This document shows, piece by piece, positions 1 through 64,000 of a stretch of 64,000 bases of DNA. The notes beneath the pieces were generated by a model. That model ran no database searches. It was given only the letters and a program-made list of their open reading frames with translations, and was not told where the DNA came from. This DNA comes from Spironucleus salmonicida (Eukaryota > Fornicata > Diplomonadida > Hexamitidae). A program made the position numbers and the translations under genes. The stretch covers positions 522,001 through 586,000 of the forward strand of contig CM035317.1 in NCBI GenBank assembly GCA_000497125.2, in the 5' to 3' direction. Position 1 is the first letter of the stretch, and each line of letters starts with the position of its first letter.

Positions 1-3000
1 CCAAGTGTATTAGCGGCTACACGCTGGTAGGAGGGTAGTGTACTCTGTCCCAATAAAGCTGTAATAGCGATTCAGCTAAATGCCAACATGGGTCGTTTTG
101 CCCCTAGGCCTCCGGTACGAGATGCTAAAACTGCACTGGGATAAGCATCCAGCAGTCCTGTAACTGCGCCGGTCAGATTATCGTCGGATGTTAAACGTGC
201 AGTGGTGACTTTTGCTCTAAATGCGTAAGCAGCCTCATTTTAGTGAATGGAAAGTGCGTAACTTCCATTCCTAACAGGAACTGCTCGGAAAGCAGAGACT
301 GCAGTGTGGGCTACTACTGCAACGGATCAAAATGTCAAAGCTGTTCCATGTCCACTGATCCCAACGTCCAGTGCTACTGTGAGAATGATGATACTATTCA
401 AGGATGTTCCGTTTGTGACGTCGGTGGCAGTGGGTGTAGAACTTGTGGTTCGAATTAGGTGTATGGAACAGTTTATAATCGAAACTTCAAAAGTTGCTAG
501 AACCCAAAAAGTTGTTTCCGCGGTTCCAGTACTACTAACCCCACTAGTACTAATTGCACCTAGGGATTTTATTGTGACGAAGCGGCCTTAACCTGTCGGA
601 CCTGCGATACTATGTATCTGAGCGAAGGTTGTAATTGTAGCCCTCATAGAAAGCTGTATAATTGTGTAATTTGCAATAGAGAATAATGTGGATAATGTGG
701 GTACGGATTTCTCCTGTCAAAAATTAGCACGGGAACCAACTGCCTCGCCAATTACTGCACGAACGAGACGAGCTTGTGTTTAAATAATTATGCCTGCCCG
801 TCGTGGACCAAGGGAATGGCAGCTTGCGAAACCTGTGTGATAGGTTAAACGGTACCTTGTTAATGCTTTTACCTACAAAACTGCGAGACCTGCGATCTTA
901 CTGCTTAAACATGCGAGACTTGTCTTCCCGGATTTATTTTCAACGGTGAAAAACGCTGCGTAGCGAAGCAGAATGTATGCAGCCCTTAAAAAGAATCATT
1001 TACCTGCAATGTCGGAAGTACCTGCGCTGGAAACCCTGGAGAAGACTGCTTGGTATGTTCTAGCATTAAGGAGGGTCAGTTTTGCAATTGTGGTAAGATG
1101 CTTTAGGAAAATTGTAAGGAATGCGAAGGAGATAGTTGTAAAGTTTGTTTAGATAAGTACTTACCCATCGGGGGAATTTGTGTACCCAATATGTGTGGAG
1201 AGCCCAAAAACACGCAAAACTGCATTGATGGTTACTACTGTCCGAATAATGCGACTTCGGAAACTGACGTTTGCAAGCCATGCAATAACTAATAGCAGGA
1301 ATGCAAATGCGGGCTTCTCCCCAGCTGTTAAACGTGTGGGTCTGGAGCTAATACATGTGGTTCCTGCTTCTCTGGATATGATTTACAATCTAGTAACTAA
1401 CAATGCGTTTTGAAGGGCGATATCTGCGACTTCGCTAACGGCTCCACGCTTTGCACGTCTGGCAAGTTCTGCTAAGGCAAATTCGGAGAAGCGTGCGTAC
1501 CTTGCGATTCAATGAGCAAAGGTAAGGCCTGCAAATGCGGAGGTGCGCTGTTCCAAAATTGTAAGTAATGTAATTCGGAGAATGATGGGTGCGAGGACTG
1601 CATTGACGGTTATTACCCGTACAACAACATCTGCGTCACAAACACCTGCAATGCTGGCGGGCCCTCAAGCACCTGCGCGCTGGGCAATTACTGCCCTAAT
1701 GGGAGCGGAAACAATGTAAACTGCCTGCTGTGCACAGACAAATCCCCTAACTCCTGCCAATGCGGGGCCAACTTCTGCCAAACCTGTGGAGATACCAATA
1801 ATTCCTGCGGTTCCTGCATTGCTGGGTACGAATTAGATGCCAAGAATTAATGTATTCTGAAGGCAAATATATGCGATTCTAATAATAAATCAACATTATG
1901 TAATGACGACTTTTACTGTAATAGTACTTTTGGAACCATTTGCGCCAGCTGTGGCCAGCTTTAGATAGACGAATCCTGCCACTGCAGTGGAGAGGACATC
2001 AAGAACTGTAACAAGTGCAGTAATGGGCGATGCACAAACTGTCTTTCTGGGTTTGAGCTGCTGCAAGGGACCTGCGCCTAAAACAACTGCGGCGATGATT
2101 TTTCGGCGACTAAATGCCTTCCCCAACACCACTGTCCTCCTGGCTCGGAAGCAAATGCAAAATGCGAGCCCTGCTCAATTGCGGTAGACGCAGTATGCAA
2201 CTGTGGTACAGCATAAAACTGTAAAACCTGTGGAATTCTATCCAACACATGCCAGACGTGCAAGAGTGGCCATGTATTCAATCCTTCCACTCTGCAATGT
2301 GTTGAGATCACAGACAAAACTACAAATATATGCGATAAAGACAACAAGTCTTCGAGGTGCAACAACTCGTTCTTTTGCAATGGCTAGTTCGGCGAGGTCT
2401 GCCTGCCCTGCAACCAGCTGACGAGTGGGAAGTCGTGCAACTGCGGCGGAACCCTCAGCGAAAACTGCATTTTCTGCTAAGATGCAAAATGCAAACTCTG
2501 TATTGCTGGGCTGGAGCTCCTCAACGGCGAGTGCAAGCCTAACAGATGCGGGCCAGCAAACTCCTGCTTCAACGGCTTCTTCTGCCCTTCTAATGATGTA
2601 GAATCCAACTGCTAGCTCTGCACCACCGTATCTGTTAAGGAATGCAAATGCTCGGGTGCCAAAAACTGCCAGACCTGCTCGGCGTACCAAGACAGCTGCC
2701 AGACCTGCCTGACAGGATTTCTACTGGTAAACGGCTTCTGCCAGCCCAAAGTCAACTGCCTTGACACCTCTGACTGCCCGGTAAACTAGTACTGCGACGA
2801 GACTGATAGTTAGTGCAACGTCTGCGGAAAATAGGACAAAGCCTGCAACTGCGGCAGCTCGATAAACTGCATCGCGTGCAGTGCTGCCGGAACCTGCTCC
2901 AGCTGCCTGTCTGGGTACGGGCCCGACTCTCAGAACTCCTGCTCGGTGCCGATTTGCAGCATCAATGTTCCGGCGGGGCACTACTGCAGCGGCCCCAATG

Positions 3001-3746
3001 ATACGAAATAATGCCCTGCGGCCCAAAACCAGTGCAACTGCGGGAACGCGCAGAACTGCGCCACCTGCACCGCGGACAACAAGGGCTGCGCCACCTGCAT
3101 GGCAGGCTCGGTGATGATCAACAAACAGTGCCTGGTGAGCCCTCCAGGCTTCACGGGTGTATGCGATAACGTTTCAGACTCATCATTCTGCCTCACCGGG
3201 CATGCCTGCATTTTACCAAAGTCCTGCTCTCTGTGCAAGCATGTATCGCCAGGATTTCTATGCAACTGCGAGGGGAACCAGTTCGACACCTGCACGAGCT
3301 GCGACGGGAACAAGTGCGCAGGCTGCTTTACCGGATACGTGCTGGTCGATCAGGTCTGCAAGGTGATGTGCAAGACGGACGATAACTGCTTGGTAGGCTA
3401 AATGTGCGGTGCCTCCCAGTCCTGCGAGGGCTGCAACGGTAAGAGTTCGTGCAACTGCTCCGGTATGCAAAACTGCGCAAACTGCAGCGACACGAAATGC
3501 GTCGCCTGCACCCCGGAATGGAAGTTGAGCACGGAAGATTAATGCGACTCCTGCGCTGAAGGGTTTGAAATGGTCGAGCAAGTTTGTGTCCCTATATAAG
3601 AATAACGTAATGAGTCGCTGTTCATAGCGAACATAGCCGGCATGGTGGTAGCTGCGGTGGCCGCGGTAGGCATAATAGCCGGCGTGTCCATATTTTACGC
3701 CAAGCGCCCTAAGAAATACAGCTTCTAGCATGCAATGATAGAGTGA
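1..3746 (+). CDS. Cysteine-rich (CXXC) membrane protein, VSP/CRMP-like, 5' end outside the window
   Basis: One frame is open from the window edge (codons begin at base 3) to TGA at 3744-3746, about 1248 codons, provided that more than 20 in-frame TAA/TAG codons are read as Gln. The protein is packed with CXXC and CXC motifs (for example CSSCNC-like and CATCTADNKGCATC-like clusters) spaced as in diplomonad variant surface and cysteine-rich membrane proteins. The end has a hydrophobic segment (near 3625-3690, IANIAGMVVAAVAAVGIIAG) and then a short basic tail, YAKRPKKYSF, about 20 residues from the stop. This gives a large extracellular Cys-rich ectodomain, one membrane pass and a small cytoplasmic tail. 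The start and signal peptide lie upstream of the window. The family role in surface coat or host/prey interaction is known from Giardia and Spironucleus; a specific function cannot be read here. The tail differs from the Giardia VSP CRGKA tail, so CRMP-like is the safer name. Confidence 0.88.
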
Positions 3747-4758
3747 GACCTTGAATAACACTTGAGGACCGACCTCTAGAATCACGTACTACATAGATGC
3801 AATGATGATGGAGCAGAACTATTATTGAAAATTTTATATGCTCATTACTAGCAAAGCGGTATTCCAAATTAGTTTGTTAATCGCAGTTAAGTGAGCCATG
3901 AAATATCATATAATGCGATGCCAATATCCTAAAAATATATATAAGTTAAAAATTGAAATTCGCTTGTTGTAGCGAGTATCTCATGGAATCTGGAAAATTT
4001 CGTGGAATTCCATAGTTTAATATAATGTTACTTTGTAAGTGCGAAATATATTCAATATCTTAATAGAGACGTTTATCGATTATTGTTTGATTTTAGTTGG
4101 TGGTTTTAGTCTTAATTGTACTAAAATGAATATACAAAACAAGTTTAGTACTCTATTGAGGTGAAATATTACTTTGAGAATTTCTATATTATTACGAGGC
4201 CTAATTGATTCGGTTGTTCAAAAATATAATGAACTATGTATAATATGTATAATTAGTGTAGCAATACCAATATTCACTAGACAGTAGTTCGAAATGAAAT
4301 GAGTTCATTGCCCTAAATTAGCACGGCCAAGTATGAATAAGGTTAGTTAATTTTAATATTACAATACATATGCAAATAACAATAATATGTAGTACACAGT
4401 GCAAACCTAACTCTCAAACTTTAATTAGTTAAAGGAAGGCGATAATATAGCAATTTTGTATCTATTTAGCATAACAGCACTGAAATTGCCCTTTTTAACT
4501 TGGATTAAAAACTGTTGCACTTATATTTTTCAGAACCTTCCATAATTAAAACTATCCAAAATTGATACTTCGCTAAGAAACTAGCAAATGTATACTGTAA
4601 TATATGTTCCTTGGTACTAATTAAAATATTTTATAACTATGCATATTCAAGATAGTAATAACGGAATCTAATTCCAATTTTTATCATTCTGATACAGTAT
4701 ACTAATACTTTAGTAGTATATAATACGTACTAAATACATAAACTTGCGAAACTCATTT
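3747..4758. other. AT-rich intergenic region
   Basis: This AT-rich stretch lies between the stop of the cysteine-rich gene and the stop of the weak minus-strand frame ending at 4759. TGA occurs often in the frames I looked at, and I see no recognisable gene or RNA. The only structure is the hairpin starting at 4737. Confidence 0.6.
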
Positions 4759-4783
4759 TCAAAATAAGTTTCGCAAGTTTATG
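4737..4783. repeat. Perfect 17-bp inverted repeat (hairpin) spanning a stop codon
   Basis: The arms at 4737-4753 (CATAAACTTGCGAAACT) and 4767-4783 are perfect reverse complements separated by 13 bases. The pairing resumes imperfectly outward (near 4730-4735 with 4785-4790, and an AGTAGTAT/ATACTACT pair near 4712 and 4800). The minus-strand TGA at 4759-4761 sits in the loop. It could be a transcript 3'-end structure or a small inverted-repeat relic. Confidence 0.85.
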
Positions 4784-5298
4784 CTTTTAGACATATTACA
4801 TACTACTCCTTCAAGCTTGTAGTATAATTACATTTTCTTATTCAATATACTTTATATATTAATTAATAGCTAAATGTTTTCGACTCCATTTTTGTTGAAA
4901 CTTTCCTGCAGGTTGATCTCTAGGATTTATACGATTTTGCTGGTTTCTTATTACTAAATATTTGGATTTTACAAAGCAGTATTAATGATTCCCAGTGCCC
5001 ATGGAACAATACCTATTTGAACACCAGAAAATGTTGTTGTGAACTCTTAAGCTCTATTTTCGCATTTACTTTACTTGACTAACAAAAATAGAAGCATGTA
5101 GAAATTCAGAATAACCACAACTTTTGAGTCAGATGCACTTATTACAAGACATAATTCTTCAATAGTTTTTTCATCTAATTCTAGGTTATTAGTTATCACA
5201 TTATAAAATATTTTATGAATTTAATTCATATTGTGCTTAAGTTAAGTCTAGCTAGACTAATTAATGTACTGCAATGTTATATCCTGCTTACTGAGCAT
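4759..5298 (-). CDS. Hypothetical protein, possibly the 3' remnant of a longer gene (weak)
   Basis: With TAR as Gln the minus strand has a frame with no TGA from about 5434 down to the TGA at 4759-4761. The first ATG is at 5298, giving 179 residues. The product is mixed-composition and looks protein-like (segments such as ELDEKTIEELCLVISASDSK and GVQIGIVPWALGIINTALQN), but I recognise no family. Upstream, the same frame carries further protein-like sequence interrupted by TGA at about 5434 and 5674. It may therefore be a decayed gene rather than a complete one. Open length alone is weak evidence because TGA is the only stop. Confidence 0.35.
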
Positions 5299-7483
5299 TG
5301 AAACTAATTGTAAATCATTGAAATTACACTCATATGACTTAAAAATAATCTTAGCATATTAGTCAACTTTAAAATCTTCTGGGATATCAATAATCGAACG
5401 AATAGACAAAAATACTTCTATTTCATCACATTTTCACTAGATTTCTAATGAAATAATCTGACCTTAGTGTGTGAATTATATCACCTTTTACTTTATAAAT
5501 AACTAATTCAACAATTAAAACAAGAAGAATTTCAACCTAATCAGCTTAATATTGCATATTTGAGTCTACTACTACTATATTAGTACTCTGTACTAATCAT
5601 GGAAATGATTAGCAGTGAATTTATTTAGGTTTTAAAAATGGTAAATATAACTGTATAAGCCTTAAAAGATAAGTCACATGTATGCTGTAAAAAAGTAATG
5701 AGAGCACCTTGAATATTTGTATTGTATAAATGGAATATAATTGCGCCTTGTAATTTTATTTGCATAACAAAACTCACGGACTCCTTAAAATGCTTCTTTA
5801 CATATAAATTTATCATAACTATGTCCAGAGGTATTGTTATTAGACATTATAAATTAATAAAACTGGTAAGCATATGTAATAAAATAAACATAATTATATA
5901 AATTATAGATATATGGAGAGTAAAATTTACCTATCAAACACATATTCTCCTGATAACCAATTTTTTGGCTTCAAGTATAGCGTAGCTACAACATCTAGTT
6001 AAAATTTTCAAAATATGATATTAGTATATCATATTTCACCGTCTGATGCACTATACTATCATGGAATAGAGTTTGTCAATTGTTTGCATTGCCATTTATT
6101 AAAAAAAGCTCGCCTTTGATAATTTAGCATATTCAGTATACTTATTGGAACCAGTTCCCCAGTTTAAACAGTGTTCAACACAATACATTTATGTATTATG
6201 AATTCTTTAAAAATATAACTGATGTACTAGAGATATGCAATTCTGAGATTTCTCCTGACATAAAAGGTGGCACTACGTATTATTTATTTATCAGTTGATA
6301 ATCTTCTATAATATACAGGTTACAATTCGTGACTTATGAAGAAAAACAATAATTGTTGATGTTTACTCATTCAATTAAGAAAACTATTATTGTGTACTTT
6401 AAAGTAGATCTTTTCATCATTGCAAAAGCTCTTTACTTGACTAACCACCATTCAGTAATTATCTTGAACTTGCAATATATAAACTGATGTTAACAACATT
6501 AACTTCAGCAATAAACTGCATTATCTATTTACTTATCTTCACTGAGATATGATTTCTATCATTTATAAAAATATTTAGACCCTGGATAGATGATTCCTTT
6601 GTTTAGTCAAGGCACCTGATATATGATGTATAAGTAAAGTATAAAAGTCAATCTAGCTTCATTTATCCAATATTACACTAATGGATATCATTAATAGCCC
6701 AGCAGCCAGCTTTCTCTGTCTTTTCTTGAATAGCTTTACTCTCAAAGATTATTTGACGCAGTTGTAAAATAAAATATTTGTGGAATAAAAAGTGTTCGCT
6801 CTGCTTATAAATCTTGGTTTGCCTCGAAGTATCATGTAACTTATCAATAAATAATAGACGACTCCAAATGTTAGCTCTACAGGCGACTACAGCTACCAAT
6901 CATTAACTTGAATATGCCCCTGGTATATTTAGCTAGATGGAAATCAAACTTGCAGTGATCAAATTTGTCATATACATGGTTGGAAACTTGAAATTCTTAG
7001 TAAAGCAAGAAGCTCAAGTAAAGCATATAAGGATACCAAGTATTAACACTAACAAAGTTTGGACTAGTGCACCTTATTTAGCATAAATAAATTGCAATAA
7101 CCTATTAGATAAATTCTGTGGTATTGAGAACATGTTTTCCAGCAACCGACATATGCTAAAATTTAAATAAACAATCACTCAAGAATAATCACGTAGATTT
7201 TATTTTACTCAATTGTGGCTATAACAGTATTGATTTTCACAAATGTATACAACAACTCATATTATAGCTTCCCCTTAATATTGTAAAGATTTTAGTCGAA
7301 ACATTCTTTTTAGCTTGCTGTCCTAGGCTCTGTATAAAAATATTTTACATTTACTTCAGAAATATTGGTGCTACCTTAAAATACGGAAATCAATTTGTTC
7401 ACAACTTAATTGTACGTCTACTATAAAAATTTTGTTTAGGTAAGAGAAAGTTGATATATATCCTTAACTATCGCATTCTAACA
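5299..7483 (-). pseudogene. Degenerate coding-like sequence downstream of the giant coiled-coil gene
   Basis: No intact gene is seen. On the minus strand, stretches of 60 to 110 codons read as plausible protein but change frame or meet TGA. Directly after the TGA at 7484 the same frame stays open for about 100 more codons (to about 7172). Another frame is open from about 7180 to 6845, and a third from about 6899 to 6640. This fits a decayed continuation of the upstream gene or a decayed neighbour, but AT-rich noncoding DNA produces similar runs. The call is tentative. Confidence 0.3.
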
Positions 7484-10400
7484 TCATTTTTTATATTCTG
7501 ATGGAATCAAAAATTATTTATTGTCATCAGTTAGCTAATCGACGATTAAAGTAGTTCCATCGATAGAGACTGGGAAAAGATGTATTCCAAGCAAAAATCC
7601 AACTATGTCTCTGTTGTTAAGAATTTATGTATAAGTATCTTCCTCTCCTACCTTTTTATAGGTTATAGATGAATTAACTAAACAGGTATTTATCTATTCC
7701 AGTATTTGTAAAACATATAATTAATTTACTTTTTTAGCGGTAATCTCTTGAAAGTTTACACTGTTCGCGACCCACATGATATCCACACCCTAAATACATA
7801 GAGAGTTTGCTTTTTTATCATTGCAGAACTTACCTAGCTATGCAAATTTTGATTGATATGCTACTTTTAGCGCCGTAGTGTTTGCTATCTTATTCTTCAG
7901 CTCATATATTTCTAAAGGTATTACAGTAGCTAGAATAAGAGTATAAATATTCATCTAATTACTTACTTTTACTATATAGCAATTTTCAATACCTACTTTG
8001 TATACAATCAAGATACCAAAAATTTTATTAATATCTGTTAATTAAAGTCCCAACATATAAATCTATAAACATATTTCTTCAGACTACTAATCTATAATAG
8101 ATATTAATTTATTTTACTTTGTAATCTGCTAAATTTAAGTAAAAATATTTTCAGCAAACGGTTCAGATATATTTATCAGACAGTTTACGATAACGTTTAA
8201 ATTATTAAATTGGCGGGTATAGTTAACCAATTAAAAAATACCTAGAGCGAATACCTTCTTTGATATGCCCATAAACTCTTTTTTTACATTTGCTTATTTT
8301 TTTTAAGTTTGATCTTATTAGACAGCGTTATTATTGTTTCCTTCTCCCAATTATTTTTAAAATTATATTAAAAAAACTTAAAATACAATAACGCAAATTG
8401 TGGGGTGAAGACCTAGCACTGCTTACAACTTTTATTGCATACTAAATATTTATTTCCATGTTTTATCTCTTATTAGTTCATTATAACATTTTTTTATAAG
8501 AATCTCATTCTATTCCTGTGTGTGATAGCAATACTTTACGTCTCCTTCCTATCGTCGAGGATATAAGGATGTAAGTGGGCCAGTCTCGCGCAATGCCATT
8601 ATCAGCGGTATGGATAATGCTGAGGAGTAACTGGCTTTTGAAATCAATTTATCTTATTACTGTTCATTCCGTTATAATGATACATCAATTACTTGAGACA
8701 ATTAATAATAATTATTATCTTCGTTTTCCTTTAGTTAAGAAACTATTTTTTCCTCAAGAATCAATAAATCTTCTTTGATTATTTTCACGTATTCCTACGC
8801 TGGCATCATATAGTTTAATGCATTCTCTTACATTTTAATTTCATCTTAGTATATCTTTTTTTAATCACTTATTTCAGTTTCAACATTCGTCTTGTTGCAA
8901 TTCGCTAATACTAACTCATATCCAAGTTATTATGATATAACAGCTAAATCATCTAACGCGGTTTTCAAGTATGGTTTTTAAACCCCTGACTCGAGAGTGT
9001 ATTGAAATTTTCGTAACTCCCTTTATTTGGATAGTAAACTTGTTTTAGTATCTATACTAATAGATTTAGCGATATCGAGCATTTCCTCAGCTTCTTTTGA
9101 ACCTTACTCTAACAATTAAATTTAATAATTTGCATTTATTACTTTTTCTGCCATATGCTTTATTTATTATAAATGAATAATATTATCATACTTTGCTTAT
9201 AACATTTCAAACTCAGCTTACGCTTTTATGGCCGCTTTTTCAATATCATTATCTTTATTAGTATTATCTGTTAGTATTTATTACCAAGTATTTGCTTATT
9301 ATAACTATAGCTCTGCCTATTTAATATTAAACTATTTTATTGGTGAATCTAATTCATCTTTTGTTTATAGTAATGCTTTTTCTGCATTTTTAATCTCTTA
9401 TTTTGCATTTAACATTGCGTATTCTTACCGTTTTTCGTACTAAATAACTATATTTTTAGCATCTACATTTGGTTCGCTTGCGTTTGCTTTGGCTGTAGTT
9501 AGTTCTGCTTCCGCTTGGTTGACTTTTAATTTAGCTGTAGTTAGTTCTGCTTCCGCTTGGTTGACTTTTAATTTAGCTGTAGTTAGTTCTGCTTCCGCTT
9601 GGTTGACTTTTAATTTAGCTGTAGTTAGTTCTGCTTCCGCTTGGTTGACTTTTAATTTAGCTGTAGTTAGTTCTGCTTCCGCTTCCTTTACTTCAACCTT
9701 TAATTCCTTTACTTCAACCTTTAATTCCTTTACTTCAACCTTTAATTCCTTTACTTTTAATTTAGCTGTAGTTAGTTCTCCTTCAGCTTCGTCTACTTCG
9801 TTCTTCAGCTATTCTACTTTACCATCTGCTTTTACTACTTCGTTCTTCAGCTATTCTACTTTACCATCTGCTTTTACTACTTCGTTCTTCAGCTATTCTA
9901 CTTTACCATCTGCTTTTACTACTTCGTTCTTCAGCTATTCTACGTTACCATCTGCTTTTACTACTTCGTTCTTCAGCTATTCTACTTTACCATCTGCTTT
10001 TACTACTTCGTTCTTCAGCTATTCTACGTTACCATCTGCTTTTACTACTTCGTTCTTCAGCTATTCTACTTTACCATCTGCTTTTACTACTTCGTTCTTC
10101 AGCTATACTACTTTATCATTTGCTTGGGCTACATCATTATTCAGCTATTCTACTTTTGCTTTTACTTTATTTAAAACCTCCACCTCTTTCTGTGCTTAGT
10201 ATGCTTCTACTTTTTCCGTTCTTGCTTCATATTATGGACTCACCTAGTGGTGTAGACAAATCTGATTGAAGTTTTGCTGGTATTTATTTGTTACCTGGAA
10301 ACATGTTGTAATCCCGGTATCTTTTTATTTTTTAAACATTTCTTCCCCAGTGTGGTTTCCTGAATCCATCAACAGATTAATGCTTGAAACTTTCTCTCCA

Positions 10401-13400
10401 TCCACGTCACGGGTCTAAATTGATAGCATTTTTTTGTTAGAAAATGAATCTCTTATTGTATCCTCCACCCCGAATAGTGAAATTAGATAATCCGGCATCG
10501 GCGGAGATGTCTCAAAAAATAGATTCGAAATGCAAGTTTTATCAGTAATAGTTACGATCGCAAGTTTCTCATCCTTCTATAGTAGACCTAGTTGTTTTAG
10601 CTTTACATAGCAAACGCTGGCGTTCTGAATAGGGTCACCAACGTACATATCTATATCTGGCTTATCTAGGTTCTAGTATTTATCGAAAGATTTTTGTAAA
10701 AACATGAAAAATGCACCTTTAAAAAGCGACTAAAACTGTGCATACATTTCTATCAATGTAATATCATAATTATATTACATCTAAAATGGATTCACATAAA
10801 TCTCCAGATACTGTGAATAATTGTTAATTGATTTTAAAAGTTTATCTATACCAACTAGATGAGCAGGTTATTATCGACACAATGAGATAACTAAGAGTAT
10901 CATTGATGATATTTCTGAAATTTGTTGCTGTTTGAAGAAGCTCAATATTTGGCCAGTACTGCACAACGTGTTGAGTTAATGTTTATCTGATACTCCAATT
11001 AATTTAGATATAGCGTACATGAACTGCTAACTAGCCATAAAATGTAGCACAAATACCACATCTCGATTCAACGATGAGGATGAAGTAAGGTGTAAATTCT
11101 TGTTAAAATCTGCAATTGATGACGGTATTAATACTACCATGGTTTCTTTCTCATTTTGTACCAATTAGCTTGCTCCAACAAGTTCCTTATCCCTCATTAT
11201 AAATAAGGAATTATAAATTTAACTGTGCGAAGAAATCTAATTCAAAGGAATCTTCTTTTTATTAACTTTGAACTAAAATTACTTTGTAGAATTAAAAAAG
11301 TATGGATATTAACCTTTATTAATAATAATCTGTGGGCATATCAATGGGCACAGGAACTGTAGTTCTGCTGCCAAATCAGGTATCATTGTAAGGTAGAAAT
11401 CATTGATGCTCATATTTTTTACCTTATCTTTTACCTATTATATCATAGAATCGTCAGTTTAGGTTGTAATTCGCATATCCTTGTAGTATCGTTAGGTCAG
11501 ACAAGACGGGTGCATTTAGGAGGTGCCAAGAATATTAGATTGCCTATAGGGTTTTCCATCTCTACTATTTTCGGAAGTATACAAAAACTCATTCTATCTA
11601 ATGAAGTTTATAAGGGCTAGATCAGTTCCTGCTGCCAGCAGGTGAACTGTTTTCACTGAGATAAAGGGTATTTTTTCATAAACCTTCTAGTTAGGGAATT
11701 TTATATTAATATCTAACGTGTGTTTGAATAAATAGGTGTACTATTTATTTAGTTTATTTTTAACCTTAATTTGGCTAACTAACTCATCGGTTGCATCAGA
11801 TTGTTAATTCATAAAATAATAAATATTTCTCCAGAATATCGTTTCGATCCCACGCGGGTTGTACAGCATAAGGAGGAATTAGTATAGTTTCTATGTGAAT
11901 ACTTCCAACGTACTATATTTTCTAACATCCGATATCATTTCCTAGAACGACTCCTCTACTTTTTATGACTATCTAAGGTTGATAAAATTGGGAGACGAAA
12001 TGCCCATTAGATCAATAATTTTATAAGCTTTACAGTTCTTGAATAACTCAGATGGTATTAGTCTGAGAAAGTATCGTTCAATCTCTGCAGAATCACCACG
12101 GATGTACTCTACTTTTTACTCTGCTTCTTTCAAGTATTAAGGTTATTCAGCACGTTAAACTGTATCTATTTCCAAACCATTTTTACGAATTTCTAACCAG
12201 TCTAATAAGTATATTAGATCAATAGCTGCTATCTCTTTGATATTCAAAAGTACTTCATCAATGCTCGATTTTGCATTTTCCATAAATTTGACAACGAATA
12301 AGTTGGTTATTCTAACTAGCGCACGGGTGCACAATGCGTAGTTGGTTTTCTGCTAGGATAAACACTCATCGACTAAGATAGTAATTTACTTGTTTTTGCT
12401 AAATTCTTGAATTAAGTTTACATTTTTATTTGGTTTAATAAATCCATTTTTGTATTACTTAATTCTCCAAGATACATGCTCTATTTATAACTATACCTCA
12501 TTATTTTCTTTATTATTTTCAATTTATTTCTACAATTATTTTAACTCTTCTGATAAAGTGACTTAGATTTACTTCAATTGATCTGCTTGTTAATAATTAA
12601 AAAAATTAAACCCACCACTTAGCGAAAATTATTCAAAAGAAGATGTGCCCGTAAAATATGAAACAAATATATTTTTAAGTAATATTTATAATGTCAGCAT
12701 ATCATAATTTTTGATTAACTTGAAACACTCTGCTTTAACATAAGCCATCGTTTTAGAATATTCAATTCCATCTTTCAAATTACTACTAATAATATCTCCA
12801 AGCTTAGTTTTACGTTGATATTTACAAAAAAGTGTTTTTAGCTGTTAACCAATCTTGATAGAACTTCTGTCATATAAAGGTTGAGTGTCTAGCTTCTATT
12901 TCTCTTCTGTAAATCCAGTGTTAATCAATATGGGAATTTTTAGCCCCGAGAATAAGTTGAAGTAGAAGATGGTGTGCAGGGTGACTGTTTTACCGCTCCT
13001 AGAACTCTGGCTCATAACCGCATTTTCGATGGGGAAGAATGCTGAGAACACCGCAAAGTACTGCGCCTTGAACAGGTACGACACGTTGCACATTTGCTGG
13101 AAGATGAACTTGTTGGTATCGTTAAATTCTAATATTTTTAGTAAATGCACTGGGAGCTCAAAGAAGTTTTAAAAATTTGTCGACATAACAGCATCATTGT
13201 AAATTTATTGATTAGTGCTAAGAATAGATTTACCAGCCGACTAATAAATAGTAGTAGGATCTATAGCGTTTGAATATAACATTTGCTGATAAATAAGGTA
13301 AGCACTATATCCAAATATCATGGGCAGTAGATGCGCATATATTTTAAACTTATGTAATGCTATACCAATTATTTGCAGGATAGCCTATTTCTCGACAATG

Positions 13401-13996
13401 CTAAAGTTAGATGGTATTTTAAACTGGGGCTAAGTTAGTTTGTAGTCTTCGACTTAGTTATCTTTTTCATTCTAATCTTACTACTTACTTTTCTTTTTAC
13501 TCACAATACAATTAGGAAATAATTTAGAGTCAATTGCTGAATTTTTAGAAACTATAACAATCTCGTGATCTGATTTCATGCTTTATACTTATACCTTTGC
13601 TAGTTTTTGTATTTCTTCATCGCCTATTACTTAATATGATAAAACTGAAAATCCCATTTGGATAGATAGTGAGACCAGATTTAGCCAGTAGTCGGATACT
13701 GAGTTATTCTTTAAATCAAACGTCTTTTGAATAATGATTATCTAGATTTTCCGTTTGAACAGCAGTTCTTATTTATGCTGCCACATAAAGAGGTGTAGGA
13801 GGCTGAGGGTTTCAACAGTATCAATGGTTATCCTCAGGTAACGTACGGTATCGTCAATGTCGCTTATCTAAAATTCAGTTCCACTAAATTAAAAGACTAT
13901 TTCCGGCAAGAGGTCATTCATATCTTTGTCTAGAGAGGAAAAAGTGAGCTAGGTAGGTTTAGCTTCGGACTTGGTATTCTAGTCTTGATCGGTCAT
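7484..13996 (-). CDS. Giant coiled-coil protein, 2170 residues, with 14-residue tandem repeats
   Basis: From ATG at 13996 to TGA at 7484-7486 the frame is continuous for 2170 codons, with many in-frame TAA/TAG read as Gln. No TGA occurs inside, which chance cannot explain. Residues 1-1280 look globular or mixed and match no family I know. A P-loop-like string SQSSRSGKT near residue 330 lacks the first Walker A glycine. Residues about 1280-1500 are heptad-type repeats: seven or so copies of a 14-residue VKADGKVEQLKNEV unit, a short VKELKVE unit, and four to five copies of a KVNQAEAELTTAKL unit. The last 670 residues are again mixed, with coiled-coil-like stretches. A structural or cytoskeletal role, such as a flagellar or microtubule-associated scaffold, is inference. 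The start is the first ATG of the frame, 2-3 kb from any other gene. Confidence 0.85.
9490..10145 (-). repeat. In-frame 42-bp and 21-bp tandem repeats inside the coiled-coil gene
   Basis: Three adjacent arrays occur: about 4.5 copies of a 42-bp unit (about 9490-9680), about three copies of a 21-bp unit (about 9690-9760), and about seven copies of a second 42-bp unit (about 9800-10100). All periods are multiples of 21 bp, that is 7 residues, so copy-number change keeps both the reading frame and the coiled-coil heptad register. Confidence 0.9.
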
Positions 13997-14988
13997 TTAA
14001 GGAGTGGTAATAAAATTTATATCTAAATATGATTAATTAATTATAATATAATATATTGTATAGAATAATATTATGCTTATTCTGGTAGTGAATATGAAAA
14101 ATACCATTAACAAATAATTCAATCAAATTATGTCATAAATAATAGACATATATCATGTATAGTGTAAGAAAACATATATAATATCTTCTTTCATCAAGTA
14201 TCAGATAAACTTTTAGTTTTCATTTTATATGCTATGTCTGTGTTCATAACGTATTGTAATATGCTACAGTAACTAAACTGATTGATAATATTGTAACTGA
14301 AATATTGTTTACCAAATCATATAGTCTAATATCACTATTATGAAATATTTTCAAATATTAAATTGAAAATGAATTACGCCAGATAAGAAACACTATAAAA
14401 TATTTCCAACACAATGATTATATTGCTTACGCAATAATGAATAATAGACTATTATGATTATGCAAAACAAGAGCAGAATAACTAATGTTTAGTTATGGCA
14501 TCGCCCAAACATAAGGTAAAATAATTTTTCACTACTCTTAAAATTTCTCTGTATGTTTCAACATTTATATATATTCTCATTTACAGGATAAAAAGTATTT
14601 CCTGTTATCAAATAGTATTATTATTTAGATTATTCTAAAGTTTTTTGAGTAAATTTAGCTCTAACACCCTGAGATAAATTTAAGCATATTATTAAAGCAA
14701 TATTAGAGTGAAATAACTTCATAAATATTATTAAAATGATTATTTTTATTATATTAGATTTGTTTAGATTCAAATAGACTATAATTAGAAATATATTATG
14801 ATAAGTATGTGCAATATTATTTCTTATCTCATACTAACTTTGTTACTTATATAAAATATTATATTCAATATAGATTATATTAATATAAACATCATAACTT
14901 GTGTTTCTGGTGAATTTCTCGTTACTTTTCATTATAATGTGATCCGATATTCAGCGAACATTTACCAGTTATGATAATAAGCTAATTA

Positions 14989-15012
14989 TTAATTAATTAA
15001 TTAATTAATTAA
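14989..15012. repeat. (TTAA)6 microsatellite
   Basis: Six uninterrupted TTAA tetranucleotides, self-complementary throughout. It is a simple repeat with no evident function. Confidence 0.9.
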
Positions 15013-16254
15013 CAATATTCATTGTAATATCTACCTTCTACTATTTCTAGACTGTTTATGCATGTTATTGGCCAGTTTTCATCCTGGAAGAATCAATAAG
15101 GACTATCATAGGGTATTATTTTTCTCATCTTGTATGACTTTATTTTTCATAGTTACTGGGAATATATAGACCATAGAAGTCTCCTTTAGATAATTTTTTT
15201 CAGAATAATGTATGAAAATTATTAACCACCACTGCTTATTTTCCCCTTAGAAAATAGCATAATGCATTATGAAAGTATCTTTAAATTAAACAGATGTATC
15301 AATATATTATGAATCGATAAGAGCTATCTGGTTATTGTATGCCTTGATTATTAAAGAATTAGATATTTTTAAATAATTTAAATATATTACTATTTAATTT
15401 TAATAATATATCTACGTTTCGTTTTCATTAATTTTGAATTATATTTATTTAAATATAATATTATTCAATAATAATATTTAAAAATAATAATTAAGTATAA
15501 CTCAAAACAATATTTAATTAACTTCAATGATAAAATAACCTAAATTTAATAAAGATTAAAACCACATTAATTTAGCATAACAATTTAAATTAAAGTTCTT
15601 GTTATATATTAGCAATAACCATATTTTCAAGATGCTAATTTATCAAAGCCTAATTGAAAAAATTATAATTTATATTGTTGTTTATGGGTCTCAAACTGTG
15701 ATAATAATTGATACTTAGCATTTGTAATATTTATATTTTATCAAAATATTTTACTATTATCAATTATAATGTTTACTTATAATATTTCAATATTTTCAAT
15801 TACTAATTAACATTGGATTCGTTTACAGCTACATTTTAATCAAGAAAAGAATCTTTAACTCTATATTCTGCTATCTATATTCCCTGCTTAAACATATATA
15901 AAAGAACTAGGAATCCTTATCACAATCACTCAAAAAACATTAGGATCATATTTGATTTTTAAGTCAATTATAGTAAACAATAACATTTAATATTAAATAC
16001 AAATATTATTTTTTTACATTTTAAAACTCATTGTTTATTTAATTGTTTAAAATATAAAACCTACTATTCATATACATGTTTATATATAAAATAAATAATA
16101 CCATGATTATCTTAATACATACGATCTTAGTATAATTAGTACTGTTATTCATCTTATTTAGGTAATTTTTCATTTTCAAAATTAAAAATCATTTATTCAT
16201 TCACTCTGATATATTTTATTACATATAATTACTTAATATAAACACTTCTATCAG

Positions 16255-16572
16255 TCATGTAAATTCAACAAATGTAAACTGAGCTGTCTATCTACTCTTT
16301 ATTGCTCTAAAAATGTTGTGTTAATTGAGATAATTAGCCTTATCTGTAGTATACTGACACGTATAAACCCCCGAAAATGCAATCGGCAATTTCATTTTGA
16401 AAACCATTAAGTAGTATGTATTACATACTACTACTTTTTTATTTATACCATGCAAATAAAGGCATACGAAGCTATAAGCGGTTAATAGAACACTTAAAAC
16501 TTGATATAAATGTGAAAATGAGAGCCAGAACCCAAGCCTGAAGCTATGTCGTAAATTGCTATAACAATGCAT
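16255..16572 (-). CDS. Hypothetical 105-residue protein or gene fragment (weak)
   Basis: Minus-strand frame from ATG at 16572 to TGA at 16255-16257, with two TAR codons read as Gln. The product has a hydrophobic, aromatic-rich centre (near LSFSHLYQVLSVLLTAYSFV) that could be a membrane segment. The frame is open about 45 codons upstream of the ATG, back to a TGA near 16710. No family is recognised. Its length is within what chance gives in this code, so it may be noncoding or a remnant. Confidence 0.25.
16410..16432. repeat. 23-bp near-perfect palindrome
   Basis: Arms AGTAGTATGTA and TACATACTACT pair perfectly around a single central T. The arm resembles the outer AGTAGTAT/ATACTACT pair of the 4.7-kb hairpin. 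Confidence 0.85.
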
Positions 16573-17419
16573 ACTGGATCTGTGTAAGCAATAAAACTTA
16601 TAAAGAGAATTTTACCAAATGAAATATTAATTCCATATCAAATATATAAACTCTGCTTCACGTGCTTAAAAGGTCTGATTTGCATTCCAGTGATTTCCAA
16701 TAGATCATGCATGCAGATTGAAGATTGCTTCTAAGTAGCAGTACTAATAGTGTAAGAGGCTTTCCTGACGAGTATTAATCCATGCGTGCATTTGGATTAA
16801 TTTTTTTAAGATTTATTAGCTTTCTGGAATATTGCTTTCTTTTAATCTGGTTTACTTTTTATATTCACTTTTGAGGGAAAGTGTCTACAAAATATAAAAT
16901 TATAATCGGCTTTATAGAAAAAGCATTGAGAGGTAACCTGATTGTACTGCTTATGCTCATGCAGGATATGTTATTGCCTTAAAGCGTTAGGATACGTGAG
17001 AATTTCAGCAATATGTTGTGGTACTGTGGAATGCTTAGTTTGGATAAGATATTAGAAATTATGGATTTGATTAACTATTAAAGTAAGTTTTCGTATATGC
17101 TGGCTTTTATTTGAGATTAAGTATAAATATTTATCTGTTCTTTTAGACCAATTTATATTTAAGTTTCACAACGCATGAAATAAGTGAATGCATACTATTT
17201 CACAATATGAATATGCTTTATGCATCCAGCTTGTGCAGAAATGCTGAGATAATTTTAACGTCAAATGTATTTAGTAAATATTCAATAAAATTTACGATAA
17301 CTGCAACAGTACAATGACAATTTGCGTTTCTTATTTAAACTAAAAACTAGGTCACCGGCGTGCACTGTTTATAATTTTGCAGATATGTGATATATAGTAC
17401 TACTAATAGGTTAAATGTC

Positions 17420-20400
17420 CTGGTCCGGAGCACCTCAGCTGGCTGGTACCACAGGGCTGGCCCGGAGCACCTCAGCTGGCTGGTACCACAGGGCTGTTCC
17501 GGAGCACCTCAGCTGATCCGGAGCACCTCAGCTGGCTGGTACCACAGGGCTGGCCCGGAGCACCACAGCTGGCTGGTACCACAGGGTTGGTCCTGAGCAC
17601 CTCAGCTGGCCCGGAGCACCTCAGCTGGCTGGTACCACAGGGCTGGCCCGGAGCACCTCAGCTGGCTGGTACCACAGGGTTGGTCCGGAGCACCTCAGCT
17701 GGCTGGTACCACAGGGCTGTTCCGGAGCACCTCAGCTGATCCGGAGCACCTCAGCTGGCTGGTACCACAGGGCTGGCCCGGAGCACCTCAGCTGGCTGGT
17801 ACCACAGGGCTGTTCCGGAGCACCACAGCTGGCTGGTACCACAGGGATGGCCCGGAGCACCTCAGCTGGCCCGGAGCACCTCAGCTGGCTGGTACCACAG
17901 GGCTGGCCCGGAGCACCACAGCTGGCTGGTACCACAGGGCTGGCCCGGAGCACCTCAGCTGGCTGGTACCACAGGGCTGTTCCGGAGCACCTCAGCTGGC
18001 TGGTACCACAGGGCTGTTCCGGAGCACCACAGCTGGCTGGTACCACAGGGATGGCCCGGAGCACCTCAGCTGGCCCGGAGCACCTCAGCTGGCTGGTACC
18101 ACAGGGCTGGCCCGGAGCACCACAGCTGGCTGGTACCACAGGGCTGGCCCGGAGCACCTCAGCTGGCTGGTACCACAGGGCTGTTCCGGAGCACCCCAGC
18201 TGGCTGGTACCACAGGGCTGTTCCGGAGCACCTCAGCTGGCTGGTACCACAGGGCTGTTCCGGAGCACCTCAGCTGGCTGGTACCACAGGGCTGTTCCGG
18301 AGCACCTCAGCTGGCTGGTACCACAGGGATGGCCCGGAGCACCTCAGCTGACCCGGAGCACCTCAGCTGGCTGGTACCACAGGGCTGTTCCGGAGCACCC
18401 CAGCTGGCTGGTACCACAGGGCTGTTCCGGAGCACCACAGCTGGCTGGTACCACAGGGATGGCCCGGAGCACCTCAGCTGACCCGGAGCACCTCAGCTGG
18501 CTGGTACCACAGGGCTGTTCCGGAGCACCCCAGCTGGCTGGTACCACAGGGCTGATCCGGAGCACCTCAGCTGGCTGGTACCACAGGGCTGTTCCGGAGC
18601 ACCTCAGCTGGCTGGTACCACAGGGCTGTTCCGGAGCACCTCAGCTGACCCGGAGCACCTCCGCTGGCTGGTACCACAGGGCTGGCCCGGAGCACCACAG
18701 CTGGCTGGTACCACAGGGTTGGTCCGGAGCACCTCAGCTGGCTGGTACCACAGGGCTGTTCCGGAGCACCTCAGCTGGCTGGTACCACAGGGCTGTTCCG
18801 GAGCACCTCAGCTGGCTGGTACCACAGGGCTGGTCCGGAGCACCACAGCTGGCTGGTACCACAGGGCTGGTCCGGAGCACCTCAGCTGGCTGGTACCACA
18901 GGGCTGGTCCGGAGCACCTCAGCTGATCCGGAGCACCTCAGCTGGCTGGTACCACAGGGCTGTTCCGGAGCACCACAGCTGGCTGGTACCACAGGGCTGG
19001 TCCGGAGCACCTCAGCTGATCCGGAGCACCTCAGCTGGCTGGTACCACAGGGCTGTTCCGGAGCACCACAGCTGGCTGGTACCACAGGGCTGGCCCGGAG
19101 CACCTCAGCTGGCTGGTACCACAGGGCTGTTCCGGAGCACCTCAGCTGGCTGGTACCACAGGGCTGTTCCGGAGCACCTCAGCTGACCCGGAGCACCTCC
19201 GCTGGCTGGTACCACAGGGCTGTTCCGGAGCACCTCAGCTGGCTGGTACCACAGGGCTGGTCCGGAGCACCACAGCTGGCTGGTACCACAGGGCTGTTCC
19301 GGAGCACCACAGCTGGCTGGTACCACAGGGCTGGCCCGGAGCACCTCAGCTGGCTGGTACCACAGGGCTGGCCCGGAGCACCTCAGCTGGCTGGTACCAC
19401 AGGGTTGGCCCGGAGCACCTCAGCTGACCCGGAGCACCTCCGCTGGCTGGTACCACAGGGCTGGCCCGGAGCACCACAGCTGGCTGGTACCACAGGGCTG
19501 TTCCGGAGCACCTCAGCTGGCTGGTACCACAGGGCTGGCCCGGAGCACCTCAGCTGGCTGGTACCACAGGGTTGGCCCGGAGCACCTCCGCTGGCTGGTA
19601 CCACAGGGCTGGCCCGGAGCACCTCAGCTGACCCGGAGCACCTCCGCTGGCTGGTACCACAGGGCTGGCCCGGAGCACCACAGCTGGCTGGTACCACAGG
19701 GCTGATCCGGAGCACCTCAGCTGGCTGGTACCACAGGGCTGTTCCGGAGCACCTCAGCTGGCTGGTACCACAGGGTTGGTCCTGAGCACCTCAGCTGATC
19801 CGGAGCACCTCAGCTGGCTGGTACCACAGGGCTGATCCGGAGCACCTCAGCTGGCTGGTACCACAGGGCTGTTCCGGAGCACCTCAGCTGGCTGGTACCA
19901 CAGGGTTGGTCCTGAGCACCTCAGCTGATCCGGAGCACCTCAGCTGGCTGGTACCACAGGGCTGTTCCGGAGCACCACAGCTGGCTGGTACCACAGGGCT
20001 GGCCCGGAGCACCTCAGCTGGCTGGTACCACAGGGTTGGTCCTGAGCACCTCAGCTGATCCGGAGCACCTCAGCTGGCTGGTACCACAGGGCTGATCCGG
20101 AGCACCTCAGCTGGCTGGTACCACAGGGCTGGTCCTGAGCACCTCAGCTGATCCGGAGCACCTCAGCTGGCTGGTACCACAGGGCTGATCCGGAGCACCT
20201 CAGCTGGCTGGTACCACAGGGCTGTTCCGGAGCACCTCAGCTGGCTGGTACCACAGGGTTGGTCCTGAGCACCTCAGCTGTTCCGGAGCACCCCAGCTGG
20301 CTGGTACCACAGGGCTGTTCCGGAGCACCACAGCTGGCTGGTACCACAGGGCTGGCCCGGAGCACCTCAGCTGGCTGGTACCACAGGGCTGTTCCGGAGC

Positions 20401-23120
20401 ACCACAGCTGGCTGGTACCACAGGGCTGTTCCGGAGCACCCCAGCTGGCTGGTACCACAGGGCTGTTCCGGAGCACCTCAGCTGGCTGGTACCACAGGGC
20501 TGATCCGGAGCACCTCAGCTGGCTGGTACCACAGGGCTGATCCGGAGCACCTCAGCTGGCTGGTACCACAGGGCTGTTCCGGAGCACCTCAGCTGGCTGG
20601 TACCACAGGGCTGTTCCGGAGCACCTCAGCTGGCTGGTACCACAGGGCTGTTCCGGAGCACCTCAGCTGGCTGGTACCACAGGGCTGATCCGGAGCACCT
20701 CAGCTGGCTGGTACCACAGGGCTGGCCCGGAGCACCTCAGCTGGCTGGTACCACAGGGCTGTTCCGGAGCACCACAGCTGGCTGGTACCACAGGGATGGC
20801 CCGGAGCACCTCAGCTGGCTGGTACCACAGGGCTGTTCCGGAGCACCTCAGCTGGCTGGTACCACAGGGCTGTTCCGGAGCACCTCAGCTGGCTGGTACC
20901 ACAGGGCTGGCCCGGAGCACCTCAGCTGGCTGGTACCACAGGGCTGTTCCGGAGCACCACAGCTGGCTGGTACCACAGGGATGGCCCGGAGCACCTCAGC
21001 TGACCCGGAGCACCTCAGCTGGCTGGTACCACAGGGCTGTTCCGGAGCACCTCAGCTGGCTGGTACCACAGGGCTGGCCCGGAGCACCTCAGCTGGCTGG
21101 TACCACAGGGCTGTCCGGAGCACCTCAGCTGGCTGGTACCACAGGGCTGGCCCGGAGCACCACAGCTGGCTGGTACCACAGGGCTGTTCCGGAGCACCTC
21201 AGCTGGCTGGTACCACAGGGCTGGCCCGGAGCACCTCAGCTGGCTGGTACCACAGGGCTGGCCCGGAGCACCTCAGCTGGCTGGTACCACAGGGCTGGCC
21301 CGGAGCACCTCAGCTGACCCGGAGCACCTCCGCTGGCTGGTACCACAGGGCTGATCCGGAGCACCTCAGCTGGCTGGTACCACAGGGCTGTTCCGGAGCA
21401 CCTCAGCTGGCTGGTACCACAGGGTTGGTCCTGAGCACCTCAGCTGATCCGGAGCACCTCAGCTGGCTGGTACCACAGGGCTGTTCCGGAGCACCACAGC
21501 TGGCTGGTACCACAGGGCTGTCCCGGAGCACCTCAGCTGGCTGGTACCACAGGGTTGGTCCTGAGCACCTCAGCTGATCCGGAGCACCTCAGCTGGCTGG
21601 TACCACAGGGCTGATCCGGAGCACCTCAGCTGGCTGGTACCACAGGGCTGGTCCTGAGCACCTCAGCTGATCCGGAGCACCTCAGCTGGCTGGTACCACA
21701 GGGCTGATCCGGAGCACCTCAGCTGGCTGGTACCACAGGGCTGTTCCGGAGCACCTCAGCTGGCTGGTACCACAGGGTTGGTCCTGAGCACCTCAGCTGT
21801 TCCGGAGCACCCCAGCTGGCTGGTACCACAGGGCTGTTCCGGAGCACCACAGCTGGCTGGTACCACAGGGCTGGCCCGGAGCACCTCAGCTGGCTGGTAC
21901 CACAGGGCTGTTCCGGAGCACCACAGCTGGCTGGTACCACAGGGCTGTTCCGGAGCACCCCAGCTGGCTGGTACCACAGGGCTGTTCCGGAGCACCTCAG
22001 CTGGCTGGTACCACAGGGCTGATCCGGAGCACCTCAGCTGGCTGGTACCACAGGGTTGGTCCTGAGCACCTCAGCTGATCCGGAGCACCTCAGCTGGCTG
22101 GTACCACAGGGCTGATCCGGAGCACCTCAGCTGGCTGGTACCACAGGGCTGTTCCGGAGCACCTCAGCTGGCTGGTACCACAGGGCTGTTCCGGAGCACC
22201 TCAGCTGGCTGGTACCACAGGGCTGTTCCGGAGCACCTCAGCTGGCTGGTACCACAGGGCTGATCCGGAGCACCTCAGCTGGCTGGTACCACAGGGCTGG
22301 CCCGGAGCACCTCAGCTGGCTGGTACCACAGGGCTGTTCCGGAGCACCACAGCTGGCTGGTACCACAGGGATGGCCCGGAGCACCTCAGCTGGCTGGTAC
22401 CACAGGGCTGTTCCGGAGCACCTCAGCTGGCTGGTACCACAGGGCTGTTCCGGAGCACCTCAGCTGGCTGGTACCACAGGGCTGGCCCGGAGCACCTCAG
22501 CTGGCTGGTACCACAGGGCTGTTCCGGAGCACCACAGCTGGCTGGTACCACAGGGATGGCCCGGAGCACCTCAGCTGACCCGGAGCACCTCAGCTGGCTG
22601 GTACCACAGGGCTGTTCCGGAGCACCTCAGCTGGCTGGTACCACAGGGCTGATCCGGAGCACCTCAGCTGGCTGGTACCACAGGGCTGATCCGGAGCACC
22701 TCAGCTGGCTGGTACCACAGGGCTGTTCCGGAGCACCCCAGCTGGCTGGTACCACAGGGCTGTTCCGGAGCACCTCAGCTGGCTGGTACCACAGGGCTGA
22801 TCCGGAGCACCTCAGCTGGCTGGTACCACAGGGCTGGCCCGGAGCACCACAGCTGGCTGGTACCACAGGGCTGTTCCGGAGCACCCCAGCTGGCTGGTAC
22901 CACAGGGCTGTTCCGGAGCACCTCAGCTGGCCCGGAGCACCACAGCTGGCTGGTACCACAGGGCTGTTCCGGAGCACCTCAGCTGTCTGGTACCACAGGG
23001 CTGTTCCGGAGCACCTCAGCTGGCCCGGAGCACCACAGCTGGCTGGTACCACAGGGCTGTTCCGGAGCACCTCAGCTGGCTGGTACCACAGGGTTGGTCC
23101 TGAGCACCTCAGCTGGCTGG
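17420..23120. repeat. GC-rich satellite array of 37-bp units with 19-bp truncated units
   Basis: About 5.7 kb of tandem units, each built around CTGGCTGGTACCACAGGG followed by CTGTTCCGGAGCACCTCAG, 37 bp per full unit. A truncated 19-bp form lacks the GGTACC half. Positions after GGGCTG vary (TT, GC, GT, GA before CCGG), as does CTCAG/CACAG/CCCAG. Every full unit keeps GGTACC, and almost all keep CAGCTG. The block is sharply more GC-rich than the AT-rich DNA to its left. 37 is not a multiple of 3, so the unit runs through all three frames and the long open frames inside are by-products. No spacers occur, so it is not CRISPR. It is probably heterochromatic or minisatellite DNA. Confidence 0.96.
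19810..22650. repeat. Higher-order duplication inside the satellite
   Basis: The ordered variant pattern of units at about 19810-21070 recurs almost exactly at about 21330-22650. The offset is 1519 bases in the first half and 1575 in the second, a difference of 56 bases, equal to one full plus one truncated unit. This shows a recent block duplication of some 1.3 kb followed by a small expansion. Confidence 0.85.
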
Positions 23121-24050
23121 GAGTCCATGGTGCGGTCGCGTACGACAATATTATGCCCGGAGTACGACCAAATTCACTGCAGGTGGACCCGCCTCAGCGG
23201 CAGTGTTGCACTTATGCAAGCTAGAGGGATATAAAGAAGAATCTGCCGAATGGAACTGTAAAATGAGATAATATATTTTGGAAAGCCAAATGGTGCATAG
23301 AACATAGCTAAATGCAGCTGCTATACGCACCGCACAAAGCTAGAATAAAAACAGTATGCCCTCACTTACCAATGATAGTGCCTGCTCCAGGATGGTAGAC
23401 AGTGGACTAACCCTCTATTTCCATCATCGCCCAAATTTAAGTTTCCTAATGGCTGGAATACCGTACGCAGACAACTCTAACTCTAACCCCAACCCGATGC
23501 GATGGAATGCTAATTTTACCATACTGCGAAGCCACCCACTCTCTAGATATGCGGTCGTGGGTTACCTAAGATTCAACTGCTATACTGATAGAGAATACAA
23601 CTGAGATACTCCCGGTTCGCCCATGGCCCTAGAATCCGCATGAAGATCGTCATAGTGCTAGCATGATTAAATACCATTGGGCGGAGCTGCATACACTAGA
23701 TGGCCAGAAGCTCCAAACCATCGCCTCAGGGACAGTACGCTTTGGCATGAGTCTGACCGCACGGTATCCTAATTCCATGCTGGTGCAGCAGTTCCCGTGG
23801 GTAGCCAGTGATATCTCAGCGTTACCACGTTGCTATGCACCTGCCAGCTGCGAATATCGGTGTGATCATTGTCCCCGTACTACTATTGCTTGGCGGGGGT
23901 GATAAATGCCACCGTCAGGTTTGTCGCCCAGCCAAGAGAGAAAATCATTGTATTTATTTTACAGTTCGGGGAGGTAAAGTAAATGTTGATCTATTTCATA
24001 TACGCACTAAATATATTTTCTTTCCATAAGTAGAAAGAACGATGCAAAAC
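23121..24050 (+). pseudogene. Decayed gene for a single-pass membrane protein (tentative)
   Basis: No complete frame exists, but three plus-strand pieces look coding: 23356-23604 (ending at TGA), 23663-23902 (segment SGTVRFGMSLTARYPNS) and 23808-24029. The last contains a hydrophobic stretch IGVIIVPVLLLLGGG and then a basic tail, like the C-terminal anchor of a type I surface protein. The pieces lie in different frames, so frameshifts and a stop would have inactivated it. The base composition is intermediate, as in an ageing GC-rich gene. No family is assigned. Confidence 0.3.
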
Positions 24051-24203
24051 TTTTCATACAATATAACCTCGGTGCCCGATTTGTGATTTACGTATTGCAA
24101 TAACACCATATACTACGAGATTTATATTTGGTGCGCTGGGCCGTTCAGGTATTTCGCACACCATGCTGCACCAATGCTATATTTTTTACGCCCCTTCCTT
24201 CAA

Positions 24204-25556
24204 ATGTCGGAAAAAGACTCCATAACCGTGGAGGCCCAGGAGTTATCGCCCAAGACCAAGAAGTTAGCGTGGTGGGTGTTCCTACTATTTGGCGTGACAG
24301 TTCTCCTTCCTTTCAACTGCTTTATCGTACCAGTCGACTACTGGTTCAACCAGTTCCCCTCCACCCTGCTCACTGCTATTTCCGTCACCAACAACATCTT
24401 CAACAGTATCGTGACCTTCACGATGATGAAATTTTCATACACCCTCACTGTCAGGTTCCGCTTGCTCCTGGCCCTATCCATTTGGCTTGTTGTTTTACTC
24501 ATCGTTCCGTTTGCGCAGTTGTTCTCGCACAACCAGACCACCAGGATGACGATAATTCTGATCTGCGTGGCCTTCGCGGGCTGTGCGAACGGCCTCTTCT
24601 TCCCCACCGCCATCGGGGTTGCGGCCTCCCTGGACGTGAGCTTCATCGCCGCCTTCAATGCTGGGTCGGGCATCGCCGGTATAGTTGCCCAGGTGCTCAA
24701 GGTGATCACGAAGCCCATCATCCCCTTCAACAGCAAGGCCCCCACCTTCGACTCCGTGCTGTACTACACCACCGTGGCCTACTACATCATCGCCGCTATC
24801 TTCGTGCTCGTGACCTACTTCGCCTACTTCTGGCTCGTCAAGAACTACGGCGCTGACAAGATCGAGTTCGACGCCGCCGACCGCCAGAAGTACTTCACGC
24901 GCGACAAGAGCGCCGCCAAGGAGGTCGCCGCCCCCGGCACCACCTTCTTCGACGCGGTCAAGAACCTGTGGATGCCCGGCGTCTCGCTCTTCCTCATCTT
25001 CTTCGTCACCCTCACCCTGTTCCCCGCCATTACTATGGAGATCCTGTGCTACTCCATGTTCAAGACCAACGAGTCCGGCAAGTACGGCGACTGGTGGTCC
25101 ATCATCATGTTCTCCTGGTTCATGGTCGGCGACTGGGTCGGCCGGCAGTTCCCCTCCTGGAAGTGGGGGCTCAGCATCTGGAACGTCAAGACGCTCTTCA
25201 TCGCCGCCATCGTCAGGCTCGCCTTCATCGCGCTCTTCATCATCCAGATCGTGCCCTACTACCACTGGCCTGCCGGTACCACCTCGCCCGCTGCATCTGG
25301 CACCTCCCCCGACGGCCTTCCCCTCGTCCACAACGACCTGGTGGCCTGGATCGTGATGATCCTCTTCGCGGTGTCCAACGGCTGGTTCATGTGCGCCATC
25401 TTCTGCAAGTACGGCAGCATCATGAAGCCCGAGACCAACGGCACGCACGCCGCCAACTTCATGACCCTCTGCCTCAACATGGGCCTCCTCTTCGGCAGCT
25501 CACTCGGCACCGTCGTGTCCATCATCATCGGGAATGCCAAGAACAGCCTTGCATGA
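24204..25556 (+). CDS. Equilibrative nucleoside transporter (ENT/SLC29 family)
   Basis: A 450-residue polytopic protein. The first membrane segment carries the ENT signature LLPFNCFIVPVDYWF near residues 34-48. A hydrophilic loop follows the sixth segment. The C-terminal part has NGWFMCAIFCKYGSIMKP and then NFMTLCLNMGLLFGSSLGT, matching the last two ENT segments. ENT proteins move nucleosides and nucleobases, which diplomonads must salvage because they lack de novo purine synthesis. I chose ATG 24204 (MSEKDSITVEAQ); an in-frame ATG 30 bases upstream at 24174 is less likely. Codons are strongly G/C-ending and no TAR codon occurs. It stops with TGA. Its neighbours are decayed genes on both sides. 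Confidence 0.9.
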   Translation: MSEKDSITVEAQELSPKTKKLAWWVFLLFGVTVLLPFNCFIVPVDYWFNQFPSTLLTAISVTNNIFNSIVTFTMMKFSYTLTVRFRLLLALSIWLVVLLIVPFAQLFSHNQTTRMTIILICVAFAGCANGLFFPTAIGVAASLDVSFIAAFNAGSGIAGIVAQVLKVITKPIIPFNSKAPTFDSVLYYTTVAYYIIAAIFVLVTYFAYFWLVKNYGADKIEFDAADRQKYFTRDKSAAKEVAAPGTTFFDAVKNLWMPGVSLFLIFFVTLTLFPAITMEILCYSMFKTNESGKYGDWWSIIMFSWFMVGDWVGRQFPSWKWGLSIWNVKTLFIAAIVRLAFIALFIIQIVPYYHWPAGTTSPAASGTSPDGLPLVHNDLVAWIVMILFAVSNGWFMCAIFCKYGSIMKPETNGTHAANFMTLCLNMGLLFGSSLGTVVSIIIGNAKNSLA

Positions 25557-25639
25557 GTGATCTAATTCTATTTGCAGTTTTGTGCTTTCCTAAAATGCAG
25601 TACTTTCCAGGGAATGCCCTGCGAGATAAGTAATACACA

Positions 25640-26281
25640 CGAAAGTAATACTTCACTCTAAACCGAAAAGGCTAAGGCTGCCAAGACGGTCAGGTGCTCT
25701 GAGTCCACCTGCCTTGGGTCATCGTCCACGTCCCGCTGGATGATCTCCTGCAGCTCGGTATCAATGGCGAGGGAGGACTTTTAGTGCTAGCCTGAGCAGT
25801 TGAGGATGCGCCAAGCTGCGGCATTGGCCAGTAGAGGCAGAAACGTACTCTTATCCCCTAGGGCTTCCCTTTATGCAGTGCCTCGCATCACATTACTACA
25901 TATTAGGAGCGCTTTTAAAGCTAGACTAGAACTGTGCGAAGTACCCTGAACATTAGAGAACGCACCGAACGGAGTGTGGCTATCAGATTTTAATATGCAT
26001 CCAGAGGATATGTGGGTGGAGTGGAACTGGAGAATGCGCACTCGTATACTCGGGTCATGGCGGGGGTATAGAGGCTTGGTACTTCAATTACCGCGTGGTG
26101 CGGCTAGCCTCCTAAAAGTGCCTCGCACGGGACCCGAATCCGGTCGTACACCATGTTCTAGAGTGTCTGGTGAAGGGAGGCGCAGGGAGAACGGGCCATC
26201 GGCGGTCTGTTGTGCTCACGAGGTATCATAATTCAGGAGGAAGGCGTGGGCGCAAGCAGGTTGGCAGATGGCGAGTAGCAT
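25640..26281 (-). pseudogene. Frameshifted minus-strand gene, function unknown
   Basis: Coding-like sequence in the minus strand begins at ATG 26281 (MLLAICQPACAHAFLL, signal-peptide-like) and soon meets TGA. It continues in a second frame (about 26220-25900, for example MVYDRIRVPCEALLGG and TYPLDAYQNLIATLRSVRS). It then shifts again to a frame open through about 25640, with segments REALGDKSTFLPLLANAAAW and TELQEIIQRDVDDDPRQVD. At least two frame changes are needed and no proper stop is seen before the sequence runs into the 3' end of the ENT gene. The composition is moderately GC-rich like the live genes. This looks like a recently disabled gene of about 215 codons. No family is recognised. 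Confidence 0.5.
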
Positions 26282-26334
26282 TTTCCAAACCCATATTCTA
26301 GTTCGTAATAATACGGTTCCCACTTCAGCTTTTA

Positions 26335-27591
26335 ATGAGGCAGCGGAACTATATTCAGGGCTTGCTGGGCGTGGCGAATCTGTGGGCATTAACCGTGTAC
26401 ATCTACGAGATGTTCTGCGTTAAGGTGATCTCCCCACCTAGGGTAGGCAAGGACAACGATTTCTCGCAGCAGAGCTTTCTGTTCGCGTTTTTCCATTGCG
26501 GGCGCTTCGCCGAGGAGGTTTTCGTGTTCCTATACCTGCTAACGGTTCAGTTTGGGATCTCTCAGCGCTGCTCCTCCGTGGCTGACGTAGTAGTGCATGC
26601 AGGGAAACACATTATTTTCATAGCCACGCCCGTCTGGTGCACCGCGTTTCTGGTGCACCAAAACTGTTCCCGGGACGCCCTAGTGCATGACCTATTGTTC
26701 CTCGCCGCGTTCAGACCCTATACCTAGGATCCCTTGGAGATCCTGCAGGTTCATTCCTACCTCGTCACCGGGATCTTCTTCGTGTCGCTGTGCAACTGCA
26801 CAAGTCTGCTGCTGAGGCTCGACCTGAAGAAAATTGCGGTATTTTCTTTCGCTGCCTGCACTCTGATGCGCCTCGGCTGTGCCGCTTTGGTGGTCTTATT
26901 GGCGAAAACGTCGCACCACATGTTGTTCCCGGTCTTCTACGTGTACCTGTATGCCATCGCTATCTATGTCGCGACGACCTTCTGGAAGTTCGACGTCAAC
27001 GATCTGGGGATCGCAAATATGCAGACTCCTTCGAAGCCGCCCAGGCACCACCGCTGCATTCAGTGGCTGTGCTCCAAGAATCGCGTCGCGGGGGACATGG
27101 TCGTCTGGGCCCTGGCGTGCGGAGGCGGAGTAGTGGTTAAGTTCGTGCACCGTACGGAGGACGACCTCCTGGACCACAAACTGGTTGGCGTGCTTGTGCT
27201 GGCATTCGGCCGCGTTGCCTAGATGATGGTCTTTTACATCTGCATGGTGCCCGTTTTCTACGACCTTACCCCGCTTACGAACCGCCTACTCGGTTGCCAT
27301 ATATTCACGAGCCTGGGCGTGCACGCGAACGAGAACTTCATCGGGGCCATTATCGTGCTGCAGACGCTGCTGCAGGCCACGAAAGGGATGCAGGTGGGCC
27401 CCTACAACAACGGCACCGTTTTGCTCGCCGTCGGGGGCGTGATGTCGCTGACGCTGGTAGGCGGGCAGCTGATCGCGCAGCTCTTCTTGCTCATCGTGAA
27501 GGTGATTGTGAGCAAAATCGACAGGTACTGGGAGCTGCAGAAGACGAAGCACGTCGCCATGTAAATTCGGCAGAAAATGGTTAACAAATGA
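26335..27591 (+). CDS. Polytopic membrane protein, possibly acyltransferase-3-like
   Basis: 418 residues from ATG 26335 to TGA 27589-27591. Three TAR codons are read as Gln: TAG at 26728, TAG near 27220 and TAA at 27562. Standard-code reading would split it in three. About ten hydrophobic segments are visible. The N-terminal layout (GLLGVANLWALTVYIYE, then GRFAEEVFVFLYLLTVQFG) recalls the first two segments of acyltransferase family 3 / NRF-6-like membrane proteins, but I do not see a firm catalytic motif, so the family is tentative. The end lies two bases from the stop of the convergent kelch gene. Codons are mixed, moderately GC-rich. Confidence 0.8.
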
Positions 27592-27593
27592 TC

Positions 27594-29981
27594 TCACATC
27601 ATCCTTGCGATTACTTGATCCACCTCGTCCAAGCTATCAAACTCAGTCTTGATTTCTGATTCCATTTTCTGATTCATATCTTACCCTATTAGACCCATTT
27701 TATTTTAAATATTTACATTTCCGCTAAAAATTAAAATTTTTTCAATTTTTTCAATTTTCCTAACCAATTCTTGATTTTCAAATTCTAACTCTTTTATTCT
27801 TCCAAGTTTACCGTCATTTTGGTCGTCTAGTAATTCATCAGCTAAACTTTCTAACTTAACTAAATTATTTTAGAGTGCTTCAAAGTTAACATCAATTTCT
27901 TCCTATTTCACGTTATTTTCTTTTAGTTAGAGTTTAATTTTTTAAAATGCTGAAACCAAGGTTTCCTGGAATTCAAGTAAAGCAGGATGAACTTCTTCGG
28001 CATCGAATGATGCATCTTCCGGCTCTTCACTTCTAGGCTAAGAAGACATCGTCATAGGTGCTTATGGCATCTATGGCATTTAAGCTAATTAAGCCATTGG
28101 GTTAAACTGAGGCATTTAACTAACTTGGTTAAGCTAAGGCATCTAGTTTAGTTATGGCATCTAATTAAGCTGTGGCATTTAGTTAAGTTATGGCATCGAT
28201 GAAAACTGATTTAATTATTGCATCTATGGCATTTAGTTAAGAGTATTTAATTAAGGCATAGATCCTATTTCCGGCATGTCTAATTTATATCTATTTATAA
28301 CTGAATTATCTTCATATGGATCATACATACCATCATCTAATTAAATATTAACTTATCGTGCCTCTTAAATATCGATATCCATAGCTTCTTTTCGAGAAAT
28401 TGTAGTTTCTCCTATAATACAGCAGTCTAATCTCGAGAGTCTAGTACCAAAAAGATAAATTGAAATTAGCTCTGCTGCTGAATCATTCACGCCGTCACAA
28501 ATTTCAATAAAATCTTAGCCACCAAAATCGCGCTTTAGTTACTTAGATACACCATTACCGAGAATTTCAACAGTAGTTGCGGTTGAACTGCCGTCTAAAT
28601 TAATATCAATGCCTATTCGTTTCTCCATTCCTTTTTCGAAGTCTACGACCCAAAAATCATTTAAAAACTTTTCTTTACCGGTACCTGAAAATATGAGCAA
28701 CGCATTTTCTCTAATATTAATACACGAATGATCAAATCTTTATGGGATTTGCATTTTCAAAGGTTTCCATTAAAAATTAATTAAAATATGAGAGTCGTTC
28801 ACAAGCCCCGAATCAGAAACACCGCCAAAAAGAACAGCCTTGTTTTTAGAAATTTTGGTCAATGTAGCAAACGAACGAGAGCTAGGTAAAGATTACCCCA
28901 ATAGCTAATTCCAGTTTTTTTGCTAAAAATTATACACCCAATAATCATTTAAGAATTGCTTATTTTTACCCCCAAACAGAACCAATTTGCCCTGAATTAG
29001 CACAACCTAGTGACCACTACGCGCAGTAGGCGCGTTTTGCGACGAAATTTGAGACCACTAATTACTAGTCGAATTATAGTGCCAGAAATCGTTCAAAAAT
29101 TGATTTTCGGCCTCCCCTCCGAAGATAACGAAATTCCCGTTATTTAGCGACGTAATGGTGTGATTTTTACGGAATTTTGGAGCGATTTTCGGCATCGGAA
29201 TTGGGGCGAATTATTTCTATTTTTCAGGGTCAATTTTGCCGAAATTTTGCCCAAAAACGTACAAAACGCTTCCCGCGAAAGCGACTTTTCCCTCGTAAAA
29301 TTTTTAATTCACCTTAAAAGACTGCTAAAGCGACACGAAAGCAAGCCCGTTTTGGGGCATTTCCGGCACCTTCGGGACCTGCACGGGCGGCTCGGAAGGG
29401 ATGTCCGGAATCGATCCCAGAGACGCGATTTGGCCGATTACGGGCCTGAATTGCTGCATTTCCTTGTCCTCCTCAGAGGACTCGGAATTGACCCTCATGG
29501 TCTGCGCAATGACCGAATTTTGACGGTCCAGGCCGGTCGTGTCGCGCTTGAAGTTCTGGTACGGCACCATGAAGGACGTGAGGTCGACTTTTTCCTTCGG
29601 CTGGTCGTTCTGGTTAATAAGGGCTGTGGACTGGAACTTTACGGCCGATTTGAGGTCTTTTACGTCTTTTACGTTCGAAATCGAACGGTTCGATTTTATG
29701 GGTTTTTGGTACGTTTTGGAGAACCAGGTCTGCAGTTTGGCAGTTTTGATTCCTGTGTCCTGCGCGAGCAGTTTCCAGGCCTTGCTCGTCATGAGCTTGT
29801 TGAGCTGGTACGGCTCAGCTTTCAGGTCTTTGATGGTTTGTTGTGAGGTGATGTCGAGGGCGACGATCATGGAGGCGACTAGTTTTGCGGCCGAAAATCC
29901 ATCCAGGCCAGCTAGCTCGCCTGGGGGGAGCGGTACGGCGGGGTCAACGAGAGAATTCTGTCTGGACAGTTTTGAGGACAT
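27594..29981 (-). CDS. Kelch-repeat protein with Gln/Met/Pro-rich linker and C-terminal coiled coil
   Basis: 795 residues from ATG 29981 to TGA 27594-27596, one frame once TAR is Gln (the first TAG falls at about residue 220). Residues 1-215 are a charged N-terminal domain of unknown type. Residues about 220-440 show kelch-type blades, for example FVIFGGEAENQFLNDFWHYN, KLVLFGGKNKQFLNDYWVYN, KAVLFGGVSDSGLVNDSHIL and ALLIFSGTGKEKFLNDFWVV. Each has the hydrophobic-GG turn and spaced aromatic residues. Residues about 570-640 repeat a QLNQMP motif. Residues about 675-755 form a heptad-type coiled coil. Four or five blades may be fewer than a closed propeller needs, unless degenerate ones flank them. 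Kelch proteins usually bind partner proteins; a cytoskeletal scaffold is inference. Confidence 0.88.
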
Positions 29982-31257
29982 TTAAAATTTGAAAAGATAT
30001 AGAATATTAAGTTATATATAATATTTAATTGTTGGTTTAAATTTAAAAAATATTATTATTTAATATATATAATAATCAAAAATATGCGTGGAGTGGAGGA
30101 TTATAGGCTTGTTTAATGAGAGTTGTGGATAGGGGGTGAGAATAAGAAGATCTGGATATAATTTGGATTGGGGCGAAATTAGAGCGAAGAAATGGAGTAA
30201 ATTACTAGATATGATTGAATATTTTTATGTTAAAATAGTTTAATTTTAGATGAAAATTAGGTTTTTCATTTATAAAAATAAGAGAGAACGGTCATAGATG
30301 GGATATTTGGGGATTTTAATATAAAGCGATTCGAGGAATATAATAAAGTTTGGATATGTTATATAAAGAATGTATGCTTTCTACAAAATTTATTAATATT
30401 CTTATACAAATTGCAATTAATAAAAATATGAGTTGAATTTAAAGTATTAAAGAAACTATTCGATTTATTAGAGGCAGATTATCTGTATATACTATTGATT
30501 TCAAATTATATTCAAATATTATGCTTATAAATAGGATTAATGTTTGTAATCAGTTTTATGCAAAAAGATAGTCTACTTAAATGATTTAACCAGATTAGGC
30601 CTAATGGAAATATATTTGTTAAGTTATTTAAGGTATTTAGTAATTTACGTTGATGATTTACAGATATTCATGTTTAAACCTTAAATTATAATTTATTTGA
30701 ATTTGAAGCATTAAACGTAAACTTTCCTATCTGACTATTACTTAAGACATAAAAAATAAATATATAATGAATGATTTATAATAAAACAATAGAATTATTA
30801 GTTATCATGCTACTTGTTTAAAAACTTTATGCTGTTGTTTCTGTGAAAATTATGAATTCTGCATATGTATTGGTTAACTGTGTTATATTATTTAATAAAT
30901 AATATATATGTTTTATATTATTTAATATAAGGAACTATACGTATTATTAAAATATTTATACTTATATCTTTTTAAGTTAAATTTAATTATAATTAAATTG
31001 AGTTTCACACTACAATAAACTTAATTTATAATAAATGATAAACTAAATATGTCTAAAAAGTACAAGCAACTGATTTAGAAAATATTTTATGATACGCTAA
31101 AAAATAATCATTACCTTAATTTATTTTATTAATAACTAATGCATATTGATAATTATTACTAAATATAGATTATTAAATTTGGAATAAATATAATAATAAT
31201 ACTATATGTGTATTAAGCGATGTGTCATGCGTAGATAAAAACCTCTTTCCTTTATAA
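29982..31257. other. AT-rich divergent intergenic region
   Basis: 1.28 kb between the divergent starts of the kelch gene and the sugar transporter. It must hold both promoters. I see no motif I can name and no TGA-free frame with convincing protein character. Confidence 0.6.
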
Positions 31258-32604
31258 ATGGTTTCGTTCGGACTCCTATTTGCAATTTAGTCCTTAACAG
31301 CCGAGACTCTCGGCTTTACCATTGCAAACTTTTCTTCTGACATCATCAAACTTTACTATATGGCTATTGGTACTTCAGCTAATTTTGCAGCCGCTGATGT
31401 TGCAGTTCAAACTTTACTACCCTATCTATCTATCGCCTCCCTTGTAGGCTTCCTCATTGCTTCTCTCACCTTCGCTCCTATTGTAAGCTGGTTAGGCTAC
31501 AAGAAGACCGGCTTGGTAGGTGCTGCTGGATCTGTCATCTTCAATATTCTGCTTTGCATTCCTTTCAATGTCTACTACTGGCTGGTTATGAGGCTTTTTG
31601 CCGGCTTCTTTGTCGTATTATTTTAACAACCCAGCATCATCATCGTGGGTGAGCACGCTGAGGCCAGCAAGAGAGGTATACTCGGTGTTATGTTCCAATT
31701 TAACGTCACCCTTGGTATATTGGTTGCTTCCTTAGTCTTACTTGCCATCCGTACTTATCAAGATACCTATAATGCTTGGTGGGTCAACTTTATTGTTACC
31801 TTCATATGGCCTCTCATGGGATTTGTCTTGTTATTCTTCGTTCCCGACGTCAAGCCCAGAGAGGAGAAGGAAATCTCCCCCATGCTCCTGTTCAAGGAGA
31901 AGAAGTACCTCAAGGTCCTCATCCTCTCTGTCATGCTCGGCCTCAACCAGCAGTGCACCGGTATCAACGCCGTTATCGTCTATTCCACTGAGACCTTCAA
32001 GGATACCTTCAAGAATGCAGATGGCACTACCCATTCCCTGTCTTCCGTCTTCGGTTCCATCATTATCAACGGTGTCAACTTTGTGGCTACCCTCGGCGCC
32101 CTCGCCTTCATCGAGAAGCTCGGCCGCAAGATCCTTCTCTTCGGCGGTGTCGGTGTCTGTTTCGCTGCACAGGTTGCTCTCATGATCAACTATATCCTCG
32201 CAAAACCCAATACTGCCCTTCTCATTACAGCTTCTGTTATATTCATCATTGGATTCGAAGTTGGTCCCGGTCCCATCTTCTTCGTCTTCGCCTCCGAGCT
32301 CTTCCCCGTCGAGGCCAAGTCCCTCCTATCCTCAATCCTGCTCAGCTTCAACTACATCCCCAACATCTTTGTCGTCGTTCTCTTCCCAATTCTTACCAAC
32401 GCTGCCGCATGGTCTCCCTTCGTTACCTATTTGATCGTCATGGGTCTTACAACTGCTGTATTGCTCTTTACCACCCCTGAAACGAAGGGCAAGACCCAGG
32501 AGGAAATCCAGATGATCCTTACCGGCTCTGCACCAGCTGCTAGTAGCGAAGCCGAGAAAGGCTCCGAGGTTAGGTTTGGTTCTGGTGTTATGACTGCTGA
32601 GTGA
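31258..32604 (+). CDS. Sugar transporter, major facilitator superfamily (GLUT/HXT type)
   Basis: 448 residues from ATG 31258 to TGA. TAG at codon 11 and TAA at 31624 are read as Gln; without them the first third would be lost. Family motifs are clear: LNQQCTGINAVIVYST near residue 229 (helix 7 QQxSGINA motif), GPGPIFFVFASELFP near 336 (helix 10), and PETKGKTQEEI near 407 after helix 12. The PESPRWL motif of helix 6 is replaced by PDVKPREEKE. It would take up hexoses across the plasma membrane. Codons are C-rich but less biased than in the ENT gene. The short N-terminus is typical of protist members. Confidence 0.92.
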
Positions 32605-33066
32605 TGAGTCTACTTATTGTTATTTAAAACTCTTTATAATATTAATTTGTATAAGTAAATATTCCATTAAAACCGAACACTTATTAACTAAAATTGAGTT
32701 TAATTAAGGCCATTTTCATGACTTAATAATTTTATGATTATCATCAACAAATAGCTTCTTACTTGTTAAGAGCATACCGAATAAATAAAATGCTGGAAAC
32801 ACCATGTTGTTGAATCATAATATCACAAAAGGTACTATTTTCACTCGTAAAGTTATAAATTTCTTAACACCTAATAGACGCTATAGCATCTATCACTTAC
32901 CAATACGAACCATTTAGTCATATACTTGATTCGAACCTCATTTTTATTTTGTAATTATATTATATAATAATCATAATTTCTTCCCCTTCCCCTCCCTTTC
33001 TTTTCACACTCAATTTTTATTATTATACAATATACCCTATATTTCCGCTCCACAAACAAAAATTTC
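32605..33066. other. Convergent intergenic region, AT-rich
   Basis: 462 bases between the 3' ends of the sugar transporter and the phosphatase. AT-rich with pyrimidine runs near 32980-33010. No gene is seen. Confidence 0.6.
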
Positions 33067-33822
33067 TCAGATTCCGTCAATGCCGCCCGCATCCAACCCC
33101 TCAACTTCCTCTTCGCATTCTCCCCGAAATCGACAGCAGTATCCGTACTGCTCCAGAGTCTGCACCATGAAAACGCTCCGCTGGCGCCGCAAATCCAAAA
33201 TTATCTGGTCAGTTTCCGCTCCTTTTTGGCTCATTTTCGCTCTGCAGACGATGAAAACGCCAGTCCGGCCCACCCCCGCAGAGCAGTGCACGAGAATTCG
33301 CTAATTTGCAGTTTCTCGTAGAATTTAAAGGAACGAAAAATCATTTTCTGGGGTTTTTAGGTCCGGGAACGACGCCAGCGCGTAGTGCGTCACCGGCGCG
33401 CCGTCGACGAGCAGTTTCGTCACTGTCAGGTCGTTTTTGACCGTTTTTTCTGTCGTTTCGACGGTCAAGTTTCTGCCGTTCTCGCTAAGCACCGCAGCCG
33501 CTGCTGGCAAGTAGGCGTCGCACTTGCCCGCCTCGACCTCGCAGAGCTGCACGATTGACGCGATTTCGCGGTCCCGCACGAGCGCGAAAAAGCGGAAAAA
33601 CTCGACCGGGAGCGGCGCCTGCGACGCGATTTGGAAGGTCCCGCCCAGCCGGATTTCGTTTGCGTTCATGTAGGGCTCCACCACCGTCGAAAGCGATGGT
33701 GTGACGTTGATCTGGCGGTTCCGCGACGCGTTTTCGGCATTCCAGGCGTGCGTCGCGACAGGTGTCGAGGGCAGAACGTCCGCGAACGTGCGGTCCTCTA
33801 GCGCGTCGTAACGCTGCTGCAT
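33067..33822 (-). CDS. Classical protein tyrosine phosphatase
   Basis: 251 residues from ATG 33822 to TGA 33067-33069, with TAA (about residue 166) and TAG read as Gln. The catalytic P-loop is complete, VHCSAGVGRTG with the nucleophilic Cys near residue 180. Other classical PTP motifs are present: YMNANEIRL (YINAN-type), ASQAPLPVEFFRF (QGPL-type), HYALASFPDL as the WPD loop, and LRRQRSVFMVQTLEQYGY as the Q-loop with both conserved Gln. The WPD tryptophan is replaced by Phe, but the general-acid Asp is kept. The domain is compact, near the minimal PTP size. It would dephosphorylate phosphotyrosine in cytosolic signalling. An upstream in-frame ATG at 33876 lies inside the tRNA gene, so 33822 is preferred. 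Confidence 0.9.
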
Positions 33823-33835
33823 TATTAGAAAAATT

Positions 33836-33862
33836 TGGACAACCCGGGAATCGAACCCGGGG

Positions 33863-33893
<31 letters not shown>

Positions 33894-33908
33894 CTGAGCT
33901 AGCCGCCC
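33836..33908 (-). tRNA. tRNA-Ala (anticodon TGC)
   Basis: 73 bases including the discriminator A. The acceptor stem GGGCGGC pairs with GTTGTCC (with G-T pairs). The D-arm has GCTCAGTTGGTAGAGC (A box), the anticodon loop is TTTGCAT in a CGCGC/GCGCG stem, and the T-arm is GGTTCGATTCC (B box). There is no intron and no encoded CCA. It sits 13 bases upstream of the phosphatase ATG on the same strand. Confidence 0.95.
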
Positions 33909-34356
33909 TGTAAATAAAAGAAGATTGTGTATAATGATGTTAATTAACTAGTAAAAATTTAAATGTTGCTATGAGAAATTAGGGAGGCTTTGGAATATAA
34001 TAGTAGGAGCTGGAAATGATAATTTATAGCGAATGTGAACATTAGAACTAAAGTTAAGTAGTTAGTAAGTAGTTGAGCTGATCATACTAGAGAGGCGACA
34101 AAAGGTTATTCTTTAAATATTAATTATTTACAAGTTCAATTTTAAATAATATTCAGTTAAAGCATACTCGAGTATAATTGTCTAAGAATAATTAACATAA
34201 ATTTATATAATAATAGAGTTACTTATTGTGATGTTAAAATAGATATTATCCAATTGATTTATAAGGATATTCTATTACTTATTATAAAAAGGAAATTATT
34301 AATTTTAGACTAAAATTATAAATTTATATATAATAATATAAAATACGTAAATAATA
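33909..34356. other. AT-rich intergenic region
   Basis: 448 bases between the tRNA-Ala gene and the helical hypothetical gene. Nothing recognisable is seen. Confidence 0.6.
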
Positions 34357-34869
34357 ATGTAGGTACCCAGACTATCACTGGCCTAGATATTTACCAATCC
34401 GTCATCATTTGAAATATCAGAATCGGCCAATAATACACCATTATTTTAGTAAAAAGCATCTGAATTTAATATAGAATAAGATATTGCTGATTAGGAATAG
34501 TGGAATATGTAGCGAGAAAAGCATGTAGATTTAATAGTTAAATTGACGTATAACATAATTGAAGATTTATAAGTGTTAAACTAAGTGTAAAGTGCACTAC
34601 ATGTGCATGTTATACATTATTAAAAACTTAACAGTGTTATAAAAAAATCAGAGGTTATTAAAATACTATTGGAATCAGGATTAGTAGTGGATTATATAGT
34701 TAATCTCATACGTAAAATAACTTAATAAGTGGGAACTTTAACTGCATTTTCACGAAAAAGTCTTAATTAGTAGGGAGAGCGGTTATTAAAATAGATCATA
34801 GATACTGTTGATTTGTTTATGGACGAAGCTATTTATTTTTTGAAGTATTCTGTGAGAAAAGGTGAATGA
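34357..34869 (+). CDS. Helical hypothetical protein, 170 residues
   Basis: ATG 34357 to TGA 34867-34869, with many TAA/TAG codons read as Gln, so it is invisible in the standard code. The product is rich in charged residues and leucine and looks mostly helical (for example EQWNMQREKHVDLIVKLTYN, IKILLESGLVVDYIVNLIRK and GERLLKQIIDTVDLFMDEAI). G-starting codons are enriched compared with the flanking AT-rich DNA, which favours real coding. Chance alone could give a frame of this length in a TGA-only code, so composition is the main argument. No family is recognised. It lies about 410 bases upstream of the Myb-like gene in the same orientation. Confidence 0.6.
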
Positions 34870-35280
34870 TAGAGTGATTTTAAACAGAATTATTTCTAAT
34901 CTTAATTCGAAATTTGTGGTTTACATAAATTGTGTATGTTAAGAGATGCACTTAATTCATATTGTACTATTATATCGCATACATGATTTTATTGTAGAGA
35001 TCGGATCTGACGAAATCCCGCGATAATTCTAATCGCCTGGGTTTACAAACTATAAAATGAATATTAACAACATTCAATAATATTAAATTATATTTTATTC
35101 TATTATCTAACTGTATGCCAAATATTATATAGTTATATTTATAAGTATAAGTATCTGCTCTACAAAATATTTTTCTGGCATATCTAAATTGGTAAAATAT
35201 TGATAATAGTATTCAGGACGAATATAATTATACATAAATACTTATATTATCACATATTCATTTTCGTTACTTCTATTAAA
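34870..35280. other. AT-rich intergenic region
   Basis: 411 bases between two plus-strand genes, presumably holding the promoter of the Myb-like gene. No named motif is seen. Confidence 0.6.
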
Positions 35281-35682
35281 ATGATCCAACAACCAGCATA
35301 CAATTTCAATGTATTCAGCCATCCTAGTTTTACAGGAGAACAATGTTTAGAACATTAATAGGGCCGAGTTTGTAAAACCTGGTCCCTAGAAGAGGACGAT
35401 ATTATTCTTAATCTTGCGAAAACTACAAGTTCTTGGTAGATTATTGCTTAATAAATGAGATAAATATTTGGAAAGGTATATTCAAGTCCTTAGATATCCT
35501 AACATTATCGGAGAGTTCTTTGTAAAGGTAGTACAGTATGGTCTGATTCAGAGTTAGATAAGCTAGGAGAACTTGTAAAAGTCATGCCAGGTTGCTGGGC
35601 TGAAATAGGCAGACAGTTGGGAAAAGCAGATGCTCAAGTAAAACAGAAGGCTAAATCATTAATGTGTTTTATGTATAAGTGA
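35281..35682 (+). CDS. Small Myb-like DNA-binding protein with two repeats
   Basis: 133 residues from ATG 35281 to TGA 35680-35682, about ten TAR codons read as Gln, so it is not found with the standard code. Two Myb/SANT-type repeats are visible. The first is KTWSLEEDDIILNLAKTTSSWQ at about residues 32-55. The second is TVWSDSELDKLGELVKVMPGCWAEIGRQLGKADAQVKQKAKSL near residues 82-125, with tryptophans spaced as in Myb repeats and the acidic patch after the first Trp. The second repeat ends in a recognition-helix-like segment. It is probably a nuclear transcription or telomere/DNA-binding factor. The protein is little more than the two repeats. Confidence 0.82.
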
Positions 35683-37323
35683 TATTTTTATGATTATCTT
35701 AAAATAATACGAAAGGTAAGGGTAATTTTTGACAGCAATGGATGATAATAGACTAATTATTACTAGTTTCCTTGTCATTGTAATATTAAATTTGCATTAT
35801 TATTTCATACATAATTATACCCAACAATAAGAGTAGTAGATGAACGAATAATAAGGTATTTTTAAAACATTGGTACACTTAAAGTTATTCACGTGACTAA
35901 ATGCCTCTTAGAACTAGTTTTTATTTGATAAGGTACAATTTTTATAGTTTATTAAAGCTTCATTCTTATTTAACATATTATTACTCATACATATTATAGT
36001 ATAGAAAGTTCGGAACATTTCAATATAATTTATTAGATTGTAATTTCTATCATAGTAAAGTAATATTAATTATTTGAAAATATACTTATAATTAAAATAG
36101 ATAATAATTTTTCCGCTTTTTAATTTATAATAATTTATAATATATGAATAATTTATAAGTTTATTAAAAATCAATAATTGTGATTACTCACATATTTAAC
36201 TATATATCAAAACTAAACAAATATCAAAAGAATAATCTTTGATCATGTATGAAAGATACATTATTATTACTGCTGCTACTGCTTTACAGGTAAACGTTTA
36301 CCCTTACTATCAAAATGAATAGATATAATTTTTAGTATTACTAAATGAGAAATAGAACTAATCCATCTTCCAAAGCTATAATACTAAAGCAATTCATGAT
36401 GAAGGGTAATGAAAATAAGTTCAACAATACTTAATAATTAAAATTTAGTGATTATCCTGGAAGATGTTGCAATATTGACATAATTTTTTACTAAGCTATT
36501 GTTAGGTTAGAATATGATACTTAATGAAAAGTAAAATTTGTACATATATACCAAGTAACTCCATGATGGATTCTACACTAATTTTTGATAGAATCAATTT
36601 ATTAAATCATAATACAAAGATAGGATTCACTGTTAGTTGAACATAAGACAATAGATATGCCATAATGCTGTTAAAAATCTATTTTATATTAATACATATT
36701 TTATCGTACTAATAAGTTCTAAATTATACAAGTGAAAGAACAGCCGCCAAGTAATATTTTCCACTTATCTTAGTATGATAATTTTTAATATAAATGATAT
36801 ATTATTTTCAGTATATCATATGATAATCTTTATAATTTTTTAATTTGGGCCTGTACTTAATAAAATGTTTAGTAATAAGTTAAGTATAGTAAAATTGAGA
36901 TTAAAGTTTAATGATAAAGTCTATTATTAGAAGTAATGAATATAATTTTGTTTTGTAGACAAAAGATCATAAGTAGTTTAAAAATATATGATAAATTTAC
37001 AGTGATATAGCAAAATTAAAGTATATCTATATTTTTAGTATCAAATAATTCAAATAATGATATTGGTATGTTCTAGGTATATGGAAATTAGAACTATAAT
37101 CTTTTTAATGAATTTATGGTTTAAAAGCAACTTCATAAATACTTTCTATGAATTTACACTTTAATGGAAAATTACGACTACAAATATATGATGTAAGTAA
37201 TTTTTAAGCAGTGGCTTTATAGTCTATATAACTCCGTCGCAGCTACTTAATTTCTCCTATTTTTAGAAAAAGTTATAATATTATTATATGATTAATCCCT
37301 CTTAACTATTTATTATTAAAATT
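35683..37323. other. AT-rich intergenic region, no convincing gene
   Basis: 1.6 kb, very AT-rich. A 55-codon frame (ATG 36245 to TGA 36412) with a hydrophobic start, MYERYIIITAATALQVNVYP, is present, but it is too short and isolated to call. The rest shows frequent TGA in the frames I read. Confidence 0.55.
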
Positions 37324-37396
37324 TGGACTAACGGGGGATTGAACCCCGGGCCTCATCCATGCTAGGGATGCGCTCTACCAACTGAGCTACCAGCCC
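37324..37396 (-). tRNA. tRNA-Ala (anticodon AGC)
   Basis: 73 bases with discriminator A. The acceptor stem GGGCTGG pairs with TTAGTCC, the D-arm reads AGCTCAGTTGGTAGAGC, and the anticodon loop CTAGCAT sits in a CATCC/GGATG stem. The T-arm is GGGGTTCAATCCCC. A34 would be edited to inosine, so it decodes GCT/GCC while the TGC isoacceptor covers GCA/GCG. No intron. It is 95 bases upstream of, and divergent from, the proteasome gene. Confidence 0.95.
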
Positions 37397-37491
37397 TAAT
37401 GTACATTATAATTTTATCATGTCACATATACTTCTATTTATATCTATTATTATACTGTATTTAATCATTTACTCCCAACTCCTCTATTTAA

Positions 37492-38181
37492 ATGAACGCA
37501 GGTTTCGACCAAAACCTGACTGTCTTCTCCCCCGAAGGTAAGCTATACCAGATCGAATACGCTTAAAATGCTGTTTCTTCGTCCCCGCTTTCGTCGCTGG
37601 CACTCCGTTCCCCAGCTCAGCTCACATTCTTTGCCCAGTTGCCTACTTTTGATCTGCTCCAAAATGCAAGAAACACCACTTCTTTCTGGCCCGTAACGAG
37701 GCAGATTTCAGTCCTCGCTTGCGGTAGGGCTTCTGACTCCAGGGCCCTCGTCCAGAGGGTCCGCTCAGAGTGCGCGGAGTTCAAGAAAAAATTTGGAACT
37801 GATCCAAGCGTTTAGGAAATATCGGAGCGCGTCGCCGATGTGACCCAGCTCTATTCGCAGGAGGCTTGGTTGAGGCCCTACGGATGCGTGCTGTTTTTCG
37901 GCTGTTCCGTGACTTTGAAAATATTTAGAGTTGACGCTAGTGGAGCATGTGTTTGCGTTAACTGTGGTGCAGCTGGGGTCAAGGGCGGTGAGTTTTTGGA
38001 ATATTTTTGCTCGTAGCAGCAAGGAGATGATGGCGTTAAATTTGGGCTCGGAATGTACCAAAAATACGTTAATGCAGGGCTTATTGGTGATGATTTGGAG
38101 GTTTGGGTCGGAAAAGATGGCGAGTGGAAGAAAATCAGAGTTGAAGAAGTAGATGATATGTTAGAAAGCAATAAGGTGTGA
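37492..38181 (+). CDS. 20S proteasome alpha subunit (alpha-1 / PSMA6-like)
   Basis: 229 residues from ATG 37492 to TGA 38179-38181. TAA at codon 25 and two TAG codons are read as Gln. The N-terminus GFDQNLTVFSPEGKLYQIEYA is the alpha-subunit signature that forms the gate region. The spacing from the start and the AGFD lead-in resemble PSMA6 best. Further support comes from CGRASDSRALVQRVRSECAEF and ERVADVTQLYSQEAWLRPYG, matching helices H1 and H2 and the loop after them. The segment after the signature is divergent, and the C-terminal acidic helix is short. It is a structural subunit of the proteasome outer ring with no active-site Thr. Moderately GC-rich in an AT-rich setting. Confidence 0.93.
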
Positions 38182-38663
38182 TCCAGAAAATTTCATTTAA
38201 AGCGAAAAGACTAGTTAAAGGGTATTACACAGTAATAGTCAGAATACTTTAGTGCCTGACAAAATATTTTACTAATTTTAAAGAATATAAGCCACGTAAA
38301 ATCAGCCAAAATGTAATTTATTTTGTAAAGTTATTTAATAATATGATATGGAGTTTATTATCGCGAAGAATTAGTAACGAGTAGTAATAGTTTTTAATAA
38401 TAAAATCTATAGACTTTATTTCAAGAACTTAGCTTATCGGATATAAATTTAATATTTAGTCATTCTAGTCTTAAAAAATAATTATTTATCTCTACCTATA
38501 ATTCTAATTAAATCTCTTATGATGTATAATGTGAAGTTTATAATAATATTTTACTAATTAACTTGCTTTGAGTCAATCCAGGGCTAGCTAGCTTTTACAC
38601 AAAAATCCATAGATCAGAATCACTATAAGTAACTTGACAATACATACGCCTGCCTCACTGCTG
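38182..38663. other. AT-rich intergenic region
   Basis: 482 bases between the proteasome gene and repeat arm A. No gene or RNA is seen. The arm begins abruptly with GC-rich sequence at about 38664. Confidence 0.6.
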
Positions 38664-40634
38664 CGCGGCTGTCCGTAGTTTATTTCCCATTTTGATTAGT
38701 GCCCAAATCATATATATACACTGGTATCAGAAAAGGAAAATGCCCTCGTCGCGGTCCTCAGTAGCCAATACCGGGTACTCCTTCCAGGCGGGCGTAGAGG
38801 CCTTGCACATCCCCTTGAAGAACCTCCTGCTCAGCTTCCAGCCGCAGCACCTGCTGTACCACATCCTCCTCCCGCTGTCGGAGCTGGTGCAGCTCTACCT
38901 CACTCTGGCGGCGTTCGGGGTACAACGCACCACGGAGCTAGTCTCCCTACACCTACTCTTGAAGGCCGTCCTGCAGCAGACCAGCGAGGCGTTCTCCACG
39001 GCCAACTTCCGGTTCCTGGTCCAGTTCTTCGCCGAGGCGCGGATAGAAACGGCCAAGATCCACTACATCTACACCCTGCTCGCGAAGTTAGTCGTGCTGG
39101 TCATCCTGTCCATCGTGCTCCTCGTGGTGCGCCTCCCGTTCCTCTCGCCCGAGATTCTGGCCGTCCGGCCCCTGTTTGTCGTCACGTCTCTGTTCGGGGA
39201 GATGACGATCGCGGACGTGCTCCAGATCAGCATCTACATGGGGAAGAGCCTCCAGTTCTACGTCCTCCAGCTGGGCGTGCAGATCGCGAAGATTCTCCTC
39301 ATCCTGCTGGCCTACCTCTTTAGCGTGGTGAGCGGGAGAAGGCTGGAGCTCTCCGCCTACATTTTCATCCAGGCGCTTCCGGGCGTGGCCGTGCACGGGC
39401 TGCTCCTGATCGGCCTGTTTACCAAGAGCTCGGTGCTGCGCCTCCACCTCTCGCTGCTGCAGCCGTTCCGCATCAAACTGGTCCTCGTTATCCTGCTGAA
39501 AGTCGCAACTGATCTCTTCTCGAACTTCGACGTCTCCTTCTTCACCTTCGTGATGTACCTGTACCCAGCCCTCAAGGGCACCTTAGCAGCAGGGAACTTC
39601 CAGCTGTCGGCCCTAAGCGGCATCGCACTCGCCAACCTGGTGCATGCGGTCTCCGGCTCCCTGGGCGAGATCGCCTTCCAGTACCTGATCAGCCAGCCCG
39701 ACAAGGCCCGGGACTATTTCAGAATCGTAGCCCCGGCCAACACGGTGTTCATTCTCGTCATCGCCTTCGGCCTGTACCTGCTGGCCCCCGCGTTCGCGAA
39801 CTTCATCTTCAGCTTCGCGGACGAGGCGCTGGTGGAGCTGAACTCGAACACCAAGTGGACCGCCAAGGCCGGCGTGGTGGTTTTCGCAGCAGGTCTGCAC
39901 GGACCGTACCGCATTGCCATGGGAGCCATGCAGGGCATGAGAATGTACAACCTGCACATGGTCCTCAGTGTCATCACCTTCGTTGCCGACCTCGGGCTGG
40001 GCATTGCGCTCGCCTTCTCAGCTCCGGGGGCGAACCCCATGGAGGTCCTCACGCAGACTGGGCTGCTAAAGCTGGTTAACGGAGGCATTTTCGTGGCGAT
40101 AGTGGTTCTCAGGGCCGCCAGGAGGGTAAGCACGCCGCCCACGGAACTATTGCAGACGACCGAGCTGGAGCAGCAGGAGCCCGCGACCGAGATCGAAGTG
40201 GAACTGGAGTTCAAGAACGCCCCGTCCACGGGACGCCAGATCCAGCCGAGCCCCAGCGACCTGCGTTCGGAGCTGTTCGTGTCCAACGTGTTCAACCACA
40301 TGGGCGCGAAGAAGGAGGACAGCTCCCTTGCGGGTTCCTTCAAGGACGGCACGACGGCAGAGTGAGTGTGAGTTGGCTTCGTGCGCGGGAGGGTGTATGC
40401 CCTAGCTGGCGGTACCGCTCCCGGACAGCAGAGGAATCGGATGCTGAGATGCGCGCACGTGGCGTGACGCTGCATGCTGGCCGGCGGTTAAAAGGCGGCA
40501 GCATCGGTGTAGGGGTGCCGCATCTCGCTCCAGCAACTGCCGGGGCACACGAATAAAGAGCGCGGACAAGATACTGCTGCGGAAGCTGCGAGCACCCCGG
40601 GGTAGGGCTATAACCCGCGGGAGTCGTATTCTGG
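38664..40634 (+). repeat. Inverted-repeat arm A (partner A' at 46072-48042)
   Basis: 1971 bases whose reverse complement recurs at 46072-48042 with only scattered substitutions. Three residues differ in the encoded protein. The arm covers the 5' leader, the transporter gene and about 270 bases of GC-rich 3' flank. Similarity ends abruptly in AT-rich unique sequence on both sides. Confidence 0.95.
38740..40365 (+). CDS. MATE/MOP-superfamily-like multidrug or lipid transporter (copy A)
   Basis: 541 residues from ATG 38740 (MPSSRSSVANTGYSF) to TGA. About twelve hydrophobic segments are visible in two halves, followed by a hydrophilic tail of about 90 residues rich in Glu, Gln and Ser. The layout, the N-terminal segment with LLSFQPQHLLYHILLPLSELVQ, and the repeated pattern of polar breaks within helices resemble the MATE/MOP (multidrug efflux/flippase) fold, but no strict motif confirms it. 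It would act in the plasma or an internal membrane. Codons are strongly G/C-ending and no TAR occurs. An in-frame ATG at 38692 would add 16 residues. The partner copy at 46341-47966 differs at Ser/Ala, Lys/Asn and Gly/Ser. Confidence 0.8.
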   Translation: MPSSRSSVANTGYSFQAGVEALHIPLKNLLLSFQPQHLLYHILLPLSELVQLYLTLAAFGVQRTTELVSLHLLLKAVLQQTSEAFSTANFRFLVQFFAEARIETAKIHYIYTLLAKLVVLVILSIVLLVVRLPFLSPEILAVRPLFVVTSLFGEMTIADVLQISIYMGKSLQFYVLQLGVQIAKILLILLAYLFSVVSGRRLELSAYIFIQALPGVAVHGLLLIGLFTKSSVLRLHLSLLQPFRIKLVLVILLKVATDLFSNFDVSFFTFVMYLYPALKGTLAAGNFQLSALSGIALANLVHAVSGSLGEIAFQYLISQPDKARDYFRIVAPANTVFILVIAFGLYLLAPAFANFIFSFADEALVELNSNTKWTAKAGVVVFAAGLHGPYRIAMGAMQGMRMYNLHMVLSVITFVADLGLGIALAFSAPGANPMEVLTQTGLLKLVNGGIFVAIVVLRAARRVSTPPTELLQTTELEQQEPATEIEVELEFKNAPSTGRQIQPSPSDLRSELFVSNVFNHMGAKKEDSSLAGSFKDGTTAE

Positions 40635-40889
40635 TGTTAGTTCAATAATATATATGAGAAATCAATCAAATATTTTATACTCAATGAAGCTTTAATTACT
40701 TTTACCTTGTTTTTAAAATATAATTTTATTAAATAAATTCTTTTGACATTTTCTCTATTATATAAATATAATATATTTATATTAGTAATTGTAGCTATTT
40801 CTAGCAAAGATTATTAATAATATTCTATATAATATTTCTAATATTTTAATTTTTAAAATTCTATTTTAAAAACCACTCCCTTGCTCAAG
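40366..40889. other. GC-rich 3' flank, then AT-rich leader of the P2 gene
   Basis: Bases 40366-40634 are GC-rich, belong to arm A and show no convincing gene. At about 40635 the sequence switches sharply to AT-rich DNA. It contains pyrimidine/AT stretches just before the P2 start and is probably the P2 promoter. Confidence 0.6.
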
Positions 40890-41228
40890 ATGAAGAACTT
40901 AGCTGCTTATTTACTCTGCACTCTCGCTGGCAAGGACGCTCCTACTGCTGCTGATGTATCTGCAATCCTCAAGTCTGTTGAGATTGAAGCCGTTGAAGCT
41001 GATATCAAGAACGTTATCGCCTCCATCGCTGCTAAGGAATGCCCTCTCAGTGAGATTATGGAAGCCGGTAAGAAGCGCATGGCCGCTTTACCTTCTGGTG
41101 CTGCTGCTCCCGCCGCTGCCGCCGGTGCCGCTTCTTCTGCTGAGGAGAAAAAGGAAAAGACTGAAGAAGAAGAAATGGTTGGTGGTTTCTGCATGGATGA
41201 CTCCAGTTCTGAAGATGAATCTGACTGA
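40890..41228 (+). CDS. 60S acidic ribosomal protein P2
   Basis: 112 residues from ATG 40890 (MKNLAAYLLCTLAGKDAPTAADV) to TGA. The N-terminal dimerisation domain is typical of P2, and an Ala-rich hinge (GAAAPAAAAGAASS) follows. A Lys/Glu-rich segment leads to the end, GGFCMDDSSSEDESD. The canonical P-protein C-terminus, (S/E)DDDMGFGLFD, is not present: Phe is kept but LFD is lost and an acidic Ser/Glu/Asp tail replaces it. The stalk P2 partner helps recruit elongation factors. Codon use is that of a highly expressed gene (GCT, AAG, CTC). An ATG 9 bases upstream (40881) is less likely. Confidence 0.93.
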   Translation: MKNLAAYLLCTLAGKDAPTAADVSAILKSVEIEAVEADIKNVIASIAAKECPLSEIMEAGKKRMAALPSGAAAPAAAAGAASSAEEKKEKTEEEEMVGGFCMDDSSSEDESD

Positions 41229-42230
41229 TTAATAAGTATATAAACATTCTAGACGTATTTCTACCTATCTTATGTTGCACTTTACTTTTTACTAGTTTTA
41301 ATTTAATTTCATTCAATAGAACACATAATTTTTTCTATCTTAAATACATAATTAATTTATTTTTATAAATTTAGTGGTTTTTTAACTGACCAAAACATAA
41401 AATAGTTTAACGAGAAAATAAAGTGTTTTTTTAGTATACTGCATGGATTGTTCACTAGTATTCTTTGTGAATATAAAATATTAATAATATTATCCTATAT
41501 TTAATCACTTGTATATATTTTCAGTATATGTAATCAAATAATCATATCTAATAGTAATTCATAAGTATCCATTCAATTGATTAGTAAAAGAATACATATT
41601 AATTGATTATTTTCTTATGTCGATAATAGTAATACTTATTTATACTAAATATTAAAATTTTATACTTGAATAATAGTGCTGTAAATATGTTAGTTATTGG
41701 TAGAATTATAAGTTTTTAATATTATTATATTTAAAAAAACTGTAATACTAAAAGGTTTTAACATAGTATTTAGGGTTATTTAAATAAAAATATATAATGA
41801 TAAATAATATCAATATCAAAATAAGTTTGCTTTAAAAGTATAGTTTTTGTTTTAATTTAATAACACCTCATATTGCATTGATAACACTAGCCTTTAAAAA
41901 TAATTGAATATAAATTTTTAGCTAAATATGCATTTATACTAATGGAAAGATTTAATAATATATGTTTATTAAAATACTTCTATTTATTGTATTTTAAGTT
42001 CAATGTAATATCTAGATAAATTAATAATAAATATACTTACATATATAAGTATACAGTTTCAAATTTCCAGTATTATTTATAGAATTTGCCTTACTAAAAT
42101 CAAACTACAAACGAACAGTCTTTTTTACACATTTTAAGATTATATTAAATTTATTCAATTATTATGAATTAAAAACGGCTTAAAATTAACCGAAATAGAT
42201 ATGTTAATGCTCACAAAAATATAAATAGCA
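41229..42230. other. AT-rich intergenic region
   Basis: About 1 kb of very AT-rich sequence between the P2 gene and arm B. No gene is seen. Confidence 0.6.
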
Positions 42231-42241
42231 ATCTCCTTAAA

Positions 42242-42523
42242 ATGCGGAACCACAAATGGGAGGCCAGCGAGAAGGCGACGCTCATGTACGCGGTGCAGGC
42301 CCACGGGCTGCAGTGGCGGGACATCCAGGGCACGTACTTCCCGGCGCTGTCGCAGGCGCAGGTGAAGTTCAAGTACTACTACCTGAAGCGGCAGCAGGAC
42401 AACAAGCCCAACCGCTGCGACGACATGCGCGGCTTCGTGGTGGACGGTGCCGCAGAGAAGCGGCAGCCCTGCAGGAAGGGGGCGCTGCTGAGCGAGCTGC
42501 TCCGGATCATGGGCGCCGAGTGA
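42242..42523 (+). CDS. Small SANT/Myb-domain protein (copy B)
   Basis: 93 residues from ATG 42242 to TGA. Residues about 5-52 form one Myb/SANT repeat: KWEASEKATLMYAVQAHGLQW, then WRDIQGTYFPALSQAQVKFKYYYL, with the two tryptophans about 20 residues apart and an aromatic in place of the third. The C-terminal half is basic then helical. It is probably a DNA- or chromatin-binding protein. GC-rich codons, no TAR. The duplicate at 51376-51657 differs by Thr to Ala in the GTYFP segment. It is the second Myb-type gene in the window, but its sequence and composition differ strongly from the AT-rich one at 35281. Confidence 0.78.
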   Translation: MRNHKWEASEKATLMYAVQAHGLQWRDIQGTYFPALSQAQVKFKYYYLKRQQDNKPNRCDDMRGFVVDGAAEKRQPCRKGALLSELLRIMGAE

Positions 42524-43948
42524 GAGGAGTTGGGTTGGCACGAGCGGCGAAGGGCTGCACTCGCCGTAGATTCCTCGGAGTGCCTCCCGAGGAGCCGGCT
42601 GGCCACAGCACCTCTGGCGCCAGCCTGCGCAGAGGGGCACCCGGCTCTGCAGGAGGCTCCACCGCCGTGGGCTCTGCGCCTTTCCGGCAGCGAGCGCCCG
42701 AGTATGGCCGCTGGCCAGGGGCGTATATCTCGGAAAGGGGAAGTTGCAGAGGCAAGCTCTCCCGCCCCGGCTAGGTTCTGCGCGGAACGGCGCCGCAGCC
42801 GGCCCGCTAGCACCGGACTGCAGCGGTGCAGTCCGCTGCACCACCTTGCTCTGGTAGACCAGGGGCATTTTCGTGCGAAGATAAGGGGAGTATAGCATTA
42901 TATTATTCGCATAATCGCAATTGCCTGAAGATGGAGTCGGGTTTTCTAAGAGTGATGGGCTGGTGCCGCCCTGCACTGCCCTGGTAGCGATGCCCATGGC
43001 GCCACAGGTACCTATCCTCTAGCCGTCTCTGGGCTGTGCGCACCGCTGCTTCTCGTCCGGCCGGCCTGCCTGCCTGACTTTGCGGCGGCGTGGAGTATGC
43101 TGATACTTGCAAGTCGTCACTGACGGCAGTCCCCCGCCCCGCTTGAGGCTGGTGGAAATTTACCCTCCACTCGGTTGGCCATCCTCCCTGGCCCCCACTC
43201 GGCCGAGATCCGTCTCCACGCCACGGCTGGAGATCCTGTGCCATATGGCCGCTGCCGGAAGGGTTGTGCTTCATCCGCGGCGAGTGTCCGACCTCCGCTA
43301 TAAACTTGGAAACATGAGTGGCGCGTACCGGACTCTACCGACGCAGCCTCTGCCGGGACGTGAGTACGGCGTTGGTGGCCGGAGCAGCGGAAGCGGGGTA
43401 TGACATGCTTCAGTGCCGCCCGCCCGCCGGCAGGAGTTCTTACATAGCGCCCTTCCCCGCAAGCGGCCTGGCTGGGTAGCTCCACACACCGCAGCGAACC
43501 GTGCATCTTGGGGCGAGCCAAGCCCTTGCTGGTAAAATGCGGTAGCCACCACCCACAATGGCGTGCATCGGGCCGCCGCGCATGCTCTGATATCGAAATT
43601 CCTATCCACATGCAGTCTGGCAGCGCGAGGTATCTACGCCATGGACGACAGCGAGGGCTGCTCGCGCGGCTGGGGCTTCTGGGGCAGGCCCGCTCCTGTG
43701 GGTTAGTATTTGTGTTCGCAGCTGCACTATCCGGGCAATTTGGCGCTGCGGCAACGCCCCCCGGAAGCCGGCATGCGGGATCCGGCGGGCGTGGTATACG
43801 GGCGCCCAGTACCGCGGCCCTTCGCGAGAAGTGGCGAGTGGCGCGCACCCGCTCCACAGATGCCTCTCCCCTGAATCCCTGCCCTGCTACGGCTGCCTGC
43901 CCATGGGTCTTGGCCTGGATGGCGCTAGCGGTCTTGCCCACAAAATAT
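42524..43948. other. GC-rich stretch without a convincing gene (copy B)
   Basis: 1.4 kb of GC-rich sequence between the SANT gene and the CLN3-like 3' end. Frames up to about 275 codons exist on the minus strand, but their composition (Arg, Pro, Ser, Ala in irregular order) and overlap on all frames look like by-products of GC richness. It could be a decayed gene, a long untranslated region or a noncoding RNA. The same stretch is present in B' with small differences. Confidence 0.6.
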
Positions 43949-45169
43949 TCACTCGGCCCAGTCCGCCGGGTGCTGCGCCTTGAGCAGGAGCTCCATTCCG
44001 ATCCCCACTGCGGTCGCGATGCAGATGCCGAAGTTGGTCACCATGCCGGAGAAGCTGAGTGCGAAGCTCCGCTCCCCCTTGAGGGGGTTGCGCTTCTGCA
44101 TCCACCAAATCGTGTTTGAGTAGCAGAAGCCAGAGCAAATCCCGATGAAAGGGACGAAAATGAGCATCACCCATATGGAGTAGATAAAGCGGTATACCGA
44201 TTGGAGCGCGAACAGCACAAACAGCCCCCACCCCGAGAGCGAGAACAGCGGGAGGGTCCAGTAGGGCACCGAGAAGAGCGTGGTAGTGGAGCGGGCGATC
44301 AGCACGCCCCCTTGCAGGAAGAACGCGGCGAACTTGTAGTAGATCTTCTCGTCCCCGTGGAAGATCATTGTGGGGTTGATTCCGGCCGTTATCGAGTACT
44401 GGCAAATGAAAATGAGCAGCAGCGAGAGATATGCCATCCAGTTTCGGGCCACCGTTTGAAGCTTCGATTTTACGGAATGGTCTTCTAGAGCCTCTACCTC
44501 AGCAGTGTTATCATCCAGCGCGACCGCAGAGGATATTGATGTATTGTTAGTAACAGCGCCTGATTCAACCTCCTCATTGTCCAGCTGCGCCTTTATGCAG
44601 GGTTTGAGAGTAGTCATCCAAAGTGCAAGGTTTAGAACCAATGGTAGGAAAGCAAACGAGTACAGAATTATCTCGAACCTGATATGCAGCACGGAAGTGA
44701 GCAACGCATAAAATCCCGATCCCAAAAGACCAACTAGGCCAGTTCCCACACAGTACATGGCCGAGCAGTCAGGTAGGAAGCTACCTGAGTATGCTAGGAA
44801 AGGTCCTTCGCCAGATGACTAAATTGAGAAGAATATGACTCCCACTAGGCCCGCCCACGTTCCAAATGTAGTTGATAACCCTGCTAGAATATATCCTATG
44901 CTACCGATAATAGACAGTATGGGGGCAATATACTTAATATTTAAATACTAATGTATCATAGGATAGATGCACGAAATGAAGAATGCAGGGAATATATCGC
45001 AAAATAATAAGATTCCCTTAGGAAACGATTTTCCTACTAGGTCTAATGCAGCTGAAATACCAACCACATAACCAAAATTATTCATTGTTCCGATTATTAT
45101 GAAAGCAATTCGCGTTAGAATATGTTCATGGACTACTTTAGGTTTAGCTTCAGTTTTATCCTTATCCAT
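43949..45169 (-). CDS. CLN3/battenin-like membrane protein (copy B)
   Basis: 406 residues from ATG 45169 to TGA 43949-43951. Two TAG codons (about residues 74 and 117) are read as Gln. Battenin-family signatures are visible: GTMNNFGYVVGISAALDLV near residues 27-45, and in the C-terminal half YYKFAAFFLQGGVLIARSTT and GFCYSNTIWWMQKRN, followed by the last membrane segments. A hydrophilic loop rich in Asp, Glu and Ser lies at about 190-240. CLN3 proteins reside in lysosome-like compartments and affect pH, amino-acid or phosphodiester transport. The 5' half is AT-rich and the 3' half GC-rich, a sharp change within one gene. The copy at 48730-49950 differs by one residue (Val/Ala). Confidence 0.85.
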
Positions 45170-46071
45170 TTGATGGAGTGGGAGAAGTAAAATAGTACAT
45201 TATATGATGGCTTAGATGTTTAGTTGATTTTTAAATCTATACTTAGTTGTATTATTTTTTTTAATTCCTTATATATTAATGTTTGAATGTGAAATTAATA
45301 TAAATTAATACAATGAGATAGAAATATTTATAGTAATCGCTAGGATATATGCTAAAAGCTATAATTTATAGACTGTAAAAATCATATTGTATCTTTTCAG
45401 TATTTCAAACTTTATACTGGCAGAATCAGTGACAGCAGAAAATCAATTTAAAGATAGTAGCGTACCGCCAATTGGGTATTACTATATCTTGAAATGATCA
45501 TTTACCAGAAATGCGGGTATATTTTCAAAATCATTAATTATATTACCCTATATATATTTTTGAGACATAATATAATATATAATATAGGATTATTTATTAA
45601 AAGAAACTAATTTCAATAACATAAGATGAATGAACGTACCTACTACTCTACATTTGTAGGCATAGACTATATTGAGTTCAGGTATTTGAATAATCCACTA
45701 AATTCACCATATAACGCGTTCATAGAACGACTGGCTCCCAGCTCTAACACCAACCTTTTTGGATTTTCATGATTACATTTTATTAAATTTCACAACATCA
45801 ATTAGGTGTATAAAAATTTTTACACCTCAAGTCGTCGATATCTTATATATAAATTATACAGAATCACTTTTTTCGAAAATATTAAGCAAAGTGTAGTAGT
45901 TGTTATTAAAATGGATTTTTAGTATAAATTATGGCTAATAAATCACAATCTAACATTATTTATATTATATTATATAAAAATAGTATCGATATTTTATTTT
46001 CAGATGCTTAAAAACTTTATTCGTGAAAAGTATGCAATCATAATTCTTTTCTCTTTATTAACATAATGACT
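45170..46071. other. AT-rich intergenic region between CLN3-like gene and arm A'
   Basis: 0.9 kb, AT-rich. The part up to 45743 belongs to arm B and is duplicated as the upstream flank of the second CLN3-like gene, so it probably carries the CLN3 promoter. The rest is unique. No gene is seen. Confidence 0.6.
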
Positions 46072-48042
46072 CCAGAAAACGACTCCCTCGGGTTATAGCC
46101 CTACCCCGGGGTGCTCGCACCTGCCGCAGCAGTATCTTGTCCGCGCTCTTTATTCGTGTGCCCCGGTAGTTGCTGGAGCGAGATGCGGCACCCCTACACC
46201 GATGCTGCCGCCTTTTAACCGCCGGCCAGCATGCAGCGTCACGCCACGTGCGCGCATCTCAGCATCCGATTCCTCTGCTGTCCGGGAGCGGTACCGCCAG
46301 CTAGGGCATACACCCTCCCGCGCACGAAGCCAACTCACACTCACTCTGCCGTCGTGCCGTCCTTGAAGGAACCCGCAAGGGAGCTGTCCTCCTTCTTCGC
46401 GCCCATGTGGTTGAACACGTTGGACACGAACAGCTCCGAACGCAGGTCGCTGGGGCTCGGCTGGATCTGGCGTCCCGTGGACGGGGCGTTCTTGAACTCC
46501 AGTTCCACTTCGATCTCGGTCGCGGGCTCCTGCTGCTCCAGCTCGGTCGTCTGCAATAGTTCCGTGGGCGGCGTGCTTACCCTCCTGGCGGCCCTGAGAA
46601 CCACTATCGCCACGAAAATGCCTCCGTTAACCAGCTTTAGCAGCCCAGTCTGCGTGAGGACCTCCATGGGGTTCGCCCCCGGAGCTGAGAAGGCGAGCGC
46701 AATGCCCAGCCCGAGGTCGGCAACGAAGGTGATGACACTGAGGACCATGTGCAGGTTGTACATTCTCATGCCCTGCATGGCTCCCATGGCAATGCGGTAC
46801 GGTCCGTGCAGACCTGCTGCGAAAACCACCACGCTGGCCTTCGCAGTCCACTTGGTGTTCGAGTTCAGCTCCACCAGCGCCTCGTCCGCGAAGCTGAAGA
46901 TGAAGTTCGCGAACGCGGGGGCCAGCAGGTACAGGCCGAAGGCGATGACGAGAATGAACACCGTGTTGGCCGGGGCTACGATTCTGAAATAGTCCCGGGC
47001 CTTGTCGGGCTGGCTGATCAGGTACTGGAAGGCGATCTCGCCCAGGGAGCCGGAGACCGCATGCACCAGGTTGGCGAGTGCGATGCCGCTTAGGGCCGAC
47101 AGCTGGAAGTTCCCTGCGGCTAAGGTGCCCTTGAGGGCTGGGTACAGGTACATCACGAAGGTGAAGAAGGAGACGTCGAAGTTCGAGAAGAGATCAGTTG
47201 CGACGTTCAGCAGGATAACGAGGACCAGTTTGATGCGGAACGGCTGCAGCAGCGAGAGGTGGAGGCGCAGCACCGAGCTCTTGGTAAACAGGCCGATCAG
47301 GAGCAGCCCGTGCACGGCCACGCCCGGAAGCGCCTGGATGAAAATGTAGGCGGAGAGCTCCAGCCTTCTCCCGCTCACCACGCTAAAGAGGTAGGCCAGC
47401 AGGATGAGGAGAATCTTCGCGATCTGCACGCCCAGCTGGAGGACGTAGAACTGGAGGCTCTTCCCCATGTAGATGCTGATCTGGAGCACGTCCGCGATCG
47501 TCATCTCCCCGAACAGAGACGTGACGACAAACAGGGGCCGGACGGCCAGAATCTCGGGCGAGAGGAACGGGAGGCGCACCACGAGGAGCACGATGGACAG
47601 GATGACCAGCACGACTAACTTCGCGAGCAGGGTGTAGATGTAGTGGATCTTGGCCGTTTCTATCCGCGCCTCGGCGAAGAACTGGACCAGGAACCGGAAG
47701 TTGGCCGTGGAGAACGCCTCGCTGGTCTGCTGCAGGACGGCCTTCAAGAGCAGGTGTAGGGCGACTAGCTCCGTGGTGCGTTGTACCCCGAACGCCGCCA
47801 GAGTGAGGTAGAGCTGCACCAGCTCCGACAGCGGGAGGAGGATGTGGTACAGCAGGTGCTGCGGCTGGAAGCTGAGCAGGAGGTTCTTCAAGGGGATGTG
47901 CAAGGCCTCTACGCCCGCCTGGAAGGAGTACCCGGTATTGGCTACTGAGGACCGCGACGAGGGCATTTTCCTTTTCTGATACCAGTGTATATATATGATT
48001 TGGGCACTAATCAAAATGGGAAATAAACTACGGACAGCCGCG
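46072..48042 (-). repeat. Inverted-repeat arm A' (partner A at 38664-40634)
   Basis: Reverse-complement copy of 38664-40634, same length and nearly identical. It lies in the 2.4-kb gap between arms B and B', so the two inverted repeats are interleaved. Confidence 0.95.
46341..47966 (-). CDS. MATE/MOP-superfamily-like transporter (copy A')
   Basis: 541 residues from ATG 47966 to TGA, same protein as at 38740-40365 apart from three residue differences (Ala for Ser in ELVALH, Asn for Lys in LLNVATD, Ser for Gly in AKASVV). The N-terminal leader can be extended in frame to 48065, but the extension leaves the repeat and is unlikely to be real. Divergent from the CLN3-like copy at 48730, about 760 bases apart, so the two could share a promoter region that the left pair lacks. 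Confidence 0.8.
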   Translation of the reverse strand: MPSSRSSVANTGYSFQAGVEALHIPLKNLLLSFQPQHLLYHILLPLSELVQLYLTLAAFGVQRTTELVALHLLLKAVLQQTSEAFSTANFRFLVQFFAEARIETAKIHYIYTLLAKLVVLVILSIVLLVVRLPFLSPEILAVRPLFVVTSLFGEMTIADVLQISIYMGKSLQFYVLQLGVQIAKILLILLAYLFSVVSGRRLELSAYIFIQALPGVAVHGLLLIGLFTKSSVLRLHLSLLQPFRIKLVLVILLNVATDLFSNFDVSFFTFVMYLYPALKGTLAAGNFQLSALSGIALANLVHAVSGSLGEIAFQYLISQPDKARDYFRIVAPANTVFILVIAFGLYLLAPAFANFIFSFADEALVELNSNTKWTAKASVVVFAAGLHGPYRIAMGAMQGMRMYNLHMVLSVITFVADLGLGIALAFSAPGANPMEVLTQTGLLKLVNGGIFVAIVVLRAARRVSTPPTELLQTTELEQQEPATEIEVELEFKNAPSTGRQIQPSPSDLRSELFVSNVFNHMGAKKEDSSLAGSFKDGTTAE

Positions 48043-48729
48043 TAACAATATGGTAAGGCAGACATCTGAAATCAGTGTGATATTAGGAATATTTATTTAT
48101 ATAGAGTTTGCATTACAGAAATTTATAATACAGATTAGTCAATGATATGTTCTAAAGCTGGGAGCCAGTCGTTCTATGAACGCGTTATATGGTGAATTTA
48201 GTGGATTATTCAAATACCTGAACTCAATATAGTCTATGCCTACAAATGTAGAGTAGTAGGTACGTTCATTCATCTTATGTTATTGAAATTAGTTTCTTTT
48301 AATAAATAATCCTATATTATATATTATATTATGTCTCAAAAATATATATAGGGTAATATAATTAATGATTTTGAAAATATACCCGCATTTCTGGTAAATG
48401 ATCATTTCAAGATATAGTAATACCCAATTGGCGGTACGCTACTATCTTTAAATTGATTTTCTGCTGTCACTGATTCTGCCAGTATAAAGTTTGAAATACT
48501 GAAAAGATACAATATGATTTTTACAGTCTATAAATTATAGCTTTTAGCATATATCCTAGCGATTACTATAAATATTTCTATCTCATTGTATTAATTTATA
48601 TTAATTTCACATTCAAACATTAATATATAAGGAATTAAAAAAAATAATACAACTAAGTATAGATTTAAAAATCAACTAAACATCTAAGCCATCATATAAT
48701 GTACTATTTTACTTCTCCCACTCCATCAA

Positions 48730-49950
48730 ATGGATAAGGATAAAACTGAAGCTAAACCTAAAGTAGTCCATGAACATATTCTAACGCGAATTGCTTTCAT
48801 AATAATCGGAACAATGAATAATTTTGGTTATGTGGTTGGTATTTCAGCTGCATTAGACCTAGTAGGAAAATCGTTTCCTAAGGGAATCTTATTATTTTGC
48901 GATATATTCCCTGCATTCTTCATTTCGTGCATCTATCCTATGATACATTAGTATTTAAATATTAAGTATATTGCCCCCATACTGTCTATTATCGGTAGCA
49001 TAGGATATATTCTAGCAGGGTTATCAACTACATTTGGAACGTGGGCGGGCCTAGTGGGAGTCATATTCTTCTCAATTTAGTCATCTGGCGAAGGACCTTT
49101 CCTAGCATACTCAGGTAGCTTCCTACCTGACTGCTCGGCCATGTACTGTGTGGGAACTGGCCTAGCTGGTCTTTTGGGATCGGGATTTTATGCGTTGCTC
49201 ACTTCCGTGCTGCATATCAGGTTCGAGATAATTCTGTACTCGTTTGCTTTCCTACCATTGGTTCTAAACCTTGCACTTTGGATGACTACTCTCAAACCCT
49301 GCATAAAGGCGCAGCTGGACAATGAGGAGGTTGAATCAGGCGCTGTTACTAACAATACATCAATATCCTCTGCGGTCGCGCTGGATGATAACACTGCTGA
49401 GGTAGAGGCTCTAGAAGACCATTCCGTAAAATCGAAGCTTCAAACGGTGGCCCGAAACTGGATGGCATATCTCTCGCTGCTGCTCATTTTCATTTGCCAG
49501 TACTCGATAACGGCCGGAATCAACCCCACAATGATCTTCCACGGGGACGAGAAGATCTACTACAAGTTCGCCGCGTTCTTCCTGCAAGGGGGCGTGCTGA
49601 TCGCCCGCTCCACTACCACGCTCTTCTCGGTGCCCTACTGGACCCTCCCGCTGTTCTCGCTCTCGGGGTGGGGGCTGTTTGTGCTGTTCGCGCTCCAATC
49701 GGTATACCGCTTTATCTACTCCATATGGGTGATGCTCATTTTCGTCCCTTTCATCGGGATTTGCTCTGGCTTCTGCTACTCAAACACGATTTGGTGGATG
49801 CAGAAGCGCAACCCCCTCAAGGGGGAGCGGAGCTTCGCACTCAGCTTCTCCGGCATGGTGACCAACTTCGGCATCTGCATCGCGACCGCAGTGGGGATCG
49901 GAATGGAGCTCCTGCTCAAGGCGCAGCACCCGGCGGACTGGGCTGAGTGA
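48730..49950 (+). CDS. CLN3/battenin-like membrane protein (copy B')
   Basis: 406 residues from ATG 48730 to TGA, with the same two TAG codons as Gln. Identical to the copy at 43949-45169 except Ala for Val in the GTGLAGLLG segment. That TAG codons are retained at the same positions in both copies shows they are sense codons rather than recent nonsense mutations. Confidence 0.85.
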
Positions 49951-51375
49951 ATCTTTTGTGGGCAAGACCGCTAGCGCCATCCAGGCCAAGACCCATGGGC
50001 AGGCAGCCGTAGCAGGGCAGGGATTCAGGGGAGAGGCATCTGCGGAGCGGGTGCGCGCTGCTCGCCACTTCTCGCGAAGGGCCGCGGTACTGGGCGCCCG
50101 TATACCACGCCCGCCGGATCCCGCATGCCGGCTTCCCGGGGGCGTTGCCGCAGCACCAAATTGCCCGGATACTGCAGCTGCGAACACAAATACTAACCCA
50201 CAGGAGCGGGCCTGCCCCAGAAGCCCCAGCCGCGCGAGCAGCCCTCGCTGTCGTCCATGGCGTAGATACCTCGCGCTGCCAGACTGCATGTGGATAGGAA
50301 TTTCGATATCAGAGCATGCGCGGCGGCCCGATGCACGCCATTGTGGGTGGTGGCTACCGCATTTTACCAGCAAGGGCTTGGCTCGCCCCAAGATGCACGG
50401 TTCGCTGCGGTGTGTGGAGCTACCCAGCCAGGCCGCTTGCGGGGAAGGGCGCTATGTAAGAACTCCTGCCGGCGGGCGGGCGGCACTGAAGCATGTCATA
50501 CCCCGCTTCCGCTGCTCCGGCCACCAACGCCGTACTCACGTCCCGGCAGAGGCTGCGTCGGTAGAGTCCGGTACGCGCCACTCATGTTTCCAAGTTTATA
50601 GCGGAGGTCGGACACTCGCCGCGGATGAAGCACAACCCTTCCGGCAGCGGCCATATGGCACAGGATCTCCAGCCGTGGCGTGGAGACGGATCTCGGCCGA
50701 GTGGGGGCCAGGGAGGATGGCCAACCGAGTGGAGGGTAAATTTCCACCAGCCTCAAGCGGGGCGGGGGACTGCCGTCAGTGACGACTTGCAAGTATCAGC
50801 ATACTCCACGCCGCCGCAAAGTCAGGCAGGCAGGCCGGCCGGACGAGAAGCAGCGGTGCGCACAGCCCAGAGACGGCTAGAGGATAGGTACCTGTGGCGC
50901 CATGGGCATCGCTACCAGGGCAGTGCAGGGCGGCACCAGCCCATCACTCTTAGAAAACCCGACTCCATCTTCAGGCAATTGCGATTATGCGAATAATATA
51001 ATGCTATACTCCCCTTATCTTCGCACGAAAATGCCCCTGGTCTACCAGAGCAAGGTGGTGCAGCGGACTGCACCGCTGCAGTCCGGTGCTAGCGGGCCGG
51101 CTGCGGCGCCGTTCCGCGCAGAACCTAGCCGGGGCGGGAGAGCTTGCCTCTGCAACTTCCCCTTTCCGAGATATACGCCCCTGGCCAGCGGCCATACTCG
51201 GGCGCTCGCTGCCGGAAAGGCGCAGAGCCCACGGCGGTGGAGCCTCCTGCAGAGCCGGGTGCCCCTCTGCGCAGGCTGGCGCCAGAGGTGCTGTGGCCAG
51301 CCGGCTCCTCGGGAGGCACTCCGAGGAATCTACGGCGAGTGCAGCCCTTCGCCGCTCGTGCCAACCCAACTCCTC
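49951..51375. other. GC-rich stretch without a convincing gene (copy B')
   Basis: Counterpart of 42524-43948. Differences from the B copy include substitutions near 49960, 50040 and 50160. They do not fall in any obvious codon pattern, which argues against strong protein constraint. Confidence 0.55.
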
Positions 51376-51657
51376 TCACTCGGCGCCCATGATCCGGAGC
51401 AGCTCGCTCAGCAGCGCCCCCTTCCTGCAGGGCTGCCGCTTCTCTGCGGCACCGTCCACCACGAAGCCGCGCATGTCGTCGCAGCGGTTGGGCTTGTTGT
51501 CCTGCTGCCGCTTCAGGTAGTAGTACTTGAACTTCACCTGCGCCTGCGACAGCGCCGGGAAGTACGCGCCCTGGATGTCCCGCCACTGCAGCCCGTGGGC
51601 CTGCACCGCGTACATGAGCGTCGCCTTCTCGCTGGCCTCCCATTTGTGGTTCCGCAT
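51376..51657 (-). CDS. Small SANT/Myb-domain protein (copy B')
   Basis: 93 residues from ATG 51657 to TGA, same as the 42242-42523 copy except Ala for Thr in GAYFP. Beyond about 51668 the upstream flank is unrelated to that of the other copy, so the two copies must use different promoters. Confidence 0.78.
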   Translation of the reverse strand: MRNHKWEASEKATLMYAVQAHGLQWRDIQGAYFPALSQAQVKFKYYYLKRQQDNKPNRCDDMRGFVVDGAAEKRQPCRKGALLSELLRIMGAE

Positions 51658-51668
51658 TTTCAGGAGAT

Positions 51669-52287
51669 TAAACTTGGCAGTTTTATTAATATAAATAGAA
51701 ATATTTGAGTGATTTGTTGTTGTTTATAATTTATTTGGACTCTATTGAATCAAGTATTATAACATTTATTTGAAATATATGAATATAAATCATAAATTAT
51801 TCGATACGTATAAAATTTTATGGCAAAATCTGAAAATATAATCTCATTATGTAATATTTTATCATACAATAGTTTCGTATAATATATAAAACATATTCAC
51901 ATAGAAAAAATTACTTTTTAATATATGAAATATGCAGGAAAATTTTGTTATTAGAAATAATAATTGCACAAAATTATATCATATATTTGTAAATAATTTA
52001 TTTTTAGTTTACCAAATTCATTCAATTTGGCTAGAAAAAATGATTAATTAATGTATGAGTAAATTGGCAAATTATCTTAGTAAAGTTTCATTTTTATTAT
52101 ATACTTGCAGTTAGGTAGTAGATTGTTATGATAGAAGGCCATTTTGTAAATCAAGCTCATTAAAAACACAATAGTATGTAATATTTTAAAAATAAAAATT
52201 AAAAAAATATGACTAAATAAACATGTTATATAAAAATATTTGTAAAATAAATGTTAAAGTATACAAATGAATATAAAATCTCAATCA
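51669..52287. other. AT-rich intergenic region
   Basis: 619 bases between the SANT copy and the V-ATPase gene. No gene is seen. Confidence 0.6.
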
Positions 52288-52818
52288 TCATGATCTATTA
52301 GGGCAAGTAACATCTTTGAAGCTTAAAATCAAACCAATAATAAGACCATACAGAGCTAAGGCTTCACCAAAAACTAGAATCAAAAGCATTACAACAAATA
52401 ATTTGCTGTTCCTTGCAGAAGCACGAGCACCAGCATTTCCAGCAATACCAATAGCTATACCGGCTGATAAAGCGGCTACACCAGTACAAATACCAGCAGC
52501 CAAATGGGCAAAGGAAATAAACAGAGGCACCTGAGTAGAATTTTAATATTTACCAATAGAAGTATTGATAACAATGGCTATGATAAGACCATAGATACCA
52601 AGAACACCTGCCATGATAACTGGGAGAGTATTTTTCATAGCCTGTGCAGGCTTCATTACACCCGCAGCAACGACACCCTTACCAGCCTTAGCTGTACCAA
52701 AGGCAGATCCTAATCCGGAGAACGAAACGCCAATAGCCATGCCAAGATATGAGTAGAATGAAGATGTATAGGGACATGCCTCAATTATGCGTTTAGGGTC
52801 ATAAGCTAAATTAGACAT
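52288..52818 (-). CDS. V-type ATPase proteolipid subunit c
   Basis: 176 residues from ATG 52818 to TGA 52288-52290. A TAA at codon 93 (SIGKY-Gln-NSTQ) must be Gln: it joins the two halves of a standard four-helix subunit c. Helix 2 contains [16 protein letters not shown], and helix 4 contains [20 protein letters not shown] with the essential proton-carrying Glu at about residue 152. The length and the paired GIYGLI/ALYGLI motifs fit eukaryotic Vma3/ATP6V0C. It forms the membrane rotor that pumps protons into acidic vacuoles, the likely site of the CLN3-like proteins as well. This is the cleanest proof of the genetic code in the window. Confidence 0.96.
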
Positions 52819-53006
52819 TTTTTGGATTTGATAGAAAGTGGAAGGTTAATACCTAATTATAAATATTATATCATAAGTAGATCATTATTATACTAGTCAC
52901 TATGATTTCATGCTGTACGCCACAGCGTACCCATCCCACAACAGATGCCAACGTTCAGCTGGTCTGCGATACTTCAGCATGCACAATAGCTGAAGCTGAG
53001 GATGAA

Positions 53007-54722
53007 CCGTGCCTGCCGATCTGAGTGAAGCGCTCCGTCACTTCTTCTTGCTGTGCCTGGCGCGCCGGACGGTCTTCACGACCTGCACGATGCCCATCAC
53101 GGTCATGACCACGCATGCCGCGATGAAGGCGCCGCCGACCAGGAAGGTGGCGAGGTGCTGGCCGGTGTAGTCGAAGTTGCTGGTGCGGCGCGTGACGACG
53201 ATGAGCCCCGACGGCATGAAGAAGTAGGCGGGGTCCTCGCTGTCGAACATCACGTTCACGTACACGTTGCCCTTGCTCTCGGCGAGCATCTGCTTGTTGG
53301 CGTAGCAGTAGCCGCGCTGTGTCGGTGCCAGGGCGTCGCAGTCGATGCAGTACTGGTCGTTCCGGCGGGAGAGCTGGATGGACTGCTGCACGTAGAACTT
53401 CGGCAGGGAGAAGTTCTCGTCGGTCTCCAGGTTCATGAACTGGAAGGTGAGCATCGTCTGCACGACGGCGTCCTCGGGCAGCACCGAGCCGCAGACGTCC
53501 AGGTTGCCGCCCGTGATGAGCTGCACGCACAGCTGGCTGCCGCCGCGCTGCATGACGGCGGACTTCCAGCAGGATGGGACCTCGTAGAGGCGCACCTCCT
53601 CGCCGAAGACGAAGGCGTTGCCGTTGTAGAAGAGCGTGTCGTACACGAAGGCCGCCTGCGTCTGCGTCGCCCGCTGGTGGAAGCGCGCGCACGCCTCCTG
53701 CTCGGCCATCGAGCCCTGCGTGCAGGTGAAGCGGCGCACCTTGGTGTGGGCCTCGTAGCTTCTCGAGACGACGGTGGTCTGCAGGCTCAGCACCTCGCCG
53801 TCCAGGACGCCCGTGAGCCGCAGCACGTACGAGGTGAAGGTCTGCTTGTTGTAGAGGTCGAGCAGCTTCGTGTCGAAGTCGGGGTGGTTCTCGACGCGGG
53901 TGAGGAAGGCGCCGTCCCAGAGCCCCAGCACGACGTAGTTGGGGTGGTAGAAGGAAAGATCTGCGCCGAGGCTGCTGAGGTCCAGACCGCGCAGGCTGAC
54001 GGTCCCCACCGTGTGCGTGAAGGTGACCGCGAGGACGCCCTGCTGCGCCACGAACGAGATCGTCGCCGTCGGGAGCGCCTCCTGCCGGAAGCCCTGCAGC
54101 ACCACCTCGTCCACGGTGATGGTGAACACCTTGGCAGTTTTAGTAGCGTACGAGCTCGCGAAGTCCGCATGCTTCATGGCGATCACGGTGCCCATGAGGT
54201 TCAGGTTCACCTGCGTGAGCTCGTTCAGCACCAGCGTGGTGTCTGTGGCATCCTTTATCGTCTCGATCTGCTGCGAGCACAGCCCCGTCGGGGTCACGGT
54301 GAGGTTCAGCGACGTCGCGTTCACCTCCAGCGTGGAGTCCACCGCGTAGCACTGGTCCAGCGCGGACTTCTGCTCGTCGAACACGAAGATGTGCGTCTGC
54401 GTGATCTCGGAGTAGGAGAACAGCGTCAGCACCGCGAAGGTCTCCGTGTCGAAGGTGGCCGCCAGCGTGAACACGATCTCGGTGGTGTTCGCGTACGAGA
54501 AGTCCGTTAGCACCCTGGAGAGGATGGGGACCTTGTCGTTCTTCAGCATCAGCTGCGCCTCGATGCCGCGGGGGAGCGCGAAGCACGCCGGGTCGAGCGT
54601 CGGGCGCAGCGCCACCGTGATCTGGTTGATGTTGCGGTTGTAGGTCATCGCGGTGTCGTCCGTGTAGCAGTTCTCGCGCACGGTCTGGTACGCGTTGAAC
54701 GTCTGGTTTATGTTCACCGCCA
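53007..54722 (-). repeat. Inverted-repeat arm C (partner C' at 60382-62098)
   Basis: About 1.72 kb, nearly identical to the reverse complement of 60382-62098. The similarity covers almost exactly the coding region: it begins about six codons into the gene and ends about 30 bases after its stop. Confidence 0.93.
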
Positions 54723-54738
54723 ACGCTAGCAGAACCAT
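53038..54738 (-). CDS. Type I membrane protein of unknown family (copy C)
   Basis: 566 residues from ATG 54738 to TGA. The N-terminus MVLLALAVNINQTFNAYQ gives a very short hydrophobic stretch. The long ectodomain is Thr/Ser/Val-rich with several N-glycosylation sequons (for example NTT, NAT, NLT) and about a dozen Cys. The C-terminus has a membrane segment (FLVGGAFIAACVVMTVMGIV) and a basic tail KTVRRARHSKKK. It is therefore an extracellular or luminal protein anchored once. GC-rich codons, no TAR. I recognise no family. The copy at 60369-62066 differs at about five positions (Asp/Asn, Glu/Asp, Val/Ala, Val/Ala, Ile/Val) and at the first residues. Confidence 0.85.
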   Translation of the reverse strand: MVLLALAVNINQTFNAYQTVRENCYTDDTAMTYNRNINQITVALRPTLDPACFALPRGIEAQLMLKNDKVPILSRVLTDFSYANTTEIVFTLAATFDTETFAVLTLFSYSEITQTHIFVFDEQKSALDQCYAVDSTLEVNATSLNLTVTPTGLCSQQIETIKDATDTTLVLNELTQVNLNLMGTVIAMKHADFASSYATKTAKVFTITVDEVVLQGFRQEALPTATISFVAQQGVLAVTFTHTVGTVSLRGLDLSSLGADLSFYHPNYVVLGLWDGAFLTRVENHPDFDTKLLDLYNKQTFTSYVLRLTGVLDGEVLSLQTTVVSRSYEAHTKVRRFTCTQGSMAEQEACARFHQRATQTQAAFVYDTLFYNGNAFVFGEEVRLYEVPSCWKSAVMQRGGSQLCVQLITGGNLDVCGSVLPEDAVVQTMLTFQFMNLETDENFSLPKFYVQQSIQLSRRNDQYCIDCDALAPTQRGYCYANKQMLAESKGNVYVNVMFDSEDPAYFFMPSGLIVVTRRTSNFDYTGQHLATFLVGGAFIAACVVMTVMGIVQVVKTVRRARHSKKK

Positions 54739-54831
54739 TTGGAATGGATAGTATATTTTTTACTATTTTATTATAGTATAACTGAAACCATTATTAAAAC
54801 TAAAAACAAAAATAGACTTGTTAAAATAGCT

Positions 54832-57800
54832 TCACTTAACGAAAACAACAGCGAACAGACATACGACCAAAAATCCACATGCTACTTTTAACGTCACTAG
54901 CTGCTCTTAAACTTTTTCGCTAGACAATCTGAGCTCAGAATTCTCATTTTCTAACTCGTCCCTTTTCAAAATAAGCTCTAAGTTTGCATTCTTCAGCAGC
55001 TAGCTTTTACCTTCTAAATTTCGTTAGTGCATAGACGCATGCAATGAGGAATGGAAAACTGAATTTGAATTGATATTGGTGTTTTAATCCTCACCAATTG
55101 ACATTTAAAGTTATGAGTTTTACTCTTTCAACTGCAAAAGTTGATTTTTAAGATATCTAATTTCGTCTAAAAGTGACGAATTTACTGCCTAGTAGTCATT
55201 TTGAACCTGCTAATCCTTCAAATCGTAAATTTATTTCGATTATTCTGCCGCCAAAACTTCTAGCCTAGCAACATTTTGACACTTTCTCTCAAGTTATAAA
55301 ATATATTCTGTAAGTTGTAAAATTTTACTTTCAAAAATTTCTATTTATTCATTTTGAATTTGAATTTTTGCTCCTTGATTTTATTTAATTTCAAGCAAAT
55401 CTTGATTTTACAAATTCAAATCTTCCAAATCTCTGTTCAATTGAAGTTCTCTCTCTGCATGCAATTTAATGAAATTTTGAACATGCTAAAGTTATCTTTG
55501 TTGTTCTTCCAGGAACATTTAAAGGCGCGAGTCTGTTTGTGATGCAATAAGCGTTTGGGAATGCATTATTGACTATGCGAGCTGTTCATTAATTTAGTCG
55601 AATTCTAGCATTCTGTCATTGTTTGCAGTTGAAAGAGTCAGTATTTCATTAGATTCGTCGAGTGTTTCTGGTTAGAAATTATCAGGTTCTTGGATTTAAT
55701 TTATCCCCTCAAGGTCAAACTCAGCAAGAGTTTCGATGTCATTTTGGTAGTCTTTTATGGGCTAGTTACTTGAGTTCTGCTCGGGTACGTGATCCTCGGA
55801 CTTCTGCTCGGGTACGTCAACTTCGGACTTCTGCTCGGGTACGTCAACATCGGACTTCTGCTCGGACTTCTGCTCTGGTACGTCAACTTCGGACTTCTGC
55901 TCGGGTACGTGATCCTCGGACTTCTGCTCGGGTACGTCAACTTCGGACTTCTGCTCGGACTTCTGCTCGGGTACGTCAACTTCGGACTTCTGCTCGGGTA
56001 CGTCAACATCGGGCTTCTGCTCGGACTTCTGCTCTGGTACGTCAACTTCGGACTTCTGCTCGGACTTCTGCTCGGGTACGTCAACTTCGGACTTCTGCTC
56101 GGACTTCTGCTCTGGTACGTCAACTTCGGACTTCTGCTCGGGTACGTCAACATCGGGCTTCTGCTCGGACTTCTGCTCTGGTACGTCAACTTCGGACTTC
56201 TGCTCGGGTACGTGATCCTCGGACTTCTGCTCGGGTACGTCAACTTCGGACTTCTGCTCGGACTTCTGCTCGGGTACGTCAACTTCGGACTTCTGCTCGG
56301 ACTTCTGCTCTGGTACGTCAACTTCGGACTTCTGCTCGGGTACGTGATCCTCGGACTTCTGCTCGGGTACGTCAACTTCGGGCTTCTGCTCTGGTACGTG
56401 ATCCTCGGACTTCTGCTCGGGTACGTCAACTTCGGACTTCTGCTCGGGTACGTCAACATCGGACTTCTGCTCGGGTACGTGATCCTCGGACTTCTGCTCG
56501 GGTACGTCAACATCGGGCTTCTGCTCGGACTTCTGCTCGGGTACGTCAACTTCGGACTTCTGCTCGGGTACGTGATCCTCGGACTTCTGCTCGGGTACGT
56601 CAACTTCGGACTTCTGCTCGGACTTCTGCTCGGGTACGTCAACTTCGGACTTCTGCTCGGGTACGTGATCCTCGGACTTCTGCTCGGGTACGTCAACATC
56701 GGACTTCTGCTCGGGTACGTCAACATCGGACTTCTGCTCGGGTACTTCCTCCTCGGACTTCTGCTCTGGTACGTCAACATCGGACTTCTGCTCCGGTACG
56801 TCATCCTCGGACTTCTGCTCTGGTACGTCAACTTCGGACTTCTGCTCTGGTACTTCCTCCTCGGACTTCTGCTCTGGTACGTCATCCTCGGACTTCTGCT
56901 CGGGTACGTCATCCTCGGACTTCTGCTCGGACTTCTGCTCGGGTACGTCAACTTCGGACTTCTGCTCGGGTACGTCAACTTCGGACTTCTGCTCGGGTAC
57001 GTGATCCTCGGACTTCTGCTCTGGTACGTCAACTTCGGACTTCTGCTCGGACTTCTGCTCGGGTACGTCAACTTCGGACTTCTGCTCGGGTACGTGATCC
57101 TCGGACTTCTGCTCTGGTACGTCAACTTCGGACTTCTGCTCGGACTTCTGCTCTGGTACGTCAACTTCGGACTTCTGCTCTGGTACGTCAACTTCGGACT
57201 TCTGCTCGGGTACGTGATCCTCGGACTTCTGCTCGGGTACGTCAACATCGGACTTCTGCTCCGGTACGTCATCCTCGGACTTCTGCTCTGGTACGTCAAC
57301 TTCGGACTTCTGCTCTGGTACTTCCTCCTCGGACTTCTGCTCTGGTACGTCATCCTCGGACTTCTGCTCGGGTACGTCATCCTCGGACTTCTGCTCTGGT
57401 ACGTCAACATCGGACTTCTGCTCTGGTACGTCATCCTCGGACTTCTGCTCGGACTTCTGCTCGGGTACGTGATCCTCGGACTTCTGCTCGGGTACGTGAT
57501 CCTCGGACTTCTGCTCGGGTACGTCATCCTCGGACTTCTGCTCGGGTACGTCAACTTCGGACTTCTGCTCGGGTACGTGATCCTCGGACTTCTGCTCTGG
57601 TACGTCAACTTCGGACTTCTGCTCGGGTACGTGATCCTCGGACTTCTGCTCTGGTACGTCAACTTCGGACTTCTGCTCGGGTACGTCAACATCGGACTTC
57701 TGCTCGGGTACGTCATCCTCGGACTTCTGCTCCGGTACGTCAACTTCGGACTTCTGCTCTGGTACGTCATCCTCGGACTTCTGCTCTGGTACGTCATCCT

Positions 57801-58311
57801 CGGACTTCTGCTCGGATACTTGCTCCTCATCATGATTTTCATTAATAATATCTTCTTAATAATATTAGTCTTAATTTAAGACTTGATTTGAATCTTAAAT
57901 TATGTTAGCCTAGACATCAGTATTTATGAAATTTTCTATCTCTAATTTTTACATTTTAGTATCAATAAGATCGCTAAGATCGTTAGTATTATGAGACTAT
58001 TATAGTCGTTTAGAATGTTAGGCAATGTCATCTGAGTCAATTGTTTCATCATTAGGGTCTTTTTAAAGAGGAGATCCAAAATCTATAAAATTAAGATTGT
58101 TACTTTAATTTATTTCTTCTCCCATCTAATTTTCTGAACCAAGTTGAACATTTACTGTAGTATCATCAGAGTTTTCAGCCGGAGTTTGTTCAATAGGTTC
58201 AGTAGTGATATCGTCTGTTAATACAACTTACTATTTTATATCTTCTGCTGGCTATTCCTCGTTAATTTAACTAACGGTATAATCCTAATCGTCACTTCCA
58301 AAGTCTGACAT
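54832..58311 (-). CDS. Tail-anchored protein with a 680-residue acidic repeat domain and coiled coil
   Basis: 1159 residues from ATG 58311 to TGA 54832-54834, one frame with many TAR codons as Gln in its unique parts. Residues 1-160 are acidic and Gln/Asn-rich. Residues about 160-845 are tandem SEVDVPEQK / SEDDVPEQK / SEDHVPEQK units of 9 residues, with 4-residue SEQK truncations. Residues about 850-1130 are a coiled coil (for example QNFIKLHAERELQLNRDLED). The last 20 residues, KVACGFLVVCLFAVVFVK, form a C-terminal membrane anchor. This architecture resembles golgin-type tethers or other tail-anchored scaffolds; the role is inference. Other frames through the repeat are also open, on both strands, but only this one joins start, unique ends and stop. 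Confidence 0.87.
55770..57825 (-). repeat. 27-bp coding minisatellite (9-residue acidic repeat)
   Basis: About 2 kb of 27-bp units (15 with the TACGT variant part, 12 with CAGAAGTCCGAG) and 12-bp truncated units, all multiples of 3, so length change keeps the frame. Variation is limited to a few positions (GTT GAC, GAT GAC, GAT CAC, CCC/CCA). Encoded on the minus strand as V-P-E-Q-K-S-E-(V/D)-(D/H). Confidence 0.93.
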
Positions 58312-58442
58312 TTTAGTTGGTATTAATATTATTATAATATATGCATAAATATTTTATTTATATTAAAATTTACATTATATGTTTATAAATTATATAATAA
58401 AATTAATATCAAAATTTAATAATCGATTAATTTACATCACTT

Positions 58443-60008
58443 TCAGATAAACTCAAACCAATTATTATGCTAACTCGCCATTAGTTAAGCTATACTTCCT
58501 TCCAAATACTCAGTTTACTAACTTTCAATCATTTTAGCATTAAAATCTCGTTTATTAGTTTACTTTTTTAATCTTAACTAAACAGCAGGTTGATCATCTA
58601 TCAAAAGCTTGCTAGTAATTATTTAATTCGGCTCATAATAGTCAAATTTTCGTGCTTTGAAAGAATGGGCCTTCTATCCTTACACATATTTTTATTTATG
58701 CTGTTAAATATCATTGAAAATGCTATTCTTCAATTCTTTCACTTTTTACTCATTAAATGTATGATTTGACGTCCTAGATAAGTTGAGTTTGTTTTCAATT
58801 TATTGTATTCTCGAATTAATCATTTTTTATTTTGGGGATATTTGATATGGTTTCATAATTTAATCTAAAACAATTGAGTGCTTCATAGATGAAATACTCT
58901 TTTAAGTTTGTATATTTGGTTACTACTATATGGTAAAAGGTATAACTTTTGTATTGTTTGGATTATTTAAAGTAGTAAATTCTTCTTAGCAAAGTTTTTT
59001 CGTAAAACTTTAATCTCCTTAATTTTGAGTATTTAACCTTATAGATTCATTAAAATGTTTCTTCTAAGTTTAGTTAAAAGATGTTTACCTGACCCCAATT
59101 ATATCTTATTATGAACTTATAGTGGCAAACGAATTTGTCCTATTACCTCTTCTTGCCTGAGTAAAAGGCAAAGCCTTGCATTTGCTAGGATTATGAAGAT
59201 TTGTAAATTCGTCCTAGCATAATTTTCTAGTAAGCTAATGCTCTAGGGAAGGGTCTGGATTCTAATTTATTGTACCGCTAAAGTACTTTTTAGTTTCATT
59301 AAACTACTTCGTAGAAACGCTCTCACGGATAGCCTGCTGGTCGCCTCCACCGTAGCTGACATTCCTATTAACAGAATAATCAAAAGTATTAGCTATCATT
59401 TTGCTTTACTGCGAAACTCCATTTTCTTGCTTTTGCAAAACCTGCTGACCCGAACGCTTAGGCGCTTAAACCCCCAAAACTTCGCCCGGCCGCATCTCTT
59501 ATTTTGCGCTAATAATAAACTTATTCGCCGCTTCCTTATCGCCCTGATTCTCTATAAAACTGGCATTTTCGATGTAAATAAGCTCATCGGTGTTAGACAG
59601 AGTATCCCGCGACAGCTCTGGCGAATTTATCTTCAAATTGAGCCGTTCGACGATGTCCTTCTGCTTTTTGTATGTGTTCTTTAGATCAGCCGTCAGCATC
59701 AGCGAGTCTGGGCTTTTAGCGTCGGAAAGCGAGCCGAATACGGCGTTTTCCGGGAAATTCTGCCCACGCTTCGGAAGCATTATCGCGTCGAAATCCGCGG
59801 TATTATTATGGTTGAAACTCTCAATTCGGCGCGGCGCGGTGAGCGCGTGCGTGCCCTGCAGGATGAGCAGATCGGAGAACTTGTCCTCCTTCGGCGGGTC
59901 GAGGCGCAGGTTTTTGGCGACCGACTCCTTCCTGACGTAGGTCGCGTGCTGGCTCTGCTTGTGCACAACTTTGAACGAGTAGGGAATATCAGCCACTTTG
60001 AACGACAT
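58443..60008 (-). CDS. Hypothetical protein with an internal duplication, 521 residues
   Basis: ATG 60008 (MSFKVADIPYSFKVVHKQSQ) to TGA 58443-58445, 522 codons in one frame with many TAR as Gln. The N-terminal third is encoded by GC-richer sequence and the rest by AT-rich. A motif of about 60 residues occurs twice: KLCQDEFTNLHNPSKCKALPFT and KLCQEEFTTLNNPNNTKVIPFT, each preceded by a KKxF...N segment. The C-terminus is basic with QxxxTNKRDF-type sequence. No family is recognised. Its 5' end is divergent to the C' gene with 360 bases between them; its 3' end lies 131 bases from the start of the tail-anchored gene on the same strand. Confidence 0.83.
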
Positions 60009-60368
60009 TTTAAAATTTAGAATTTGGTGCGAATGTGTATATTAGAGTATAATAATAATAATATATAATTGTTTTATTCTACTTGACGAGTAATAAATGT
60101 AAAATAGTAAGGATTTTGCATGTTTTTAGTGATTTTTGGCGTCAGATTTGGGTAGGTAGCGCAGGTTTGTTAGCGGCGTGGAAGACTTCAGATGGCAGGA
60201 ATTGGTGTTTTAGGCGAAATTTGGGGCAGAATGCAGCGATTTCGTTCAAATTTGGGGAGCTCAGATTTGAAATGGGATTAATTTTATATAATGTATAATA
60301 ATAATAATCTTTCCAAATTTGTAAATATTAATATAAATAATATATTATTATATACATTTTCACTCCAA
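60009..60368. other. Divergent intergenic region
   Basis: 360 bases between two divergent genes, with an AT-rich core near 60045-60075 and 60285-60360. It should contain both promoters. It is unrelated to the flank of the other C copy apart from the CCAAATG around the start. Confidence 0.6.
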
Positions 60369-62066
60369 ATGCTGTTTCTGCTGGCGGTGAACATAAACCA
60401 GACGTTCAACGCGTACCAGACCGTGCGCGAGAACTGCTACACGGACGACACCGCGATGACCTACAACCGCAACATCAACCAGATCACGGTGGCGCTGCGC
60501 CCGACGCTCAACCCGGCGTGCTTCGCGCTCCCCCGCGGCATCGAGGCGCAGCTGATGCTGAAGAACGACAAGGTCCCCATCCTCTCCAGGGTGCTAACGG
60601 ACTTCTCGTACGCGAACACCACCGAGATCGTGTTCACGCTGGCGGCCACCTTCGACACGGAGACCTTCGCGGTGCTGACGCTGTTCTCCTACTCCGAGAT
60701 CACGCAGACGCACATCTTCGTGTTCGACGAGCAGAAGTCCGCGCTGGACCAGTGCTACGCGGTGGACTCCACGCTGGAGGTGAACGCGACGTCGCTGAAC
60801 CTCACCGTGACCCCGACGGGGCTGTGCTCGCAGCAGATCGAGACGATAAAGGATGCCACAGACACCACGCTGGTGCTGAACGATCTCACGCAGGTGAACC
60901 TGAACCTCATGGGCACCGTGATCGCCATGAAGCATGCGGACTTCGCGAGCTCGTACGCTACTAAAACTGCCAAGGTGTTCACCATCACCGTGGACGAGGC
61001 GGTGCTGCAGGGCTTCCGGCAGGAGGCGCTCCCGACGGCGACGATCTCGTTCGTGGCGCAGCAGGGCGTCCTCGCGGTCACCTTCACGCACACGGTGGGG
61101 ACCGTCAGCCTGCGCGGTCTGGACCTCAGCAGCCTCGGCGCAGATCTTTCCTTCTACCACCCCAACTACGTCGTGCTGGGGCTCTGGGACGGCGCCTTCC
61201 TCACCCGCGTCGAGAACCACCCCGACTTCGACACGAAGCTGCTCGACCTCTACAACAAGCAGACCTTCACCTCGTACGTGCTGCGGCTCACGGGCGTCCT
61301 GGACGGCGAGGTGCTGAGCCTGCAGACCACCGTCGTCTCGAGAAGCTACGAGGCCCACACCAAGGTGCGCCGCTTCACCTGCACGCAGGGCTCGATGGCC
61401 GAGCAGGAGGCGTGCGCGCGCTTCCACCAGCGGGCGACGCAGACGCAGGCGGCCTTCGTGTACGACACGCTCTTCTACAACGGCAACGCCTTCGTCTTCG
61501 GCGAGGAGGTGCGCCTCTACGAGGTCCCATCCTGCTGGAAGTCCGCCGTCATGCAGCGCGGCGGCAGCCAGCTGTGCGTGCAGCTCATCACGGGCGGCAA
61601 CCTGGACGTCTGCGGCTCGGTGCTGCCCGAGGACGCCGTCGTGCAGACGATGCTCACCTTCCAGTTCATGAACCTGGAGACCGACGAGAACTTCTCCCTG
61701 CCGAAGTTCTACGTGCAGCAGTCCATCCAACTCTCCCGCCGGAACGACCAGTACTGCATCGACTGCGACGCCCTGGCACCGACACAGCGCGGCTACTGCT
61801 ACGCCAACAAGCAGATGCTCGCCGAGAGCAAGGGCAACGTGTACGCGAACGTGATGTTCGACAGCGAGGACCCCGCCTACTTCTTCATGCCGTCGGGGCT
61901 CGTCGTCGTCACGCGCCGCACCAGCAACTTCGACTACACCGGCCAGCACCTCGCCACCTTCCTGGTCGGCGGCGCCTTCATCGCGGCATGCGTGGTCATG
62001 ACCGTGATGGGCATCGTGCAGGTCGTGAAGACCGTCCGGCGCGCCAGGCACAGCAAGAAGAAGTGA
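60369..62066 (+). CDS. Type I membrane protein of unknown family (copy C')
   Basis: 565 residues from ATG 60369 (MLFLLAVNINQTFNAYQ) to TGA. The ectodomain, C-terminal membrane segment and KTVRRARHSKKK tail are the same as in the copy at 53038-54738, with about five residue changes. An in-frame ATG at 60291 would add 26 AT-rich residues (YNNNNLSKFVNIN) and is unlikely. The first residues differ between the copies, so each has its own start region: promoter and start were not part of the duplicated or converted tract. Confidence 0.85.
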   Translation: MLFLLAVNINQTFNAYQTVRENCYTDDTAMTYNRNINQITVALRPTLNPACFALPRGIEAQLMLKNDKVPILSRVLTDFSYANTTEIVFTLAATFDTETFAVLTLFSYSEITQTHIFVFDEQKSALDQCYAVDSTLEVNATSLNLTVTPTGLCSQQIETIKDATDTTLVLNDLTQVNLNLMGTVIAMKHADFASSYATKTAKVFTITVDEAVLQGFRQEALPTATISFVAQQGVLAVTFTHTVGTVSLRGLDLSSLGADLSFYHPNYVVLGLWDGAFLTRVENHPDFDTKLLDLYNKQTFTSYVLRLTGVLDGEVLSLQTTVVSRSYEAHTKVRRFTCTQGSMAEQEACARFHQRATQTQAAFVYDTLFYNGNAFVFGEEVRLYEVPSCWKSAVMQRGGSQLCVQLITGGNLDVCGSVLPEDAVVQTMLTFQFMNLETDENFSLPKFYVQQSIQLSRRNDQYCIDCDALAPTQRGYCYANKQMLAESKGNVYANVMFDSEDPAYFFMPSGLVVVTRRTSNFDYTGQHLATFLVGGAFIAACVVMTVMGIVQVVKTVRRARHSKKK

Positions 62067-62098
62067 CGGAGCGCTTCACTCAGGTCGACATGCACGGG
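60382..62098 (+). repeat. Inverted-repeat arm C' (partner C at 53007-54722)
   Basis: Reverse-complement partner of arm C. Similarity starts at TGGCGGTGAACATAAACC and fades about 30 bases past the stop codon. Confidence 0.93.
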
Positions 62099-62884
62099 AC
62101 ATGTTGCGACATTCAAAATCTAGGTTCTGAATACCGTGAAAGGACCGCCCTCGCTGTACCTAGCACGAGCAGGAATGACTTTATTCGTATGATTCTTCTT
62201 TACTATGAGTTTGCCTTTCATGACTGTGACCGACGAAGACAAACTCCTTATTTTCTAAGCCAGCAACTTTAATTATCAAGCATTATCATAAACGAGAAAT
62301 TGAGTTTTAACAAGATAGTTTTTATTAAAAATCCCAAAATTAAGTATTCCAATGCACTAATTTTCGGAAAATAAGCACGCCGATAAGAATACTTTTCCCG
62401 TATTTCTAACAACTTCCAGTACTCAACTCACTCAACTCACAATCTTCAACTGTAATTTCCTCACCGCTCCATAAAATAACTGATATAACAACTGATATAA
62501 ACATAAAAACTGATATAATGCAAACTACCATATTACAAAGCTCACTTTACCCCCCTTTCAGCTTTCTATTCTGTCCCTTCCCAGCCCTTTAAAACGCAAT
62601 CCCTCGCCGGTTCGCGCTGCAAAACTTTACGTCCTTCGCCGCCATCGCGAAACCTAAAGTACAGTCTCAAGATTTTTTATAGTTGGTGTCAAAACGGAGC
62701 AATTTTGCCCCATTTGGCCCCCAAACGCCTCGAAATTCGCGCAAAAATGGCGGCTCCAGGCGTTGAGGATCGCGTGCAGATTTTAATGTGAAGAGTCGGG
62801 CGCGCGGATAGCGGCTTTCTTGGGATGCAGCTCGAGGTTATGAGGAAAAGCTGCAGACGGAGCGAGCTGACAATACAAAATAAA
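62099..62884. other. Convergent intergenic region
   Basis: 786 bases between the C' gene and the last cysteine-rich gene. Composition is mixed, with GC-richer parts near 62590-62760. Only very short frames occur (for example 14 codons from 62747). No gene is seen. Confidence 0.6.
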
Positions 62885-64000
62885 TCATTAAATCCCGTGG
62901 AAATCTCTTACGACGGTAGGGGCCTTCACAGACATCTTGCGGACTAGGAACACAACGAGCACTACAATTACAGCTAACAGGATGGCAATTGCTATTGAGC
63001 AGCCAATAACAGCAGAGTTTGAGGCCTTAACAAGAGAAAGCTAGCACTGGTCATCATTGCAAACATAACCTTACTCACAAGGCTTGTTATTTGAGCCGCA
63101 AACACACAAAGAACCGTCTTTGTAGATGCTCAAGCCTTCAACACATTAGAGGCATAAGTTTGGCTGTGAAGGGTTGCAAGTATTGCAACCAAAAATAGTC
63201 AAGCATGAAAAATTTGCAACACACTAGAGTTTGGTTGGAGATATAGTGTAGCCAGTATCACACGCATAACAAAGGCGACCATCGCTCCTATAACAGCTTC
63301 TGCAAGACGAAATCATCACGGGATACGTAAGACAAGCATTTTTCTAAGCACAAATATGAGTGTAAGGGGTACATTAATATCCTGATTAACAGGGAAGATT
63401 GCTACCAAGAGCACATTCACAAACAGTTTTCGCTATATTTAAAATAAGTCCATCAGAGCACTTAGCACATTTGGTGTTGTCGGTCTCGTCACAAGCATTA
63501 CAAGAGGTAAGTGTAGAACAAGTTGAAGTAGATTGGCACGCCCCAGCTTTGGTAAGGTAGAAACCTGAGGCACATGCATAGCAATTTTAGTGATTGTTAT
63601 AATCACAGATTTTACAATTATTTATTGTTGACAAACAAGAATTATTAGTCTGGCAAGTCCTGGTTAAAGCTGAGCAGGTTGAACCACTAGGACATTCAGC
63701 TCTACTTTCAGCCACACATTCACAGATCATGCCATCAGATGATGGGTTAAGGTTAGATTAACAAATTCCACATTATGCAGGAGTAATATCACTGCAAGCT
63801 TTACATTTTCTGATTCTTTGACAAGGCTTAAGGCTGATGCAGGCTTTTTCAGTTAAAGAAGGATAATATCCTTCAGCACACTTATAACATTCTGAGTGGT
63901 TGAAATATTTGCATGCAATACAATGAAGAGTACTGAGACATTCGTTAAGTGGTACGCACTTTTTAATCTCTGTTGCACAGCTTTAATTTAAAGGACAAAC
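62885..64000 (-). CDS. Cysteine-rich (CXXC) membrane protein, 5' end outside the window
   Basis: The minus-strand frame is open from the window end to TGA 62885-62887, about 371 codons, with TAA/TAG as Gln. Repeated CXXC and CXC motifs (GCNTCNPSQPNLCLQC, LHCIACKYFNHSECYKC) fill the ectodomain. Near the end a hydrophobic segment (SAVIGCSIAIAILLAVIVVL) precedes a short tail, VRKMSVKAPTVVRDFHGIQ. The architecture is the same as that of the protein at 1-3746, but the tail and the Cys spacing differ and the DNA is more AT-rich. The two are relatives rather than recent copies. The start and signal peptide lie beyond the window. Confidence 0.87.

Follow-up and report, generated by a model that had tools for sequence, protein, structure and literature searches.

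The nuclear DNA of Spironucleus salmonicida almost certainly employs the hexamitid genetic code, in which UAA and UAG specify glutamine and UGA is the only terminator. The original prediction, made from a stretch of 64,000 nucleotides of this genome (hereafter, the window), assigned glutamine to TAA and TAG as in the hexamitid code (NCBI table 6), and this assignment is borne out by the residues found in homologue columns, by the presence of glutamine-like tRNAs with UUA and CUA anticodons and by the use of both codons as sense codons. The finding is correct and has been known since 1996-97: the hexamitid code goes back to Keeling and Doolittle (1996, 1997, as cited in PMC1805757), was in print for this species by 2007, is found in PMC1805757, PMC2874811 and PMC5304391, and is stated in Spironucleus papers of 2007, 2010 and 2014. 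When the standard code is applied to this genome, many genes look broken.

In-frame TAA and TAG codons in the window

In the window, genes with recognizable Pfam domains cross in-frame TAA or TAG codons (collectively, TAR codons) and then reach TGA. The frames considered here are the following.

52288..52818, minus strand: gene for V-ATPase subunit c (proteolipid); 176 codons before the TGA; two stretches matching Pfam ATP-synt_C, 99 bits
52543..52545 (plus-strand numbering, gene on the minus strand): the single in-frame TAA of the V-ATPase c gene; codon 92, in the variable loop between the two repeats
37492..38181, plus strand: 20S proteasome alpha subunit; TAA at 37564, TAG at 37813 and TAG at 38014 in frame; TGA end; Pfam Proteasome and Proteasome_A_N
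31258..32604, plus strand: sugar transporter; TAG at 31288 and TAA at 31624 in frame; TGA end; Pfam Sugar_tr, 197.6 bits; GLUT matches
33067..33822, minus strand: protein tyrosine phosphatase; TAA at 33325 and TAG at 33301; TGA end; Pfam Y_phosphatase, 101.7 bits
43949..45385, minus strand (open frame, the likely start being further in): CLN3-like gene, copy A; TAG at open-frame residues 146 and 189; Pfam CLN3, 200.8 bits
48514..49950, plus strand: CLN3-like gene, copy B; the same TAG codons (open-frame residues 146 and 189); Pfam CLN3, 204.6 bits
27594..29981, minus strand: kelch-repeat protein; 38 in-frame TAR codons, no inner TGA; TGA end; Pfam kelch families
7484..14107, minus strand: coiled-coil open frame; 2207 codons, including 88 TAA and 54 TAG; no inner TGA
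24174..25556, plus strand: nucleoside transporter; zero TAR codons; GC3 0.87; TGA end; Pfam Nucleoside_tran, 77.6 bits

The V-ATPase subunit c gene has 3335 homologues at E<=0.001, and a paralogue is present among the S. salmonicida records. The TAA predicted inside this frame is indeed there, although it is codon 92 and not codon 93, and the glutamate that was said to be retained is the Glu of the GEAL motif in the second repeat (residue 152), which is kept in all 18 rows of the alignment (the protein itself and the 17 relatives listed). At the column of codon 92, the 17 relatives listed have Q (one relative), K, A, N, V, S, G, E, M, P or a gap; because the column is variable, this site shows that TAA is sense, not which amino acid it encodes. 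The probability that a frame of this length is free of TGA by chance is 0.04, so that the case for this gene rests on the Pfam match rather than on the open frame.

When the same stretches are read in the remaining five frames, TGA makes up 1.2-2.2% of the codons, which serves as the chance baseline. The corresponding probability of a TGA-free frame is 5e-20 for the coiled-coil frame of 2207 codons, in which the match to Tropomyosin is weak and below the Pfam cut-off, and 7e-8 for the kelch-repeat gene. By itself, an open frame counts for little in the short genes and for much in the coiled-coil frame.

The sites reported for the sugar transporter, phosphatase, proteasome alpha and CLN3 genes were likewise located in accordance with the original prediction. 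The best PDB matches of the proteasome gene are to alpha type-6, and the two TAR codons of the phosphatase (33325 and 33301) lie immediately upstream of the catalytic motif HCSAGVGRTG. It is also true that the same TAG codons occur in both CLN3-like genes, but these cannot be taken as independent evidence: comparison of the window with itself shows that the two copies belong to a single inverted duplication (42230-45746 versus 48153-51669, 99.66% identical over 3517 bases) and are therefore to be counted once. By our reading, the open frames of CLN3 and the proteasome subunit begin before the likely start codons, and the TAR codons in these upstream portions are not countable as coding.

Where the proteasome, sugar transporter and phosphatase genes are aligned to their best-scoring PDB matches, Gln is opposite none of six TAR sites, and a seventh site, proteasome residue 175, falls outside the alignment. 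In its second domain, the best PDB chain for the phosphatase has a Gln opposite one TAG, adjoining a gap. For CLN3, a sequence search found no solved structure. The comparable TAR sites of the window are mostly at variable positions and, taken alone, show sense use rather than glutamine.

Sense use of TAA and TAG across the genome and the ends of genes

The genome searched consists of 14.47 Mb in 37 contigs, and the profile search that was employed reads through stop codons and counts them. The protein-kinase family yielded 129 match rows with 814 TAA, 391 TAG and no TGA; since a gene can be split over several rows and some copies are duplicates, the rows do not represent 129 independent genes. 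Only 3 of the 129 lack all three codons. The ATP-synt_C family (8 rows, 2 TAA, 1 TAG) and the eRF1_1 family (2 rows, 9 TAA, 2 TAG) are likewise devoid of TGA, and the one exception is the Rdx family, with a single row that contains one TGA and one TAG. A code of the Iotanema type, where only UAG is reassigned and TAA would remain as a stop partner, is at odds with the 814 TAA codons inside the kinase matches.

The frames could, in principle, be pseudogenes, 194 of which are listed in the published assembly of S. salmonicida (nine chromosomes, 42 scaffolds, 14.7 Mbp; PMC9509377), or else the TAR codons could be removed from the transcripts by splicing or editing. Decay would yield TGA as well, whereas the kinase matches contain 1205 TAR codons against zero TGA; with only four introns reported for the genome (PMC9509377), splicing cannot account for hundreds of TAR codons; and the existence of cognate tRNAs for TAA and TAG also speaks against such readings. 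Explanations of this kind have, in our judgment, a negligible probability, and we treat the TAR codons as sense codons.

There is some circularity in the claim that all complete genes end in TGA, given that TGA was used to delimit the frames. The claim gains support from four genes with a Pfam profile near the end, those matching ATP-synt_C, Sugar_tr, Nucleoside_tran and CLN3, in which the alignment extends to within 4 positions of the end of the profile, and a TGA follows within 30 codons with no TAR codon in between. These four C-termini, together with the 129 kinase rows free of TGA, agree with UGA as the only terminator in the hexamitid code, the selenoprotein W gene discussed below being the exception.

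Glutamine as the amino acid encoded by TAA and TAG

For the identification of the amino acid, eRF1, one SNF1-like kinase and V-ATPase c were aligned to their homologues, with the stop codons masked as X, and every one of the 29 TAR columns was scored. The set for eRF1 included 117 of the 120 listed homologues (the protein itself, the Hexamita sequence and one 760-residue plant protein were left out), that for the kinase all 120 of the 120 listed, and that for V-ATPase c 114 of the 120 listed (left out were the protein itself, two Hexamita and two Spironucleus records, and one 297-residue plant protein).

Over the 20 TAA columns, the summed log-odds are +14.2 bits for Gln, with Asn next at -9.0, and over the 9 TAG columns, +6.5 bits for Gln, with Lys next at -5.3. 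When all 29 columns are combined, Gln stands at +20.7, followed by Lys at -16.4 and Glu at -16.6, with Tyr outside the best five. Thus, for TAA and TAG each on its own, Gln is the sole residue with a positive sum. Control codons behave as they should for GAR (Glu +86.8), AAR (Lys +108.8) and CAR (Gln +7.0, with Leu next at -10.0), although a wrong residue comes out on top for 5 of the 60 sense codons seen (CAG, TCG, ACG, AGG and CGA, each with 1-6 columns), which indicates that small samples are noisy.

The individual columns are heterogeneous. Opposite three TAG sites, namely eRF1 residue 396 (117 homologues) and kinase residues 106 and 107 (120 homologues), the frequency of Gln is 1.00, while none of the 20 TAA columns is an invariant Gln, so that the support for Gln is weaker for TAA. 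A residue other than Gln is the commonest at 25 of the 29 TAR columns, and some strongly conserved columns disagree with Gln, such as those of kinase TAG 175 (Leu, 0.93) and eRF1 TAA 130 (Glu, 0.95). One might accordingly entertain the possibility that TAA and TAG are sense codons for another amino acid, such as Glu or Tyr, as in some ciliate codes, or that they differ from each other in meaning; many TAR columns do contain more Glu, Lys or Asp than Gln, the mean frequencies over the TAA columns being 0.141 for Glu, 0.129 for Asp, 0.121 for Lys and 0.113 for Gln. Nevertheless, the summed log-odds are positive for Gln alone with each of the two codons, and the tRNAs with UUA and CUA anticodons resemble each other and tRNA-Gln most closely, and we therefore consider a meaning other than glutamine to be highly improbable. 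The comparison of glutamine columns suggested in the original prediction thus favours Gln for TAA and TAG separately, as judged from eRF1, the kinase and V-ATPase c, with the proteasome subunit compared via PDB alignments only.

tRNAs for the reassigned codons

The same prediction called for glutamine tRNAs with TTA and CTA anticodons elsewhere in the genome, and at least two genes of the former kind and at least one of the latter were detected with ARAGORN, their glutamine identity being assigned by similarity only.

C6:1035570-1035642: tRNA gene with anticodon TTA
C6:1478314-1478386: tRNA gene with anticodon TTA
near C6:674739 (locus C6:674680-674767): tRNA gene with anticodon CTA

One tRNA-Gln gene with anticodon TTG and one with anticodon CTG were found as well. 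The search was a non-exhaustive one: of 903 first-look candidates, 63 were scored, and these yielded 62 matches, 50 of which were taken further. Under the standard table, ARAGORN labels the TTA and CTA tRNAs ‘Stop' and ‘Pyl'. The CUA tRNA of S. salmonicida has already been named in PMC5304391.

In a comparison of 40 tRNA sequences, some of which differ only at the ends, the CTA tRNA is nearest to the Gln-CTG tRNA (0.80), followed by the two TTA tRNAs (0.79 and 0.77). Apart from its own second copy, each TTA tRNA is nearest to the CTA tRNA and then to both Gln tRNAs (0.70 for one copy and 0.68 for the other), with the best non-Gln tRNA at 0.64. The margin is narrow given that the Gln-TTG tRNA is equally near to tRNA-Val(GAC) (0.68) and to one of the TTA copies (0.68), and that the D-arm of these tRNAs is common to the tRNA-Val of the same genome. 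On this similarity, the three Gln-like tRNAs, two with anticodon UUA and one with CUA, would decode UAA and UAG and would presumably be charged with glutamine.

Both types of former-stop tRNAs have G37, as opposed to A37 in the normal tRNA-Gln genes. By eye, the CUA tRNA contains a U-U mismatch at the second pair of the anticodon stem, and we considered a 4-base-pair anticodon stem for this tRNA, by analogy with the tRNA-Trp with a 4-base-pair stem mentioned in PMC13092985. RNA folding yielded no cloverleaf for the CUA tRNA, nor did it for the two normal tRNA-Gln sequences.

Pattern searches for UUA and CUA tRNAs had a mixed outcome. Two patterns spanning the region from the anticodon to the T-loop matched 24 and 12 sites, including three tRNA-Lys and three tRNA-Arg genes, and were abandoned; ARAGORN, run on 21 of the 24 loci and then on all loci retrieved up to that point, recognized no UUA or CUA tRNA among them. 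These patterns missed the true genes because A37 was demanded, whereas the true genes have G37. Among the 34 sites that matched a D-arm pattern, two were the true UUA genes, and six other promising stretches proved not to be tRNAs. The 13 sites matched by a third pattern comprise the Gln-TTG gene, both TTA genes, 8 tRNA-Val genes, the CTA gene and the Gln-CTG gene.

Altered release factor eRF1

The release factor was identified at the following position.

L040:1450-2763: eRF1; 437 residues, 10 TAR codons

The first eRF1_1 match, on L039, was set aside because, by our reading, this frame is Pelota/Dom34-like. The protein encoded on L040 is 100% identical to an S. salmonicida record, with the lineage Hexamitinae, which places the organism among the hexamitin diplomonads. 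Against the 117 homologues, this eRF1 differs at 29 of the 136 columns that are at least 97% conserved, and 21 of these 29 are in the first 139 residues, the codon-reading part of the protein. The motif TASNIKS is replaced by QADCIKS in S. salmonicida and by QAACIKS in Hexamita inflata, and the Leu of the Y-L-C motif is replaced by Ser (Y-S-C) in both, so that the core of the change is common to the two organisms. The stop-codon reading motifs are therefore altered relative to the homologues and to solved eRF1 alike, in line with the hexamitid code. These changes (QADCIKS and Y-S-C) may be the cause of the UGA-only reading, in that the factor would have lost the recognition of UAA and UAG while keeping that of UGA.

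Finding of the S. barkhanus eRF1 is mentioned in PMC2874811, and a supplementary figure of PMC5304391 aligns many eRF1 sequences. That supplementary alignment aside, the motif change is not described in the accessible portions of PMC5304391, PMC9161772, PMC6879139 and PMC2874811, and we make no claim that it is unpublished.

We tentatively suggest, while deeming it somewhat less than probable, that hexamitids have followed a route of their own to termination at UGA only. This route would involve the replacement of the near-invariant NIKS Asn by Cys (QADCIKS or QAACIKS) and of the Y-L-C Leu by Ser, and the UUA and CUA tRNAs, with their common G37 and identity of 0.77-0.79, could derive from one duplicated tRNA-Gln. 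With 10 TAR codons in its gene, eRF1 depends for its own synthesis on its competitor tRNAs.

UGA as a probable selenocysteine codon

The single Rdx match with an internal TGA corresponds to a selenoprotein gene.

C4:620992-621216, minus strand: selenoprotein W gene (SelT/SelW/SelH family); 76 codons; NCBIfam CXXU_selWTH, 40.6 bits (cut-off 34.2)

In this gene, a TGA is found at the U of the CxxU motif, a TAG two codons earlier is used as sense, and the frame ends with a TGA stop; the genome also contains a tRNA-Sec gene (49.9 bits versus the gathering score of 47). In at least one gene, then, TGA very likely has a second reading as selenocysteine, and the meaning of UGA would be context-dependent. 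The statement that TGA is the only stop holds insofar as TGA is the only terminator seen, with the qualification that it very likely has this second meaning in the selenoprotein W gene. All three stops could instead be sense in context, with TGA ambiguous beyond selenocysteine, as in some ciliates, and the TGA inside the selenoprotein W gene would speak for such a code; here, however, the inner TGA is precisely at the U of the CxxU motif, a tRNA-Sec gene is present and none of the 129 kinase rows contains TGA. Such broader ambiguity is, accordingly, very unlikely, and we retain UGA as the terminator that very likely doubles as a selenocysteine codon.

A selenoprotein W with UGA was reported in this species in 2010, in a section entitled ‘A triple function of UGA' (PMC2874811), where the Spironucleus UGA is considered a terminator, a selenocysteine codon and a polyadenylation signal; that account is matched here by the UGA of the selenoprotein W gene and by the tRNA-Sec gene. 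The same paper reports no canonical SECIS in its S. barkhanus data, searched with ERPIN, whereas in the present sequence a SECIS-like hairpin, as yet unproven, is located just past the stop. The hairpin, with a GUGA-12 nt-AA-UGA arrangement, lies 17 bases past the selenoprotein W stop, and no Rfam family matched it at E<=1. A neighbouring stretch on the same contig (C4:613425-613622, L120), 75% identical to the selenoprotein W gene, is apparently degraded and was not used as evidence. It contains no TGA in the matched part but has retained a similar 3' region, where the loose hairpin pattern is matched as well, so that the SECIS-like hairpin is to be regarded as a lead only.

Relationship to other genetic codes

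The ciliates with UAR codons for glutamine, such as Tetrahymena and Paramecium, have undergone the same reassignment, with the same kind of tRNA change, but independently in origin. The QADCIKS and Y-S-C changes are not known from the eRF1 of ciliates. The code found here is itself identical to the hexamitid diplomonad code (NCBI table 6), with which it has in common UAA and UAG for glutamine, UGA as the sole terminator and tRNA-Gln species for the former stops, and the organism belongs to the same group and is very likely the same species as one in which that code was described.

The fornicate Iotanema spirale (PMC5304391) resembles S. salmonicida in reading UAG as glutamine but differs in that its UAA is a stop, whereas here UAA is sense, too. 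In the eRF1 of Iotanema, Thr32 of the GTS motif is changed (PMC5304391), whereas this Thr is kept in S. salmonicida; the Gly that precedes it is replaced by Ser in S. salmonicida and is unchanged in Hexamita. The mechanistic interest of the system lies in which of the eRF1 changes abolish the recognition of UAA and UAG, and in how UGA as the sole stop is distinguished from UGA for selenocysteine.

Codon use and other features of the window

Four genes of the window (24174-25556, 38740-40365, 46341-48065 and 53038-54738) have GC3 of 0.87-0.96, contain no TAR codons and use almost only CAG for Gln. The frames rich in TAR codons are AT-rich, with GC3 of 0.31 for the coiled-coil frame and 0.43 for the kelch gene. 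As described in PMC1805757, GC content is heterogeneous in this way, UAA was the commonest Gln codon in the data of that study, and 3' ends are short.

The large inverted duplication that includes the CLN3-like genes also holds, by our own reading, transporter-like genes; besides the pair given above, it comprises 38664-40637 versus 46069-48042 (99.34% identical). The region 348-3746 encodes a Cys-rich repeat protein with an apparent membrane-spanning C-terminus and 32 in-frame TAR codons, without a Pfam match. A long tandem array with repeats ∼85-90% alike occupies 17420-23123; its open frames correspond to a low-complexity protein without TAR codons, and the array may be non-coding. Two tRNA-Ala genes (TGC and AGC) are located on the minus strand at 33836-33908 and 37324-37396, the second of which overlaps with the proteasome open frame in its upstream portion.
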